Shown here piece by piece: positions 1 to 64,000 of a stretch of 64,000 nt of DNA (position 1 is the stretch's first letter; every line of letters begins with the position of its first letter). The stretch is from positions 26,680,501-26,744,500 of the forward strand of contig NC_091666.1 in the NCBI RefSeq assembly GCF_042453785.1, read 5' to 3'. Source of the DNA: Malus domestica. Lineage: Eukaryota > Streptophyta > Magnoliopsida > Rosales > Rosaceae. The notes beneath the pieces were generated by a model that saw only the letters and a program-made list of their open reading frames with translations, made no database searches and was not told the origin of the DNA. Position numbers and translations under genes: made by a program.

Positions 1-1140
1 ACCCAAATCTCTGTAATCCAAAGAAATTAACCTTTCTTAGATCAATACATGTTTGACAGCATGTGAAGCTTTTTCGCGATCAATACATGTTAGGCATAAG
101 AGTTGAATGGAGCTTTTTCGCTTGTGTTTACCGGACGATTTAATCTTATTGTAGTTATTGTATCAAAGCGAGTTTTGTTCTTTTTCCTAATATGAAAACG
201 AAACTATATATGATTTATATAATTTGCAGTTCCCTAAAGGTTGTTATATTCGAACAACAGTTTTCTTCCCAGTGAATCCAAATTTATTGTAGGCCTATGA
301 AATTTTGTATACTTGCTGCTCATTCATTAAGAGGAAAAGCTAGCACACGTTACAAAAAAAAAAGGTTTAATTGTGGATATTTGGGTTTATTCAAGAGTGA
401 TTTTGACTATGTATGAAATTTATTACAAAAGTTGACATTTATGAAAGTTGGGGCTAAAATTTGGCAATATATGATATAAACCTCATTGTACCAGAGTTAA
501 CACAATTTTTTCATAGTCCGGTCATCATTCAGGGACTAGAGCTGTTGTAACTTTTTGAGGCCCAATCATCTCAATATCCTTAAGTTAGAGTTAGTGCAAC
601 TTTTCGAAAGCTCAACTTAAAGATGCAAATTCAAGCCCAGTAAATCGAGTCCAGGACATATCGAAAGAATAGTACGCTTTGATTTCATGTCAGATTTTTA
701 GAGAGATGGGTCACTAGTTCACCCCTCCTAACCATACTTATAAAACTCAACACCTAGTAATACGGTAGTTGAGTTGAGACAATTATGTATGGTTAGGAGT
801 GGCCCAGGTTAGGAGTGGCCCAGTGATTTGTCTATCTGAATATTTGACATCAATATGTATGATGAATTTTGTTTTTGGTGTTAACGTGGTTAGGTCAGTT
901 TTTTTTTTTTTTTTTTGGTCAAAGTGGTTAGGTCACTTGACTAGGAATTCTTTCTTAGAATAAGATATATATTATTTTTTTCTTTCTTTCATTCATTTCA
1001 AATGGCATAAATAAATATGGAGTGTCATAGGAAAAGGGTGTGCCGAAATCACTTTAATTCAGAACATCACCTTGCTAAATGCGGAAATCAATTTCCTTTA
1101 TAATATACCCTTGTCCAGAAAAGAGAAGTAAATGCTTTTG
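1..1140. other. AT-rich non-coding left edge
   Basis: No coding exon was recognised. Exon 1 of the ATPase-like gene, visible for locus B at 43750, was looked for here and not found, so it probably lies before the window. Two short local structures occur. One is a direct repeat with a gatcaatacatgtt core near 40-115. The other is a small foldback near 720-805, in which the arm cctcctaaccatac is matched by gtatggttaggag, followed by a doubled gttaggagtggcccag. Confidence 0.5.
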
Positions 1141-1215
1141 CAAGAAGCTTGTAGCTCAAGTGGCAAAGAGCAATTCCGAGTCACGTGTTCAATTCCCCCT
1201 CTCCCCAATATTTTT
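1141..1215 (+). repeat. tRNA-like SINE head, degenerate
   Basis: The stretch tagctcaagtggcaaagagc resembles a tRNA A box, and gtgttcaattccc resembles a B box about 30 bases later. No acceptor stem pairs across it, so a working tRNA gene is unlikely. A SINE fragment is the simplest reading. The 3' boundary is not visible. Confidence 0.35.
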
Positions 1216-1390
1216 TTGTATCACAAGAACTAAATGCGTTATGAAGAAAGATTAATGACGTTATGTAGGTTTGTTACGTTTGTCTGCACATGCATGTAGG
1301 TATTAGTGTGCTGGATAATATAATTGAAGGTTTTTAATCTCATTTAATACATTCAGTAAAGTTAAAACTGTTAAAGCTTACATTGGATAA

Positions 1391-1695
1391 TGTCACATCC
1401 CGGCTCGAGCCCTCACCACATCCCGGGCTCGACTCCACCGTAGCATGATATTGTTTGCTTTGAGCCCCGACCATGCCCGACCATGCCCTCACTGTTTTGT
1501 TTCTAGGAACTTACACGAGCAGAACTTCCCATTAGGTTACCAATCCTATGATTGCTCTCGTCCAAACTCTCTTAACTTCGGAGTTCCAATGAAACCCGAA
1601 GCCAGTGAGTTACCAAAAGGCCTCATGCTAGGAAGAGATGGGAATATACATAAGGCTTATAGGATCCACTCCCCTGGGTGATGTGGGATGTTACA
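1391..1695 (-). mobile_element. Cassandra-type TRIM solo LTR
   Basis: This 305-bp unit begins TGTCACATCCCGG and ends GGGATGTTACA. It is flanked by a perfect 5-bp target duplication, GATAA, at 1386-1390 and 1696-1700. Inside, cttaacttcggagttcc near 1568-1584 is the reverse complement of the conserved 5S rRNA segment. A 5S-derived sequence inside the LTR is the hallmark of Cassandra terminal-repeat retrotransposons in miniature. The 5S sense strand is minus here. Only one LTR is present, so the internal region was lost by LTR recombination. It probably sits in the first intron of ATPase-like locus A. Confidence 0.82.
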
Positions 1696-1884
1696 GATAA
1701 GATGCTATTCGATTTCTCAATGTTTTAATCAATTGGAAATGGGAAATAATTTAGTTTTGTAAAGATATATGCTTGTGAATCTTAATCTTAATCGATATGC
1801 CAATATGAACAATTTCAAGATTTAACTTTTGTTTCTTGTATGGTTTGATTGAAATAACAAAACATGGTGTATTTTACTTCACAG

Positions 1885-2094
1885 AATGCAGAAGACAATG
1901 AGTACGCAGACGGCGTTGATCCATCACTTGAATTTGTCATAACGTCCAGGGATATAACCGGCACAGGGGCTCCTGCCACATTGCTGGTTTTCAACAACGA
2001 GAAGGGATTTCACGTAAGAACATAGAATCCATTTGCAGCATTGGACGGTCCACCAAGAAAGGCAACCGGAAGCGCGGCTACATTGGAGAGAAAG
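1885..2094 (+). pseudogene. Locus A exon 2: HATPase N-box exon of a NO VEIN/sacsin-like gene, frameshifted
   Basis: The exon opens after a tttacttcacag acceptor and ends at a gtatgt donor (2095). It encodes the start of the Bergerat-fold ATPase domain: NAEDNEY (the Glu/Asp/Asn N box that binds Mg-ATP in HSP90/MutL-type ATPases), then DPSLEFVITSRD and LLVFNNEKGF. One base is missing near 2005, so the second half (IESICSIGRSTKKGNRKRGYIGEK) is read in another frame. Family identity rests on these motifs and on GIGFKSVF in the next exon. Known relatives are large plant proteins annotated as NO VEIN-like or histidine-kinase/HSP90-like ATPase family, whose biochemical role is poorly defined. The matching exon of locus B is at 44739. 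Confidence 0.8.
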
Positions 2095-3185
2095 GTATGT
2101 GCATTATCAATACATTACTTCCCCTAACTTTATGGAAGCCACGCAATGTTTCATTTGATACAATGTGGCACATGTTTGTTATAGAGATGTTCCAAGATTT
2201 AATAATTCTCTGCGAGTTCACATTTCAGTCGTCTATCGCGAACTATATGCACTATAGTATGCTTGATACAGAAAAAATTAGTACTTTGATTGGAATTATT
2301 CTGCAGATATCAAAATTTAGGTGATATTTTACATGATGACGGTTATATATTAATCGGTAAAGTATGCAGCTGAAGTTTGTGTTGAATTATGGCCAAATGA
2401 CAAAACAACTTTCGGCTAAATAAAATAAACAAAATGAGGTAGGCAACATCATTATGTTTGTTGAAAAGATAAAAAAGGTTATGATGATGTTTGTAGAAAA
2501 AAGGGTAAAGGCTAGCAAGTAGCCTTATTATTGGTGTTGTTTTTGGGTGCTTTATAATGGATGAATGTGTGCAGCCGAGAGTGAGAGAAGGAGTGAACAC
2601 CATTTGTTTTAGTAGCCCATCTTTGAGAGAGCAAGGCAGCCACATAGTAGCAGAAAATAGAGAGCACATATTGGTTTTTTCAATAGCTCCATTTTGGAGA
2701 GAAGAAGAAAGTGTGCCCTCTCATTGTTTAGTTCTCACTCCATCAAAGTTTTATTATTATAATAGCTTTGAGTTTTGTATATAGAAGAAATTAATCACTC
2801 TATTTCTTTCTCTATTTGTTTCTTTGGTGTGTAAGAGCTATTAGTTGTATTGGGGTTTTGGGTTGTGAGCTTGCCAACACTTTGTAAACTCTCATTTGAT
2901 TGATAGTGGATTATTGGGTGAGCTCCTATTACTCCGAGGACATACTCCAGTTACACTGACTGTTGAGGAACCTCGTTAAAATCTTAGTGTCTTTTAGTAT
3001 TTTGTTCTTGCATTCAATTTGATATATTTCCTGTAGATTAGCTTCAGTTGGTTCCATAAGGTTTGGTGCTATCCTAGCACAACAGTTTGGAATGCCTATA
3101 AGCTTATATGTGTTTTCTTTCTTGTTTGGTAGTTAAGATTTTTCATTGTTGTGCTAATTCAATCATGTTTCTGGGTAATCTACAG
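2095..3185 (+). other. Locus A intron 2
   Basis: This intron has a GT donor (gtatgtgc) at 2095 and an AG acceptor (ctacag) ending at 3185. Two thirds of it is a solo copia LTR (2380-3084). The remainder is AT-rich with no coding signal. Confidence 0.75.
2380..3084 (+). mobile_element. Solo LTR, Ty1/copia type
   Basis: This 705-bp unit begins TGTTGAATTATGG and ends CTATCCTAGCACAACA. It is flanked by a perfect 5-bp target duplication, GTTTG, at 2375-2379 and 3085-3089. The 3' part (gtgagctcctattactccgag, then ggtgctatcctagcac) has the look of a copia R-U5 region. There is no internal domain and no second LTR. It lies wholly inside an intron of locus A, in the host transcription direction. Confidence 0.8.
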
Positions 3186-3903
3186 GAATTGGCTTCAAGA
3201 GTGTGTTTTTGATCACAGATCGGCCTTACATCTTTAGTAATGGCTATCAGATAAGGTTCAATAAGGAGCCTTGTCTGCATTGCAATCTCGGGTACATTGT
3301 TCCTGAATGGGTTGAGGAAAATCCTACTCTATCTGACATACAACAGATATATAGTTCTGGTTCTGCCCTTCCAACCACAACGCTGATCTTACCTCTAAAG
3401 CCCGACGAGGTCCATCCTGTGAAGCAGCAGCTCTCAAGTATGCATCCGGAAGTTCTCTTGTTTCTTTCAAAGATTAAGCGACTCTCAGTTAGGGAAGATA
3501 ATAAGGATCCAAGGCTCAACACTGTGAGCGCAATATCAATATCAAGTGAGATAGATCTTGTGGCGCGGAAGAATATTGATGCTCAGTCCTACACGCTCCA
3601 CCTCTCTGCAGAAGAAAATGGTGACGGCAACAAAAATTGTAGCTATTATATGTGGAAGCAGAAGTTTCCTGTCAGGCAAGAATTCAGAGAGGAGAGGAGA
3701 ATGGAGGTCGATGAGTGGGTGATCACGCTAGCATTTCCATATGGGGAGCGCCTTCATAGAGGAACAAGCTCACCCGGGGTCTACGCATTCCTTCCAACTC
3801 AGATGTTTACAAATTTGCCCTTCATAATTCAGGCAGATTTTCTGTTACAATCATCAAGAGAACATATTGTCTTGGACAGCAAGTGGAATCAAGGAATTCT
3901 TAA
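3186..3903 (+). pseudogene. Locus A exon 3, first part: HATPase-domain gene, interrupted
   Basis: The exon begins GIGFKSVFLITDRPY; this glycine motif is the G box of Bergerat-fold ATPases. It continues open for about 239 codons to WNQGIL, where a MULE is inserted. Other recognisable segments are CLHCNLGYIVPEWV, the conserved YAFLPTQM, and the PFIIQADFLL-SSREHIVLDS block typical of this plant family. Removing the MULE and one copy of its 9-bp target duplication leaves GIL followed by NCVPVAF, as in locus B (GILDCVPTAF). The insertion therefore lies in one continuous exon and is itself inactivating. Confidence 0.85.
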
Positions 3904-4079
3904 GGGAAATTTTATTTAAACCCATTTAACCTATTTATACACCCAAATTACTCTTTGCACCCATTTGATTTTTAACTAAATTATTATTATCTCTTTAAAC
4001 CCAAATTTAATACCTAAAATAACCCCATAAACCCAATTCATTATGTAGATTTATTTTTACACCCATTAGATTTTTAAGT

Positions 4080-4190
4080 CCCGATTCAACAGATGGAAAA
4101 TTGAAATCGAAGAAGAAGACAGGCTGAGGTTCTTGCAGAAAGAGATGCAGGGTCTTGTTCCTGGGAGCAGTAGCGGAGCCAAGGTAAGGG
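4080..4190 (+). pseudogene. Exon-like captured fragment, unrecognised
   Basis: An open stretch reads IEIEEEDRLRFLQKEMQGLV-GSSSGAK and ends at a donor-like aag|gtaagg near 4181. Its composition is exon-like and it lies between the left MULE end and the PPR fragment. It may be a second captured fragment or the 5' end of the same donor. The family was not recognised. Confidence 0.35.
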
Positions 4191-4200
4191 CAATGTTGCA

Positions 4201-4611
4201 ATGGAAGCCATGCAAAGGCGCGGACTTTGGGCCGACTTCGTCTTCTACTCCGAGCTCGTCAAGTGCTGCTTGGCTCGGCGAGCTGTTCAGCAGGGTAAGC
4301 TCGTCCACAAGCACGTTTTCTCAAATGGGTACCAGCCCAAGACCTTCTTAATCAACGTTTTCATTAACATATACGTTAAATTTGCTCTCTTGGAAGAAGA
4401 GCAGGAACTGTTCGACGAAATGCTTGAGAGAAACGTTGTTTCCTGGACGACTATGATATCGGGATACTCAAATTCCAAACTCAACCACAAGGCCTTGGAG
4501 TCTTTGGTTTTAGAAGCTAAATTCGATGCGTTTAGACCTAAGTTTGAGAGGCCTTTTTGTTGTTTTTGTATTGAAATGGTTGAATTGGAAAATGCCCAGA
4601 AACCATTGTGA
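4201..4611 (+). pseudogene. Captured fragment of a PLS-type pentatricopeptide repeat gene
   Basis: About 100 codons (4201-4500) read as a PPR protein: GLWADFVFYSELVKCCLA, then QGKLVHKHVFSNGYQPKTFL, then LFDEMLERNVVSWTTMISGY and SNSKLNHKALE. The RNVVSWTTMI box and LFDEM are signatures of plant PLS-class PPR proteins, which edit or process organellar RNA. From memory the segment most resembles the Arabidopsis At2g03880 (REME1) group. Only about three repeats are present. There is no targeting peptide, E/DYW tail or plausible own start, and the frame runs into unrelated sequence after about 4510. It is a dead fragment carried by the Pack-MULE. Confidence 0.75.
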
Positions 4612-4905
4612 TTGTTTATTTCGTTTTTGGGATATGGGTTTTCCACTACTGTCTCTGATCTTGTAAACCCAGAAAGCGATCTTCGATAAAAAACATGCAA
4701 TAGGGTTCTCAAACTCAATGGAGAACCCTATCCGTTGAAATGGTTGAATTGGAAAATGCCCAGAAACCATTGTGATTGTTTATTTCGTTTTTCGGATATG
4801 GGTTCTCAAACTCAATGGAGAACCCTATCCATTGTGATTGTTTATTTCGTTCTCGTAAACCCAGAAAGCGATCTTCGATAAACAAACATGCAATAGGATC
4901 TTGGA
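4570..4905. repeat. Scrambled local duplications inside the Pack-MULE
   Basis: A block starting aaatggttgaattggaaaat occurs at about 4574 and again at about 4738. The block tctcaaactcaatggagaac occurs at about 4708 and 4803. The block aaacccagaaagcgatcttc occurs at about 4665 and 4857. The interleaved order suggests more than one tandem duplication followed by deletion. Confidence 0.7.
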
Positions 4906-5046
4906 TTTATTGATAAATTTGAGTTTTATGATTAATTTCATTTTGTACTTAATAGTAATTATGCAATAGGGTAACATATATAATTAACATTTGAAATTTT
5001 AAGTTAGGTGTAAAAAGAGATTAAATGGGTTTAAATAAAATTTCCC

Positions 5047-6111
5047 AATTCTTAATTGTGTGCCTGTTGCATTCCTCAAAGCATTTATCACCCTCGTGAA
5101 AACTGTAGGAGATGCACCAGTTTCTAGTTTGCCTCCTTACTTTAGGTTCTTACCTGTCCAGAACACCCCCTATGATGAATTGAATGTTGTGAGGGAGTCA
5201 ATCAAAGCACTGCTTATTGAGGAAGACATTGTACCAACCAAGTCACACAAGCAGAAGTTCTTCCATAAACCTCGCGAAGTGGGTAGGTTGTTGCCTGCTT
5301 TCTGGAATATTTTGAGAAAGGCAAGCAATCAAAGGGTTAGCTTGGGGAACATCTCTTCCCATGGAAGATATGTTTTGTGTGATTCATTTGACAAATCGGA
5401 GTATGATCACATTCTGAATTTCCTTGGAGTTGAACCAGTCGACGATGAGTGGTATGCTAAATGCATTCAGAGTTCCGATATTGTAGCCGGAGTGTCGAAT
5501 GATGTCTATTTGGAGCTTCTTTTGTTTGTCTCCGATAAATGGAGGTGGACATTCCACTGCACCAACATCAAGAACATTCCACTGATAAAATATGTCGATT
5601 TTGACGAGAGTGTATCATTCTGCAGCTTAAGCGCAATGCGGATTGGTGAAAAGAAGATTTTCCTATCCCGTCTTTCTTGTCATGTCTCATGGTTGATTGA
5701 TTGGAACAAGGAATTTATATCCGCAGCGAGTCTTCTTTTTATGCCAGAAATAACCCAGCGAGCTCTCCAGTCATGTTCTAGGAAGGAGGAGTTGGTGAAA
5801 TGGCTCGCAGAAGAAATGAAGGTTGATGCTGTAAGTGTTTACGAGTATGCAGTTCGCCTCGATCATTCTCTTGGCAATGAGCGAAAACCTGTTGTTGCAT
5901 ATGCCCACTTTTTGTATCATTCATTGTGCAATAAGTATATCTCTACTTAAGAAGTTGATCATTTATGTCGTAAAATGCCACTTGTGAATAACTACGGCTA
6001 CGTTAATAGACAAAGGAGAGGGCTTATTGTCCCTGCCAATGAAAGCAAATGGGCTGATTTGACTGATTCAAATCTGTGGATCGAAGAAGGCTATGTCGAG
6101 TTAGGAGAATA
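5047..6111 (+). pseudogene. Locus A exon 3, second part: NO VEIN-like middle region
   Basis: This continues exon 3 after the MULE: NCVPVAFLKAFITLVKTVGD, PPYFRFLPVQNTPYDELNVV, and so on for about 350 codons. One in-frame TAA lies at 5948-5950. Beyond it the same frame continues (EVDHLCRKMPLVNNYGYVN to WIEEGYVELGE) until the Helitron junction at 6111. No other break was seen. The protein continues at 27199 (ta|t tac ata aaa, giving Y-Y-I-K-P-G), so the Helitron also landed in an exon. Confidence 0.83.
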
Positions 6112-6150
6112 CTAGTAAAAATGCCCGCGCGTTGCTGCGGGACTTGAATG
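6112..6150 (-). other. Helitron 3' terminus (hairpin plus CTAG)
   Basis: On the plus strand this reads ctagtaaaaatgcccgcgcg followed by ttgctgcggg. The reverse complement forms a GC-rich stem-loop about 11 bases before the terminal CTAG. This is the classic Helitron end structure, used as the rolling-circle termination signal. Confidence 0.78.
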
Positions 6151-9090
6151 CACCAACCTTAACCACATGAATTAAGACATTTAACTTGAAAAAAAAAATC
6201 AACATAATCAAGAACAAACAAAAGGGATAGATGAGTAAAAGGTGTCGGTAAGATAAGCAGTTCGACTTTTATATACATTCAACCGAGCTGATTATAAAAG
6301 GTATAGTTGCAAAAAAATGCTCCGTTTCCTTGAGAAACAGAAGTAACATGCATTTAACACTTATATTGCCCTTCAAGTTAAGATGGCAAAATATATGTCA
6401 TACAGGCCAGGCACGTGTTTTAACAGCTAAACAAAAAAGCAAAAAAAAGTGTGTTGTTCTTGTTTCAGTAGCTAATCTTTCAAGCACTAATGTTCAAAGC
6501 TAAAAAGATGCAGGATGCCTGTTTCCATAAGTTACAGAAGAAACAGAAGGAAGATGTAGTCCACACATATTTTGCCCCTGTAGTAAAGGTGGTTAAATAC
6601 TTGTCCTACAGGCCAGGCACCTGTTTAAACAGTTAACAAAAAACATAAAAATTGTTCCGTTGTCGTTTCAGCAAGTTTTCAAGCACACATGTTCAAAGGC
6701 GAAAACATGGAGAGCGGCTTTATAACAGCTGATAAAACATAACAATCAACAAACTAAAGCTTTAAGCAACTAAATAAAGCACGGTTGGGTTTAACCTTGG
6801 GAATTAGGAATTAGGATAAGGGCCTAAATGTCAAACAAATTATAAGTATTGTATAAAAGGGTTAAGATAAGGGCCTAAACGTATTATAGCATGTTGCATA
6901 GATACAATAAGGTTAAGCTAAGGGCCTAAATGTATTATGGCATGTTGCATAGATATGTAAAAACTATTTATATAGAACATGCACAAATTATTTATATAAA
7001 GTATATAGTAGTAGTTTATAGCTTAGCTATGTACACTGATATATACATATTAAGAGATGCCCAAAATATAGTCGTTCCTATTTTACCGATGTACTCCAAA
7101 CATTGGAGCACTTTGACTACTAAGGATTAGTTGGTAGCTTAGTTATATTTGCAGAACCTTCTATACGTAGAGAGTTGATAGGATTTACATAACTTGTTTA
7201 GGGCTGATCTTCAACGATATTGCACCCTTGAGCTCATTCTTTTTTCTCTTTGGTTCCTGTTACAAAACAAATCAACCAAATAAAGAAAAATTAGTATGTC
7301 AAACAAAGAAATTATAACAGCTAAAAAAGTAGTTGATCTGTCTACCACACAAATGGTTATACAGCAATGTGTAACAAACAATATGATTATTCACACTTAA
7401 AAAGCTATCCTGTTATAAATGGTTGGGAATTAACGTTTTCAATTAAGACTTTTAAACTTTTTTTCTATTGTTGGATTGCAAAATGAGCATCCCAAATTGC
7501 ACATGTAAAGGATCTTGCACAGTTTGCAAAATTTTCTTCCCAAGCTACAGGAAACAAATTTTGGGAATGCAAAAGAGAAGAGCAAAGATTTCAGACTCAG
7601 AGCATGTTATTGACTCCACCACAAATCTGTTAACTATCAAAGACAAAATAGTACTTCTCTCTTATAAATGTGGTTATCAACCATTTTTACATATTTTTGT
7701 TAAAGTGTAACCTAATTGTTGATTCAATTACAATATCTGAAAATACCTCAAGTCAAGCCACCTGATTTTGGCATTTGGGTGAGAAGGGGATGCTAATATA
7801 TATTTCAAAAACAACATTGTACTTTTCAGTCATTTTCATGGTTCTTACCAAAATTTAAAATCTGGAGATAGTGAGGGAATAAGACAGTCAGGAAATAAAC
7901 AAATATTAGATATGATTCCAGATTCTAAAATAAATATCAGCAAGTCAAAAGTAAAAACATGACAAATTAAATATTGTAGTTAAGTTAAAGACCATATAAG
8001 TAATCTACAACTAAAAAGCTAGATATTAAACCTAAAATCATGTAACTATGTATGAAGCGGAGAATAATGCAGAAAGATGGTTTTCTATAGTGCTGCCAAT
8101 GACAATTAATTTTTCATGAAAACAAAGAAATGAGAAACAGAGGTATAAAAGTATATTATTTTTTATAGTTGCAAATATTATGAATTCAAAAAGAAAAACT
8201 ACAGATAACACTTCAATCATATACCTAAGCATCTAAAACGCGGCGCCCAAGATACCATTCAAGACAGGGCTCAACATCATGGATGAATTAACCTATCCGT
8301 GTCCCCGAGCTCACTGCATGTCATATACACCTGACCAACTGGGCATAGGAGCATAATGAGGAAAACTTTCAACACCACTGTGTACCTAAAAAATTAAGGG
8401 AGGAACTAATTAAAACGTATCCTCAGTTAGAAGAAAATAATGCATGCATAATAGCCACATGGACCTTGTGTATATAAATTGTTGTGGCAATAATTTGCAA
8501 TAGAAAACATTGTTATAAATAAGATATACGAAATACCAACATTGCAATGGTTTTTTTTTTTTCATTCGATTGTACTGAAGCATGCATCTTAGTGGAGAAC
8601 AATTAAGTACTACGTGAGGTCTATAATGAAATGGGAGATTGAATACAGTCGAGGAAACTGAAAATTCAAATATGCACACACTCCATAGTATTATCTTCAC
8701 AACCAAAAGAAACGTTTATATATACGACATATGTTTGACATTGTTTTTCGCCACTCAAATTGTCTTGAGAAAATTTGACTACATTGAGAATAAGCAAAAG
8801 AGTACTTTTTACTACCTAATTTACTAACATCTACCAAATCCAAAAGCTACAAAATTTTGATTAAAGAATCATATAGAATAGAATGAGAAAGTTATTAAGA
8901 CACCATATCTGAATTTTTTGCAAATAAAAACACCTATATTTCACCTGATTTTCCAATGAAATATAGATGCTTGTATTTCACCAGTACATAAACATGGTTT
9001 TAAATATTAGTCTCATCTATGATATATTTCGTACTGTCATAGATAGAGAGATTAATAAAAGACCTCTCGCAATGTTACTGTGTCATGGTA
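6151..9090. other. Helitron I body, no recognisable gene
   Basis: This AT-rich sequence has many short ORFs and no coding support. The stretch 6160-6260 (around aacaaacaaaagggatagatga) is repeated at about 17660-17740, which marks the start of the second Helitron. A GC-richer stretch at about 8240-8390 looks exonic on minus (for example DVEPCLEWYLGRRVLD), but it has stops and no recognised family. Confidence 0.5.
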
Positions 9091-9092
9091 AT

Positions 9093-9242
9093 AAGGGTGT
9101 GCTATCTACACACCCCATTTTACTTCTCACACACCCCTTGATAATTTTAGTCCGTTGATATTCTTCAATTCATCCGATCCGATGACCGAAAATTAAAAAG
9201 GTGTGAGAAGTAAAATGAGGTGTGTGGATGTCACACCCCTAG
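9093..9242. mobile_element. Small foldback MITE
   Basis: About 150 bp with long inverted arms: gggtgtgctatctacacacc, then ccattttacttctcacacac on the left, matched by gtgtgagaagtaaaatgagg and tgtgtggatgtcacaccc on the right. Flanking gtaata on both sides may be a target duplication, but the exact boundary is ambiguous, so no superfamily is assigned. Confidence 0.65.
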
Positions 9243-11370
9243 TAATAATTTATATTACTTCTTTTATTATACCCAAACCTATACCAGTTTGTAATATTCA
9301 ACCAACTTTAAACCTTTTGGATTAGAACACGGGCAAATGAAAAAATAAGTTAATGCAAAATCTTTAGCACCTCAACTTGCAAAATATTTGCAATAAATTG
9401 AGATCTATCACAAACAAAACAGTGTCGAAACCAAAGATGCTAACTCCCAACACAATCAAAACTACATATAGGAAAAAGGAAATGAAGCTTAAAAAGCTTA
9501 AATTAGGGAAAAGAGTTGGAGAAGCAACAACTGACATTATTTACCAAGGCTTTTCAAGGTTGGCAATATAATGGATATGCTTCCCAGGAGCTTCAACTAA
9601 AGCTTGATAAATTGTTGAAATGGGTTGGAGCAGAAGTAATTTGAGTGCCTTCTTTCTGACTACCCAAAAAAATATATATTTTAAGATTAGATATTACAAA
9701 CTGCTGTACACATAGTAATAGAATCAGTGTTAATTTCTCCATTTTATAGCAATACCTCATAACAAATCATCGTCGACAAACGAAATGAGTTTTAGTTTTT
9801 GAATTAAAAAAGCCAAAACACATTTTCAGAGAGTCTGTTAGCCAGAGAAAATCAGAATAGCCAATAGCAGACAAATCCGGAAAAACAGATAGACACAAAT
9901 AGAATCATTCAAATTTTGTATTTTGTTAGTTTCTCATAGCAAGGAGTAAACAATTTAACACTTGAAAACCTGCAAGCCAGTGGCTCAAAGATGAAAAAAA
10001 ACTGTACAAACCCAAATCAACTAAGTTACAAAATAACATCAGAGTCTGTGTAGCGATCTAGTTTTTTATTTTGTAATTAAATTTAATCTCAATTTTTTGC
10101 CCAACAATGGAACCATCAGAGGTTGTGCAGCAATAGTGCACAACAGTTTAGTAAACACCATAAGTGAATGGGGATAAATTGAATATTAATACATCTACAT
10201 CTATTAGAATAGCTAAACATGTAACATAATTCACACCAATAAACCATCATTCAATTTGAATTTTGAAGTAATCTGTCCATATTGCCTAAACTACTTAACC
10301 GAAAGAGAACAAATTTACTGGAAAATTTCTAATTTTTCCTAATATGTTAGTAGAGAACAATTTCTTACATGTTTCAATATATCCACAAAAATGGTTCTTT
10401 TTCCTTATGAATCTGACACGGACACCTGCAACTCCCCTATAGAAATAAAAAAACAACCTGAAAAATTAAAAGGAAATGATTAGACCCAATAGTCTCTGAT
10501 GAAATCCAACAAATTGAATAGGGGTTTACATAAATAGGCAGAAATTTAAAAAAAAAATCCATTCAAATACATGAACAAAAGATATTAAAACAACAAAAAA
10601 TCAAGAGAAATCAACTTTGCAGTAAACTCTAGATCCAAAAACAAAAAAATTATTCCTTCTCTATTCCTTATCTAGCCATCACTCTCAAAATTCCTCAATC
10701 CCTTATATCTCACAAAGAGAAACACATGCATGTCCATTTCCGATCTTAAAACCGAAAGAACTGTTTCGGTTTCTTAGTTTCTTACCCAAATCCACCAATT
10801 CAAATCAAATTTTTGCAACACACATGTGAAATAGATACACAAAACACCAACATTACAATGGTTTTTTTTTTTCATTCACAGATGTGAAATAGATACACAA
10901 AACACCAACATCATACATTCTTTTCTTGTGGCTTTGGTGGCTTTGGAAAATGGGTTTTTTTTTTTTGTTCAAGGCAATGGACGGCAGCAGAAAAGGGGGA
11001 GTGCAGACAGGCAGCAGATAAGCTGCAGAAAAACAGCAGAAAAGCAGGAAAAAAAGAAGTAGAAATTAAGCAGAAAAGCAAGAAATTGACTCGAACTTAC
11101 CAATTTTTTTATTCAAAAAGGAGTTGGAATCAAACTAAACCTGAAAAATATCATATATCCAATATTAAGTGCATACACCTATAAACTAATCCTTATATAT
11201 ACTTTAAAATAATATGGATCAATGTAATCTAAAATGTTATTATATTCAATATGGCAATACCAAATTGTAAAGTGAACTCTAAAAAGTAAGGCCTATGGTA
11301 GATATCTGTATTATATAGCAACTTCATTTCCATCAGAGAGTACACATCATTGAACAAACTAAGAAGATAC
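9243..11370. other. Helitron I body, no recognisable gene
   Basis: AT-rich, with poly-A/T runs. Near 10825-10915 the phrase gaaatagatacacaaaacac is duplicated with about 65 bp spacing, and a related copy lies near 8530. The stretch 11135-11240 is repeated at 17905-18010 in the second Helitron. No gene was seen. Confidence 0.5.
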
Positions 11371-11840
11371 CTGTTGTAAATTGAGAAGCTTCCTCTCAAG
11401 ATCTCTAACAGCATCATGTCGCTCTTGAATTTCGGCCAAAGTGTCCATTATCTACAATTTGATACACAATTTTGGAAATGATCAATCTTAATCAGAAAAT
11501 TAAGTTTTCAACAACCCAAGCTAGAAGAGTTAGGAGCTTAAAATTAATTGTTTAAGATGTCAAAAAATGTGTCAAGTTTGTGAGAGAATGCACAATTTCG
11601 ATTGTAAAAAGTGCTTATTTAGGGGCAGAGAATAAAAAAGGATATTTGACAAACCTAGCCTCCCCCTTGTTCTTGGATTGCCTTCTGGAAAATTTGTTCA
11701 CCATCTCCCGTCTCAATTAATCTTTCAATTGTCTGTACAAAGTAAAATAATTAGAAAATGAGCATTCACAGTGGTATAGATATACCGCAATTTCAATAGT
11801 GCAATAAGTTTTACCTCTTCATCAGCTCTTGCGCCCATCA
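11371..11840 (-). pseudogene. Captured exons of a SYP13-type Qa-SNARE (syntaxin)
   Basis: Three spliced exons lie in order on minus: 11840-11815 (MGARADEE), 11732-11655 (TIERLIETGDGEQIFQKAIQ, EQGGG) and 11451-11371 ([26 protein letters not shown]). Each has plausible AG and GT borders. Together they match the segment of plant plasma-membrane syntaxins (SYP132/SYP131 group) just before and at the start of the SNARE helix. The full protein drives vesicle fusion at the plasma membrane. Here the Habc N-terminus, most of the SNARE motif and the C-terminal anchor are missing. The second exon ends in TAG where the family has Gln. This is a Helitron-captured fragment and is not functional. Confidence 0.8.
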
Positions 11841-12169
11841 CTGAGATTCACAAAATGCAAGAGAAATAAACTATAAAATCAGATCATAGAAATTCAAGTA
11901 GAAGTTCCAGAAATAGCAACCACTGATGAGTGGCAAGTAAGGGGTTCAAACCTGTAAAAATAATGTACCACAAAATAATAGAAAGGCAACAACTTTACAC
12001 ATTATTACGTATAATTTTCATTTTCTATATAGTTTAGCATGTTTTTTGTTAGATGATCGATCTATACGCACACATAGCATATGTACATGGATATATACAA
12101 CATAGAAAATAAACACAACTAAGATAAGGACTACCATCAAAATTGAACGGATAACGAAAATACATATCA

Positions 12170-12232
12170 CCTTCTTTCCCATCTCTAATGCTATGTCATA
12201 AGTCCCTAAAGAAGCAACTGCCTGAAGGATGA
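12170..12232 (-). pseudogene. Possible captured exon, unrecognised
   Basis: On minus, an open stretch reads QAVASLGTYDIALEMGK, followed by a region without coding character. It lies upstream of the syntaxin exons in the same orientation, but it does not match the syntaxin sequence I know. It may be from another donor gene. Confidence 0.3.
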
Positions 12233-12289
12233 AGAAAACCAGAAACTCATAATAACCATAGCAGACAAACCTAGAAAAAGACGGAAACA

Positions 12290-12370
12290 ACAACAACAAA
12301 GTCTTTTCCCACTAAGTGGGGTCGGCTATATGAATCCTAGAACGCCATTGCGCTCGGTTTTGTGTCGGTA
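12290..12370 (-). repeat. SINE/RTE-LINE 3' tail with (TTG)n end
   Basis: The plus strand reads aacaacaacaaagtcttttc followed by the palindrome cccactaagtggg and gtcggctatatgaatcc. On minus this is the widespread plant retroposon tail, with a CCCACTTAGTGGG hairpin followed by a TTG-repeat end. Only about 80 bp is recognisable. It is inserted in Helitron I. Confidence 0.65.
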
Positions 12371-15150
12371 AAAAAAATAAATAAAAAAAATAAAATTATT
12401 CAGATTTTGTATACTGTTAGTTTCTCAAGTAGTCTTTACATATTCATTCAAGATTATGCATCTATTAGAGCGCTTTAAGCAGAACGGTAGCGTAGTATTC
12501 AAAATTATATTCAAATGATCATTGAGGATTTTTTACAAATGAATCTCCCACTATTCTACTTAAACAACCACATACTCAATACCAAGTGAAAATTGCATCG
12601 TTTTTACAAAACATTGAAAAACATATGAACTGATGCCCAACTTTAATTAATCTGACATTAATAGTTGAGTAATTCAACATTCAGAGTTGACAGGAGAGTA
12701 TATAACATTGGAAAACATATGAACATGCCCACCTATTTGGCGGTTGAATAATCATCACATAAATTTACATTATTCACAAATTTGATCATTCAAATCTTCA
12801 CATCCAATAAGTTTAGAAAGGTACCTAGCTTCCTTACAAAATCGTATCTCTACAGGCCAAGGCTCAAATTCCCTTGCTGCTGCCTTCATTCAATAAGTCC
12901 TGATTCAAACAGTCACATATATCAGATATATATATATATATATATATAAAATAAGTTGATGCGTTCAATGGGCATGAACTTATCAGGTATTATGAAACCG
13001 ATTGAACACGTTTAGTGTAATGTCCGCAATTAAATAATGAGCGTGAAAATGACTAACAGGGGTAACACAAACTGCTCAACTTAGGAATTAAAGCATCCAA
13101 TATTTAGAAAATAATTGACAATTTTCATGGTCAAATTAATTAGGAAAATCATAAATAATAAACTCAATTGTTTCAACTGCTAATTCTGATGAAGCAGCAG
13201 TAGTTCGACATATTGCTTCTGATGAAGATTATTATATATCAGTGGTGCAAATTAGCAAAATAATAGTGCTTTCAGACTTTTTGAAAACATTTGAAAGTGC
13301 CTTCAGACTTAAATTCACCAATTTCATAACCTTCTCCATCAGTACCTTCACCTTCTCCGTCCCCCCCTCCTTCATCACCTACTTCATCAACTCTCAATAT
13401 CACCAAAATTCTAAATGACTATCCAGACTTCATAATAATTTTTTTATTTAGCCTAAAATAGGAAAAAACCCAAAACAGAAGATGTACAGAACTTTAGACA
13501 CGAACATTTCAAGATATGAATTTGAGGTCTACTACACATCATTACAGAGGACTAAATTTAAGATCAATAGGATAAAAAGACATGCATTTTGATATTTTCA
13601 TGCATGTACTTCTTGTACTCAATGCATTTCCGGAGGAGAAGAGAAGGATACCATCTCTTTATCTACTCTCTTCCAAAATAGTAGCATATCTCTGGCTAGT
13701 TTCCTTGTACGAATTGTAGCCCCCTCATCAATTTAAGAGATCTACTGACCTTCAATTTCACCTACATAGAATAAAAGAGTCGACAGTTCAGTATAAACAT
13801 TACAAACGCCATCTGATGAAACCTAAACCCTACAAACGTCAGAAAAGGGTACAAATTTTAGAGAGACAACGCTGTCAAAATCTTACAGGAACAATCCTAG
13901 GTAGAGCAAATCTTTCAAAACCAACCCCATCCCTCCCTCACTCTCTCTCTGAAATTCTCACACCCCCATACCCCCATATTCAGCATCACTACTCAACCCA
14001 TAATTCTATCTCTGCATTCCCACTACCCCATCCCCATGCCCCCAAATTCAGCATTTGTTTTTCATCTAAATTACTATGAAAAAGTGTGATTAATAATCTT
14101 AACAACATGCTCAAAATAAAGCCCAAATTATCCGAAATGGCATACACTTCAAAACAAAAATTTAATTCTGCTACAGGTAGGGGGAGACGGGTTAGGACAG
14201 TGGGAAATGGACCACTTTTTTTTTATTCCTTGATTCCATCATTTTGTAGGTGGTCTACGAACTCCTTAATTTAATAAGATTAGTTTAGGACTTGTGAGCA
14301 TAGGTGCTGCACGTTGATAACAAAACAATTTAAAAGTTGAGAAACCTTATCCACTCATCTATTCTATTAAACCTTAAAGATACCACCCAATATAAACATA
14401 AATTAAATATAACTCGAAAAAATACAAATAAAACAAACAATAATCAGCAAACAAAAACCCTAAACATTCATATTTTTCAGATTCAAATGAAACCCAATTT
14501 CCACACATTAAATTCAAAATCCCATCAAAGAAAATCAAATGCTAAATCCAAAATCTGCATTCTCATAAAAAAAAAAAAAAAAAAAAAAAAACTTGATTTT
14601 AACTTTTATAAATGCAAAAAATCATATATGCAAACTTAAAGGAACAAACAAAAGAATTACTTACAGAAATTTCAAAAGCTTAATCATGCGCTTGATGGAT
14701 CTAGTGGAAATTTGTTGGACCTTTTCCCTAATTAGATAGAATTCGACGTTGGCTGCAGCAAACTGAAAAACACATTGTCACCAAGCATAAAAGCCGTTTT
14801 TCAGATGAAATGAGGGCATATATAAATATCATTCGGATTCAACAAACTGCATACTAATTCCTGTTTAGATTTTTTAAATTATTTAGTTACTATGGTAAGA
14901 AACATAATTTAAATAATTATGAGAATAATATTTTAACAGTCACAATAAATATCATAAATGAACTAATAAGACATTTGCATTCAAACAAAATACAAATGAT
15001 TTAGTCAATTACTGACTTCAAATCTACTAATTTTGTGAGAGAGAGAAATAATTACAACATTTTTCTATGCACGACGATGATAAATATGACTCATAAATAG
15101 TTTTGACCTTAAATAAAAGAAAATGCTCAGGAAAATCAAATTTAACAGAG
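12371..15150. other. Helitron I backbone, shared with Helitron II
   Basis: No gene was recognised. The stretch 14170-14390 (from gggggagacgggttaggaca) is clearly repeated at 18265-18470, with the same order of blocks. This marks a shared Helitron backbone. A 25-base poly-A run lies near 14568. Confidence 0.6.
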
Positions 15151-17312
15151 GTCAATACCTGTACCAGGGAAAAGAATGGATGCATCCATTTCTGTAAAGG
15201 CTGCACTGCCCAAGAAGTAAATACATTATGATGAAAGTATATTCATAAATTAATTAAAAAATGAAAGGAAATTATGCATCACGATTTCGACTTACTTTTT
15301 TGGCAACTTGTTGCAGTGAAGAAGAGAGCCAGAGGTACCGTATCAGGTACCCACCACCAACGCTGTGTAATGATTTTCAATATAAAAAAATAAATAAAGA
15401 ACACGTTATGGGCTTGAATTGCAGGTGCACTCTCTCAGTTAGTAGCAAATAATATAGTCATGCTGCCTAACCATGATAAAAATTAACAATTGTGGAGATA
15501 TATGTGAGCTCCAAGAATCAAATCAAATCCATTTGTATACTTGCCCATTCTATTTTCTCAGCTACTAATTCTGCATATACATAATCAAAATGAATTATTA
15601 GCCAAGTCCACTTCACATCATATGTTTTGAGATTATTTTCTCACCAGAACAACAGTTAGAATTCTCTGAAGATACAAATGCATGCAAATCTATAGTTTTC
15701 TTCAGGATCTGTGACAAAAACATAAGCACGCTTCTTATTTCCAAGAATCATGTTGATGAAAACGTTTCATCTCTTCATATTTTATGTCCCGGCCGATAGT
15801 AAACTCCTCTGTTCTTCGGATTTTTCTGTTGTCTTGCATCTTGCGCATTAAAAAATGAACGGACTTAAAGGCTGCCACTTCTAAGTAGTCTTTGATGTCA
15901 GGCAGTGACCACCTGTAACACATGAGTAATTGTCTCTCAGTAATTCAGAATTCACCAGAAAAACAAAATATTATCAAATAAGTAATAATTGGAAAAACAT
16001 AAACAACTTACAGCCTCCAGCTGTATGAAAATGCTTGTTTAATTTTCTTCTGCTGCTTTTAGGAGATGGAAATGGAGGCTTTTTCTTGTCTTGTGCTCAA
16101 TGATATCAATTTCAGCTTGCTCCCAAATGTACTGCAAAAGCTAAAAGAAAGTTACAGACTTTGCAAGTAAACAATAGCCGCTAATTTTTCTCCAAAATTT
16201 TCAGATACCTCATTCCCAACCATACATCCAAATAAAATAAAAGTAAAAACTCCACAGTACCAATACACAACCAAAATTTGAACCTGAAAATCCATCTTCA
16301 AAGTTCTATCAAATGCGAGCATTTACTCAATTTTAAGAAGTTGTATTGTTAAAACTTAAATCCCATGATGAACCCACCTTCCTTAATCTTTTCTAAAGAA
16401 GCAATAATTCAAATAATGTATCCAAATTAGAAAATAACATATGATTCATGATATCTTATACTTTCATATCCAAGTTATGTTTATGCAAATCATGAGAGAC
16501 ACGCATTTAAATCTCATCCCACACGCCCTAAGTAAAAAAGAAACCAGCTCCTCCATCATTCAATGTCCAAGCAGATTTAGCATGTGGAGTAATAGAATAT
16601 CAAAACGCAAGTTACAATTTTTAATGTACTTTAATAATTATTTCTTCAACTTTACCTCCAAGTAGTTCTTCCGATGGAAATAATTGATTTCCAGTGCCTA
16701 ACCAGTGAGGCACCCTTTCTTTCCCACACTCTCCTTAACAATCCATGAACCTGAAGAGAGAAGAATCAGTAATAAGTTAATTGATCTTAGTTGGTTCCAT
16801 AACTTGCTAATACGAAAAGAGAACAAAACAAAAAAAGTTAATCGAAGGATTTTACAAAAGCTACAAAAATTAACTAAATCTCACATCAAAAGAACCCAGA
16901 AATTTAATGAAGAATTCTCCAAAACCCACAAATTAAAACGTAAAATTCTACAAAATCATGAAAAATTTAATACAATCTAATTATATTAATCACCAAATTG
17001 AATTAGATCTTCACATCCAATAAGTAACAGAGTTTGAAAACATTATACCCCAAGAAACCCCAAATTTACAGAAATTGGGAGCAAAGATTGAAGAGATCTC
17101 ATGAAGCCGACATCGAAATCGTCAATCGTGTTGCAGAGCACAGTTTTTTCATTTTGGATTTCCAGATAAAGATTCAAACCCAAAACTAAGTAATTTATAA
17201 AAAAATGCACTGAATCAATTCGAGAAAGTGCAAAAATTATCAAACCTCAAGATCTCTTCCGTCGTTTGCGGACTCGAGCCCATCTCCATGCTCCTCTCCT
17301 CCATCTCACCGA
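15150..17312 (-). pseudogene. Exon-like pieces of an unrecognised captured gene
   Basis: Several minus-strand stretches look like exons with splice borders. They include a possible first exon, MEERSMEMGSSPQTTEEILR, at about 17311-17250. Others are LLQYIWEQAEIDIIEHKTRK at about 16140-16040; WSLPDIKDYLEVAAFKSVHF and LMRKMQDNRKIRR at 15915-15735; a piece ending at gtaagt near 15290; and FLGSAAFTEMDASILFPGTG near 15205-15140. The order and common orientation suggest one donor gene whose 5' end was captured, but I do not recognise it. Some pieces contain stops in continuation frames. It is not presented as a working gene. Confidence 0.38.
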
Positions 17313-17379
17313 AGCTCTCGAGTTACATAAATGAAGGCCACTTTGAGTGGTTTTGATTTTAGGAAGCAGGAAGCCGATG

Positions 17380-17760
17380 CTATTCCAAAGATGGTGTTGT
17401 GGCTGTTAGGGTTTCAGAAAGGGAAAACGAAGCCAAATGAAATCGAGGATCTGCAGAAATGGTGCTGAGATCCCCACTCCTCCCGCTCCCTCTCTCTCGC
17501 TCTGTCTCTCTCCCTATCGGAGGCATGGCCTCCCATTCCCGAAAGCACTCACTGAATGACAGCAAACCTAAACCCACCCCAATCTGTCTCAAACGCACAG
17601 GACAAAATTGCCCTTCCAACCCAGCCCCAATATCAGCCCAAACCTGACGGCTTTGCTGTAAATAGGACATTTAATCTGCAAAAAAATTCATCATAATCAG
17701 GAACAAACAAAAGGGATAGATGAGTGAAAGATGTTGGTAAGATGAGAGTTGAATCAAAGG
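17380..17760. repeat. Junction between Helitron II (right) and Helitron I (left)
   Basis: The stretch 17390-17640 repeats the sequence that flanks the Harbinger insertion in Helitron II (22170-22466 plus 26918-27035). Examples are tcggaggcatggcctcccat and ctgaatgacagcaaac. Directly after it, 17660-17740 repeats the left start of the block (6170-6260). The order 5'-end sequence then 3'-end sequence means two related elements lie head to tail, with the outermost ends lost at the joint. Confidence 0.68.
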
Positions 17761-20059
17761 AATCAGTAGTGTAAAACTGACAAAATGCTTACAAATTCAA
17801 CTCCAATTGTGCTGATGTAGCTATCCAAGTATGAATTATCCTATTCAACGATTCCGAAGCTCAGACAAAAATTGCATGAGAAAAATTGAGATTATATGCA
17901 ATTGTATGTCAAATAATCTGAAAAATACCATATATCCAATTTAAGTGCATAAACCTATAAACTAATCTTCATATATACTTTAAAATAATACAGATCAATG
18001 TAATCTAAAACATTGGAAACATTATCATACAATTAAAGAATCACGATGCAGAAAATGTTCTTTCCATTATTTTCAAATAACTTTTCACCCCACAACACTG
18101 AGCCTCTGCGCATGACCCCTACCCCTCTCCCTGAAATCCTGAATACCCCATATGGTTCTCTCTCTCTCTCTCTCTCTCCCCAAAATGGGAAGTGGAAAGT
18201 TTGGTCATGCAAGACTTAAGACATTAATTATTTAAAGGACCTAATGGATGGCAGAAAATGGTTGGGGGAGACGGGTTAGGATAGTAGGAAATGGACCAGT
18301 TTTTTTAATTCCTTGAGTCCATAATTTTGTAAGTGGTTTGCCAACTCCTTAATTTAATAAAATTAGTTTAGGACTTTGTGAGCATGGGCGCTGCATGTTT
18401 ACAACAAAACAATTTTAAAGTTGAAAAACCTAACCCACTTATGTAATGTATTAAACCTTAAAGACAGCTCAACCTCTAATAATAATCTTATTAAATTAAA
18501 CCATAACCAAATTAAATAATGCAGACACAAAAGCACAACTATTGTCACACGAAGGAATTCACGATTAATACAATGTATATCTGTCGATAAAAAGATCTGT
18601 AGTAGCAAGCAATTCATCACACTATATAATCTGTCATATCTACCGTGAACTGCACTGCTTGGTCTGAAGTAGAGAAAAGAAACTAAGTATATCGTATAAA
18701 ACCTCAGGGCAAACAAATAACTATAGAAGACAACGCATCTAATTGCAAATCGCATGTACATCAAGGTTATGATCATCCATGTCTAGGTTTAAGACAATTT
18801 TAAGTAAAATTGCCACTATATATACACGGAGGGTGTCAAAGGAATTATATACTTTAATTAGTAAAATCAACGGCATATAAAATCCAAAAAGGGAATTCAA
18901 ATTGGAACAGACGGAAAATAGATAAAAGATTTACCAGAAGCAAAACAATCACACAGTATTATCTCCACAATGAAGAAATTGTATCGCCAAAATGGAGATA
19001 GATAAGTCTCAGACGGTTTATAGATGAAGGGAGATAGCAAAAATAAAAAGCGTAATCAGACAGATGAACAATGAAAATTAAACATACCAGGTGAGCAATA
19101 CCAGACATTCCTGCCTTCAAGCAATCGGATATTGTCTCCATGTTCAACTAAACCTCTATAGAAAACTGCAAAAAAACAGATGAGAATCATTTAGAAACGG
19201 GGAAAAAGTTTTCCATTAGCATTTTTCCAAAAGAAGGCAATCAATTGCTTTCACATGTAAAAAATAAAGTTTGAAAATTAAAAATGAAGCAAGTTGAGGA
19301 GCAGAAGCAGGTGACGGTAGACGATACATAAGTTTTTAGAGAATATCAAAATATATAATCTAGAAAAAACAAATAAAGCAGCCAATCCGAAGTTAAATAA
19401 ACAGAAAGAAAAAGACAACTTGAATTGAAAAAAATTCTTTTCTAAACACTTCATTTTCTATATTCTATTGGGTTCAATTTTTCACCAATTCTGCTTGGTA
19501 AAAAGACATACCGCCTTCAGAAAATGACAATCTGCTTGGTTATATAATCTAGCACCAATTCTGCAACTCCTTTCATGGATGCAGCTGCCTTGAACAGATC
19601 GGATTACATATGGCCAGCGGAGACGAACAATCTAATTCCTAATGGAAGACGACATTTATCAAGCGATGACTTTTTGGAGGCAACCACAAAGATGGAATGC
19701 TCTTTCAACAACTGCATAACCGCAACCATTACAATTAAAAGTAGAGAGGCAGAAAAGGACAGAAAAGGATTCACAGAATCTGCTTTCTGTAGTCTGAGGA
19801 AGACAATTCAGGATTCTGGACTGCTAGCGAATGAGAGGCCCTGTATAGCTGACAATCCTGCACACCACATCACATCACGTCACATTTCTCAATCAAGAGC
19901 ATCATAATGCAAGGCAGGCAGTAAGTGATCTCACAAAGCAAAGGGGATGCCAAGGAAATTGATCAAGTGATGAGTACACACCACGGCGCTGACAACTGTC
20001 CAGATACAGAATAAAGAACATCAAACTACATGCAAGTGAATAAGAGATCAAGAACATAC
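17761..20059. other. Helitron II backbone, no recognisable gene
   Basis: The stretches 17905-18010 and 18110-18480 repeat Helitron I backbone (11135-11240 and 13930-14390). A CT-dinucleotide run lies near 18155-18178. The 330-bp open stretch at 19575-19907 has no recognised domain and no splice support, so it is not called a gene. Confidence 0.55.
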
Positions 20060-20729
20060 CTTTCCATAATATGGCAATATTTTTCTTCAGCTTTGTTATC
20101 AGACCAGGGTTTTCCTCGAGGATATCAATGGCAGTAATGGCAGCACTTGCAAGATATGGGGGCAAAGAAGCAGAAAAGATGTATCCAGAGCTACTCAATC
20201 GCTGCCAATTACCATATCCCAAAATTTTATCATTTAGAAACTTTTGACGCTTTTTGTTTAATATATGCATGCACATAAGTGATTGTGAGCACATAATTAA
20301 GCATTCACTAAAATAGAAAGATAAGAAAGTCATTTGCTTGTTAAAAATTTCATCTATCAACAGAGACATCATATAAATGGTTAATAGTGTGTATTCGGTA
20401 AACATACTTGGTGATTGGTGACTCTAGCACTTCCAGTGCAAAATCCTCCTACTGTGGCTAATGCGTGTCCCATTGCACCAGTAATAATATCGAATTTTTC
20501 AACCTGCAAAATCACACCACCAGAAATCACAAACAGGTAATGGATCAATAGTTATGAGAGATACAAAAAAAGACGGGTTTCTAAAAATACCGGAATCCTA
20601 CAGTATTCAGTTACCTCTTCCAGATTTTCCAAGCACACCAAATGAGTTACTCTCATCCAATAACACATGAAACTTATATTTCTCCTTCAATTCAACTATC
20701 TTGTCTAAAGGGGCTATTTGGCCAGAATT
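20060..20729 (-). pseudogene. LCB1: Captured exons of serine palmitoyltransferase subunit 1 (LCB1)
   Basis: Three consecutive minus-strand exons have AG/GT borders. 20729-20615 gives [20 protein letters not shown] then [17 protein letters not shown]. 20503-20408 gives [20 protein letters not shown] then [12 protein letters not shown]. 20201-20060 gives [20 protein letters not shown] then [13 protein letters not shown] and [10 protein letters not shown]. This is the middle of LCB1, the non-catalytic subunit of the ER enzyme that condenses serine with palmitoyl-CoA in sphingolipid synthesis. The pieces are open, but the N-terminal transmembrane part, the first half of the enzyme fold and the C-terminus are absent. 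The short LAEHH-type segment expected between exons 1 and 2 is also missing. Capture by Helitron II is the simplest explanation. Confidence 0.85.
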
Positions 20730-22466
20730 CTGCAAATTTTATTAAAAGGAAACAAAATTCAAATAAAATCAACCTACATCTAATTGCATTCAGCTATTGA
20801 AGTTCTCAGAAAAACTGAAGACAATTTGTCAAGATGCAAATGACAACGTTGAATGCTGAAAAGACAGTTTGTTTTTCTATTTGCCAGTGATTCACGTAGA
20901 GATGGAAGCTTTCCTCAAAATGTAACATGACACCAAGACTTTAAGAAAAACCTTAAAAAATTGTGTCCACTGAAGTATGAGCAACCTATTTTGTGAAAGT
21001 GGATGATGCTGGATTGAATCATAAAACAGCTCACAACATATAAAAAATGAATAAATAAAATTTGATATACGGGAAAGCAACATACAGGAAAATCACTAAA
21101 AATACCAACGAAAAAAAGGGAAAACAATATACAGGAAAATACATTATCTTCATAAGTAAGAAGCAGATTGGAACAATGGAATTAGCAAAAAGCAAAAAAG
21201 CCCCAGCTCAAAACCCAATTTTTTTTCTAAATCTAATCCTAGATATGAACATTTCAGCGAAACCTAAACCCTGGACAGGCACAAATATTCAACTCTTCAT
21301 AGAAAATTTACAAAAATTTAAAGAATGACAACCCCAACAAAAAAAAAAAAAAAAAATCCAAACATATCCAAAATTAGCAAAAGCAAATCAGCCTCTCACA
21401 CTAAGCAAACACAGTAGCAGCCATGCACGCCCATGGCTCTTTCATCTCAGGAGGCCATGACTGACGACGGAATAAACAAAAATACCAAAGAAAGATCAGA
21501 TTCCAAAAAAAACCCAAATCGAAATGAACCCTAGAAATTGAAATTCAGAATTGAAAATTCAAATTGGGGGAGCTCTGATATTTTACCTAAATAGCAACTT
21601 AGGAGTTGCCGCTGCACCACTAATTCACAACTAAGCCATAGCCATATCCATTCCTCAACAATCTTTGAATTCTAATTAAAACACAAAAAATATTAGAAAA
21701 TGGTTAAAGATAAGTTATATAACCGCAGGCAAATCCATTCCTAAGCAATCTTTCAATTTTAATTATAAAAAAAAAAAAAATTGTTAATGATAGGTTACAC
21801 ACCTGACCCAGAAAGCGTTTGCAAACTCCCAAAACAAAACCCTAAAATTAGAAGATAAACGTTTCCTGCAACCAAAAATGAAATCAAACAAAAAATCCAC
21901 ACACAAATCAGCAAAAAATAAAGAAAGCATTTAGCAAGAATCGAATTTTACAACAATCAATTAAAAAAATCTCTCCAGATGAAATGTTCTATTTGTCCTA
22001 ATAATATTAGGTTATATATATATATATATATAAGATTAAAAAGTGAGAGAGAAAGAGAGAGATGAACCTTCATACGGAGGCTAGCGATCCGGAGCTCGAG
22101 AAATCTGTGGAAGCAAATGAAAAGGCCCTGATTTTCCATATTTCTTCTGTTCTAGGATGAGAGAAACGGAAGAGATGGAGCTGTGGCTGCTAGGGTTTGA
22201 GGAGGACAGAAACAGGAAGAGTGAGAGATGAGAGGGCTCGCGTAGGAGAGAGAGGAAGAGTGAGAGATGAGAGCTGGTTGGGTTCTACTCCTGAGACTCG
22301 TGTCCCGTTAACTACAGGCCCCCATACTTTTCTCTGACTGTCCCCCCTCTCCCACTCATGAAATCGAGGATCTGCAGCAATGGCGCTGAGATCCCCACAC
22401 CTCTCTCTCGCTCTCTCTCTCTCTCTCCCTCTCTATCGGAGGCATGGCCTCCCATCCCCGAAACCC
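20730..22466. other. Helitron II body, no recognisable gene
   Basis: AT-rich sequence with poly-A runs near 21340 and 21770 and an AT microsatellite near 22014-22033. No further LCB1 exon was found upstream. The stretch 22170-22466 is the right-hand Helitron sequence that also occurs at 17390-17560. Confidence 0.5.
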
Positions 22467-22689
22467 TTAGAGCAATTCCACCCCTGTGGACTTTGCGCCA
22501 GCACCCAGCGCATTTATCCACTCAAATGAACAGTAATAGACTGGAGTGAACAGTAATAGGCCAAGGCATCTCCACCCCTAAAAAAATGCGCTGGCACCCA
22601 GCGCATTTATTTGGTGTGTTTTTTTTTTAAGTTTATTTCGGATAAGATTTTTAACCCATTTAAAATAAAGAATAAAAAAATAAAATAGT

Positions 22690-23030
22690 TTTAATTTCGG
22701 ATAGGATTTTTAACCAATCTCGTCACGCCACGTGTCATTATCTGAACGTACTATTTTGTGAATAGATTTCCGATATTATTTTCAACCAATCCCGACACGC
22801 CACGTGTCACTTCCATGGTACAATAATTTAGCCAAGATTTCGATAAGATTTTCAACCAATCACGTCATGCCACGTGTCATTATCCGAACGTACTATTTTG
22901 TGGATAGATTTTCGATAATATTCTCGACCAATCCTGACACGCCACGTGTCACTTCCGGTTTACAATAATTTAGCCAAGATTTCGATAAGATTTTCAACCA
23001 ATCACGTAGTGCCACGTGGCATTGTCCAGA
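22690..23030. repeat. Tandem repeat with five CACGTG palindromes upstream of the transposase
   Basis: CACGTG occurs at 22729, 22801, 22871, 22943 and 23013, with spacings of 72, 70, 72 and 70 bp. Each sits in a gccacgtg(t/g)(c) context preceded by a caacca- or gacca-like box. Two alternating unit types give a period of about 142 bp. Subterminal repeats in Harbinger elements are usually read as protein-binding sites. CACGTG is also the plant G-box bound by bHLH and bZIP factors. Confidence 0.8.
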
Positions 23031-23157
23031 ACCTCATCCTTTCTTTTTTTGTCCATATAAACCCTACATCTCTACATCCATCCTCACACCAAGCTCAATC
23101 CTTCTTTTTAGCTCAGAATCCTTGTTCATCATTTTCAAATCTTGAGTTCTTATTACA

Positions 23158-24564
23158 ATGTCTTCTTCAAGAAGGGTGTATAAGCAGTTGCAAGAGCAAC
23201 AACAAAGGTTGTTGGCACAACAGGCAGAATTGGCCAATCTCGAGGAAGGTGGAGGTGGAGATGAGGCTTTCTTCATGGAGGAGGATGAGGATGATCACCA
23301 TAGAAGGCAGAAGGCCTCACATTCCCGCCGTGTCATGGAAGCCGTGGGTCAGATAGCCAAACCAAGACGTGTTGCAAACCTCGATAGAAAAAGGGAAAAA
23401 CGAGGTAAAAATCTATTGGAAGATTATTTTATTCCCAATAGCATATTCCCTGATCATGTTTTTAGACGGCATTTTAGAATGCAACGACATTTGTTCAACA
23501 AAATCATGAGTGATATTTGCAACCATGATTCATACTTTGTGCAAAAAGAGGATGCTTTTCATGTTCTAGGTCTTATTCCCGAGCAAAAAATTACGGCATC
23601 CTTGCGAATGCTTGCATATGGAGCATCTGCAGATCAAGTGGATGAGATCGCGAGGATGGGAAAAACAACTGTTCTGGAGTCCCTGATGCGGTTTTGCTCT
23701 GCAATTGAAGCCCTCTACACCAAAGAGTACCTCCGGACACCCACGTCAAGGGACATGCGAAGGCTTCTGAGGAAGGGTGAGATGCGAGGCTTCCCTGGCA
23801 TGATTGGAAGCATCGACTGCATGCACTGGACTTGGAAAAACTGTCCAAGTGCGTGGCAAGGAGCATATGGCGACAGAAAATGAGCCAAAAGCATCATTTT
23901 GGAAGCGGTGGCTTCATTTGATACATGGATTTGGCATGCTTTTTTTGGTGTTCCAGGAGCTCAAAATGACCTAAATGTCCTTGCTCAATCCCCAGTGTTC
24001 GACGAACTGCTGCAAGGAAACTCGCCGAGATGCACATATTAGGTTAATGGTACCCAATACGAGGGATCATACTACCTTGCAGATGGCATTTACCCAAGGT
24101 GGTCAACATTTGTCAAAACAGTGCCACATCCACAGACTGAAAAGGAAAAACACTTTGCAAAATGTCAAGAAGGGTGTAGGAAGGATGTCGAGCGTTGTTT
24201 TGGTATCCTGCAAGCTCGTTGGGCGATTGTCAGGGCTGCAGCTAGAATGTTTGATGTCGAGGCTCTTCGATCCATCATGATGACGTGTATTATTCTCCAT
24301 AACATGATTGTTGAAGATGAGTATGATTATGATGCCGTCAATGAATATGAGCCAGATCCGATGAACAACTCAAGAACACGTATTTATTGTGCTCATGATG
24401 GGACCGAAGATCCAGTGCAACACGAGCCGTTGGAACGTGATGGACGTTACAATGAATTGATCGTTCAGCGGTACACTAATGTGCAAGAGCCATACTGGCA
24501 CGTAACCCGCCAGAATGACTTGATTGAGCACCAGTGGGGATTGCATGGAGGCGAAGATAATTAG
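23158..24564 (+). pseudogene. Harbinger DDE transposase (ALP1-like), two in-frame stops
   Basis: A single frame of 469 codons starts at MSSSRRVYKQLQ and ends HGGEDN. It is broken only by TGA at 23881-23883 and TAG at 24042-24044, the latter where a Trp is expected (Y-W-V-N-G). Signatures in order: RRHFRMQRHLFNKI (about residues 101-114); the HTH-like LRMLAYGASADQVDEIARMG (about 151-170); GSIDCMHWTWKNCP with the first catalytic Asp (about 221-234); GAQNDLNVLAQSPVF with the second Asp; and RKDVERCFGILQARW with the catalytic Glu. The family's normal length is about 400-470 residues. Only point stops have accumulated, so the loss looks recent. Confidence 0.9.
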
Positions 24565-24930
24565 AATGAGGCTTGTGGTTGAAGAATAAATTGTATTTTT
24601 TTTAAGTTTAAGTAATTCTATGTAGTGTGTTTTGTTTTTAAGTTTATTTGGTGAGTTTATGTAATTCTATGTAGTGTGTTTTGTTTTTAAGTTTATTTGG
24701 TGAGTTTATGTAATTCTATGTAATGTGTTTTGTTTTTAAATTTATTTGGTGAGTTTATGTAATCTTATTTCATGTGTTTAAATAAAGTACAAAAGAAATT
24801 AAATAAATAATTACATTAAAATTGCATAAGAAATTAAATAAAGTTCAAACCTAAAAAAAGAAAAAACATAAGAAATTAAATAAAGTTCTACTAGAAAAAA
24901 GAAAGAAAATACATAAAAATACATAAGAAA

Positions 24931-26201
24931 TTAAATAAAGTCTCTCGAGTTAGGATATGTGGTGCTAGGATCTTGGTTGCCATGATTTGTGTAGCTAGAA
25001 CCCCCTTGACTTGTTTCCGCATCTCTTGCACGCCTCCTACGCATGGCATCTCTTTTTTCCGATGTCCAAAAATATTTAGAATTCGGAGACAGTCCTACTA
25101 GAGACTTGCTCATAGTGTCACGATCTGCTTGAGCCATCCTTTCTTCTCGAAGCAATTCATTTTCTCGATGAAGTGCTTCTCTAACCAGCTCGTTCTCTCG
25201 ATTAACTACTTCTCTTTGTCTTTCAGCCGCCGCATCACGGGCCTCAGTAGCTGCTAATATTGCTGCCATAGCAGCAACTTTTTCCTCATCTCTAGCCTTT
25301 TCTCGTGCCAAGTTTAGTTCACCTTGGCGAGCAAGTTCCTCCATATATTTAGTGTAGTCATTTTTGGAAGAACTACCTTTTTTCTTTGACGCCTTTTTAC
25401 CTAGAGGCCTTAGGGACTGACGAGTCGGTTGGGTCTCGGGCACTTGTTCAGCCGTCCCTTCCGTGTCTTGAAATGTGTCGGCTTCTTGTTCGGCCATGTC
25501 TGGTTCTGGAGAACTATGTAGACCCATACCGTGCATGACAACTTCTGGACCAGTTGCCACAATTTTGTATTTAGGGCAATCTTTGACAATTTGCCAACAT
25601 TCCAATCTATTGAATGATTTGTTCCCGTTCTTTGAATTGTAGAATGCTTGAGCTTGTAGTGTCTATAAAAAAGTGGGATAACATAGTGTTAAAAAATGCG
25701 GGTGTAACACAAATAAATAAATTCAAAATATTAATACGGGTGGAATGCATATAAATTACATAAAAATGACATAAGAAATTAAATAAAAATGACATAAGAA
25801 ATTAAATAAAAATTACATAAGAAATTAAATAAAAATTACATAAGAAATAAGATAAAAATTACATACGAAATTAAATAAATCAAAATATTAATGTGAGTGG
25901 AATGCATATAAATAAATAAAAATATTGTCACCTGATCCGCTAAACTTGTCCCACTACGGAGGTTACCGGAAGCATGAGAGATGGCGTTTTTCCAACAAGT
26001 AAATGATGCGTTGAGTTTTTTCCAACGACCTTGAAGACCTTGACTAGTTCTGGCGTTTTCTCCATGTACATCACAAAACGCTTTCGTAATTTTACTCCAC
26101 ATCTCTCGCTTATCCATCTCATTACCCGTAATCGGATCATGAGTAGTGTGAACCCAACATTCACACAACGTAACATCTTCAATGAGCTTCCACGAAGACA
26201 T
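24931..26201 (-). CDS. Harbinger second ORF: MYB/SANT-like protein, spliced
   Basis: Exon 1 is 26201-25932 (90 codons, MSSWKLIEDVTLCECWVHTT to GTSLADQ). The intron 25931-25663 has GT and AG borders, and exon 2 is 25662-24931 (from TLQAQAFYNSKN). Phase is maintained, giving about 333 residues with no stop. The N-terminal half is a trihelix/SANT-type DNA-binding domain (WVHTTHDPITGNEM, WSKITKAF, LQGRWKKLN, YNSKNGNKSFNRLECWQIVK). A coiled-coil, Arg/Glu-rich region follows (ARQGELNLAREKARDEEKVA, ENELVREALHRENELL). In this superfamily the second ORF binds the transposase and terminal DNA and is needed for mobility. It may still be expressed and could act in trans. Its promoter region matches the segment now in front of the transposase of Harbinger 2. 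Confidence 0.8.
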
Positions 26202-26917
26202 TTTTTTCTCTTAAAGTGTAGAAAATATTGAAATGTAGATAGTATAGAAAGTGTAGAAAATATTGGAATGTGGTGTAAAGGTAGAAGATGAGGGTTAGGT
26301 ATTTATAGGAAAAAAAATTAACATTTTTCAAAATTTTCTGTAATTTTTTTAAAATTTTCTGTATTTTTTAATAATTTTTAATGAATTTTAATATAGTTAA
26401 TTAATCTGGATCGTTGGATTTGAAAAATATTCAAATCCAAGAGCTAGGGAGTTGCCACGTGGCCAACGGTCATATTTCTGACCGTTAGGCCCTTTTTTTT
26501 TTTTTTAATTTACTTTTTGTGAAAAAAACGTGGACCGTTGATCTTTGATCCGACGGTCTAGTTTAAAAGTAAAATTTAAAATTTTTTTACCATTGGAAAT
26601 CCAACGGTCTAGAAAACTAGCCGTTGGAAATCCAACGGCAGAGAGGTAGCCACGTCGCAACTCGGGGGGGGGGACTGACAGCGCCTGCACGCGGGCCCCG
26701 GCGTCTGAAAGCTTGTCGGGCACTCGCCAAACGGCTGCGTGAAGTGCACGCGCCATGCTTCTTCCCCGGCTTCTGTCTCAGTCTCTTTTGGGCTGGGCTC
26801 TTGCCCAGCTCGGGCTGGGTACCAGTCAGTTTGTTGGGGTGGACTTGATTGACAGAGGCCTGGCTTGGTTTTTGGACTGGAGGCTGGGACATTTGGTCCC
26901 CGGTGGAATTGCTCTTA

Positions 26918-27198
26918 CTGAATGACAGCAAACCCAAACCCACCCCAATCCGTCTCAAATGCACAGGACAAAATTACCCTCCTAACTTTTAATAACTACG
27001 TTACAACCCAGCCCAAAATCCCACGGTTTTGTTGTAAATAAAGCAAAATCGAGGGGGGAGGAATTGACCTCAAAAGACAAAATCACCCTCTGAATTTTTT
27101 AGAATTACCCCCCAACCCAGCCACATTCGGCTGGCATTGTCATAAATAAAGCAAAATCAAAACAAACCCTGCCCTCCCCCCTACTTTAGAATAAGTAA
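26918..27198 (-). repeat. Right (5') end of the Helitron block
   Basis: Two imperfect copies of an about 115-bp unit lie in 26970-27160, each with aacccagcc followed by a gtaaataaagcaaaatc-type end. A related single copy ends Helitron I near 17600-17650. The terminus on minus reads TCTAAAGTAGGGGGG. The last eight plus-strand bases, ataagtaa, belong to neither the Helitron pattern nor the host exon. Confidence 0.55.
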
Positions 27199-30100
27199 TT
27201 ACATAAAACCAGGCCTCTATGCAGGTAAAGTTACAAAAAAGAAGCTGCTCCTTGAGTTCCTCAAAGATCACGCTGCAGCTTCGGATGTCCCTTCTATTTC
27301 TGCTCCCAATGCATGTATCCCAACTGTGTCTTCAACTCTTACGAAGCAAAATGCATTCTTGCTTTTCGACTGGATTCGTCACCTGAAATACGAGAGGGTT
27401 CACATTCCAGAGAAGTTTTTGAAAAGCATAGCGAACAGTAACTGGCTGAAAGTTTATTTGAATGGATCTTCGGGTGCCAGCAGGCCACCTTCGCAGTCAT
27501 TCATACTCACATCATCATGTGGAAACATTCTGCAGAGTGGATCTAATTTTGTTGATATCACATTGGTTGACATGAGTTATTATGGCGAGAAAATTAATGA
27601 TTACAAGGAGGAGTTAAAAGTACTTGGAGTTACGTTTGAATACGCAGAAGCATGAAAGTTTATTGGGAATCGTCTTATGTCTCTTGCATCTTCAACCATT
27701 TTAACTAAAGACAGTGTACTTTCAATCCTGAATTTTATCAAGTTTTTGAGGGACAGCTATCTTTCACCAGAAGAATTCATATCCAGTATTAAAAGGGGCT
27801 ATGGCTTAAAACGTCCCGTGGCTACAGGTCTCCGGTTGGATCTGTCTTGTTCAACCAAGGGTGGCGAATTGCATCCAAAATTAGTGACATTCCCTTCATT
27901 GATCAGGAGCTTTATGGTGAAGAAATTCTTCATTTCATAGAAGAACTCGAGTTGCTTGGTGTGGTTGTTTCCTTCCACACAAATTACCAGCTCATGATCG
28001 ACCACCTAAAGCCACCGTCATGCTTAGCTTCTCTAACATCGGATGCTATTCTACTATTGCTGGCAATTATGAAGATCTCAAATTCATCTGATAAGATTGT
28101 CGAAGTATTGAGTGGAACAAGGTGCCTGAAAACAAACAATGTTTACAAGTTTCCACATGAATGTCTCTTGCTTCACGAGGAATGGGGTTGCCTTCTTCAG
28201 GTGTTTAGTGGTCTTCCATTGATTGATCACAATTTCTATGGAGACAAAATATTTTCCTTCAGAAATGAGTTGAAGAAAATAGGGGTGGTTGTTGATTATG
28301 AGGAGGCTGCAAAAGTATTTGCTCGTTATTTCAAGCAGTACGCATCTTTGACTTCCATCACCAAGGAAAATGTTGCATCATTTCTGTTGTGTTGTAGAAA
28401 GCTGAAGGGAACTCCTTTTAAATTTCCTGAAGATTTGAAAAGCTGCATTCGGGAGGAAAAGTGGTTGCGCACTCGTCGTGGTGCTTATAGATCTCCAAGA
28501 GAGTGCATTCTCTATAGTCCTGAATGGGAATATATCTCTCCAATATCTCGTCTCCCTTTTATCGACGATTCTGAAAATTGTTATGGCAAGAATATTCATG
28601 AATATAAGAAGGAGCTCAAGAGCATGGGGGTCGTTGTGGAATTCAAGCAGCATTTCCCCAGACAATGCGCTAGCATTGCTGGATTGCATGCAGATTTTAT
28701 TGCAGGCGAAAGATTATTCCTTTCCGGATGCATTCAGAAAGAAAGTTTCTCAACCATGGTTGAAGACTTATGCTGGTTATAGGCCTCCCAGCAAGTGCTT
28801 GTTGTTCGACTACAAATTTGATGGGTTTCTGAAAAAGACCGACGGGCCTTTCATTGACGAAGAATTTTATGGTTCTAAAATTACAACCTACAGAAAAGAG
28901 CTCTCTGCGATAGGGGTGATCGTTGAAGTGGAGCAAGGATGTCCATTGATTGCCAGCCACCTTGATTTTCATAATGAACTTTCCACTTTCGTTCGAGTAT
29001 ACAAGTACTTGAATGAGTTTAAGTGGAAGCCGGATTGTGAGGCTTACAAAAGGATCTGGATTCCGAATGGAAATCAGAATGGAGAGTGGGCTAGTCCTGA
29101 TCAATGCGTAATTAATGACAAAGACGGGCTATTTGGTTTGCAGCTTACTGTCCTGGAGACCTACTTTGAGCATAACCTGCTAGTGTTCTTTTCGTATGCT
29201 TTTGGGGTAAAATCTCATCCTTCTATTGAGGACTACTGCAAGCTCTGGAAGGTTTGGGAAAGCTCCAAAATAAGATTGTCGCATGCGCAGTGTTGCAAGT
29301 TCTGGGGTTATATTGCAAAGAGCTGGAATTCGAAAACAGAGAAAGTTCTTACTGAGGCCTTGGTGAAACTGCCTGTTAATTCCGGCTCAGATGAAATCTT
29401 GTTGCTAAACAAGTCGGACGTGTTTCTTGCTAATGACTTGCTACTGAAGGATCTTTTTGAGCAGTTTTCTCATCACCCCTTATTTGTTTGGTACCCGCAG
29501 CCGAGCTTGCCTGCATTACCTCGGGCTACATTGCTTGAAATTTACAAGAATATTGGTGTTTGCACTATTTCAGAATCTGTACAGAAGGAAGAACTGCCCC
29601 TAGAAATTGTCTTTGGGCAAAAGGTAATTCCAAGGGATGGTTTGATTTGGAAACCGCTGTTGAAGCTCATTCTTGGTTTTCTAGCTGATCCCGCCTTCAA
29701 AATGGAAGCAGAAAGGAGGCATGAAGCTGTGCAAGGCCTTCTCAATCTTACTATTGTGGAGACAATCGAACCAATCAATGTAAGCTATAACTTACCATTG
29801 TCTTCCGGGGAGGTTTTGAACGTGAGGGCAAGCCGAAAGATACGATGGGACAAAGAAAAGTCCACATTTTTCACACAGAAAATGGACAGATCTGGAGGGC
29901 AGAAAAGTGTCATTGAGTTTGCCACATATTTCTCTGAAGTAATATCTACCGGTGTCCTGTGGGAGAACACTGATCATATACCTGCACTTTCGGAGCTGAT
30001 CAAGTTGGCATTCGTGCTGGATTTCGACGAGGAAGCAGTTGAGTTCTATATGAAGTCCAAGAATTTGCGAATCTTCGTCGAGGATGAGGAATTCCTCTGC

Positions 30101-30295
30101 GAACGCTGCGGCATGTTCGCTGTCCCCAGTGACCACGCGGCTGCGCGTGTTTCCTGGCGCGTGACAGCGAGTGACGGTGCGTGGCACCACCGCCGGAGAT
30201 CACGGCTGCATGTGGCTGGAGCACAGAGGCGCGTGGCTGGAGCACGGGGACACATGACGGCTCGTGCGGCGGCGAGTGCAAGACCCGAGACCTAA
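27199..30295 (+). pseudogene. Locus A 3' half: repeat region and C-terminus of the NO VEIN-like protein
   Basis: It resumes YIKPGLYAGKVTKKKLLLEF and encodes five tandem repeats of about 105 residues (starts near 27340, 27677, 28020, 28340 and 28655). They share a core L-P-F-I-D, YG..I, EL..(L/M)GVVV (for example FIDQELYGEEI, LIDHNFYGDKI and FIDEEFYGSKI). The conserved C-terminal region follows: LWKVWESSK, WYPQPSLPALPRA, VIPRDGLIWKPLLKLILGFL, SGGQKSVIEFATYF. Breaks are an in-frame TGA at 27653-27655, a one-base loss near 27800 and a small deletion with frame change near 28650. From there the frame is open to 30295. The family normally ends VEDAEFLNSAYPSI, as in locus C. Here, after VEDEEFL (about 30092), it runs into an unrelated GC-rich 67-residue tail. 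Confidence 0.83.
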
Positions 30296-30300
30296 CCTTA
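30093..30300 (+). other. Foreign GC-rich 3' tail fused to locus A
   Basis: The base composition changes sharply (much richer in G and C) where the native C-terminus should be. The phrase gtggctggagcac occurs twice (near 30211 and 30233). The open frame reads Arg/Ala-rich residues and ends TAA at about 30295. No inverted ends were seen, so its origin is unknown. Confidence 0.6.
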
Positions 30301-30927
30301 GGTTTTTTTTTGGTTCAAAATCATGCGGCGCCCTCCATTTATTGTTTAAGGTTTAGTTTGTGTCCTTAAGTACTGTCTTACTAATATAATGTGTGGTTTC
30401 AATGTAAATAATTATTGTGATATTCCGATAATCCGTCAATATATAAATGCTGTGAACTTTAATCTGTATTAGTTAATGTGATTTTCTTGTGATTTTGGAC
30501 AGTTGATATTTGATAGCTTCTTTTGTTGGCACCTGATCTATTCAAATTATTCATAAATATTATTTTGTTAACTTGATAGCTTCTTTAGTGTGACAAAGCA
30601 TTGCACCCATATTTCTGTCTCTTGGATTTTAGAATCTCTACGAAATCTACCAAAATGCGTCCGAATCCTCGTGACGATTTCAGTTTCTTTCTTTGATTCA
30701 TGGTATAAGGAAGGTACAGATGCAAATATCGGTTAGGCTAGTTGGACGGGGTAGCGTGCATGCCCCTTTGCAATCGAGTTTAAATTCATCAAAGTATATT
30801 TTTTTGTACAAGAAATAAATTAGAGTAGGCACCGTCTTGTCCTATGCCAAAGCTTGAATAAGGTTAGTTGAAATTTTGAATGAAACATTTTTTGTTTTGG
30901 GACAACTATTTTTGTTCACCACCTTTA
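30301..30927. other. 3' flank of locus A
   Basis: AT-rich with no gene. A tRNA-like stretch (ggctagttggacggggtagc, then gcaatcgagtttaaattc) at about 30735-30795 could be a decayed SINE head. Confidence 0.4.
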
Positions 30928-33617
30928 GAGCAGTTCCACCGGAGGTGGAATAGCCCAGCACCCAGTTAAAAAATCAAGTTGGGACCTTGTCAATTCACCC
31001 CAACCTAGCAACTTGCCTGGCACCCAGCCCAAGCTGGTCTCTGGGCCAACCCAAAATTGATTGACCAAGGAGCCAGGCTATTTGCGTGGAGCGTGCAGCT
31101 CACTCTGAGTGGGCGCGAGTAGGGGACAAGGGTGCAGGCGGCAAGGCCCGCTGTCAGCCCACTTGTGCTTCACCCGGAAGGAGGCGATGTGGCTCTCTCA
31201 ATGCCGTTGGATTTCCAACGGCTAGTTTTTGTAGACCGTTAGATTTCCAACAGTAAAAAAAAATTTTAATTTGACTTTTAAAATGGACCGTCCGATCACA
31301 GATCAACGGTCCACGTTTTTTCACCAAAAATAAAAATAAAAATAAAAATAAAGGCCCAACGGTCAGAATTATGATCGTTGGCCACGTGGCAGCGCCTTGG
31401 CTCTTGGATTTGAATATTTTTCAAATCCAATTATCCAGATTAATTAACAATATTAAAATTTATTAAAAATTATGAAAAAATACAGAAAAATTATTAAAAA
31501 ATACATAAATTTTTTTTAAAAATACAGAAAATTTTTAAAAGAAGTTTTTTTTTTTTTTTCTATAAATACATAACCCTCATCTTCCACCTTTCACCACATT
31601 TCAATATTTTCTACACTTTCTACCAAAGCTTTCATATACTTTTTGTGTGAAAAAAAATACCAAAAAGCTCATCCTTAATTTTTTTTGTCCATATAAACCA
31701 TACAGCCCTACATCCATCTTCATTGTTTTCAAATCTTGAGTTTTTTTACAATGTCTTCTTCAAGGAGAGTGCATAAACAATTTGTGGAGCAACAAAAAAG
31801 ATTGTTGGCACAACAAGAAGAATTGATCAATCTCAAGGAAGGTGGAGGTGGAGATGAGGCTTTCGCAATGGAGGAGGACTCGGATGATGACCATAGAAGG
31901 CAGAGGGCCTCACATTCCCGACGTGTCATGGAAGTTGTAGGTCAGATAGCCAAACCCAGACGTGCCGCAAACTTCGATGGAAAAAAGGGAAAGACGAGGT
32001 AAAGATCTCTTGGAAGATTATTTTATTCCCAACAGCGTATTCCCTGATCATGTTTTTAGACATTGTTTTAGAATGCAACGAAGTTTGTTCAACAAAATCA
32101 TGAGTGCTATTTGCAACCATGATCCATATTTTGTGAAAAAAGAGGATGCTTTTCGTGTTCTAGGTTTTCTTCCAAAGCAAAAAATTACAGTTGCCTTGCG
32201 AATGCTTGCATATAGAGTATCTGCAGATCGAGTGGATGAGATCGCGAGGATGGGAAAAACAACTGTTCTGGAGTCCCTAATGCAGTTTTGCTCTGCAATT
32301 GAAGCCCTGTACACCAATGAGTACCTCCGGACACCCACGTCAAGGGACATGCGAAGGCTTCTGAGGAAGGGTGAGATGCGAGGCTTCCCTGGCATGATTG
32401 GAAGCATTGACTGCATGCACTGGACTTGGAAAAACTATCCAAGTGCATGACAATGAGCTTATGGTGACAGAAAATGAGGCAAAAATATCATTTTGGAAAC
32501 TGTGGCTTCATTTGATACATGGATTTGGCATGCTTTTTTTGGTGTTCCATGAGCTTAGAATGACCTAAATGTCCTAGCTCAATCTCCAGTGTTCGACGAT
32601 ATGCTACAAGGAAAATCGCCGAGATACACATATTGGGTTAATGGCACTAAATACGATGGACCATACTACCTTGCAGACGACATTTATCCAAGGTGGTCTA
32701 CGTTTGTCAAAACAGTGCCACATCCATAGACTGAAAAAGAAAAACACTTTGCAAAATGTCAAGAGGGGTGTAGGAAGGATGTGGAGCACTGTTTTGGTAT
32801 CCTGCAAGCTCGTTGGGCGATTATCAGGTATACTACTAGAATGTTTGATGTCGAGGCTCTTCGATCCATCATGATGACGTGTATTATTCTCCACAACATG
32901 ATTGTGGAAGATGAGTATGATTATGATGTCATCGATGAATATGAATCGAATCCGATGAACAACTCAAGAACACGTATCTACTGTGCTCATGACCGGACCG
33001 AAGATCCCGTGCAACACGAGCCGTTGGAACAGGATGTAAGTTACAATGAATTGATCGTTCAACGGTACACAGATGTGCAAGAGCCATACTGACACGTAAC
33101 CTGCCAGAATGACTTGATTGAGCACTAGTGGGGATTGCAAGAAGGTGAAGATAATTAAAATAAGATTGTGGTTGAAGAATAAAGTGTATTTGATGAGTTT
33201 ATGTAATTTGATTTTAGTGTGTTTTTTTATAGTTTATTTGATGAGTTTATGTAATTTTATTTTAGTGTGTTTTTTTTTAAGGTTATTTGATGATATGTAA
33301 TTTTATTTTAGTGTGTTTTTTTTAAGTTTATTTGAAATTTTATCCGAAATTGGTTAAAAAATTTATCCAAAAATAAAACTATTTTTTTATTTATTCTTTT
33401 TAAAAAAATATAAAATATTTTAAATGGGGCTGGTGCCAGCGCATTTTGTAGGGGTGGAGATCGTTTGTGCCAGCACATTTTTAGACTAGGTGCCAGAGCA
33501 TTTTTTTAGGGGTGGAGATGCTTTGGCCGATTACTGTTCACTGAGATCTATTACTGTTCACTTGAGTGGATAAATGCGTTGGGTTTTGGCGCAAAGTCTT
33601 TAGGGGTGGAATTGCTC
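30928..33617 (+). mobile_element. PIF/Harbinger transposon 2, rearranged and defective
   Basis: This 2690-bp element has ends GAGCAGTTCCACC and GGTGGAATTGCTC and a TTA target duplication at 30925-30927 and 33618-33620. It holds one decayed transposase on plus and no MYB-like ORF. Its left end and the following 690 bp match the reverse complement of the right end and MYB-gene promoter of Harbinger 1. Its right end matches the reverse complement of the left end of Harbinger 1. The transposase is therefore inverted relative to the ends, compared with Harbinger 1. Confidence 0.88.
31751..33158 (+). pseudogene. Harbinger DDE transposase, decayed
   Basis: It is clearly homologous to the transposase at 23158 (MSSSRRVHKQFVEQQKRLLA, FRMQRSLFNKIMSAICNHDP, GSIDCMHWTWKNYP, MEHCFGILQARW). 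It is broken by a frame change near 31995 and about eight stop codons, among them stops just after NYPSA near 32448-32477, near 32550, in PHP-TEKE near 32729, and near the 3' end. The first-Asp region and the third acidic segment (where the catalytic Glu reads V-E-H-C-F-G) are still readable. It is older or less constrained than the copy in Harbinger 1. Confidence 0.88.
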
Positions 33618-33620
33618 TTA

Positions 33621-33997
33621 ATCACTTATATGTAACCTCCATGAATGGATTGTATCGTAGTAGTCATCATCATAAAATTGGGTTAATTACACTAACACTT
33701 TGAGATTTATTGAGTTTTCACACAACCTCTTCACGTTTAACACATTATACTAACACCCATTGAGGTTTTAATTCACTTACACAAAACCTCTTTTATTCAA
33801 ATTTCATTCTAAAAAATTTCCGTTAAGACAGATTTAACCTTAAAATTAATTACATAAGAAAAATACATAAACTTTATAAAGAAATAGAAAAATCAAAACA
33901 ATAATAAAAAAATCCCTAGCAGCCAACCATTTCCTTCTTGATAAAGCACCCGTCCCCCTACCTTGCCATGGCTTCCGGCAAACCCCATTCCCTTTAT
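33621..33997. other. MULE-like terminal sequence beside the copia fossil
   Basis: No gene. From about 33681, gggttaattacactaacac followed by gagttttcacacaacctctt resembles a common plant MULE terminus. An imperfect inverted partner (gtgttagggtaatatctc, then gttttgtgaaaactcag) lies at about 43517-43560. The two may be the ends of one large element that later received the copia and MULE insertions. Confidence 0.4.
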
Positions 33998-34649
33998 TGT
34001 TAGGACTTTATTGAATTGTCACTAAGCATTATAAGGACAATTAAACATGGAATAAATTAATTAATGACAAAAAAATCCCTTGTTTGTAGGACACTAAGTG
34101 CATTAGTTATGTTTAACAACTAATGAATGTGGAGGTTTTTTTGGGCTTCAACGATCCCACGATAGTTGATATGCAGTTGGGTTATAAGTCTATATAGGAG
34201 GTGTCCCTGCTCACACGAAGATTAAGTCAAAACAAGATCTAGAACTATCGCTAGGGTTTTGATATTAAGTTCCTTAGTGAGTAGAAGACTCTCTTGGTGT
34301 TGTCTTTGCTGCTTGATTGATGGGGTCCTCAGAAGAAAGGAAGGATCTCAAAAAGACCGTGTGATTCTTTCTTGGGACAATTGATTGCAGAAACTACATC
34401 AAAATGGGTTTATGATAATATATTATCCGAGTATGATAATCACATGAAATTGTAATTCATCAATCATAACATGCATATAAGTTCTTATAAAGAAGACAAC
34501 ATGTGAGTGGTTCAATTAATGAATTAGAGCATAGTGATTGCTGGGTTTCCTCTGATATCATTGAATTGTGGCATAAGAGAAGTCGGAAGAGCGACATCAG
34601 TTTAGTGTTGTTCGACCAGTTTGAGTTGTGGAAAATGATAAACATGACG

Positions 34650-34944
34650 AAACTAATTTCCCAATGAGGTATTGGAGCACGTGTTCTCGTTTATATAGAC
34701 GGACCAAGACCGGAACTCGATCTCAACGGTGTGCAAGTCGTGGTAAGAGATTGAACAGTGGTGCAAGATGTGATTTTCAGCGAGAATTGCTACGCTGTCA
34801 TCCCTAGGATGGTGATCAGGTGGTTCCCGGACATTCGATCCATCTGGCTCAAGGGAAGCCCTCACTTCACGAACTTCAATCTGGTCCTTGAAGGCTGGGG
34901 TGGTATGCATACCCCTGGATTGCCGCCATTGTTGTCAATTGCAG
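34650..34944 (+). pseudogene. TIR1/AFB auxin-receptor F-box gene, exon-1 fragment
   Basis: The F-box start reads FPNEVLEHVFSFI, then TDQDRNSISTVCKSW and EIEQWCKM. After a frame change near 34765 it continues FSENCYAVIPRMVIRWFPDI, IWLKGSPHFTNFNLVLEGWG. This is the first exon of TIR1/AFB proteins, the F-box subunits of the SCF complex that bind auxin. The F box contacts the SKP1 partner, and the NCYAVSP region begins the leucine-rich repeats. Stops replace the expected Asp-Thr, Tyr and Arg-type codons in the F-box half. The fragment ends at gcag|gtttct, a donor-like border, and intron-like sequence follows. It has no working start or LRRs and lies inside the copia-type fossil. Confidence 0.8.
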
Positions 34945-35560
34945 GTTTCTCTATTTCTCTGTTTCTGTATCTTTGCTTTGTACTGTGTTTAGTTTGGATT
35001 GTTTGTTTCTCATTATAGAAGCTGGTTTGAGTTTGATGTCCATACCATATTGCAATGTGATTCTTTATTCTTTTGAATGTATTAGTATGTTGTCATGTTG
35101 TAGTGCCATATTCTAATGCAAAGTAAATTATGTGGCCAAATAGAAACTACACATACCTCAGAACTACTCGAAGGTTCTCCTACTTACCATGTTAAAGTTT
35201 TATGCATGGATACTAGACAAAGACCTAATTTGAGTTGTGACTTGAAATTTTGGTGAAATAGCTGTGCAAATTAGGATGCATGAGTAAGATTGCACAACTG
35301 ATATTTTTTGTCTCTTACCCAAATGTGTTACATAAAATTGCATGCCATGGTCATTCATTGAATAACTAGTTTATCCACACATGGCAGAATTCAGGATTTT
35401 TTGGAAGTATTTAGGCAAACTCATTGGAGTTTGATAAAGGATTGAATATGGTTGAATCATATTATGAGTGTTTTTTTTTTTTTTCCAAGGTAAAAATGTT
35501 ACTATGAATTCATTATGTGGCTATTGATGTCTAATTGATATACATGTTGCAACCAATATG

Positions 35561-37850
35561 TGTCATAGCCCGTCCTGAATTATTTTTATCGTCAGTGTGA
35601 AATGTCTATTTTGCCCTTGGACGTTGAGGTGTGTTGTGTGTGACATGTTTTTAGAGGTGGTCCAATATGTTAAGTTTCTAAATTTTTGGACCCAACTAGA
35701 ACTTAAGCTTTTGTTTGTTTTGGTTGGTAACCCAAACTAGGACCACTCACACACACCCAAATAACTCGTTGACCCTTCTCTCTCTCCTTCTCTCGAATTT
35801 TATCCATTTTTCGTACAAGTTCTACGGTCACTCTTCAAACTAGCTTCATCTTACTCGGATCGACGTCGAGGAGGTTGCTTTTGTGTTCCTTATGAACTCA
35901 GGAGCTCATCCATACCCTTAGTTCGACGTGAGAACTCGTAAAACCCAAAAACCAGAATTCCCGATTTGGGTTACTGTTCAAGCAATCGTAAATGTGGACT
36001 TTTCAGCAAGTTTTAAGGTCATAGGAAGCCTTAAAACATCTTCACAAAGCTCGGGGAGTAACTTTGGAGTGTTTTGAACATCGGGAAGCTCGGGTTAGAC
36101 GAGTTGCAAAGGTGGCCAGAATATCGAGGTTTCTCTGGCGAGATCCCGTGGATTTCAAGGCTTGAAAGTGGTAAGGTTTTGTTCCTCTAGCCCTAAGCTT
36201 TATTTTGGTTCAAATTTAAATGAGTGAGATATGAAGCTTTAAAGATTTTCCAGAAACCAGTGATCGCAACAGCACCGGTGCCATACTCCGGCGAACCAAG
36301 GAAGAAGAAGAAGAATATTGACGGAATATTCTGACGCCGTCAGGTAACTTTAACGGCATATGCTACTTTTTAACGAAATATTCCCTAACGGCGTTGAGGT
36401 TTCCGTTAGGTGTGTCAGGCACGTGCCTACGCGTGGGGGCGCGTATAGCAGTGCCTTGGCCGGGGCGTGAGAGCACGTGGGGTCATGAAATTTTTTTCTA
36501 AAAATATGGGGATGTTCCTGAGGTTGAGTAGGTTATGGTGGTATATTCAAATACCCCATTTGAGCAATGTATGAGAAGTTATTTCCTAGTTTTGTGTATG
36601 TGCTTTAAATAACGTTTATTCAGTTATTTCGCATATAGGTGAGACCTATCCTGAGGACGAAAGCCATCAATAGAGGCTCAGGGGCTACGACCCTTCGACA
36701 TATCAGTGAGTGGGCTTTTAGTTTTCTGTATATACCTATATACTTGAGATTTTTCCCAGAAAATGAATTTGAATGATTATACGTTTTGAAATGCCATGCA
36801 AAGTATCTGCCTGTTTTATTTATGCATTAGTAGTTGCATATATTTATGATTGGTGTTGCGGATGCCTAGGTAACTGTCAGGTAATTTCATAAATTAAAGT
36901 TATGAGATTGCTTCAGTTATGTGATGTATGATATGATGCATTGAAAGCTCATAAACCTGCACCCCGGTGTTAGTGCTCCCGCCCAGAGTTAGGGCACAGT
37001 CCTTCACGTGATGTTCACCTCCCGCACCATATGCTCACCTTGGATCCAAGTTAGGTGCACATGCTTGTCGTACATACCACTTTAGGTGATTCCAACTCAT
37101 AGGTGACCCACGATTATTTGCACAGCCTTCACGTGATCGTAGGACTAGAGCATATTTATTTTACACCTAGTCTTGTCGTACATACCACTTTAGGTGATTC
37201 CGACTTGTGTGTAGGATTTGATTTGATTTGATATGATTTAGATTGGTTATGAGCTATAGATTCAGCCATGCAGGTCACGTAGGCGGATTTGGCTGATATG
37301 ATATCTGGCATTGATATATTTTAACTGGATTACTTATAGCATTGCATTGAGATACTTTGGCATGGTATATTTCTATGGGTTTTCATCCTGAGCATGATTT
37401 CTGTTATAGGATATATATTTTTTTCTGGGAAATTATACAGGTTTTACGGCGATGGGTTAGAACTTTTGAGAAGTGAAATGATTTTGAAAAGCTTTGTTTT
37501 TGCCCACTCACACTTTCTGTTTTGCGCCCTTCCAGGTTTTAGGTAAAAGTTCTTTGGTGGATCACGAGGATTTCGACAGTGGTTCTGACAGAACATCATA
37601 AATGTAGGATCACCCTTGGGTGTTGTATGATTAGTACTTATCCTGGTTGACTGCACTTAGGATATTTAAGCTCTGGTTGTGTATTTTACACTTAATCGCG
37701 CACTTACACCTTATCTCATCTAGTACTCTAGTTGATTTGGTTTTTGTTTATTCGTTTTTCCTTATACCTTTATTGCTTTCGCACTGTGCACATGGTTACG
37801 TCACGCTCACGTGACGGCCAGCACGTCCTGATTTAGGTCGGGGTGTGTCA
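35561..37850. mobile_element. Solo LTR, 2.3 kb, probably Ty3/gypsy
   Basis: This unit begins TGTCATAGCCCGTCC and ends GGTCGGGGTGTGTCA. A perfect 5-bp target duplication, ATATG, lies at 35556-35560 and 37851-37855. It has no internal coding region. The length and the inverted terminal TGNCA look fit long-LTR gypsy elements, but the family is inferred. It is inserted in the older copia-type fossil, so it is younger than that element. Confidence 0.75.
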
Positions 37851-37971
37851 ATATGCATATAAGCTATAATGAACCTTAATTTTCTCCAAAAAAAAGTTAT
37901 TCTTTAATTCACCATGATATCAAAGCATGCTCAACCTTGAACGTTATTACAAATGGTATATGTAGTATATG

Positions 37972-39003
37972 CAATGGCGAAGCTAAGTGAGGGCAAGGAG
38001 TGGCGGCAGCCACTCCCTTCGCCGAAAAACATAACTGGAACTTTGGTTCAGCCCCTTCCCTCACCCATTCTGTTGTTGGTAGGCTGCCCGTTGCAGAAGA
38101 GGCAACTCATGTGCGAGGAAGAAGAAAAGAAAAGAAAAGGTATGTTTTAAAAGGAAAATATTGGATCGAACGACGTCGTATTCTCCATTCCTTTTAAATG
38201 AAAAGTTGTGTTTTACTTTTTCTTCTTTCTTTTGTTGCTTTTCTCCAATTTTTCTTTCCTTTTTTTTTCCTTCTATCTTTTCTTCTGTTTGACTTGGTCC
38301 CTTTGTTTTTTGTTAATGGTTTGCCTTGGTCCCTCGTTCTTTTGGTTGGATGTTTTGATTGGTCCCTAATTAATTGTTTTGGACGTGATATTAAGACTTT
38401 CAATACTCAAAATTACCTTAATATTGATTTTTCTTTTATCACAAACGATAATTTCTACAATAAGAGGGTGGATGAGTGAATTAAGCCTCACATTCATACT
38501 CAAATTTGTATATCTTTTTCTAGTCATCACTACTTTTAACGAATTTCTGATGTGACTTTGAGGACTTGTTTCATAATGTCTAAAAATTTTGTGAGGAAAA
38601 TGATATTAATGTTCCTAACATAGAGGATTTGCATTTCACACTTGGAAAATCAAAGCCCAAAGCTCCAAGACTCACAAACTTATATTACTATCGTGTAGAT
38701 CTCTATTTTCAAGTCCTTGGTATGCAACTAAAAGAATTGGATGGTTGCTTTAATGAGGTAACACCGAGTTACCAGTTGCAACCGCTTAAGCAGCGAGAGC
38801 GTTTTTTGCTATGAATATTGTGAAAACATCACTGCGTAACAAAATGAGAGATCAACGGTTTAGTGGTAGCAAAGTTGTTTACATTAAGAGAGATGTTTTT
38901 GCTATTGTTTACTATCAAAAAAGATTTGGTTGTCTACATTTTTCTAGAATCTTACCTTTTTAAATTTCGCCCCTCCTCCCGACAATTCTTGGCTTCACCA
39001 TTA
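37972..39003 (+). mobile_element. hAT transposon, deleted, with ZMYM1/DUF4371-type transposase remnant
   Basis: Imperfect inverted ends, CAATGGCGAAGCTAAG and CTTGGCTTCACCATTA, are flanked by a perfect 8-bp target duplication, AGTATATG, at 37964-37971 and 39004-39011. The 8-bp duplication is typical of hAT elements. Inside, about 38627-38930 reads RLTNLYYYRVDLYFQVLGMQ, LKELDGCFNEV, and after a gap MNIVKTSLRNKMRDQRFSG. This is the C-terminal part of the TTF-zinc-finger/DUF4371 hAT transposases. The rest of the roughly 700-residue protein is missing. Confidence 0.8.
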
Positions 39004-39839
39004 AGTATATGAGCAGAGACTTGATTCATGTTGTATCTTGATTTATGATGCAATTAGCCTGTCTAAGATTCGTAAAGAGTATTGATTTGAAGTCATTCAA
39101 ATCACCTTATAAATTGACCTTGGGTTTCTAGTCTTCGATTTTAACATAAAGTTTCTCAGGCGCCAGTTGAATGGCAAGATGATAAAAATTACTCATCTCA
39201 TAAGTTATTGAAACTAACATTTTGTAGGAGCAACAACCATAATGAGTTATTCTTGAACAAATGTTGATATAATTTTTCAATAAAGTGAAATTATAAGGAA
39301 ATTTTGTTCAAAGAAACCATATATAAACATTATATATGTATGTTTATGATCAGCAATTTATACCATGTATTTATTCTTTTCAAAAGAAAAGAATTTTGTG
39401 TGGTTCAAATTGTTATTCAGTATATTGTACTTTGTAAAATGTTAAGTGGACTGTTCCTTTGCCTAATGTTTCTTGGATTCTTCAGATGGTTGGAAGCATA
39501 ACAATAAAGTCTTAGATTTGGTACAAAGGTGAAAGGACTTTAGGTAATGGATTATGTAAATTGTGTTTTTAAAATTCATAACATGTCAATATTCTTTTCC
39601 AAAGAGAGGAATGTATGAATGGTTTGAGATTTGTTCAGGCATAACATTTTTTAGAGAATTAAGTTGACTGTTTTCTTGTTCAAAAGACTTGAAATCTTGG
39701 TTGTTTTCTTAATCTTTTACATGACTATTATACATTAAGGTTACATAATCTATTTTCCAAATGATGGTTATTTACGTTTCTTGCCCAAAGGCATAACATA
39801 AAGATGTATGAATGATGGACGTGAAATATTTGTCTATAA

Positions 39840-39960
39840 AGAAAAAGGTGAAGGCAGGAGTAGTGTCTATTGAGCACATAGACACTGCATCAGTGATTGC
39901 AGATCTTCTCATTAAGCCCTTGGCTATGGGGTGTTCAAGGAACATGTCATGAATATGAGA
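39840..39960 (+). mobile_element. Copia RNase H C-terminal remnant
   Basis: The open stretch around SIEHIDTASVIADLLIKPLA corresponds to the IEHIDT-ADPLTK motif that closes copia polyproteins. It is the only clear coding relic of the 33998-41357 fossil and is in its transcription direction. Confidence 0.65.
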
Positions 39961-40069
39961 CTCATTGACTCATTTGATTTCGCTGCTATGTGGGAGTAAA
40001 GGTTGTTCCTTTCATCTCAATTTTCCTTGTGTTTTGAACAAGCATGGACTAATGTATTCGTATATTTGT

Positions 40070-41010
40070 CATCATGGCAATTGATGAGAATTGATTGTTT
40101 CAAGTATTGTATGTGTATACAAATATATATATATATATATATGCAATGCGTTGAAATAATGAAATTAAAAGTAGACCAAGGATTAATGAGCTGGACTATT
40201 CAAGCTTTTCATTGGAGCCAAATAAAGGTTTGACAATGATGTTTGGTTTGATCAGTGGGAGCGTAAAGGATAAACATTTTAATATGTTTCGGCTCTGTAT
40301 CGTGCATGAATAGTTTTGGGAGATATGATCTCAGAGTGTTGGTACAAATTCATTGTATGTACCAATTTTCTATGGTTCAACTCTTTGAGATTATTCATGG
40401 CAGGTATGAGAAATTATATGGTTGGATTGACTCATGTGATCACTTAAGGGATTGGTTTAATGCAATAGATAAGGAACATAATAAGTGAAAGTTCAAAGTG
40501 GGAGAATGTTAGGTTTTGAACTTACACATATCATCATAAGGATATCGAAACGTGGTTTAAACCAATTAGGAGTCATGACCATATTAATGGTTGAGGTTTT
40601 ATTTCAATTATTGTGTATATGTGCAAATTATATGTATGCACTATATTGAAATGTTGTGGACTGATGAAAGATTCAGACCAAATGAGCTTGGTATTATAAG
40701 CATTCCATTGAAGCTAAACAAAAGCTTGACAATGGTGGACCACTCTAATCAGTGGGAGCTTGGAAACAGAGCTTTAAATTTGTTTTGGTATTTGTATCAT
40801 GCATAAGTTATTTTGAGAGATACAATCTTAGGATGGCTTGTACGAGTTGATGTACAAGATTTTCTAAGGTTCATTTTTTTTGAAATAATTTATGGCAGAT
40901 ATGCAAAGGGATTAATGGTTGTGTTCGCTAAAGTGATCACTAAATGATTAATTTGATTCAATACGTTGATTAAGGATATGATCCTTGATAATTCAAGTGG
41001 GAGAATGTTA
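40070..41010 (+). repeat. Degenerate tandem repeat before the 3' LTR
   Basis: Two units of roughly 450-500 bp (about 40070-40515 and 40600-41010) share the same order of phrases. These are a ttgacaatg block, gatcagtgggag, a ggcag(g/a)tatg block, and a final agtgggagaatgttagg. Each unit therefore ends in a copy of the polypurine tract plus the first bases of the LTR. Confidence 0.6.
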
Positions 41011-41357
41011 GGACTCTATGAAATTGTCACTGAGCATAATAAGGACAATTAAATGTGGAATTAATTAATTAATGACAAAAACTATTTGAAGGATAAAATC
41101 CCTTGTTTGTAGGACACTAAATGTGTGCATTAGTTGTGGTTTAACAACTAACGAATGCGAAAGTTTTTTTAAGCTTCAACGATCCCACGATAGTTGAGAT
41201 GCAGTTGGGTTATAAGTCTATATAGGAGGTGTCCCTGCTCACAGGAAGATTACGTCAAAACAATTGCTAGAACTATCACTAGGGTTTTGATATCAAGTTC
41301 CTTAGTGAGTAGAAGACTCTCTTGGTGTTCTTTGCTGCTTATACCATGGCATCCTCA

Positions 41358-42098
41358 GGTATAATCATCGTTCTTTACTCGACTCCTCAAAGATATATAT
41401 GTGTATGTTGTTTGTGATCCTTGGTGAAGACTAACCAATTATAGGTCAAACATGCACTAGCAACAAATATAAAAGGAAAATCCCAATATATAATTGATCA
41501 GATCATCCAAAAGATACCTTGCTCATATCCAAGTTGAGGGAATGGATCCCCAAGGCTAGAAAAGGGGCTGCAAAACTAAAAGAGACCTGCCATATCATAG
41601 GTCAGTAGATCAGCCCAAGATTTGCAGCAAAGCACCTTGGAGTTTAGCTTGGTATGAGACTGGTAAAGCCACGGCTGCTGGGTTTGGAGGAGCTGCTTTT
41701 GTTGCTTCCACAGCTCGAAGTCCTGGTACGACTGATTTGCCACGTCCTCATTCTTGTAGCAGAACAACGTCTCCGGAGCAATGTGATGGTGGTCGTCGCT
41801 GTTCTGGGTTGTTCCTGTTACATTGGTCGTCGCTGCCGCTGCGTATTGAGAAAAAACCAGCCATTGTTGATGCTTCCTTAACCCAGACCCAAATTGTGAC
41901 TGAGAATCCATATCAAACTCAAACTCCGACTCAATTCTCTATGGGTATTTACTACTCACCTTAAAGTTTTAATCATTTTTTAAATGTTTGAAGAGATTCA
42001 GATTGTGGTGAAAAATAAAAATTTGCAGAGAGAGACAGACAGCTAGGACTTTGTCATCTCATCTCATCGGCTGAGGTTTTGATTTTATTTATTTTTTA
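41358..42098 (-). CDS. Uncharacterised 111-residue ORF (41911-41576), possibly a gene fragment
   Basis: On minus, MDSQSQFGSGLRKHQQWLVF starts at 41911 in a reasonable context and runs 111 codons to 41576. It is Gln-, His- and Asn-rich, with runs such as DDHHHIAPETL and WKQQKQLLQTQQPW. No domain is recognised. It lies between the 3' LTR of the copia-type fossil and a MULE, with no visible further exon. It could be the 5' exon of a transcription-factor-like gene, a captured fragment or chance. The remaining sequence to 42089 is AT-rich and could hold a 5' leader. Confidence 0.33.
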
Positions 42099-43355
42099 GG
42101 GCAAAACACTGTTTACTACCCTCAAGTTTCATGGTTTTCAACATTTAGTACATCAATTTTTTTTCATCCCAGAGTCATACCTAAAGTGTAAATTTTGGAA
42201 CAGTCTCATACATCCGTTAGTCAAACTGTTAACTTTGCTGTTAAATGATGATGTGGCACCCACGTGGACAATGACTGGGTGCCACATGTCATTAAAAATT
42301 TTAAAAATATAATAAACTATTAAAATAATTAATTAATTAAAAGTTTAAAAAAAAAAAATCCCTAGATCCCTTTGTCTTCCCCACCCCGACCCCCCTCCCT
42401 TCTCCATCTGCACATCCATCCTTCCCCCATCCCCTCCGCCCCCTTCATCTCATCCACCCCTTCATCTTCTCTATCCGAGCACCCCCATCACCCACCCCTT
42501 GCCTACCCGAGCCACCCTTTCTCCATCCACTCCTCCCTCTGGCACTTGCTGCAACCCCCACCCTCTCTTCTCTCCTCTGGAACCACCCACTCTCCCTCCC
42601 TCTCTTCTCTCCTCTACAACCCACACCAACCACCCTCCCTCATTCCCGTCCTCTCTCTCTGATTTCCTCACCGGAGCTCCACCCTCCCTACGCCACCCCC
42701 AGAGCCATCTCTGTACGCCCCCTCTCTTTTTCTCTCTCTACAATTTGAATTTTTGGATTTGGATTGATTGATTGACTGATTGGTTGTTTGATTGAGATTT
42801 GGTTGGTTGGTTGTTGTTCTTGAATCTCTGCAGCTAGGCGAGATTTCTGTGGAAGAGAGGGTCGCCGTGCTTCCATCCGAGGACAATGGACTTGTCGGGT
42901 TCCTGGACCTCGACGGAGTGGACGGCTGAGTTCTTGGATGTGCAGAGGGAGTGGACGGGACTAGGCCTATGCAGAGGGAACGGGAGAAAAAACGAAAGGG
43001 AATCTGGGGAGAAGGGGAAGGGGAAGGATGGATGTGTAGAGGGAGAAGGGATGGGGGGTCGGGATGGGGAAGACAATGGGGATCTGGGGTTTTTTTTTTT
43101 TTTTTTTTTTACTTTCATTTTATTAATTATTTTAATAGTTTAATTATTTTTAAATTTTTTAATGACACGTGGCACCCAGTCATTGACCACGTGGGTGCCA
43201 CATCATCATTTAACAGCAAAGTTAACAGTTTGACTAACGGATGTATGAAATTGTCCCAAAATTTACACTTTAGGTATGACTCTGGGATGAAAAAAAATTG
43301 ATGTACTAAATGTTGAAAACCATGAAACTTGAGGGTAGTAAACAGTCTTTTACCC
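42099..43355. mobile_element. MULE with about 240-bp inverted ends and a captured fragment
   Basis: Left arm 42099-42340 (GGGCAAAACACTG, ttactaccctcaagtttcat) is the inverted match of the right arm 43110-43355 (ending gactgtt-like sequence and TTTTACCC). A perfect 9-bp target duplication, TATTTTTTA, lies at 42090-42098 and 43356-43364. No transposase is present. The 740-bp core is GC- and CT-rich and unlike the arms. It contains an intron-like stretch, which suggests captured host DNA (a Pack-MULE). Confidence 0.87.
42360..43080 (+). pseudogene. Captured gene fragment in the MULE core, unrecognised
   Basis: The CT-rich stretch 42370-42710 looks like a plant 5' leader. A donor-like gtacgccc at about 42713 and an acceptor ttgaatctctgcag ending near 42833 bound a T-rich, intron-like stretch of about 120 bp. 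After it, LGEISVEERVAVLPSEDNGL, VGFLDLDGVDG is open and then stops. The donor gene is not recognised. The simple ORFs in the CT-rich part are not believed. Confidence 0.45.
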
Positions 43356-43749
43356 TATTTTTTAATATTTAATGTTTTAATTTGATTTTTTTTGTGTGTG
43401 TATTTATAGAAACTTTCTTACTCAACAAATTTAATTATAGAGGTAAAATAGTAAATTTATATGCAGATTTTTTACTCAAAGGTTTTATGAAAGGAAATAA
43501 AAATTTCATAAGGTGTTAGGGTAATATCTCAAACGTGAGGAAGTTTTGTGAAAACTCAGTTCTTCCACTTTGCCCCTTGGAAATGAAAAAGGGAGACAAA
43601 ACGTCTCAAATTCTCAAGGAAGATGAAAAGACAAAATTAATTAAGCTAATCCATGCACTAATTGAAGTTTATCAATACCATTAACTACTACTCTCTCTCA
43701 TTCCCTGTGAAGTACTGAAGCTTAACTAAAAGAAGCAATCGATACTTCA

Positions 43750-43909
43750 ATGGCTACTCCGAAAGCGCACGTAGGAGAGAAAAGGAAGACAAAGTTCTCC
43801 ATTGGATGGGAAGAGGCCAACCCTTTGACAGAGGATCTTCACCAGGCTGTGAAGAATCTCTCTGCTGAACCCTACGCTAAGGATGTTCACTTCCTCATGG
43901 AACTCATCC
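43750..43909 (+). pseudogene. Locus B exon 1 of the NO VEIN-like gene
   Basis: It starts ATG at 43750 with MATPKAHVGEKRKTKFSIGW, then EEANPLTEDLHQAVKNLSAE and KDVHFLMELIQ. It leads directly into the N-box exon (NAEDNEY) at 44739. The exon is open, but the base after the final cag is t rather than the g of a gt donor, so the splice site appears damaged. It supplies the N-terminus not seen for locus A. Upstream sequence at 43365-43749 shows no clear TATA element. The gene is dead because of downstream deletions and insertions. Confidence 0.75.
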
Positions 43910-44738
43910 AGTTTTTAATTCATTTCTTTGGATTTTTTTTTTTTTTTTTTTTTTTCATTTTAATGTTTAGTCTATGGCATGCTTTTGGAATCTTAAGCCA
44001 TCTTCAACCGAATGAGCTTTAGCTCCCACCCATATTATAACCTTACAAGAAATTATTTTTTAATGAATAGTGCTAGATTATATTTAATTATTTATAAACT
44101 ATCTCTAATCAAATGGGCTATTTTTTAGTCATCTCAATAATTTATTATTATAAGTTTGTTCTTTAATTTTATTGGTTAATTGAATTAAACTACTATATTA
44201 AAATAAAGTTTTATAACATATTTTGAGTGTCACTTGTCGCTAAATGAATAAGTATCCGGACATATTTTGAGTGTCACTTAAAGATGTGACCATATGAAAA
44301 TTATTGAAAAAATTAAAGGAAAGATTATTGGATGAGATAAGAGTGGGGTATATATAAAAAAAATGTTTGAGATGAATAGAATGTGAATAATGAAAATAAA
44401 ATGAAGTAAGATAGTATGAAAATGTGAAAAAGATATGAGAAATGATGTAGAAATATCTTAAGTATTTATAAGAAAAAATTAGAATTTTTCATTTTGTCTT
44501 AAAAAAAATATAAAAAAATCCAGTTGGCCCAACCGAGGGGGCTAGCTGGCCATATGGCAGAATTTTGGCCCAATGGGTCCCAAGAATTTTTTACCCATAT
44601 CTCCATTGGAGATGGGTTTTGTGTCAAAAAAGGTTATCCTTTGACCTATGGCCCTATGGCCAATCCAGTTGGAGATGGCCTTACAATATTGTATTTGAAT
44701 ATAGAATTAGTGGTAAATAGTATACTAGTTATTTTGCA
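43910..44738 (+). other. Locus B intron 1, filled by a MITE
   Basis: This runs from the end of exon 1 to the ttttgcag acceptor at 44738. A 23-base poly-T run lies near 43930. Most of the rest is the MITE at 43996-44680. Confidence 0.65.
43996..44680. mobile_element. Tourist/Harbinger-like MITE
   Basis: This 685-bp AT-rich element has imperfect inverted ends, AGCCATCTTCAACCG and CAGTTGGAGATGGCC. It is flanked by TTA at 43993-43995 and 44681-44683. It has no ORF of interest. The 3-bp TTA duplication places it with PIF/Harbinger derivatives. Confidence 0.65.
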
Positions 44739-45138
44739 GAATGCAGAAGATAATGAGTACCCATAAGAGGTTGATCCATCACTTGAGTTTGTCATAACTT
44801 CTCGGGATGCAACAATCGTAGGGGCATAACTCTGTAAGTGCGATAGCAATATCAAGCGAGACTAAATTTGTCACCAGGAAGAACATCGATGTTGAATCCT
44901 ACACACTCCACCTTTCTGCGAAAGAAAATGGCTACGAGTTTGATAAAGAATGCGGCTATTATATGTTGAAGCAGAAGTTTCCTGTCAGGCTGGATTGTAG
45001 AATGGATGGGAGAAATGATGTAGTAGATGAATGGGTGATCACGCTTGCATTTCCAATTGCAGAGCTCTTTCATAGAGGAACAAACACATCTCCTGGAGTC
45101 TATATGCATTCCTTCCCACCAAGATGGTGCCAAAAGTT
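44739..45138 (+). pseudogene. Locus B exons 2 and 3, fused by a deletion
   Basis: Exon 2 begins NAEDNEYP, then a stop, then EVDPSLEFVITSRDA, and stops again near 44827. There it jumps directly to the middle of exon 3 (SAISIS, DVESYTLHLSAKENG, WVITLAFPIAELF). The second half of the ATPase domain, including GIGFKSVF, and the intervening intron are missing. Compared with locus A, two extra bases near 45102 shift the frame before FLPTKM. Copia element 1 is inserted at 45139. It cannot encode an ATPase. Confidence 0.82.
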
Positions 45139-48100
45139 TGTCAACAATAACTGCTAGACATTATTGGTATAGACAATAGATTTGTAATTATTCCTCTAGC
45201 TAGCCATCATTACTTTACTTTATAGCTAGCCATCATTACTTTGCTTTGCTTTCCTTTCTCCTTATTTTCCTCTTCGGTGTTTTCCTCATGTAATCATCAT
45301 TTGGCTTGTCCACTTGTTAGGATTAGTTGTGTAGTTTTTTGCCCTCTATAAAAGAGGACTTCCCTCTTGTAAACTAATAATAATGAAGTATATTACAATT
45401 TTCGAGATGGTATCAGAGCAGTCGATCATGACTGACTCTTGAACCTCAAAAACAAAAAGAAAAAAAAAACTTCCACCATATCATATCTCAATCATCATAT
45501 CAGTTTTATTTTTATTTCAACTTCACTGATCTTAAGCCTATACAATGGCTAGTGATGATGAAGTATCAAACCCACCAATTAAGTCCTTCACACCAGGTGA
45601 ATCAAACTCCACCACACAAGTGGTCACCATTCAAAATGATAATTCCAATTTCTCTGTAGGAATTAAACTTGATGAGAACAACTATTCTCTATGGCATCAA
45701 GTCATATAGATGAAAATTGCTGGTCGAGAAAAACATGGGTATCTTTCCGATGATACCAAGCAGCCTGCAATCACAGACCCACTGTATAACAAGTGGCGAG
45801 ATGAAAATTGTCAAGTCAAAAGTTGGTTATTTGATGCTATGACACCCAATCAGATGAAGCGGTTCATCCGTTACGACACAGCCATGCAGGTATGGGATGC
45901 CATAAAAAAGACTTACTCAAATGGCTCTAATGAAGCCAAAATTTATTATCTTCATAAAAGGTCATTTACCATGAAGCAAAATGGAGCTTCTATTGCTAAC
46001 TATTACAGCAATCTCACCGAGATTTTTCAAGAACTTGATCAACTTAGTCCTACTAACATGAAGGACCCAAATGATATCTTATCAAGGCAGCAAGAAATTG
46101 AGCGACTTCGAGTCTATATTTTTCTTGCAGGATTAGACAACAAGTTTGATCAAATTCATGGTGAGATTTTGAGGATGGAGCCCAAACCTGGTCTTGAAGG
46201 AGCATACTCTCATGTCAAACGTGAAAGCAATTGACAAGGAACCATGTCAGAAAGTGCCACCATGCTTGAAGCTATTGTGCTCTTTACCACAAATTCTCGA
46301 TCTCCACAAGGACCTCGACTTCAAAACATAAACTTATCAACAGCTGATCAATTTCGTAATCGACTACCTATGCAGTGCACCAAATGCGGATTGAAAAACC
46401 ATACTATTCAAGGCTGTTATGAGATTATTGGCTGTCTAGAATGATGAGTTCACAAAGGACGAAAGAAGGAATCCAGCAGAGCATCATTCACCACCTCTGA
46501 GTCTTCTCAAGATGTTAGCTCATCTGACCATGTCCCAAAAGCCTTGAACACCTTAGGTATATCTAATTCTACATCCGCTAATACTTGTAATAGATCGTGG
46601 ATTATTGATACAGGTGCCACATATCACATGACATCTGATGCTAACATTTTTCACTCACTAAAAACAGCCAACCAGACATTCATTACCAGTGTCAATGGTT
46701 CAATCTCTCTGGTTACTGGAGAAGGCTCTATTTCACTAACTTCCTCACTCAATCTTGATCATGTCCTAGTTGTACCATCCCTAGATTACGATCTTTTATC
46801 TGTTTCTCAAATTATTGACTCCCTTAATTGTTCTGTTTCTTTTTTGCCACTATATTGTCTTTTCCAGGATCTGCTCACCAGGGCCGTGATTGGTTATGGT
46901 ACTAAAAGGGGCAAACTATATTATTTGGACTTAACGGAAGAATGCAGCAATAGATTGAGTCAAGTGCATCATGTAAGCAGAGACGAATCAACCCGAATGA
47001 AGAAGATTTGGTTATGGCACAGGCGATGAGGACATCCCTCATTTGGTTATCTTAAACTTTCATTCCCTGAACTTTTTTCCCAATTCAAAGAATTCGATTT
47101 CCCTTGTGAAATTTGTATTTTGGCCAAAAGTCATCGTGTTTCCTATGCATTAAGATTAAATAAAAGTTATGTGCCATTCATGGTTGTTCATTCTGACGTT
47201 TGGGGTCCTGCCAGAATTCTTACCACTTCTGGATTTAGATGGTTTGTGACATTTATAGATGACTGTACTAGAATGACCTAGGTGTTTCCAATGAAGCACA
47301 AGAGTGAAGTTCCTACCAAGTTCAATATTTTTCATCAATATGTTGCAACTCAGTTTGACAAGAAAATTCAAACACTCAGGTCTGATAATGGAGAAGAATA
47401 TGTCAATCATGTTCTGCATAACTATTTGCAAGAGCATGGTATTGTTCATCAAACCACATGTGCCTATACATCTCAACAAAACAGTGTAGCAGAGAGGAAG
47501 AATCGACATCTCTTAGAAGTGGTTCGTGCATCTTTATATGGTGCCAACATGCATCATAAGTTTTGGGGGGAGGCACTGTGTTCTGCAACATATCTCATAA
47601 ATCGAACATCATCCAATACTCTCCAATATCAAACACCATTCCAAACACTTAACCACCTTCTCACCATTCCATCTATCCCAAACTTAGAACCACGTGTCTT
47701 TGGGTGTGTGTCTTATGTACAGGTTTATTCACATCAACGGGGGAAGTTTGATCCATGTGCCCTCCGGTGTGTATTCTTGGGTTATTCTGATACAAAAAAG
47801 GGATACAAATGTTTTCATCCTCCTACCCAAACTCTATACATCACTGCAGATGTCCAGTTTCAAGAAGGAGAAACATATTTTTTAAAGGGAGACATTGAGT
47901 ATCCCCTTCAGGAGGAGAATAATATGTTTGAAGAGGATACCCAAGACATTAGCAACATTAAAATTGTTGCAGAAATTTCAGAAACTGAGATAAATGTTGA
48001 TAAGTTGGCAGACGACTGTAATCAAACAATACACGGAGAAACAGAATCATCAACTCCAACATCAGACACAGAAGTACATCCAGCAACGTTAAGTCTAGAT

Positions 48101-50258
48101 GGCTTGGGATTACCTTCTTCGACAATGCCACATGATCAATCAACCCCTGAACACAATCAACAGGTACCTAATCAATCTAATTCTATTGAGATCGTACCTG
48201 AGTCAAGTCAAATTGAGTCCATTAATTATCAACTTCTCCCTCGAGTTCGAGGGATTCCTAAACAGTTATATGATCCTGATCCTAGAGCCAAGGTTAAATG
48301 CCCAATTTCTAACCATGTGTCCATTCATAGGCTATCTACATCATGTGAGGCATTTGTAAATCAATTATCCACTGTATCTATTCCTTGTAATGTAGAGGAT
48401 GCTATGAAAGATCCTAGGTGGACTCGTGCAATGAATGAAGAAATGGAGGCACTCCAGAAAAATTCCACTTGGGAGTTAACTAACCTACCCAAGGGGAAGA
48501 AATCAAATGGTTGCAGGTGGATATACACAGTAAAATTCAATGCAGATGGCACTATTGAGCGATACAAAGCAAGATTAGTGGCAAAAGGCTACACGCAGAC
48601 ATATGGCATTGACTACAGAGAGACTTTTGCCCCTGTAGCTAAGATAAGCACTATTCGTGTACTCTTATCCTTAGCAGCAAACCTTGACTGGCCTTTGCAA
48701 CAATTCGATGTCAAAAATGCTTTCCTGCATAGAGATTTAGAATAAGAAGTTTATATGGAGCTTCCCCCAGGATGCAAGCTGGATCCCAATCAGACCAACA
48801 ACGTTTGTAAACTAAAAAAGTCGTTGTATGGTTTAAAGCAATCACCGAGAGCTTGGTTTGGGAGATTTACCAAATCGATGAAATTTTTGGGATACAAGCA
48901 AAGCAACTTAGATCATACTCTTTTGTTAAAGCATAAGAAAGGTAAAATCACTACTCTTATTGTATAAGTGGATGACATGGTGGTTACAGGAAATGATCCA
49001 GAAGAAAAGGCAGCACTGCAAAAGTATCTAGCAAGTGAATTTGAGATGAAAGATCTCGGTGCTTTAAAGTATTTCTTGGGCATTGAAGTGGCCCGCTCAC
49101 AACAAGGAATATTTCTATCACAACGGAAATATGTTCTTGATATTTTGACGGAAACTGGGATGCTAGCATGCAAACCAGCAGATACCCCAATTGAGCTGAA
49201 TCACAAACTTGGTGAATATCCTATCAGATACCTACGAACAAAGAGAGATATCAACGAATTGTTGGTAAGGTAATATATCTTGCATATACTAAACCAGATA
49301 TAGCATATGCAGTCAGCATGGTAAGCTAGTTTATGCATGCACCAAGTGAAACACACATGGATGTTGTAAACCGTATCTTGAGGTATTTAAAGTCAGCTCC
49401 TGGGAAATGATTAATGTTTTCAAAACATGATAATTTAGACATTAAAGGCTACACTGATGTTGATTGGGCTGGTGATGTAACTAACAGACGATCAACATCA
49501 TGATACTTTGTTATTGTTGGAGGAAATCTAGTCTCTTGGCGTAGTAAGAAACAAAAGGTTGTTGCTAGATCAAGTGCTGAAGCAGAATATCGGAGCATGG
49601 CACATGGAGTATGTGAACTGTTTTGGGTGAAGAATTTACTAAGAGATTTGGGATTTAGGCCCAAGCATGCTATGCATCTACATTGTGACAACAAGGCTGC
49701 AATTGACATTGCTCACAATCTGGTTCAACATGATCGCACCAAACATGTGGAGGTGGATAGACATTTTATTAAAGAAAAAATTGAGGCAAGACTTATTGAA
49801 GTTCCATTCGTTAAATCTAAAGATCAATTAGCAGACATGCTCACCAAAGCAGTCACAAGTTCAGTATTTCACAACTCACTAAGCAAGTTGGGCATTCATG
49901 ACATCTATGCACCAACTTGAGGGAGAGTGTCAACAATAGCTACTAGACATTATTGGTATAGACAATAGACTTGTAATTATTTATCTAGATAGCCATCATT
50001 ACTTTACTTTATAGCTAGGCATCATTACTTTACTTTATAGCTAGCCATCATTACTTTACTTTATAGACAGCCATCATTATAGCTAGCCATCATTACTTTG
50101 CTTTGCTTTCCTTTATTTTCCTCTTCGGTGTTTTCCTCATGTAATCATCATTTGGCTTGTCCACTTGTTAGGACTAGTTGTGTAGTTTTTAGCACTCTAT
50201 AAGAGAGGACTTCCCTCTTGTAAACAAATAATAATGAAGTATATTACAATTTCTGAGA
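45139..50258 (+). mobile_element. Ty1/copia element 1, complete in layout, broken
   Basis: The 5' LTR is 45139-45407 (269 bp) and the 3' LTR is 49928-50258 (331 bp), both beginning TGTCAACAATA. The primer-binding site tggtatcagagc lies at 45408-45419 and a purine tract (gagggagag) just before the 3' LTR. A perfect 5-bp target duplication, AAGTT, lies at 45134-45138 and 50259-50263. Parts in order: gag (about 45545-46230), zinc knuckle (about 46375-46430), protease with DTGAT (about 46590-46640), integrase (about 47000-47800), reverse transcriptase (about 48400-49270) and RNase H (about 49430-49920). The order integrase before RT defines copia. The reading frame is broken in roughly ten places. 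LTRs differ by about 5% by eye, excluding repeat-number change. It interrupts locus B. Confidence 0.9.
49990..50100 (+). repeat. Expanded minisatellite within the 3' LTR of copia element 1
   Basis: A unit of about 27 bp, agccatcattactttacttt plus atagct, occurs about twice in the 5' LTR (45200-45245) and four to five times here. This accounts for most of the 62-bp length difference between the LTRs. Confidence 0.75.
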
Positions 50259-50556
50259 AAGTTCCCTTCATAATTCACGCTGATTTACTTCTTGCCTCAT
50301 CAAGAGAAAGAATTCTTCTGGACAGCAAATGGAATAAGGGGATTCTCGATTGCGTGCCAACTGCATTTGTGAATGCATTTATCTCGCTTGTCAGATCTAT
50401 AGAAGATGCTCTAGTTTCTAGCTTGACTAGTATGTTCAAGTTTCTGCCTGTTCATAACTCTTCTTATGAAGGATTGAATGTTGCCAGGGAGTCTATAAAG
50501 GCAAAGATTGTTGAAGAAAGCATTGTCCCTGGTGAGCCTCACGAGGAGCTGACCTA
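50259..50556 (+). pseudogene. Locus B exon 3 continuation
   Basis: It resumes VPFIIHADLLLASSRERILL, then DSKWNKGILDCVPTAFVNAF, exactly where the copia insertion cut, and is open to HEELT then TAA at about 50555. The homologous position in locus A is near 5240, well inside the gene. Everything corresponding to the rest of the middle region and the first four C-terminal repeats of locus A is absent. Confidence 0.82.
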
Positions 50557-50755
50557 AAAGCCTTCCTTTTCTTTTATGTACGTCTGCTCTCTCTTCTCTC
50601 GAAAACCCAAAAAGGCATGATGCCTTTATAAAGTGGAGCTGCTGCCTTAAACCCTAAAGCCACTCACGTGGCATTCAAATAGAAAACCGAAAAAGTGAAA
50701 CAAATGGGCTGCTAGCTAACAATATTGAAAGGTCCAATAAAAATGAACCACGTAT
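50557..50755. other. Filler at the large deletion in locus B
   Basis: About 200 bp with no match to the gene separate the two retained parts, the equivalents of locus A 5240 and 28850. It contains a tctctctcttctctcg stretch and a TATA-like tttataaa near 50617. Its origin is unknown. Confidence 0.5.
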
Positions 50756-52011
50756 TCAACACTTTTATTAATGAAGAATTTTATGACTCTAAAATAAATG
50801 AATTGTCAATTTAGTTTTTGAATTATCATCTCAGTGAAAATTAGATTCATAAACCATTTTTTTCAGAAAAATTAGCCTTGAATTATAAAAATATGCCAAT
50901 TATATCCCTAATAATATATTCGAAGCTATTATGTTCAATTTTCCGTCAATTGAAGTCACATTACTTGGAGGGTAGATTGGTAGTTTTTCATAAAGAAATA
51001 GTGTATGGAGTTAATTTTGGAGAGTAAATTGGTAGTATTTTCATAAGTAAGTTAAGTTTTCGGAGGGTAAATTGGTAGTTTTTTCATAAGAAATAGTGTA
51101 AGTTAAGTTTTCGAAGGGTAAATTAGTCGTTAGATTCGCAACTTATATGAAATGTTAAAGACTTGTAGACAAGAAAATGACGGCATTACATTCTAAAGTG
51201 TGTCAAGTGACTTAAGTTGACGAAAAATTAGATAAAATAGCTTTGAAAATAATAGTAGAGATGAATTTAGTAATTTTTAATGAATTTAAAAACTTATTTT
51301 ACTGAAAAAATAATTCAGGACTTAATTTTAACTGATAATTCATGAACTAAATCGTGACTTCACCCCTCTAAAATTACGACCTGCAAAAAGGAGCTCGCTG
51401 CAATTGGGGTGATTGTCGAAGTGAAAAAGGGATGTGCCTTGATTGCTAGGCACCTTGATCAACAGGATGAATTTTCGACCTTCGTTCGAGTATATAATTA
51501 CTTGAGCAAGTTTAAGTGGGAGCCAGTAGTAAGGCTAACCGAAAGATCTGCTTCCGAAAGGTGATAAAAATGGAGGGTGGGTTGGTGCAGATGAATGCAT
51601 TATAGATGACAAGGATGAGCTGTTTGGTTTGCAGTTAACTATTTTAAAGAAACACTAAGAGCAAGAATTGCCTAATTTCTTCTCTTGTGCATTTAGAGTA
51701 CGATCCCAACCTTTGGTTAATGATTACTTGAAGCTTTAGAAAGTTTGGGAAAGTTCTAAAAGAGGATTGTTGCATGTTCAGGCTTTATGTTTCGAAGAAC
51801 TGGAATTTAGAGACGGAGAAAAGTCATGCTGATGCCCTGGTGAAAATACCGGTTTATTCTTCACCAAAAAAAAAAACAGAGTACCGGTTTATTATGGCTC
51901 AGGTGGAATCTTGTTGGGCGACAAGGAGGATGTTTTCATTGCCGATGACCTACAACTGCAGTATCTTTTTTAACAATCTTCACAATCAATATTTGTTTGC
52001 TACCCTCAGCA
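50756..52011 (+). pseudogene. Locus B 3' part: fifth repeat and following region, broken
   Basis: FINEEFYDSKI is cut by a MITE and resumes KITTCKKELAAIGVIVEVKK, then DEFSTFVRVYNYLSKFKWEP. Several stops and frame changes follow (for example after KEP-region 51530-51660), with ADECIIDDKDELFGLQLTIL still legible. Near 51860 an A-run lies inside what reads KIPVYS in the family. It ends at the taccctcagc cut by copia element 2, which corresponds to WYPQPSLASLP. Confidence 0.8.
50796..51365. mobile_element. 570-bp MITE with 9-bp target duplication
   Basis: A perfect 9-bp target duplication, CTCTAAAAT, lies at 50787-50795 and 51366-51374. Inverted ends of about 65 bp are imperfect (left caatttagtttttgaattat; right, reversed, gatttagttcatgaattatc). 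It is AT-rich with no ORF. The duplication length suggests a MULE derivative. Internal near-repeats (ggagggtaaattggtagttt) occur at about 50968, 51013 and 51064. Confidence 0.75.
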
Positions 52012-53073
52012 TGTTGGGGCTTAAAAAGACTTCACTACTTTGAAGTTGTTTATCTCACAAAGGAGTATGTAATGCAGCGGAATTGATAGGCAAGAGAAAG
52101 AAAGAATACTCAAAGTTTTTACACAAGATTTTTATTCACTCACAAACTTAGTACAAGAGGAAACACTCAAACACTCTTAGAAGCTTTGTTGCTTCTTCTC
52201 ACTTCTCACTACTTGCTCTCTTGGTTGTTACAAATGGTGTGGATACCTTTTCCTTTTATAGGCATGGATTGAACCTTGGAGAAGCATGGAAGCATCATGC
52301 TATCTAGATAATTCCACTACCTTCCTAAGCTAGAATTATCTACACTAATCTTGTATGTTGGTGGAATCCTCACCATTATTCTAGACTCTTCCACCAACTT
52401 GAACTTTGTTAGAATTCTCTAGCATGTGCATGGATCTTTCTTTGTGCATGGGCTGGATCCATTATCTTTGGGTCAAGACAAGATTACAATTCAACATCCC
52501 CCTTTAATCTTGTCTTGTGACGCCAATTGTGTTCCTTAATCTGACAAAGTCTTCTTGCCTGAGTGGTTTGGTGAATATGTCTGCGACTTGGTCTTGTGAC
52601 TTCACGTATTCCATTTGCACATCCTTTCTTGCAATACATTCTCTTATGTAATGATAGCGGGTATCTATGTGTTTGCTCATGTCATAGAATACTGGATTCT
52701 TTGCTAGAGCTATTGCAGACTTGTTGTCGACATAGATCTTTGTTGGCTCTTCTTGTGGCATGCTTAATTCTTTCAACAAGTTTCTCAGCCAGATTGCATG
52801 ACAGACACATGAGGTAGCAGCTACGTATTCAGCTTCGCAGGTAGAGAGAGTGACAATCGGTTGCTTCTTTGACATCCATGTGAATGCAGTATCTCGCATG
52901 AAGAACACAAATCCAGTAGTGCTTTTTCTATTGTCGAAATCTCCTGCCCAATCACTGTCGCTATATCCAGCAAGTTTGTAGTTATCAGAACTTGAATAGA
53001 ATAAGCCAAAGTTAACAATACCTTTAAGGTATCGAAGAATTCTTTTGGCAGTCTTCACATGTGTAGTTGTGGG

Positions 53074-53649
53074 ATTCTCCATGTAGCGACTAACTAATCC
53101 GACGGCATAAAGAATGTCTGGTCTTGTGCATGTCAAGTAACGCAAACTTCCAACTAGACTTTTGAAAAATGTTAGATTTACGCTTTTTCCTCTGTCATGC
53201 TTGGTTAGTTTGACTCCACACTCCACTAGCGTGCCTATGGGCTTGCAGTCATCCATTTTGAACTTTTTCAGTATCTCCTTTGTATAGCTTTCTTGGGAGA
53301 TGAAAATGCCTTCTTCGTTCTACTTGACTTTAATGCCTAGGTAGTATGTCATCATCCCGATGTCGGTCATCTCGAATTCTTTGTTCATCATTCTCTTGAA
53401 CTCTTCAAACATGCTTGGATTACTTCCTGTGAAGATTAGATCATCCATATATAAGCACACAATTAGAATATCTTCATCTTTGACTTTGACGTAGAGAGCA
53501 TGTTCATGAGGGCACTTGATGAAGTTGTTCTCCTGAAAGTATTTGTCGATGCGACTATTCCATGCTCGTGGCGCTTGTTTTAACCCATAGAGGGCTTTCT
53601 TCAACTTCAAAACCTTGTCTTCATGCCCTATGATTTCATAGCTGATCGG
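53074..53649 (-). repeat. Left copy of an about 575-bp duplicated copia RT segment
   Basis: It matches 55810-56384 with about six differences by eye (about 1%). The two copies flank the block 53650-55809. The duplicated part covers reverse-transcriptase sequence of copia element 2. Confidence 0.85.
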
Positions 53650-55805
53650 ATCATATTTATATATATTTTTACTTCGAATTCACTCGTCTTTTCTTAGTTA
53701 GTTCCTTATATTTTTGAGCTATTTACGTTATTTTTGTGTTTATAGGATTTGTTATGCAAAGAAAATAAAAATAGAACAAGTGAAATTTTATGTAATAAAT
53801 TCGTCAAAAGCAAATTTAAATTACAATATTGCTGACCCATTGTGACGCTAAATGATAAACCAATATTTAAACTATATATTTCATCTTTTTTTATTTCTTT
53901 TCTTGTCTAATTTAGTTGGAAGCTTTAAGTATTTATGATACTTTTGATATATTGTGTTTGTAGGAGTAACATGATCGAATATAGTGAAAAAGTATGCAAA
54001 GATGGAATTTTTCAGTGATTCCTTTCTAAGGACATCTCACTGTTGATTAATGGCCAACTTGCTAGATGGAAATCATTGAATGCATACATCGTGTCTCATC
54101 TTAAATTAGTTTCTCAACTTTGTGGTACCAAAAGGACTTATTTTTCTGCTAAGTGGGGCGACAGAAGGGAGCAGAAAATAAAAGAAAAGACTGAATAAAA
54201 ACAGCAGGATAGAAAGAGAGAGAGACGGCAGACTGTAAAGAAAAAGTGAGGAGCAAAAGGAAGTGGGGGTGGTGCGCAGAAACGGAAAGAATAAAAAAAA
54301 GGAGGATCAGATTAATAAAAAGAGGGGGGACAGTGCGCATAAGGCGGGGAGCACAACGCCAGGCAGGTCAGAGGGCAGATAGAAGGAGCACGGGGAGAGA
54401 AGTGGGAGACAGCTACGGGAGGACACGGATTGGAAGGAACGGCAAGAGAATAAAAAAATAAAAGAAAAAACAGAAGGCGGACAGAAGAGGATAGACGGAA
54501 AGGGGAGAGCAGGTCAGAGACTTGCCAGGCGACAGAGAGCACGAGGGCAGAGAGGAGAGACTGACAGAAGTCAGGCGGGGAGAGAGAGGTCAGAGGGGGT
54601 GCGCAGAGGGAGTGGAGAAGAAGGACAGCTGCCTGGCAGCTAGTGAGAGAAGCTGCACAGAAAACTGTGCGGAGAAAGAAGAGAGACTGTCAGAAGCACA
54701 GTCCACACGGGCAGAAGACCAGAGGCACGGGCGGACTGGCGAGCAGCGTGAGCCTCGGGGAGGAGAAAAACAGAAGCAGCAAGTTGCCTTCTCTCTCGGT
54801 TAAATCTTTCCAAACTTATATTTTATTTCTGTTTTAATAATGTGTAACTAAATTTATTTTGGCTAGAGGTTAATTCAAAGCCATGAATATATTTGTAATA
54901 TGAATTGATTACCTTCAGTTGTGATTTCTGAGTTGTGATTTAATTTGCTTAACTGCTTGATTGATAACTTATTTTTGTATGTCGATTAAGAATGCATACT
55001 TAATTTACATGCATGAATTTGATGCTAGAATATAAGTGAATTTCACCTAATCGTTATGAACTTATATTCACAAGTAGTGAAGGTTGTTATCCACAATCGT
55101 GTTAAGTGAATTCTAGGCTGGATTAACATGCGTATTCCATAGTTATGAATGCCTAGTCAATGTTATGATTTCCGTTGAACTTAATGATCTTTGTTGAATG
55201 TCTCTATCATGCGTATTACATAGTTAGGGACTTTGATGAGGAATAATTTGGTTGTAATGCGTATTCCATTCAATCCAATGAATCTAGGGAAATCTAAGAG
55301 TTAATTTAAACGGACCTAATTAACTTGGAACATTGTCATTCACAATTTATTGAAAGAACAACTGAAAATCAATTTAGGTTGCATATGTGTCATGTGTGGA
55401 GAAGAACCCTCTAGCTAGTCCGTCACCTATCCTTTCACCTTAATTCATGCTTTTGTCAACTCTGTAATTTATTTAAGTTTAATTTACTTCTCGTCAAAAC
55501 CAAACCCCCCCCCATTATTAAATTATATTATTTAGTTAGTTTTCATTGTTGTTAGTCTTTTAATTCAATTTCCGTCCATTTCAGTTCCTAGTGTCTAATT
55601 TGATTGTTTTCATTATTTTGAGTCATTCTAAGTGTGTTTCGAGTTATTAGAGTTTTTAGCCTAGTTTCGTGTCCTTGAGTCTTGTTTAATATTTTTAAAT
55701 TAATTTAGAATAGATTAGCAATCCCTCCTAATCCCCGGCCTAGAACGATACCCTACTTACATCTATACTACAATTGTCAAAAAGAGGGTTTAATTTGTGT
55801 GTCAA
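53643..55805. mobile_element. LTR-like block, probably a gypsy-type solo LTR or deletion derivative
   Basis: This 2163-bp block begins TGATCGGATCATATTTATAT and ends ttaatttgtgtgtca. The stretch acttacatctatactacaat followed by tgtc near its end resembles the 3' part of long Tat/LARD-type LTRs. No coding region is present. The flanks do not carry a matching 4-6-bp target duplication. Instead they are two copies of copia sequence in direct order. Confidence 0.55.
54165..54790 (+). repeat. Purine-rich tract
   Basis: About 620 bp is strongly A/G-rich on plus (for example ggagagaagtgggagacagc and gagagaggtcagagggggt). The open frames in it are composition artefacts and are not called as genes. 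Confidence 0.7.
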
Positions 55806-55809
55806 GTAA

Positions 55810-56384
55810 TTCTCCATGTAGCGACTGACTAATCCGACGGCATAAAGAATGTCTGGTCTTGTGCATGTCAAGTAACGCAAACTTCCAACTAGACTTTTGA
55901 AAAATGTTGGATTTACGCTTTTTCCTCTGTCATGCTTGGTTAGTTTGACTCCACACTCCACTAGCGTGCCTATGGGCTTGCAGTCATCCATTTTGAACTT
56001 TTTCAGTATCTCCTTTGTATAGCTTTCTTGGGAGATGAAAATGCCTTCTTCGTTCTACTTGACTTTAATGCCTAGGTAGTATGTCATCATCCCGATGTCG
56101 GTCATCTCGAATTCTTTGTTCATCATTCTCTTGAACTCTTCAAACATGCTTGGATTACTTCCTGTGAAGATTAGATCATCCACATATAAGCACACAATTA
56201 GAATATCTTCATCTTTGACTTTGACGTAGAGAGCATGTTCATGAAGGCATTTGATGAAGTTGTTCTCCTGAAAGTACTTGTCGATGCGACTATTCCATGC
56301 TCGTGGCGCTTGTTTTAACCCATAGAGGGCTTTCTTCAACTTCAGAACCTTGTCTTCATGCCCTATGATTTCTTAGCCTATCGG
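55810..56384 (-). repeat. Right copy of the duplicated copia RT segment
   Basis: This is the counterpart of 53074-53649. From 56385 onward the sequence continues into the rest of copia element 2, so this copy is contiguous with the element's 5' half. The left copy is contiguous with its 3' half. Confidence 0.85.
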
Positions 56385-59300
56385 TTGCTGAATGTAGACT
56401 TCTTCTTCAAGGACTCCATTTAGGAAAGCGGACTTCATCCCTTCGCCACTAATCTTGCCTTGTATCTTTCGACCTCTCCGTTGGCATTTTTCTTTGTCTT
56501 ATACACCCACTTGACTCTGATGGCTTTGTGTTCTTTTGGAAGAATAGTGAGTTCCCATGTATCGTTCTTCTGGATTGCTTCAATTTCTTCATCCATTGCT
56601 TTTCTCCACTTAGTATCTTGCACTTGCTTTTCTCCACTTAGTATCTTGCACTGCTTCTTGGAAGTCAACTGGTTCACAATCAGCAAAGAGACAGAAAAGC
56701 GTAGGATTATCAAGTCTTTCAGCTACCTCATAGAGATCTCGTAGACTTCTTGTGCGTGGTACTTCTCTTTCATTTAGACTCCCACTTGATGATGTTGATG
56801 CTGGTGAATTACCATGATTGGTTGATGTTGGTGAAGCAGGTGGAGTAGTGGATTCTTGTTAAACCTCTCTTGTTTGCTCCATCATCCCTTGTTCATTCTC
56901 TTCTTCAAACTGAGGAAAGAAGTGAAGATCACCTGCATGAGAGCAAAAATCCCATTCTCCTTCTTCATCGAACGTCACGTCTCGACTAATCACCGTCTTC
57001 CCATTGTTTGGATTATACAGCTTATAGCTTTTTTAATTTGAGTCATAGCTGATGAAGATGAACTTTTCACTTTTATCGTCGAGTTTGGTTCTTCTCTCGT
57101 CTGGTACATGTACATGGGCTATGCTTCCAAAAACTCTTAGATGGGAGATACCTGGTTTTCTTCCACTCCATGCTTCTTGCGGAGTCTTTCCCCACACACT
57201 TCTTGTTGAAGACTAATTTGATAGGTAAACAGCACATGCTACAACTTCTGCCCATAACTCCTTAGGCAATCTCTTGCTTTTGAGCATGCTTCGAGCCATG
57301 TCAAGGATGGTTCGATTTTTTCTTTCCGCCACACCATTTTGTTGAGAGGATCTTGGAACTGTCAAAGGTCTACGAATTCCATTGGCTTCACAGAATTCTT
57401 GAAATTTGTTCGAAGTGAATTCTCTTCCTCGATCAGATCTCATGGCTTTGATCTTGTAACCACTTTCTTTTTCTACAGCGGCTTTGAACTTCTTGAATGC
57501 TCCAAAGGCCTCTGATTTCTGCTTCAAGAAATATACCCAGGTTTTCCTTGAAAAATCATCAATGAAGAGAAGGAAATAATTATTTTTACCTAAAGAGCTT
57601 GGTTTTATTGGACCGCACACATCAGTGTGAATAAGCTCGAGTGGCTTCTGGGCTCTTGTGGTCGACTCCTTTGGAAAGCTTTTCCTGAACTGTTTCCTAA
57701 GTAAACATCCTTCGCAAGCTTGATCAGGGCGACTGATGCACGGTAAGCCTCTCACCATCTCCTTCTTGGATAATAACTTCAGTCCTCCAAAGTTAAGATG
57801 CCCAAAACAAAGATGCCAAAGCCAGGATGTGTCTTTGTAACATGTTTTGAGGCACTTTGCAACATCATTTTGAATATTCATAGGAAACATCCTATTCTTT
57901 GACATTTTCACCTTGGCAATTAATCTTCCTTTGTCATCTCTAAGAAAAAGGCTATAATTTTTCATGTGAATATCATAACCTTTTTCTAAGAGTTGACCCA
58001 ATCTCAAAATGTTGCTTTTCATATTGGGCACGTAGTAGACATTTGAAATTAATTGGTGACCGCCATTTTTCATGGGAATTAGGATATTACCTTTTCCTTT
58101 GACGGGTATTTTGGATTCGTCTCCAAAAGAAACGTTGCCACTCACCGATTCATTGAGCTCTACGAACATGCTTCTTCTTCCGCACATGTGGGTGCTGACG
58201 CCAGTGTCAAGGTACCATGTATAGTCTTGGTCTCCATCATTATTCTTGCATGCTAGTAGCACAACGCCATTATCTTCTTTCTTTTCTTTCACATAATTTA
58301 CGTTCTCATCAAGTCTGTTGCTTGGAGCTCTACATTCCCAAGCATAATGCCCAAACTTGTGACAGTTGTAGCATTGAACTTGAGATTTTTCATACCTTAA
58401 GTTTGAGCGTCCTCTTCCATGACCTTTTGTTGAGCTTCCTCCTCATTCGTAGTTGTTATGGTTGTTGAAGTTCCAACCATGTTCACGTCCACATCCGCGT
58501 CCTCGACCACGACTTCTTTCGTACTGGCTTCTCTCATTGTCGAAGCTTTCTTCTTTCTTCTTTGGCTGGACATGCATCTTGAGGAGCTGTTCATCATTCC
58601 CTTGCCTCTTCTTATATTTCTCTTCATATGCTTTTAGCGAACCCATTAATTGCTCTATACTAATTTCTTCCAAGTTTTTAGTTTCTTCAATCGTCATAAC
58701 AATGTGCTCGAACTTGGGGTCCAACGAGCGTAGTATCTTCTCCATAATTCTAACATCTTCCAACTTTTCACCGTTTCTTTTTAATTGATTAGAAACAACT
58801 AAGACTCTTGAGAATAATCAGAGATTGATTCAGACCCTTTCATTTGTAGAGATTCGAACTCACCTCTTAATACTTGAAGACGAACCTTTTTCACTTGTTC
58901 AGATCTTTGTAAGAGGTTTGAAGCTTCTCCTATGCTTGCTTGGCAGAGGTTGCACTTGAGACCTTCTCAAAGCCATTGTCATCTAATGCTTGGTAGATGA
59001 GGTAGAGAGCCTTTTTGTCTCTCTTTCTTGAATCTTTCAAACTCTCCTTCTGGGGTTGGGACAGAGTAGCTTCATCTTCAAGCTCAGTGTAGCCTTTCTC
59101 CACGACTTCCCATACATCGTGTGCTCCCAAAAGGGCCTTCATTTTGATACTCCAATTATCGAAGTTGTTGTTGTCGAGCAATGGAACTTGGAAGGCTGCC
59201 ATAGCGTTGCTAGCCATAGCTCTGATACCACTTTGTTGGGGATTAAAAAGACTTCACTACTTTGGAGTTGTTTATCTCACAAAGGAGTATGTAACACAGC

Positions 59301-59718
59301 GGAATTGATAGGCAAGAGAAAGAAAGAATACTCAAAGTTTTTACACAAGATTTTTATTCGCTCACAAACTTAGTACAAGAGGAAACACTCAAACACTCTT
59401 AGAAGCTTTGTTGCTTCTTCTCACTTCTCACTACTTGCTCTCTTGGTTGTTACAAATGGTATGGATACCTTCTCCTTTTATAGGCATGGATGGAACCTTG
59501 GAGAAGCATGGAAGCATCATGCTATCTAGATAATTCCACTACCTTCCTAAGCTAGAATCATCTACACTAATCTTGTATGTTGGTGGAATCCTCACCATTA
59601 TTCTAGATTTTTCCACCAACTTGAACTTTGCTAGAATTCTCTAGCATGTGCATGGATCTTTCTTTGTTCATGGGTTGGATCCATTATCTTTGGGTCAAGA
59701 CAAGATTACAATTCAACA

Positions 59719-60297
59719 CAGCCAAGCTTGGCTTCCTTGCCTCGGACTAAGCCGCCTGAAATCTACAAGAAAATTGGTGTTCGCACTATTTCAGAACCTG
59801 TGCGGAAGGAAGAAGTTTCTCTTGCAAATGATGCTGGACTACAAATAATCCCAAGGGAAAGATTGTTTGGAAAAGCGCTGCTGAGGCTGATTTGTGGATT
59901 TCTTGCTGGTCCTCCATTGAAATGGAAGTGGAGAAGAGGCGGAAAGCTGTCCAAGGTCTTGTAGACGTTGCTGTTGTGGAGACACCTGAACCAATCACTG
60001 TAATTTATGATATGCCACAATCTTTCTGGGGAAGTTTTAAATGTGAGGGGCACATGAAAGATATGGTGGGACAGGGAGAATTCCAAATTCTTCATCCAGA
60101 AGACAGACAAATCTAGTCGACAGAAGAGGACCATTGAGTTTGCTACGTAAATAGCTGAAGCAATATCCGAGTGTGTGCTGTGGGAGTTCACTGAACATAT
60201 ATCTGCACTTTCGGAGCTGATCAGGTTGGCATTTGTGCTATAATTCAATGAGGAAGATGTTGATTTCTTGAAGTCAAAGAATTTGCAGGTCTTCGTA
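59719..60297 (+). pseudogene. Locus B C-terminal region, decayed
   Basis: It resumes QPSLASLPRTKPPEIYKKIG immediately after copia element 2. It then reads EEVSLANDAGLQIIPRERLF and LICGFLAGPP, with a frame change near 59920. Several further breaks follow through DRQI-SRQKRTIEFAT and FNEEDVDFLKSKNLQVF. The last codons of the family (VEDAEFLNSAYPSI in locus C) are deleted, and the 3' flank begins at once. The match to locus C is close throughout, closer than to locus A. Confidence 0.85.
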
Positions 60298-62916
60298 TGT
60301 TTCTATAAAAAATAATGGTCTCTCTCAGCAGATGACTTCAACTCTATGTTATGCTATTCTGGTTGTGTGGTTTTTTACCTTTGGATTCTCATGTTATTCT
60401 GAACAAGTGGATTTGCTTCTTTTATCATATGAATTTATGAACCATATTTTGTCATCTGTTTTTTTTAACCTTCTACGGTTAACTGATTGTACAGTTGTAT
60501 GATCGCTGAATTATTTTCATAACATTGTTTTCTCTTTGTATTCTTCAGAAGTTATAGAAACGCCAAATAAATTACTAGTTAAAAAATGAATGGTTCTACT
60601 TAAGAATCTCTGTAATGACCATTTGTGCACTAAAAGAACTTAGATCACATACAAATTGAACCCCACTTTTATTTTCTTCAACCCCACTAAGCCAGACATC
60701 TTCAAGTTCTACTGCGAGTTGTTCTCAACCAAACCAACCACAAAGATGTTCGGCAGCAGATAGCCCAACAAGAAGGAATAAAATTGAAAAAAATTAAATT
60801 GTTCGGCCCTATACCACCGAACATTTATTGGCTCTCAGTCATCTAACAGTTCGTGACCAACATGGTTTGAGAAAGATTCTGACAAAAAACTTCCACGTTG
60901 ATGTCGTCGACACAGTCATAAATTCTCATAATAGAAAATGCTAAGCAAACTATATTTTAAAATCATATTTTGTAGATCACATGTTGTGGCGGTTAATGGT
61001 TGAATTATTTTTTTAAATCATCAAAGAAAGAGGAAGGGTAAGAGTTGATTTATATTTGAGACAGATAGAAGTAGTTTGTTGATACTGATCATTAGTTTCA
61101 ATTAATGCAAGGATTAGCTTTTATTTTTTTAATGGACCCATAGTCTTATTTCTAAATACAAATGAGGGGGATATAAAGGCAAACCTCGCTCGTTGATGGA
61201 AAAAATATAGCAAGTAATACAAGAGGGGAATAAAAAATTAACCCCACTTACAAAGAAAACATATGATAAGAATCATTTGAAACGATAGTTGGTAGAAGCA
61301 GAAAGATCATGAATATAAGCAGAAGTTGTACATGAAGAAATGTTAGACCACCAGTAATATGCATCGTGATTTGCACTAAAGTTAGTTAAGACATCGGCCA
61401 CACAGTTTACCTCGCGAAAGATATGGGAAACAAAAACACACATATGCTTAATCTGCCATAGACAGTTGCTTCAATCAACACGCAAATACCAAGGAATAAT
61501 AGAACTAGAGGGTTTAAGTAGTGAATCACAATAGTTGAGTCCGTCTCCAACCAAATGTGATGTCATTCAAGCACCCAAGCTACTTGAATAACCTCAATTA
61601 CAGCAAGAACCTCAGCTGCAATTGGACTAGAAAAATTCGTGGACAACGCAAAAGCACCCAAAGTAATACTCGAGAATCACAAAATACACCACCATAACCT
61701 GCACAGCCTGTAAACTTGAATGAACCATCAGTATTCACCTTGATCCACTTCACCATTGGAGGTTTCCTTTGAATGAACCATCAGTCTTTTCGTCTTGCTT
61801 GAGAATCTGTGCCGTTTTGTTTTCTCCTTTTGATTAGTTTCCAATGGACCTGCTCCCTCTTCCTCTTCGCACTTATTATGAATGCGATATTTGTCGATTT
61901 TCTTCTCAAACCTGTAAGGCGCGCTATCAATTTGCCTCTAAACTGTAATTTTAACCGATTATTTCGTAAACATTTATAATTAGTCAACTTTCCCCTATCA
62001 TTAAATTGTAGAATTTTTCATCCATCTTTGATCGCGTAGACATCAGACAAATGTACAAAACAAAAAAAGTAATTTTATCCCTCACCAAAACCTAATCTCT
62101 GCCAATAGAAGAGTTCTGAGCTTTGATGGATGGGTTGGTGAAACAACATAGAATTGAATATGTAAAACAAGTAGATGGATAGGGAGTTCTCGGACAGCAA
62201 GAAAATGGGAACATATTTGAATCAGTTTATGGAAAGCAGCTCAAGCATTGGTACCAAGAGAATCAGAACGTTGAATCTCATCGGCGTCTTCAACTTCTGA
62301 AGGTACTGATCAGAATCAATGAGATTCCAAGAGAGGCAGTAGGCCTACCCACGAGTGCCAAAGCTCCAATCGCACCGACACCGACCAACCAAGAGCATCG
62401 GAGACAGAGGAAGGTGAAGACGACGACATTTCCTTGTCCTCCGTCGTAAACCTACTATCGGAAGACTAAAAAATGAAAGCAACAGCGTCTTGGGTGTTGG
62501 TGAGGGGTTTCTGCCCTCCCATATTTCTCACTGCTGTCCATGTTACCAAGATGGATAGAATAAAAAAGATCGTACCCAGTGCACAAGGCTCCCGCTTTAC
62601 GCAGGGTTTGGGAGAGATTAAATAAAAAATTTCAAAGTCCAACAAAGGAGGGAAAGTGACTAATTACAAAAGTTTAGGAATAATCGGTCAAAATTAGAAT
62701 TCAAGAGGGAAATTGACAACAGTAACAAGTTTGAGGAGGAAACCGAGAAAAACCGGATGATGAGAAAACATGGTGCATAAAATCATATGGTAAAAAGAAG
62801 CACTCCCCTTGTTCAGAATAACATGAGAATCCAACGGTAGAAAACCACACAACTAAAACAGCATAAGAGTTCAAGTCATCTGCGGAGAGAGACTATTATT
62901 CTTGAAAGAAACATAA
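60298..62916. other. Spacer between convergent loci B and C
   Basis: 60298-60470 and 62745-62916 are inverted copies of the same 3' flank (shared ctggttgtgtgg/tagttgtgtgg and ggattctcatgttattctga). Between them lie a LINE RNase H fragment (61266-61775) and about 900 bp (61780-62740) with no recognised gene. The GC-richer patch at about 62330-62520 may be a gene fragment but was not identified. Confidence 0.6.
61266..61775 (-). mobile_element. LINE RNase H-like (RVT_3) fragment
   Basis: On minus, KWIKVNTDGSFKFTGCAGYG, GVFCDS matches the first strand and catalytic-Asp region of plant non-LTR RNase H domains. The C-terminal part reads CVFVSHIFREVNCVADVLTN and ends YRFK then stop (about 61281). 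Frame changes and stops separate the parts. No upstream reverse transcriptase is present, so this is a 5'-truncated or relic insertion. Confidence 0.72.
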
Positions 62917-64000
62917 CTAGATAGAAGGGTAGGCAGAATTCAGAAACTCTGCATCCTCGACGAAGATCTGCAGATTCTTCGACTTCATCAAGAAATCAAC
63001 AGCTTCCTCATTGAATTCTAGCACAAACGCCCACTTGATCAGCTCCAAAAGTGCAGGTATATGTTCAGTGCACTCCCACAGCACACAATCGGATACTGCT
63101 TCGGCGAAATATGTAGCAAACTCAATGGTACTCTTTTGTCCGCCTGATTTGTCCATCTTCTGGATGAAGAATTTGGAATTCTTCCTGTCCCACCGTATCT
63201 TACGTGTGCCTCTAACATTCAAAATTCTCCCAGAAGATAAAGGCAGATCATAACTTACAATGATTGGTTCATGCGTCTCCAATACAGCAACATTGAAAAG
63301 ACCTTGGACAGCTTTTTGTCTCTTCTCCACTTCCATTTCAATGGGAGGACCAGCAAGAAATCCAAGAATCAGCCTCAGAAGTGCTTTTGCGAACACTCTT
63401 TCCCTTGGGATTATTTGTAGTTCAGCATCGTTTGCAAGAGAAAGTTCTTCCTTGTGCACAGATTCAGAAATAACACGAACGCCAATTTTCTTGTACATTT
63501 CAAGCAGCTTAGTTCGAGGCAAGGAAGCCAAGCTTGGCTGAGGGTACCAAGCAAATATCAAGTGAGAAGACTGTTCGAAAAGACACTGTAACTGAAGGTC
63601 ATCGGCAATGAAAACATCTTCCTTGTTGGACAACAAGATTTCACCGGAGCCTGAATAAACTGGTACTTTCAAAAGGGCATCAGCAAGACTTTTCTCCGTC
63701 TTTAAATTCCAGTGTTTCGAAACATAAAGCCAGAACTTACAGCACTGATCATGTGACAATCCTCTTTTAGAACTTTCCCAAACTTTCCAAAGCTTCAAGT
63801 AATCATCAACCAAAGGTTGGGATCGTACTCTAAATGCACAACAGAAGAAATTAAGCAATTTTCGCTCATAGTGTTTCTTCAAAACAGTTAACTGCAAACC
63901 AAACAGCTCATCCTTGTCGTCTATAACACATTCATCTGCACCAACCCACTCTCCATTTTTATTTCCTTTCGGAATCCAGATCTTTCGGCCAGCCTCACTA
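62917..64000 (-). CDS. Locus C: C-terminal part of a NO VEIN/sacsin-like ATPase-family protein, runs off the window
   Basis: On minus the frame is open from the window edge to the stop at 62919-62917, about 361 codons. It begins GRKIWIPKGNKNGEWVGADE at the edge and ends VEDAEFLNSAYPSI. Conserved blocks are LFGLQLTVLKKHYERK, KLWKVWESSKRGLSHDQCCK, WYPQPSLASLPRTKLLEMYK, IPRERVFAKALLRLILGFLA, SGGQKSTIEFATYFAEAV and KSKNLQIFVEDAEFL. No stop, frameshift or insertion is visible, unlike A and B. The ATPase domain lies outside the window, so integrity of the whole gene is unknown. The protein's function is not established. By family, the N-terminal half is expected to bind ATP. Confidence 0.85.
   Translation of the reverse strand, partial: SEAGRKIWIPKGNKNGEWVGADECVIDDKDELFGLQLTVLKKHYERKLLNFFCCAFRVRSQPLVDDYLKLWKVWESSKRGLSHDQCCKFWLYVSKHWNLKTEKSLADALLKVPVYSGSGEILLSNKEDVFIADDLQLQCLFEQSSHLIFAWYPQPSLASLPRTKLLEMYKKIGVRVISESVHKEELSLANDAELQIIPRERVFAKALLRLILGFLAGPPIEMEVEKRQKAVQGLFNVAVLETHEPIIVSYDLPLSSGRILNVRGTRKIRWDRKNSKFFIQKMDKSGGQKSTIEFATYFAEAVSDCVLWECTEHIPALLELIKWAFVLEFNEEAVDFLMKSKNLQIFVEDAEFLNSAYPSI

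Follow-up and report, generated by a model that had tools for sequence, protein, structure and literature searches.

Two related Helitrons carrying different gene fragments, fused head to tail and present as one composite element at three sites in the apple genome

The gene-carrying DNA at positions 6112 to 27198 of the apple (Malus domestica) window, the whole 64,000-nucleotide stretch analyzed here, raises the question of whether it represents two neighboring Helitrons or one element, and of how such a pair arose. An earlier note on this DNA had described tandem, related Helitrons with different cargo inserted in one exon and had proposed two origins, read-through of a termination signal or insertion at the element's own end. 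Contigs are designated C followed by a number.

Boundaries of the insertion

The outer features were as follows.
6112..27198, minus strand: composite non-autonomous Helitron, placed by an empty site and by outer ends identical at C17 and C1, where the flanks are different
6112..6141, minus strand: 3' end, CTAG with a hairpin finishing 12 nt from the terminus, the probable terminator
27180..27198, minus strand: 5' end TTACTTATTCTAAAGTAGG, not TC, placed by complete copies and the empty site

By alignment to the empty site, 6112-27198 is a single insertion. The flanks at 5514-6111 and 27199-28000 were joined and aligned to a paralogue with the empty site about 64 kb from the insertion (G000:C6:26771800-26773200), and 1317 of 1401 positions were identical (94%). 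The paralogue aligned across the junction of 6111 and 27199, and the sole gap fell away from it. A Pfam search with two host ORFs gave nothing above the cut-off. In the empty-site alignment there was no target sequence between the two units and, for the window copy, no target duplication, and the element lies between A and T, as plant Helitrons do. All 11 complete 3' ends of the family are preceded by A, and all 8 complete 5' ends are followed by T. In each count one end sits at the tandem joint on C2 and takes the base from its neighbor; the counts leave out three internal-joint rows and five off-register rows of the listing that are not ends.

The outer 3' end lies at 6112, where the earlier note had placed it, and has the CTRR after the hairpin that is typical of plant Helitrons. 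CTAG was found in 10 of the 11 family 3' ends, the exception being ATAG at the C2 joint. With up to 3 mismatches allowed, the hairpin sequence (6123-6141) has a single match in the window and appears in 0 of 100 shuffles; its DNA fold has a z score of -2.7, and an equally good fold was obtained in 3 of 200 shuffles. The 5' TC that had been claimed gave way to a minus-strand end of TTACTTATTC, reading TTAC, which starts all 8 complete 5' ends of one listing and both of another comparison. TC at 27190 was rejected because the complete ends extend to 27198. The literal 5' TC of plant Helitrons is thus absent from the subfamily of this element, but kinship to TC Helitrons stands, since the joints on C4 and C15 have relatives that begin TCTATACTAAAG or TCTATTCTAAAG. 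An internal 5' end in the single LCB1 units was also considered and rejected, as the TTTAGAATA motif there is likely to be due to chance and its surroundings are unlike a 5' end.

Two units and a later insertion

The interior was divided into the following features.
6112..17665, minus strand: unit B, syntaxin-carrying Helitron with an intact 3' end, lacking the 5' terminal 168 nt
17666..27198, minus strand: unit A, LCB1-carrying Helitron with an intact 5' end, lacking the 3' terminal 63 nt (CTAG and hairpin)
17665..17666: fusion point, where the 5' side of unit B, ..GTAAATAG, is joined to the 3' side of unit A, GACATTTAATC..
18101..18123: site of about 4 kb that is present in the single units at C2 and C3 and missing from the three composites
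22470..26914: PIF/Harbinger insertion with 13-bp inverted ends GAGCAATTCCACC and the target site duplication (TSD) TTA at 22467-22469 and 26915-26917

The Harbinger insertion carries a Plant_tran ORF and a NAM-associated ORF and is absent from the C17, C1, C2 and C3 copies; judged from these copies, 22470-26914 is a later insertion and not part of the second Helitron. The composite element measures 21,087 bp, or 16,639 bp after removal of this insertion and one TSD copy.

The element itself consists of two related non-autonomous Helitrons that belong to a single family and lie in tandem on the minus strand. The earlier claim of tandem relatives with different cargo was right. Its collinear blocks proved real, and two of the checks it called for, single units with both ends and an empty site, gave positive results. 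The three named backbone blocks were collinear with E values from 8e-21 to 3e-64, the identities being 85% (6170-6262 and 17660-17750), 92% (11138-11234 and 17915-18010) and 87% (14176-14380 and 18260-18464). Because it also occurs as a dispersed repeat, block 11138-11234 is weak evidence for a common backbone. A fourth shared block lies on the 5' side (17437-17544 with 22358-22463 and 17545-17620 with 26911-26986, 89% each). The search for single copies with intact ends yielded unit B at C10:38291422-38304381 and unit A at C2:30786888-30796056 and C3:9454067-9463270. In the 30 kb examined at the C13:17.66 Mb copy, no unit B 5' end was found.

At the fusion point the homology is confined to an imperfect AATA, perfect microhomology being absent, and no hairpin was found at 17665/17666. 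The idea that both units have complete ends near 17650 was rejected; the ends of both are incomplete at the joint. This bears on the possibility that rolling-circle read-through gave the tandem directly, by insertion of a circle or concatemer or by bypass of an intact LCB1-unit terminator. Passages of PMC4778049 document bypass by Helraiser and circles with exact CTAG/TC joints, and the family studied here has direct CTAG- or CTCG-to-TC joints at C4 and C15. However, insertion at A|TC would also yield exact joints, the joint at 17665/17666 lacks both ends, and the different cargo of the two units is unlike a concatemer of one circle, so that we regard a direct product as improbable.

Copies of the composite

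A 34-mer from the joint occurred three times in the 651-Mb genome (C6, C17 and C1), in each case exactly, with up to 3 mismatches allowed. The composite copies at C17:8491039-8515247 and C1:30450440-30467582 matched the window copy from outer end to outer end, departing from it by insertions and a 215-bp gap, and their outer bases were identical. Since the joint and the outer ends are common to the three sites and the flanks differ at each, the pair appears to move as one composite Helitron. The copies thus point to transposition as a unit, and the different flanks argue against segmental duplication.

Shared sites, scored as unrooted splits, were then compared in the two halves. The three composites are set off from three other unit B copies, two of them partial (5095 and 5836 positions), at 39 sites, with 4 sites in conflict; in unit A, 10 sites group the composites and 2 conflict. 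Divergence among the composites was similar in both halves (0.50-0.65% in unit A, 0.56-0.71% in unit B), and that between composites and single copies in unit A, 0.69-0.98%, was little above the divergence among the composites. The 285-bp 5' piece at 26914-27198 contributes no more than 1 site to the composite group, and 3 sites there split C6 and C17 from C1, C2 and C3, a pattern compatible with the group without supporting it. The approximately 4 kb present in the LCB1 units at C2 and C3 is absent from all three composites. The sites grouping the composites in both halves fit one fusion.

These comparisons make it very hard to credit that the two units inserted independently, side by side in the host exon, with the other copies of the joint due to coincidence or assembly error. 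Neighboring insertion is known in the family, but the joint is identical on three contigs, shared sites are present in both halves, and no host sequence separates the units. What we take as established, with a probability of about 0.95, is that two related non-autonomous Helitrons, each also found alone with both ends and its own captured gene fragments, were fused head to tail with 63 nt and 168 nt missing at the joint, and that the composite is present at three sites with identical outer ends.

Captured genes

Syntaxin exons in the first unit and LCB1 exons in the second had been recognized earlier; both were recovered here, all on the minus strand.
11652..11732, minus strand: SYP132-like syntaxin exon fragment (tblastn with a SYP132 query, E 1e-6)
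11332..11451, minus strand: SYP132-like syntaxin exon fragment (same search, E 9e-11)
19550..20732, minus strand: exons of LCB1 (serine palmitoyltransferase subunit 1), the last one with stop codons

The match at 11332..11451 extends into a possible intron. Outside the family, the captured stretch 11233-11960 matched C13:36.50 Mb (94%), C2:3.04 Mb (93%), C12:0.785 Mb (92%), C2:3.15 Mb (91%) and C14:0.458 Mb (87%), and of these five places only those on C12 and C14 adjoin a SNARE-domain match. The SNARE family search gave no match inside the composite element, probably because most of the domain was not captured. The LCB1 exons matched the PDB sequences 7yjm/7yjk (E 5e-21 and 7e-10), and tblastn with an LCB1 query matched them as well. 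This stretch has a gene-like match at C15:5234351-5235948 (91-94%), a homologue at C8:7.46 Mb and a shorter 97% match at C4:31.15 Mb. Pfam searches gave nothing over the cut-off for six short syntaxin-unit ORFs (best TFIID-18kDa, E 0.07) or two LCB1 ORFs.

Origin of the composite

Neither proposed origin was shown as written. Because the internal ends are missing, the element cannot be called an intact head-to-tail product or put down to plain bypass of an intact terminator. What stands of the first proposal is read-through in effect, as three composites with one joint indicate that the pair moved together once the internal terminator was gone. What stands of the second is self-insertion beside another Helitron, a likely first step because the family has four near-intact tandem joints (C2, two at C4, and C15). 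Another element, present in two copies that are 98.9% identical, also contains a 5' end in its interior; its inner unit was not found as a single copy. The near-intact joints and this second element suggest that the setting recurs.

We consider it probable that a tandem pair formed, lost its internal ends by deletion and was then mobilized jointly. Insertion of family Helitrons beside one another would have brought the LCB1 and syntaxin units together, and a deletion would then have removed the 3' terminator of the LCB1 unit and the 5' end of the syntaxin unit. RepHel from related elements would start at the 5' end of the LCB1 unit and, with no terminator at the joint, rolling-circle transfer would run to the 3' hairpin of the syntaxin unit, carrying both cargoes as one element. 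A search for Helitron_like_N gave at least 142 matches (150 of 177 candidates scored), and among the matches listed none lay in the window element. Three (near C11:2.95-2.98 Mb, C5:27.19-27.20 Mb and C16:33.03-33.04 Mb) lie near family ends in the matching sense by coordinates only, and on those coordinates related RepHel-encoding elements are suggested as the protein source.

Among the family joints located, none was found that sets a complete LCB1 unit next to a complete syntaxin unit, and for this reason we infer their adjacency before the deletion. The same absence favors an origin in which Helitrons at separate places, or in an extrachromosomal intermediate, were combined through template switching or gap repair and the product then moved as one, as does a joint that lies inside both units with short imperfect homology only. 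We nevertheless regard this origin as rather unlikely, since deletion within a tandem pair is simpler, near-intact tandem joints exist in the family, and in the C4 array, too, another Helitron is followed by a unit whose 5' end is of the B type.

Relation to known systems and significance

Composite Helitrons are already known, and the apple composite is a new one with an unusually clear history. No prior report of an LCB1-syntaxin composite was found in the literature searched, which included few subscription journals and not the primary maize, rice and bat tandem papers. Passages of PMC5148889 describe FoHelis of Fusarium oxysporum as inserting in or beside one another to give elements with several 5' ends, propose deletion or mutation of the innermost ends, and cite tandem Helitrons from bat, Drosophila, rice and maize. 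The duplicated 5' sequence in those passages is typically <200 bp and the route a proposal, whereas in apple the two units span several kilobases and differ in cargo, each has relatives that occur singly, and three transposed copies of the composite are present. The nested Helitron described in part of PMC3288121 likewise transposes from one 5' end with inner parts carried along, but it keeps three 3' ends, while in apple both ends at the internal joint, 3' and 5', have been deleted. In the Helraiser experiments reported in PMC4778049, hairpin loss raises read-through, and transfer runs on more often to a further terminator; flanking sequence was transduced in that assay, and in apple a neighboring Helitron with its own terminator. 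In Pack-CACTA hybrids, as outlined in the review PMC13317346, loss of one element's 3' end and its neighbor's 5' end likewise gives a hybrid, although these belong to another transposon class and the apple joint caught no chromosomal DNA.

How Helitrons gain fragments of several genes is still debated. We offer, tentatively and at less than even odds, that Helitrons lying in tandem merge whole cargoes by a regular route, loss of the internal terminator, and not by accident: members of the family would insert at the ends of their own kind, neighbors would be fused by small deletions where they join, and the fused elements would spread. If true, Helitrons would have an equivalent of Pack-CACTA fusion, and gene-rich Helitrons could have grown stepwise in this way. 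The apple genome contains relatives of each unit on its own, the fusion and its further copies, and an empty site, so that the order of events can in large part be followed. The apple composite may also be viewed as a natural plant test of the 3' hairpin as terminator, in that the hairpin is gone between the units and both moved together.

The composite is a single insertion with an unusual 5' end

The genome used for comparison was a 651-Mb assembly of 19 contigs (C1, C2, and so on), in which the window is G000:C6:26680501-26744500. The features considered here are as follows.

6112-27198, minus strand: composite of two related, fused non-autonomous Helitrons
6112-17665: unit B, the syntaxin-carrying half
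17666-27198: unit A, the LCB1-carrying half
17665/17666: joint between the 5' side of unit B and the 3' side of unit A
22470-26914: PIF/Harbinger element with a TTA duplication and 13-bp inverted ends

The earlier note had described tandem Helitrons with different gene cargo inserted in one exon, and 6112-27198 is indeed one insertion. When an empty site joining 6111 to 27199 was sought, a paralogue at C6:26771800-26773200 was found to align with the joined host sequence (5514-6111 plus 27199-28000) with 1317 of 1401 positions identical and no gap at the host joint. The host reads GAATA|TTACAT, which places the insertion between an A and a T, with no duplication of the target. The host copy looks decayed, since its stop codons at 5948-5950 and 27653-27655 are missing from the paralogue. 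Window self-comparison revealed stretches related to the host gene further along the window, and a Pfam search returned no name for this gene.

On the minus strand, the composite terminates at 6112 with a hairpin followed by CTAG and begins at 27198 with TTACTTATTCTAAAGTAGG, not with the usual TC that had been assigned to it. This start was common to all eight complete 5' ends in one set of copies and both of those in a second set, and the 20-base 5' string with the following T occurred 13 times in the genome. The stretch 27180-27198, TTACTTATTC, is an unusual Helitron 5' end common to the subfamily. Tools that require TC would overlook Helitrons with this end.

Both units exist alone, and their inner ends are missing at the joint

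Window self-comparison recovered the three recurring backbone blocks of the earlier note and one additional repeated block on the 5' side. Block 14176-14380 recurs close to the ends of other family members, and block 11138-11234 doubles as a dispersed repeat. The search for single copies with both ends located unit B at C10:38291422-38304381 and unit A at C2:30786888-30796056 and C3:9454067-9463270. Relative to these, 168 nt of the unit B 5' end and 63 nt of the unit A 3' end, including the hairpin, are absent at the joint.

SYP132-like syntaxin exons were found in unit B (captured stretch 11233-11960) with a SYP132 probe sequence. The non-family matches to this stretch were at C13:36.50 Mb (94%), C2:3.04 Mb (93%), C12:785398-786116 (92%), C2:3.15 Mb (91%), and C14:0.458 Mb (87%). 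Because the C12 and C14 matches adjoin SNARE-domain hits, a syntaxin gene of the C12/C14 pair is the probable source. For the LCB1 exons of unit A, a gene-like match series (91-94%) was found at C15:5234351-5235948, which has a homologue at C8; a shorter match lies at C4:31.15 Mb (97%). Both cargoes are in Helitron sense. The last LCB1 exon contains stop codons, and the stops found along the edges of the syntaxin exons may represent intron read as exon. Judged from matches of other stretches of both units to additional genome places, each unit is a mosaic.

Three copies of the composite point to one fusion

In a search allowing three mismatches, the joint 34-mer had three genome matches, all exact: one each in the window composite and in the copies at C17 (24,209 bp) and C1 (17,143 bp). 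The C17 and C1 copies match outer end to outer end, stopping at identical bases, and the flanks of all three differ. Compared with the window, C17 has about 7.7 kb extra between the bases matching 6785 and 7001, where 215 bp of the window is absent. The PIF/Harbinger element, missing from the C17, C1, C2, and C3 copies, is a later event than the composite.

The three composites differed from one another by 0.50-0.65% (unit A) and by 0.56-0.71% (unit B), and from other copies by 0.69-0.98% and 2.45-3.74%, respectively. Of the 4776 columns in unit B, 39 split the three composites from three other copies and 4 conflicted with this split; of the 4762 in unit A, 10 split composites from other copies and 2 conflicted. 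Both splits are unrooted. On resampling, the unit B split exceeded all conflicts in 500 of 500 replicates and the unit A split in 497 of 500. A short 5' piece (285 bp) held just one composite-grouping site and three sites separating C6 and C17 from C1 and the single copies. About 4 kb carried by the C2 and C3 unit A copies is absent from all three composites. The plain reading of these comparisons is one fusion, spread afterwards.

The units are fused, their internal ends are lost, and the identical fused element stands at three sites. We propose that the units would have become adjacent through self-insertion, that a deletion would then have occurred in the adjacent pair, and that transfer would have started at the outer 5' end and continued as far as the outer 3' hairpin, using RepHel presumably made elsewhere. 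RepHel domains lie near family ends at C11, C5, and C16 in matching sense, a proximity based on coordinates.

Other repeats in the window

The nested PIF/Harbinger element has a relative at 30928-33617, whose inverted ends resemble its own. Self-comparison also identified a 7.7-kb stretch (52012-59718) bounded by 485-bp direct repeats that are 97% identical; it looks like an LTR retrotransposon, since the repeated host gene continues on either side. Inside it, at 53074-56384, are 576-bp direct repeats, 98% identical and 2.7 kb apart.

Tandem joints recur in the family

Near-intact head-to-tail joints were present in at least four places, C2, C4 (two), and C15, a lower bound because the search used an exact pattern; the C2 and C4 joints were read in sequence and the C15 joint is a pattern match. 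The region G000:C4:353156-375751 holds at least three family Helitrons in direct tandem, joined end to end exactly or nearly so. At the joints on C4 and C15 the elements do start with TC, and at C4:365294 and C15 CTAG or CTCG is directly followed by TC, as predicted both by insertion at A|TC and by circle-like joining.

In a second element, an internal 5' end without its last 5 nt is present in addition to a single outer 5' end and a single 3' end. Its two copies, L034 (C10:37906500-37916499; 37.91 Mb) and L035 (C12:9430300-9440299; 9.43 Mb), have different flanks and share 98.9% identity across 9365 columns. Stretches past the internal 5' end match other places at 84-93%, and the inner unit was not found alone.

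PMC5148889, PMC3288121, and PMC4778049 already describe composite Helitrons, multiple ends, and read-through, and a review (PMC13317346) describes Pack-CACTA fusion through complementary end loss. Among composite Helitrons, the window composite is a new and unusually complete example.
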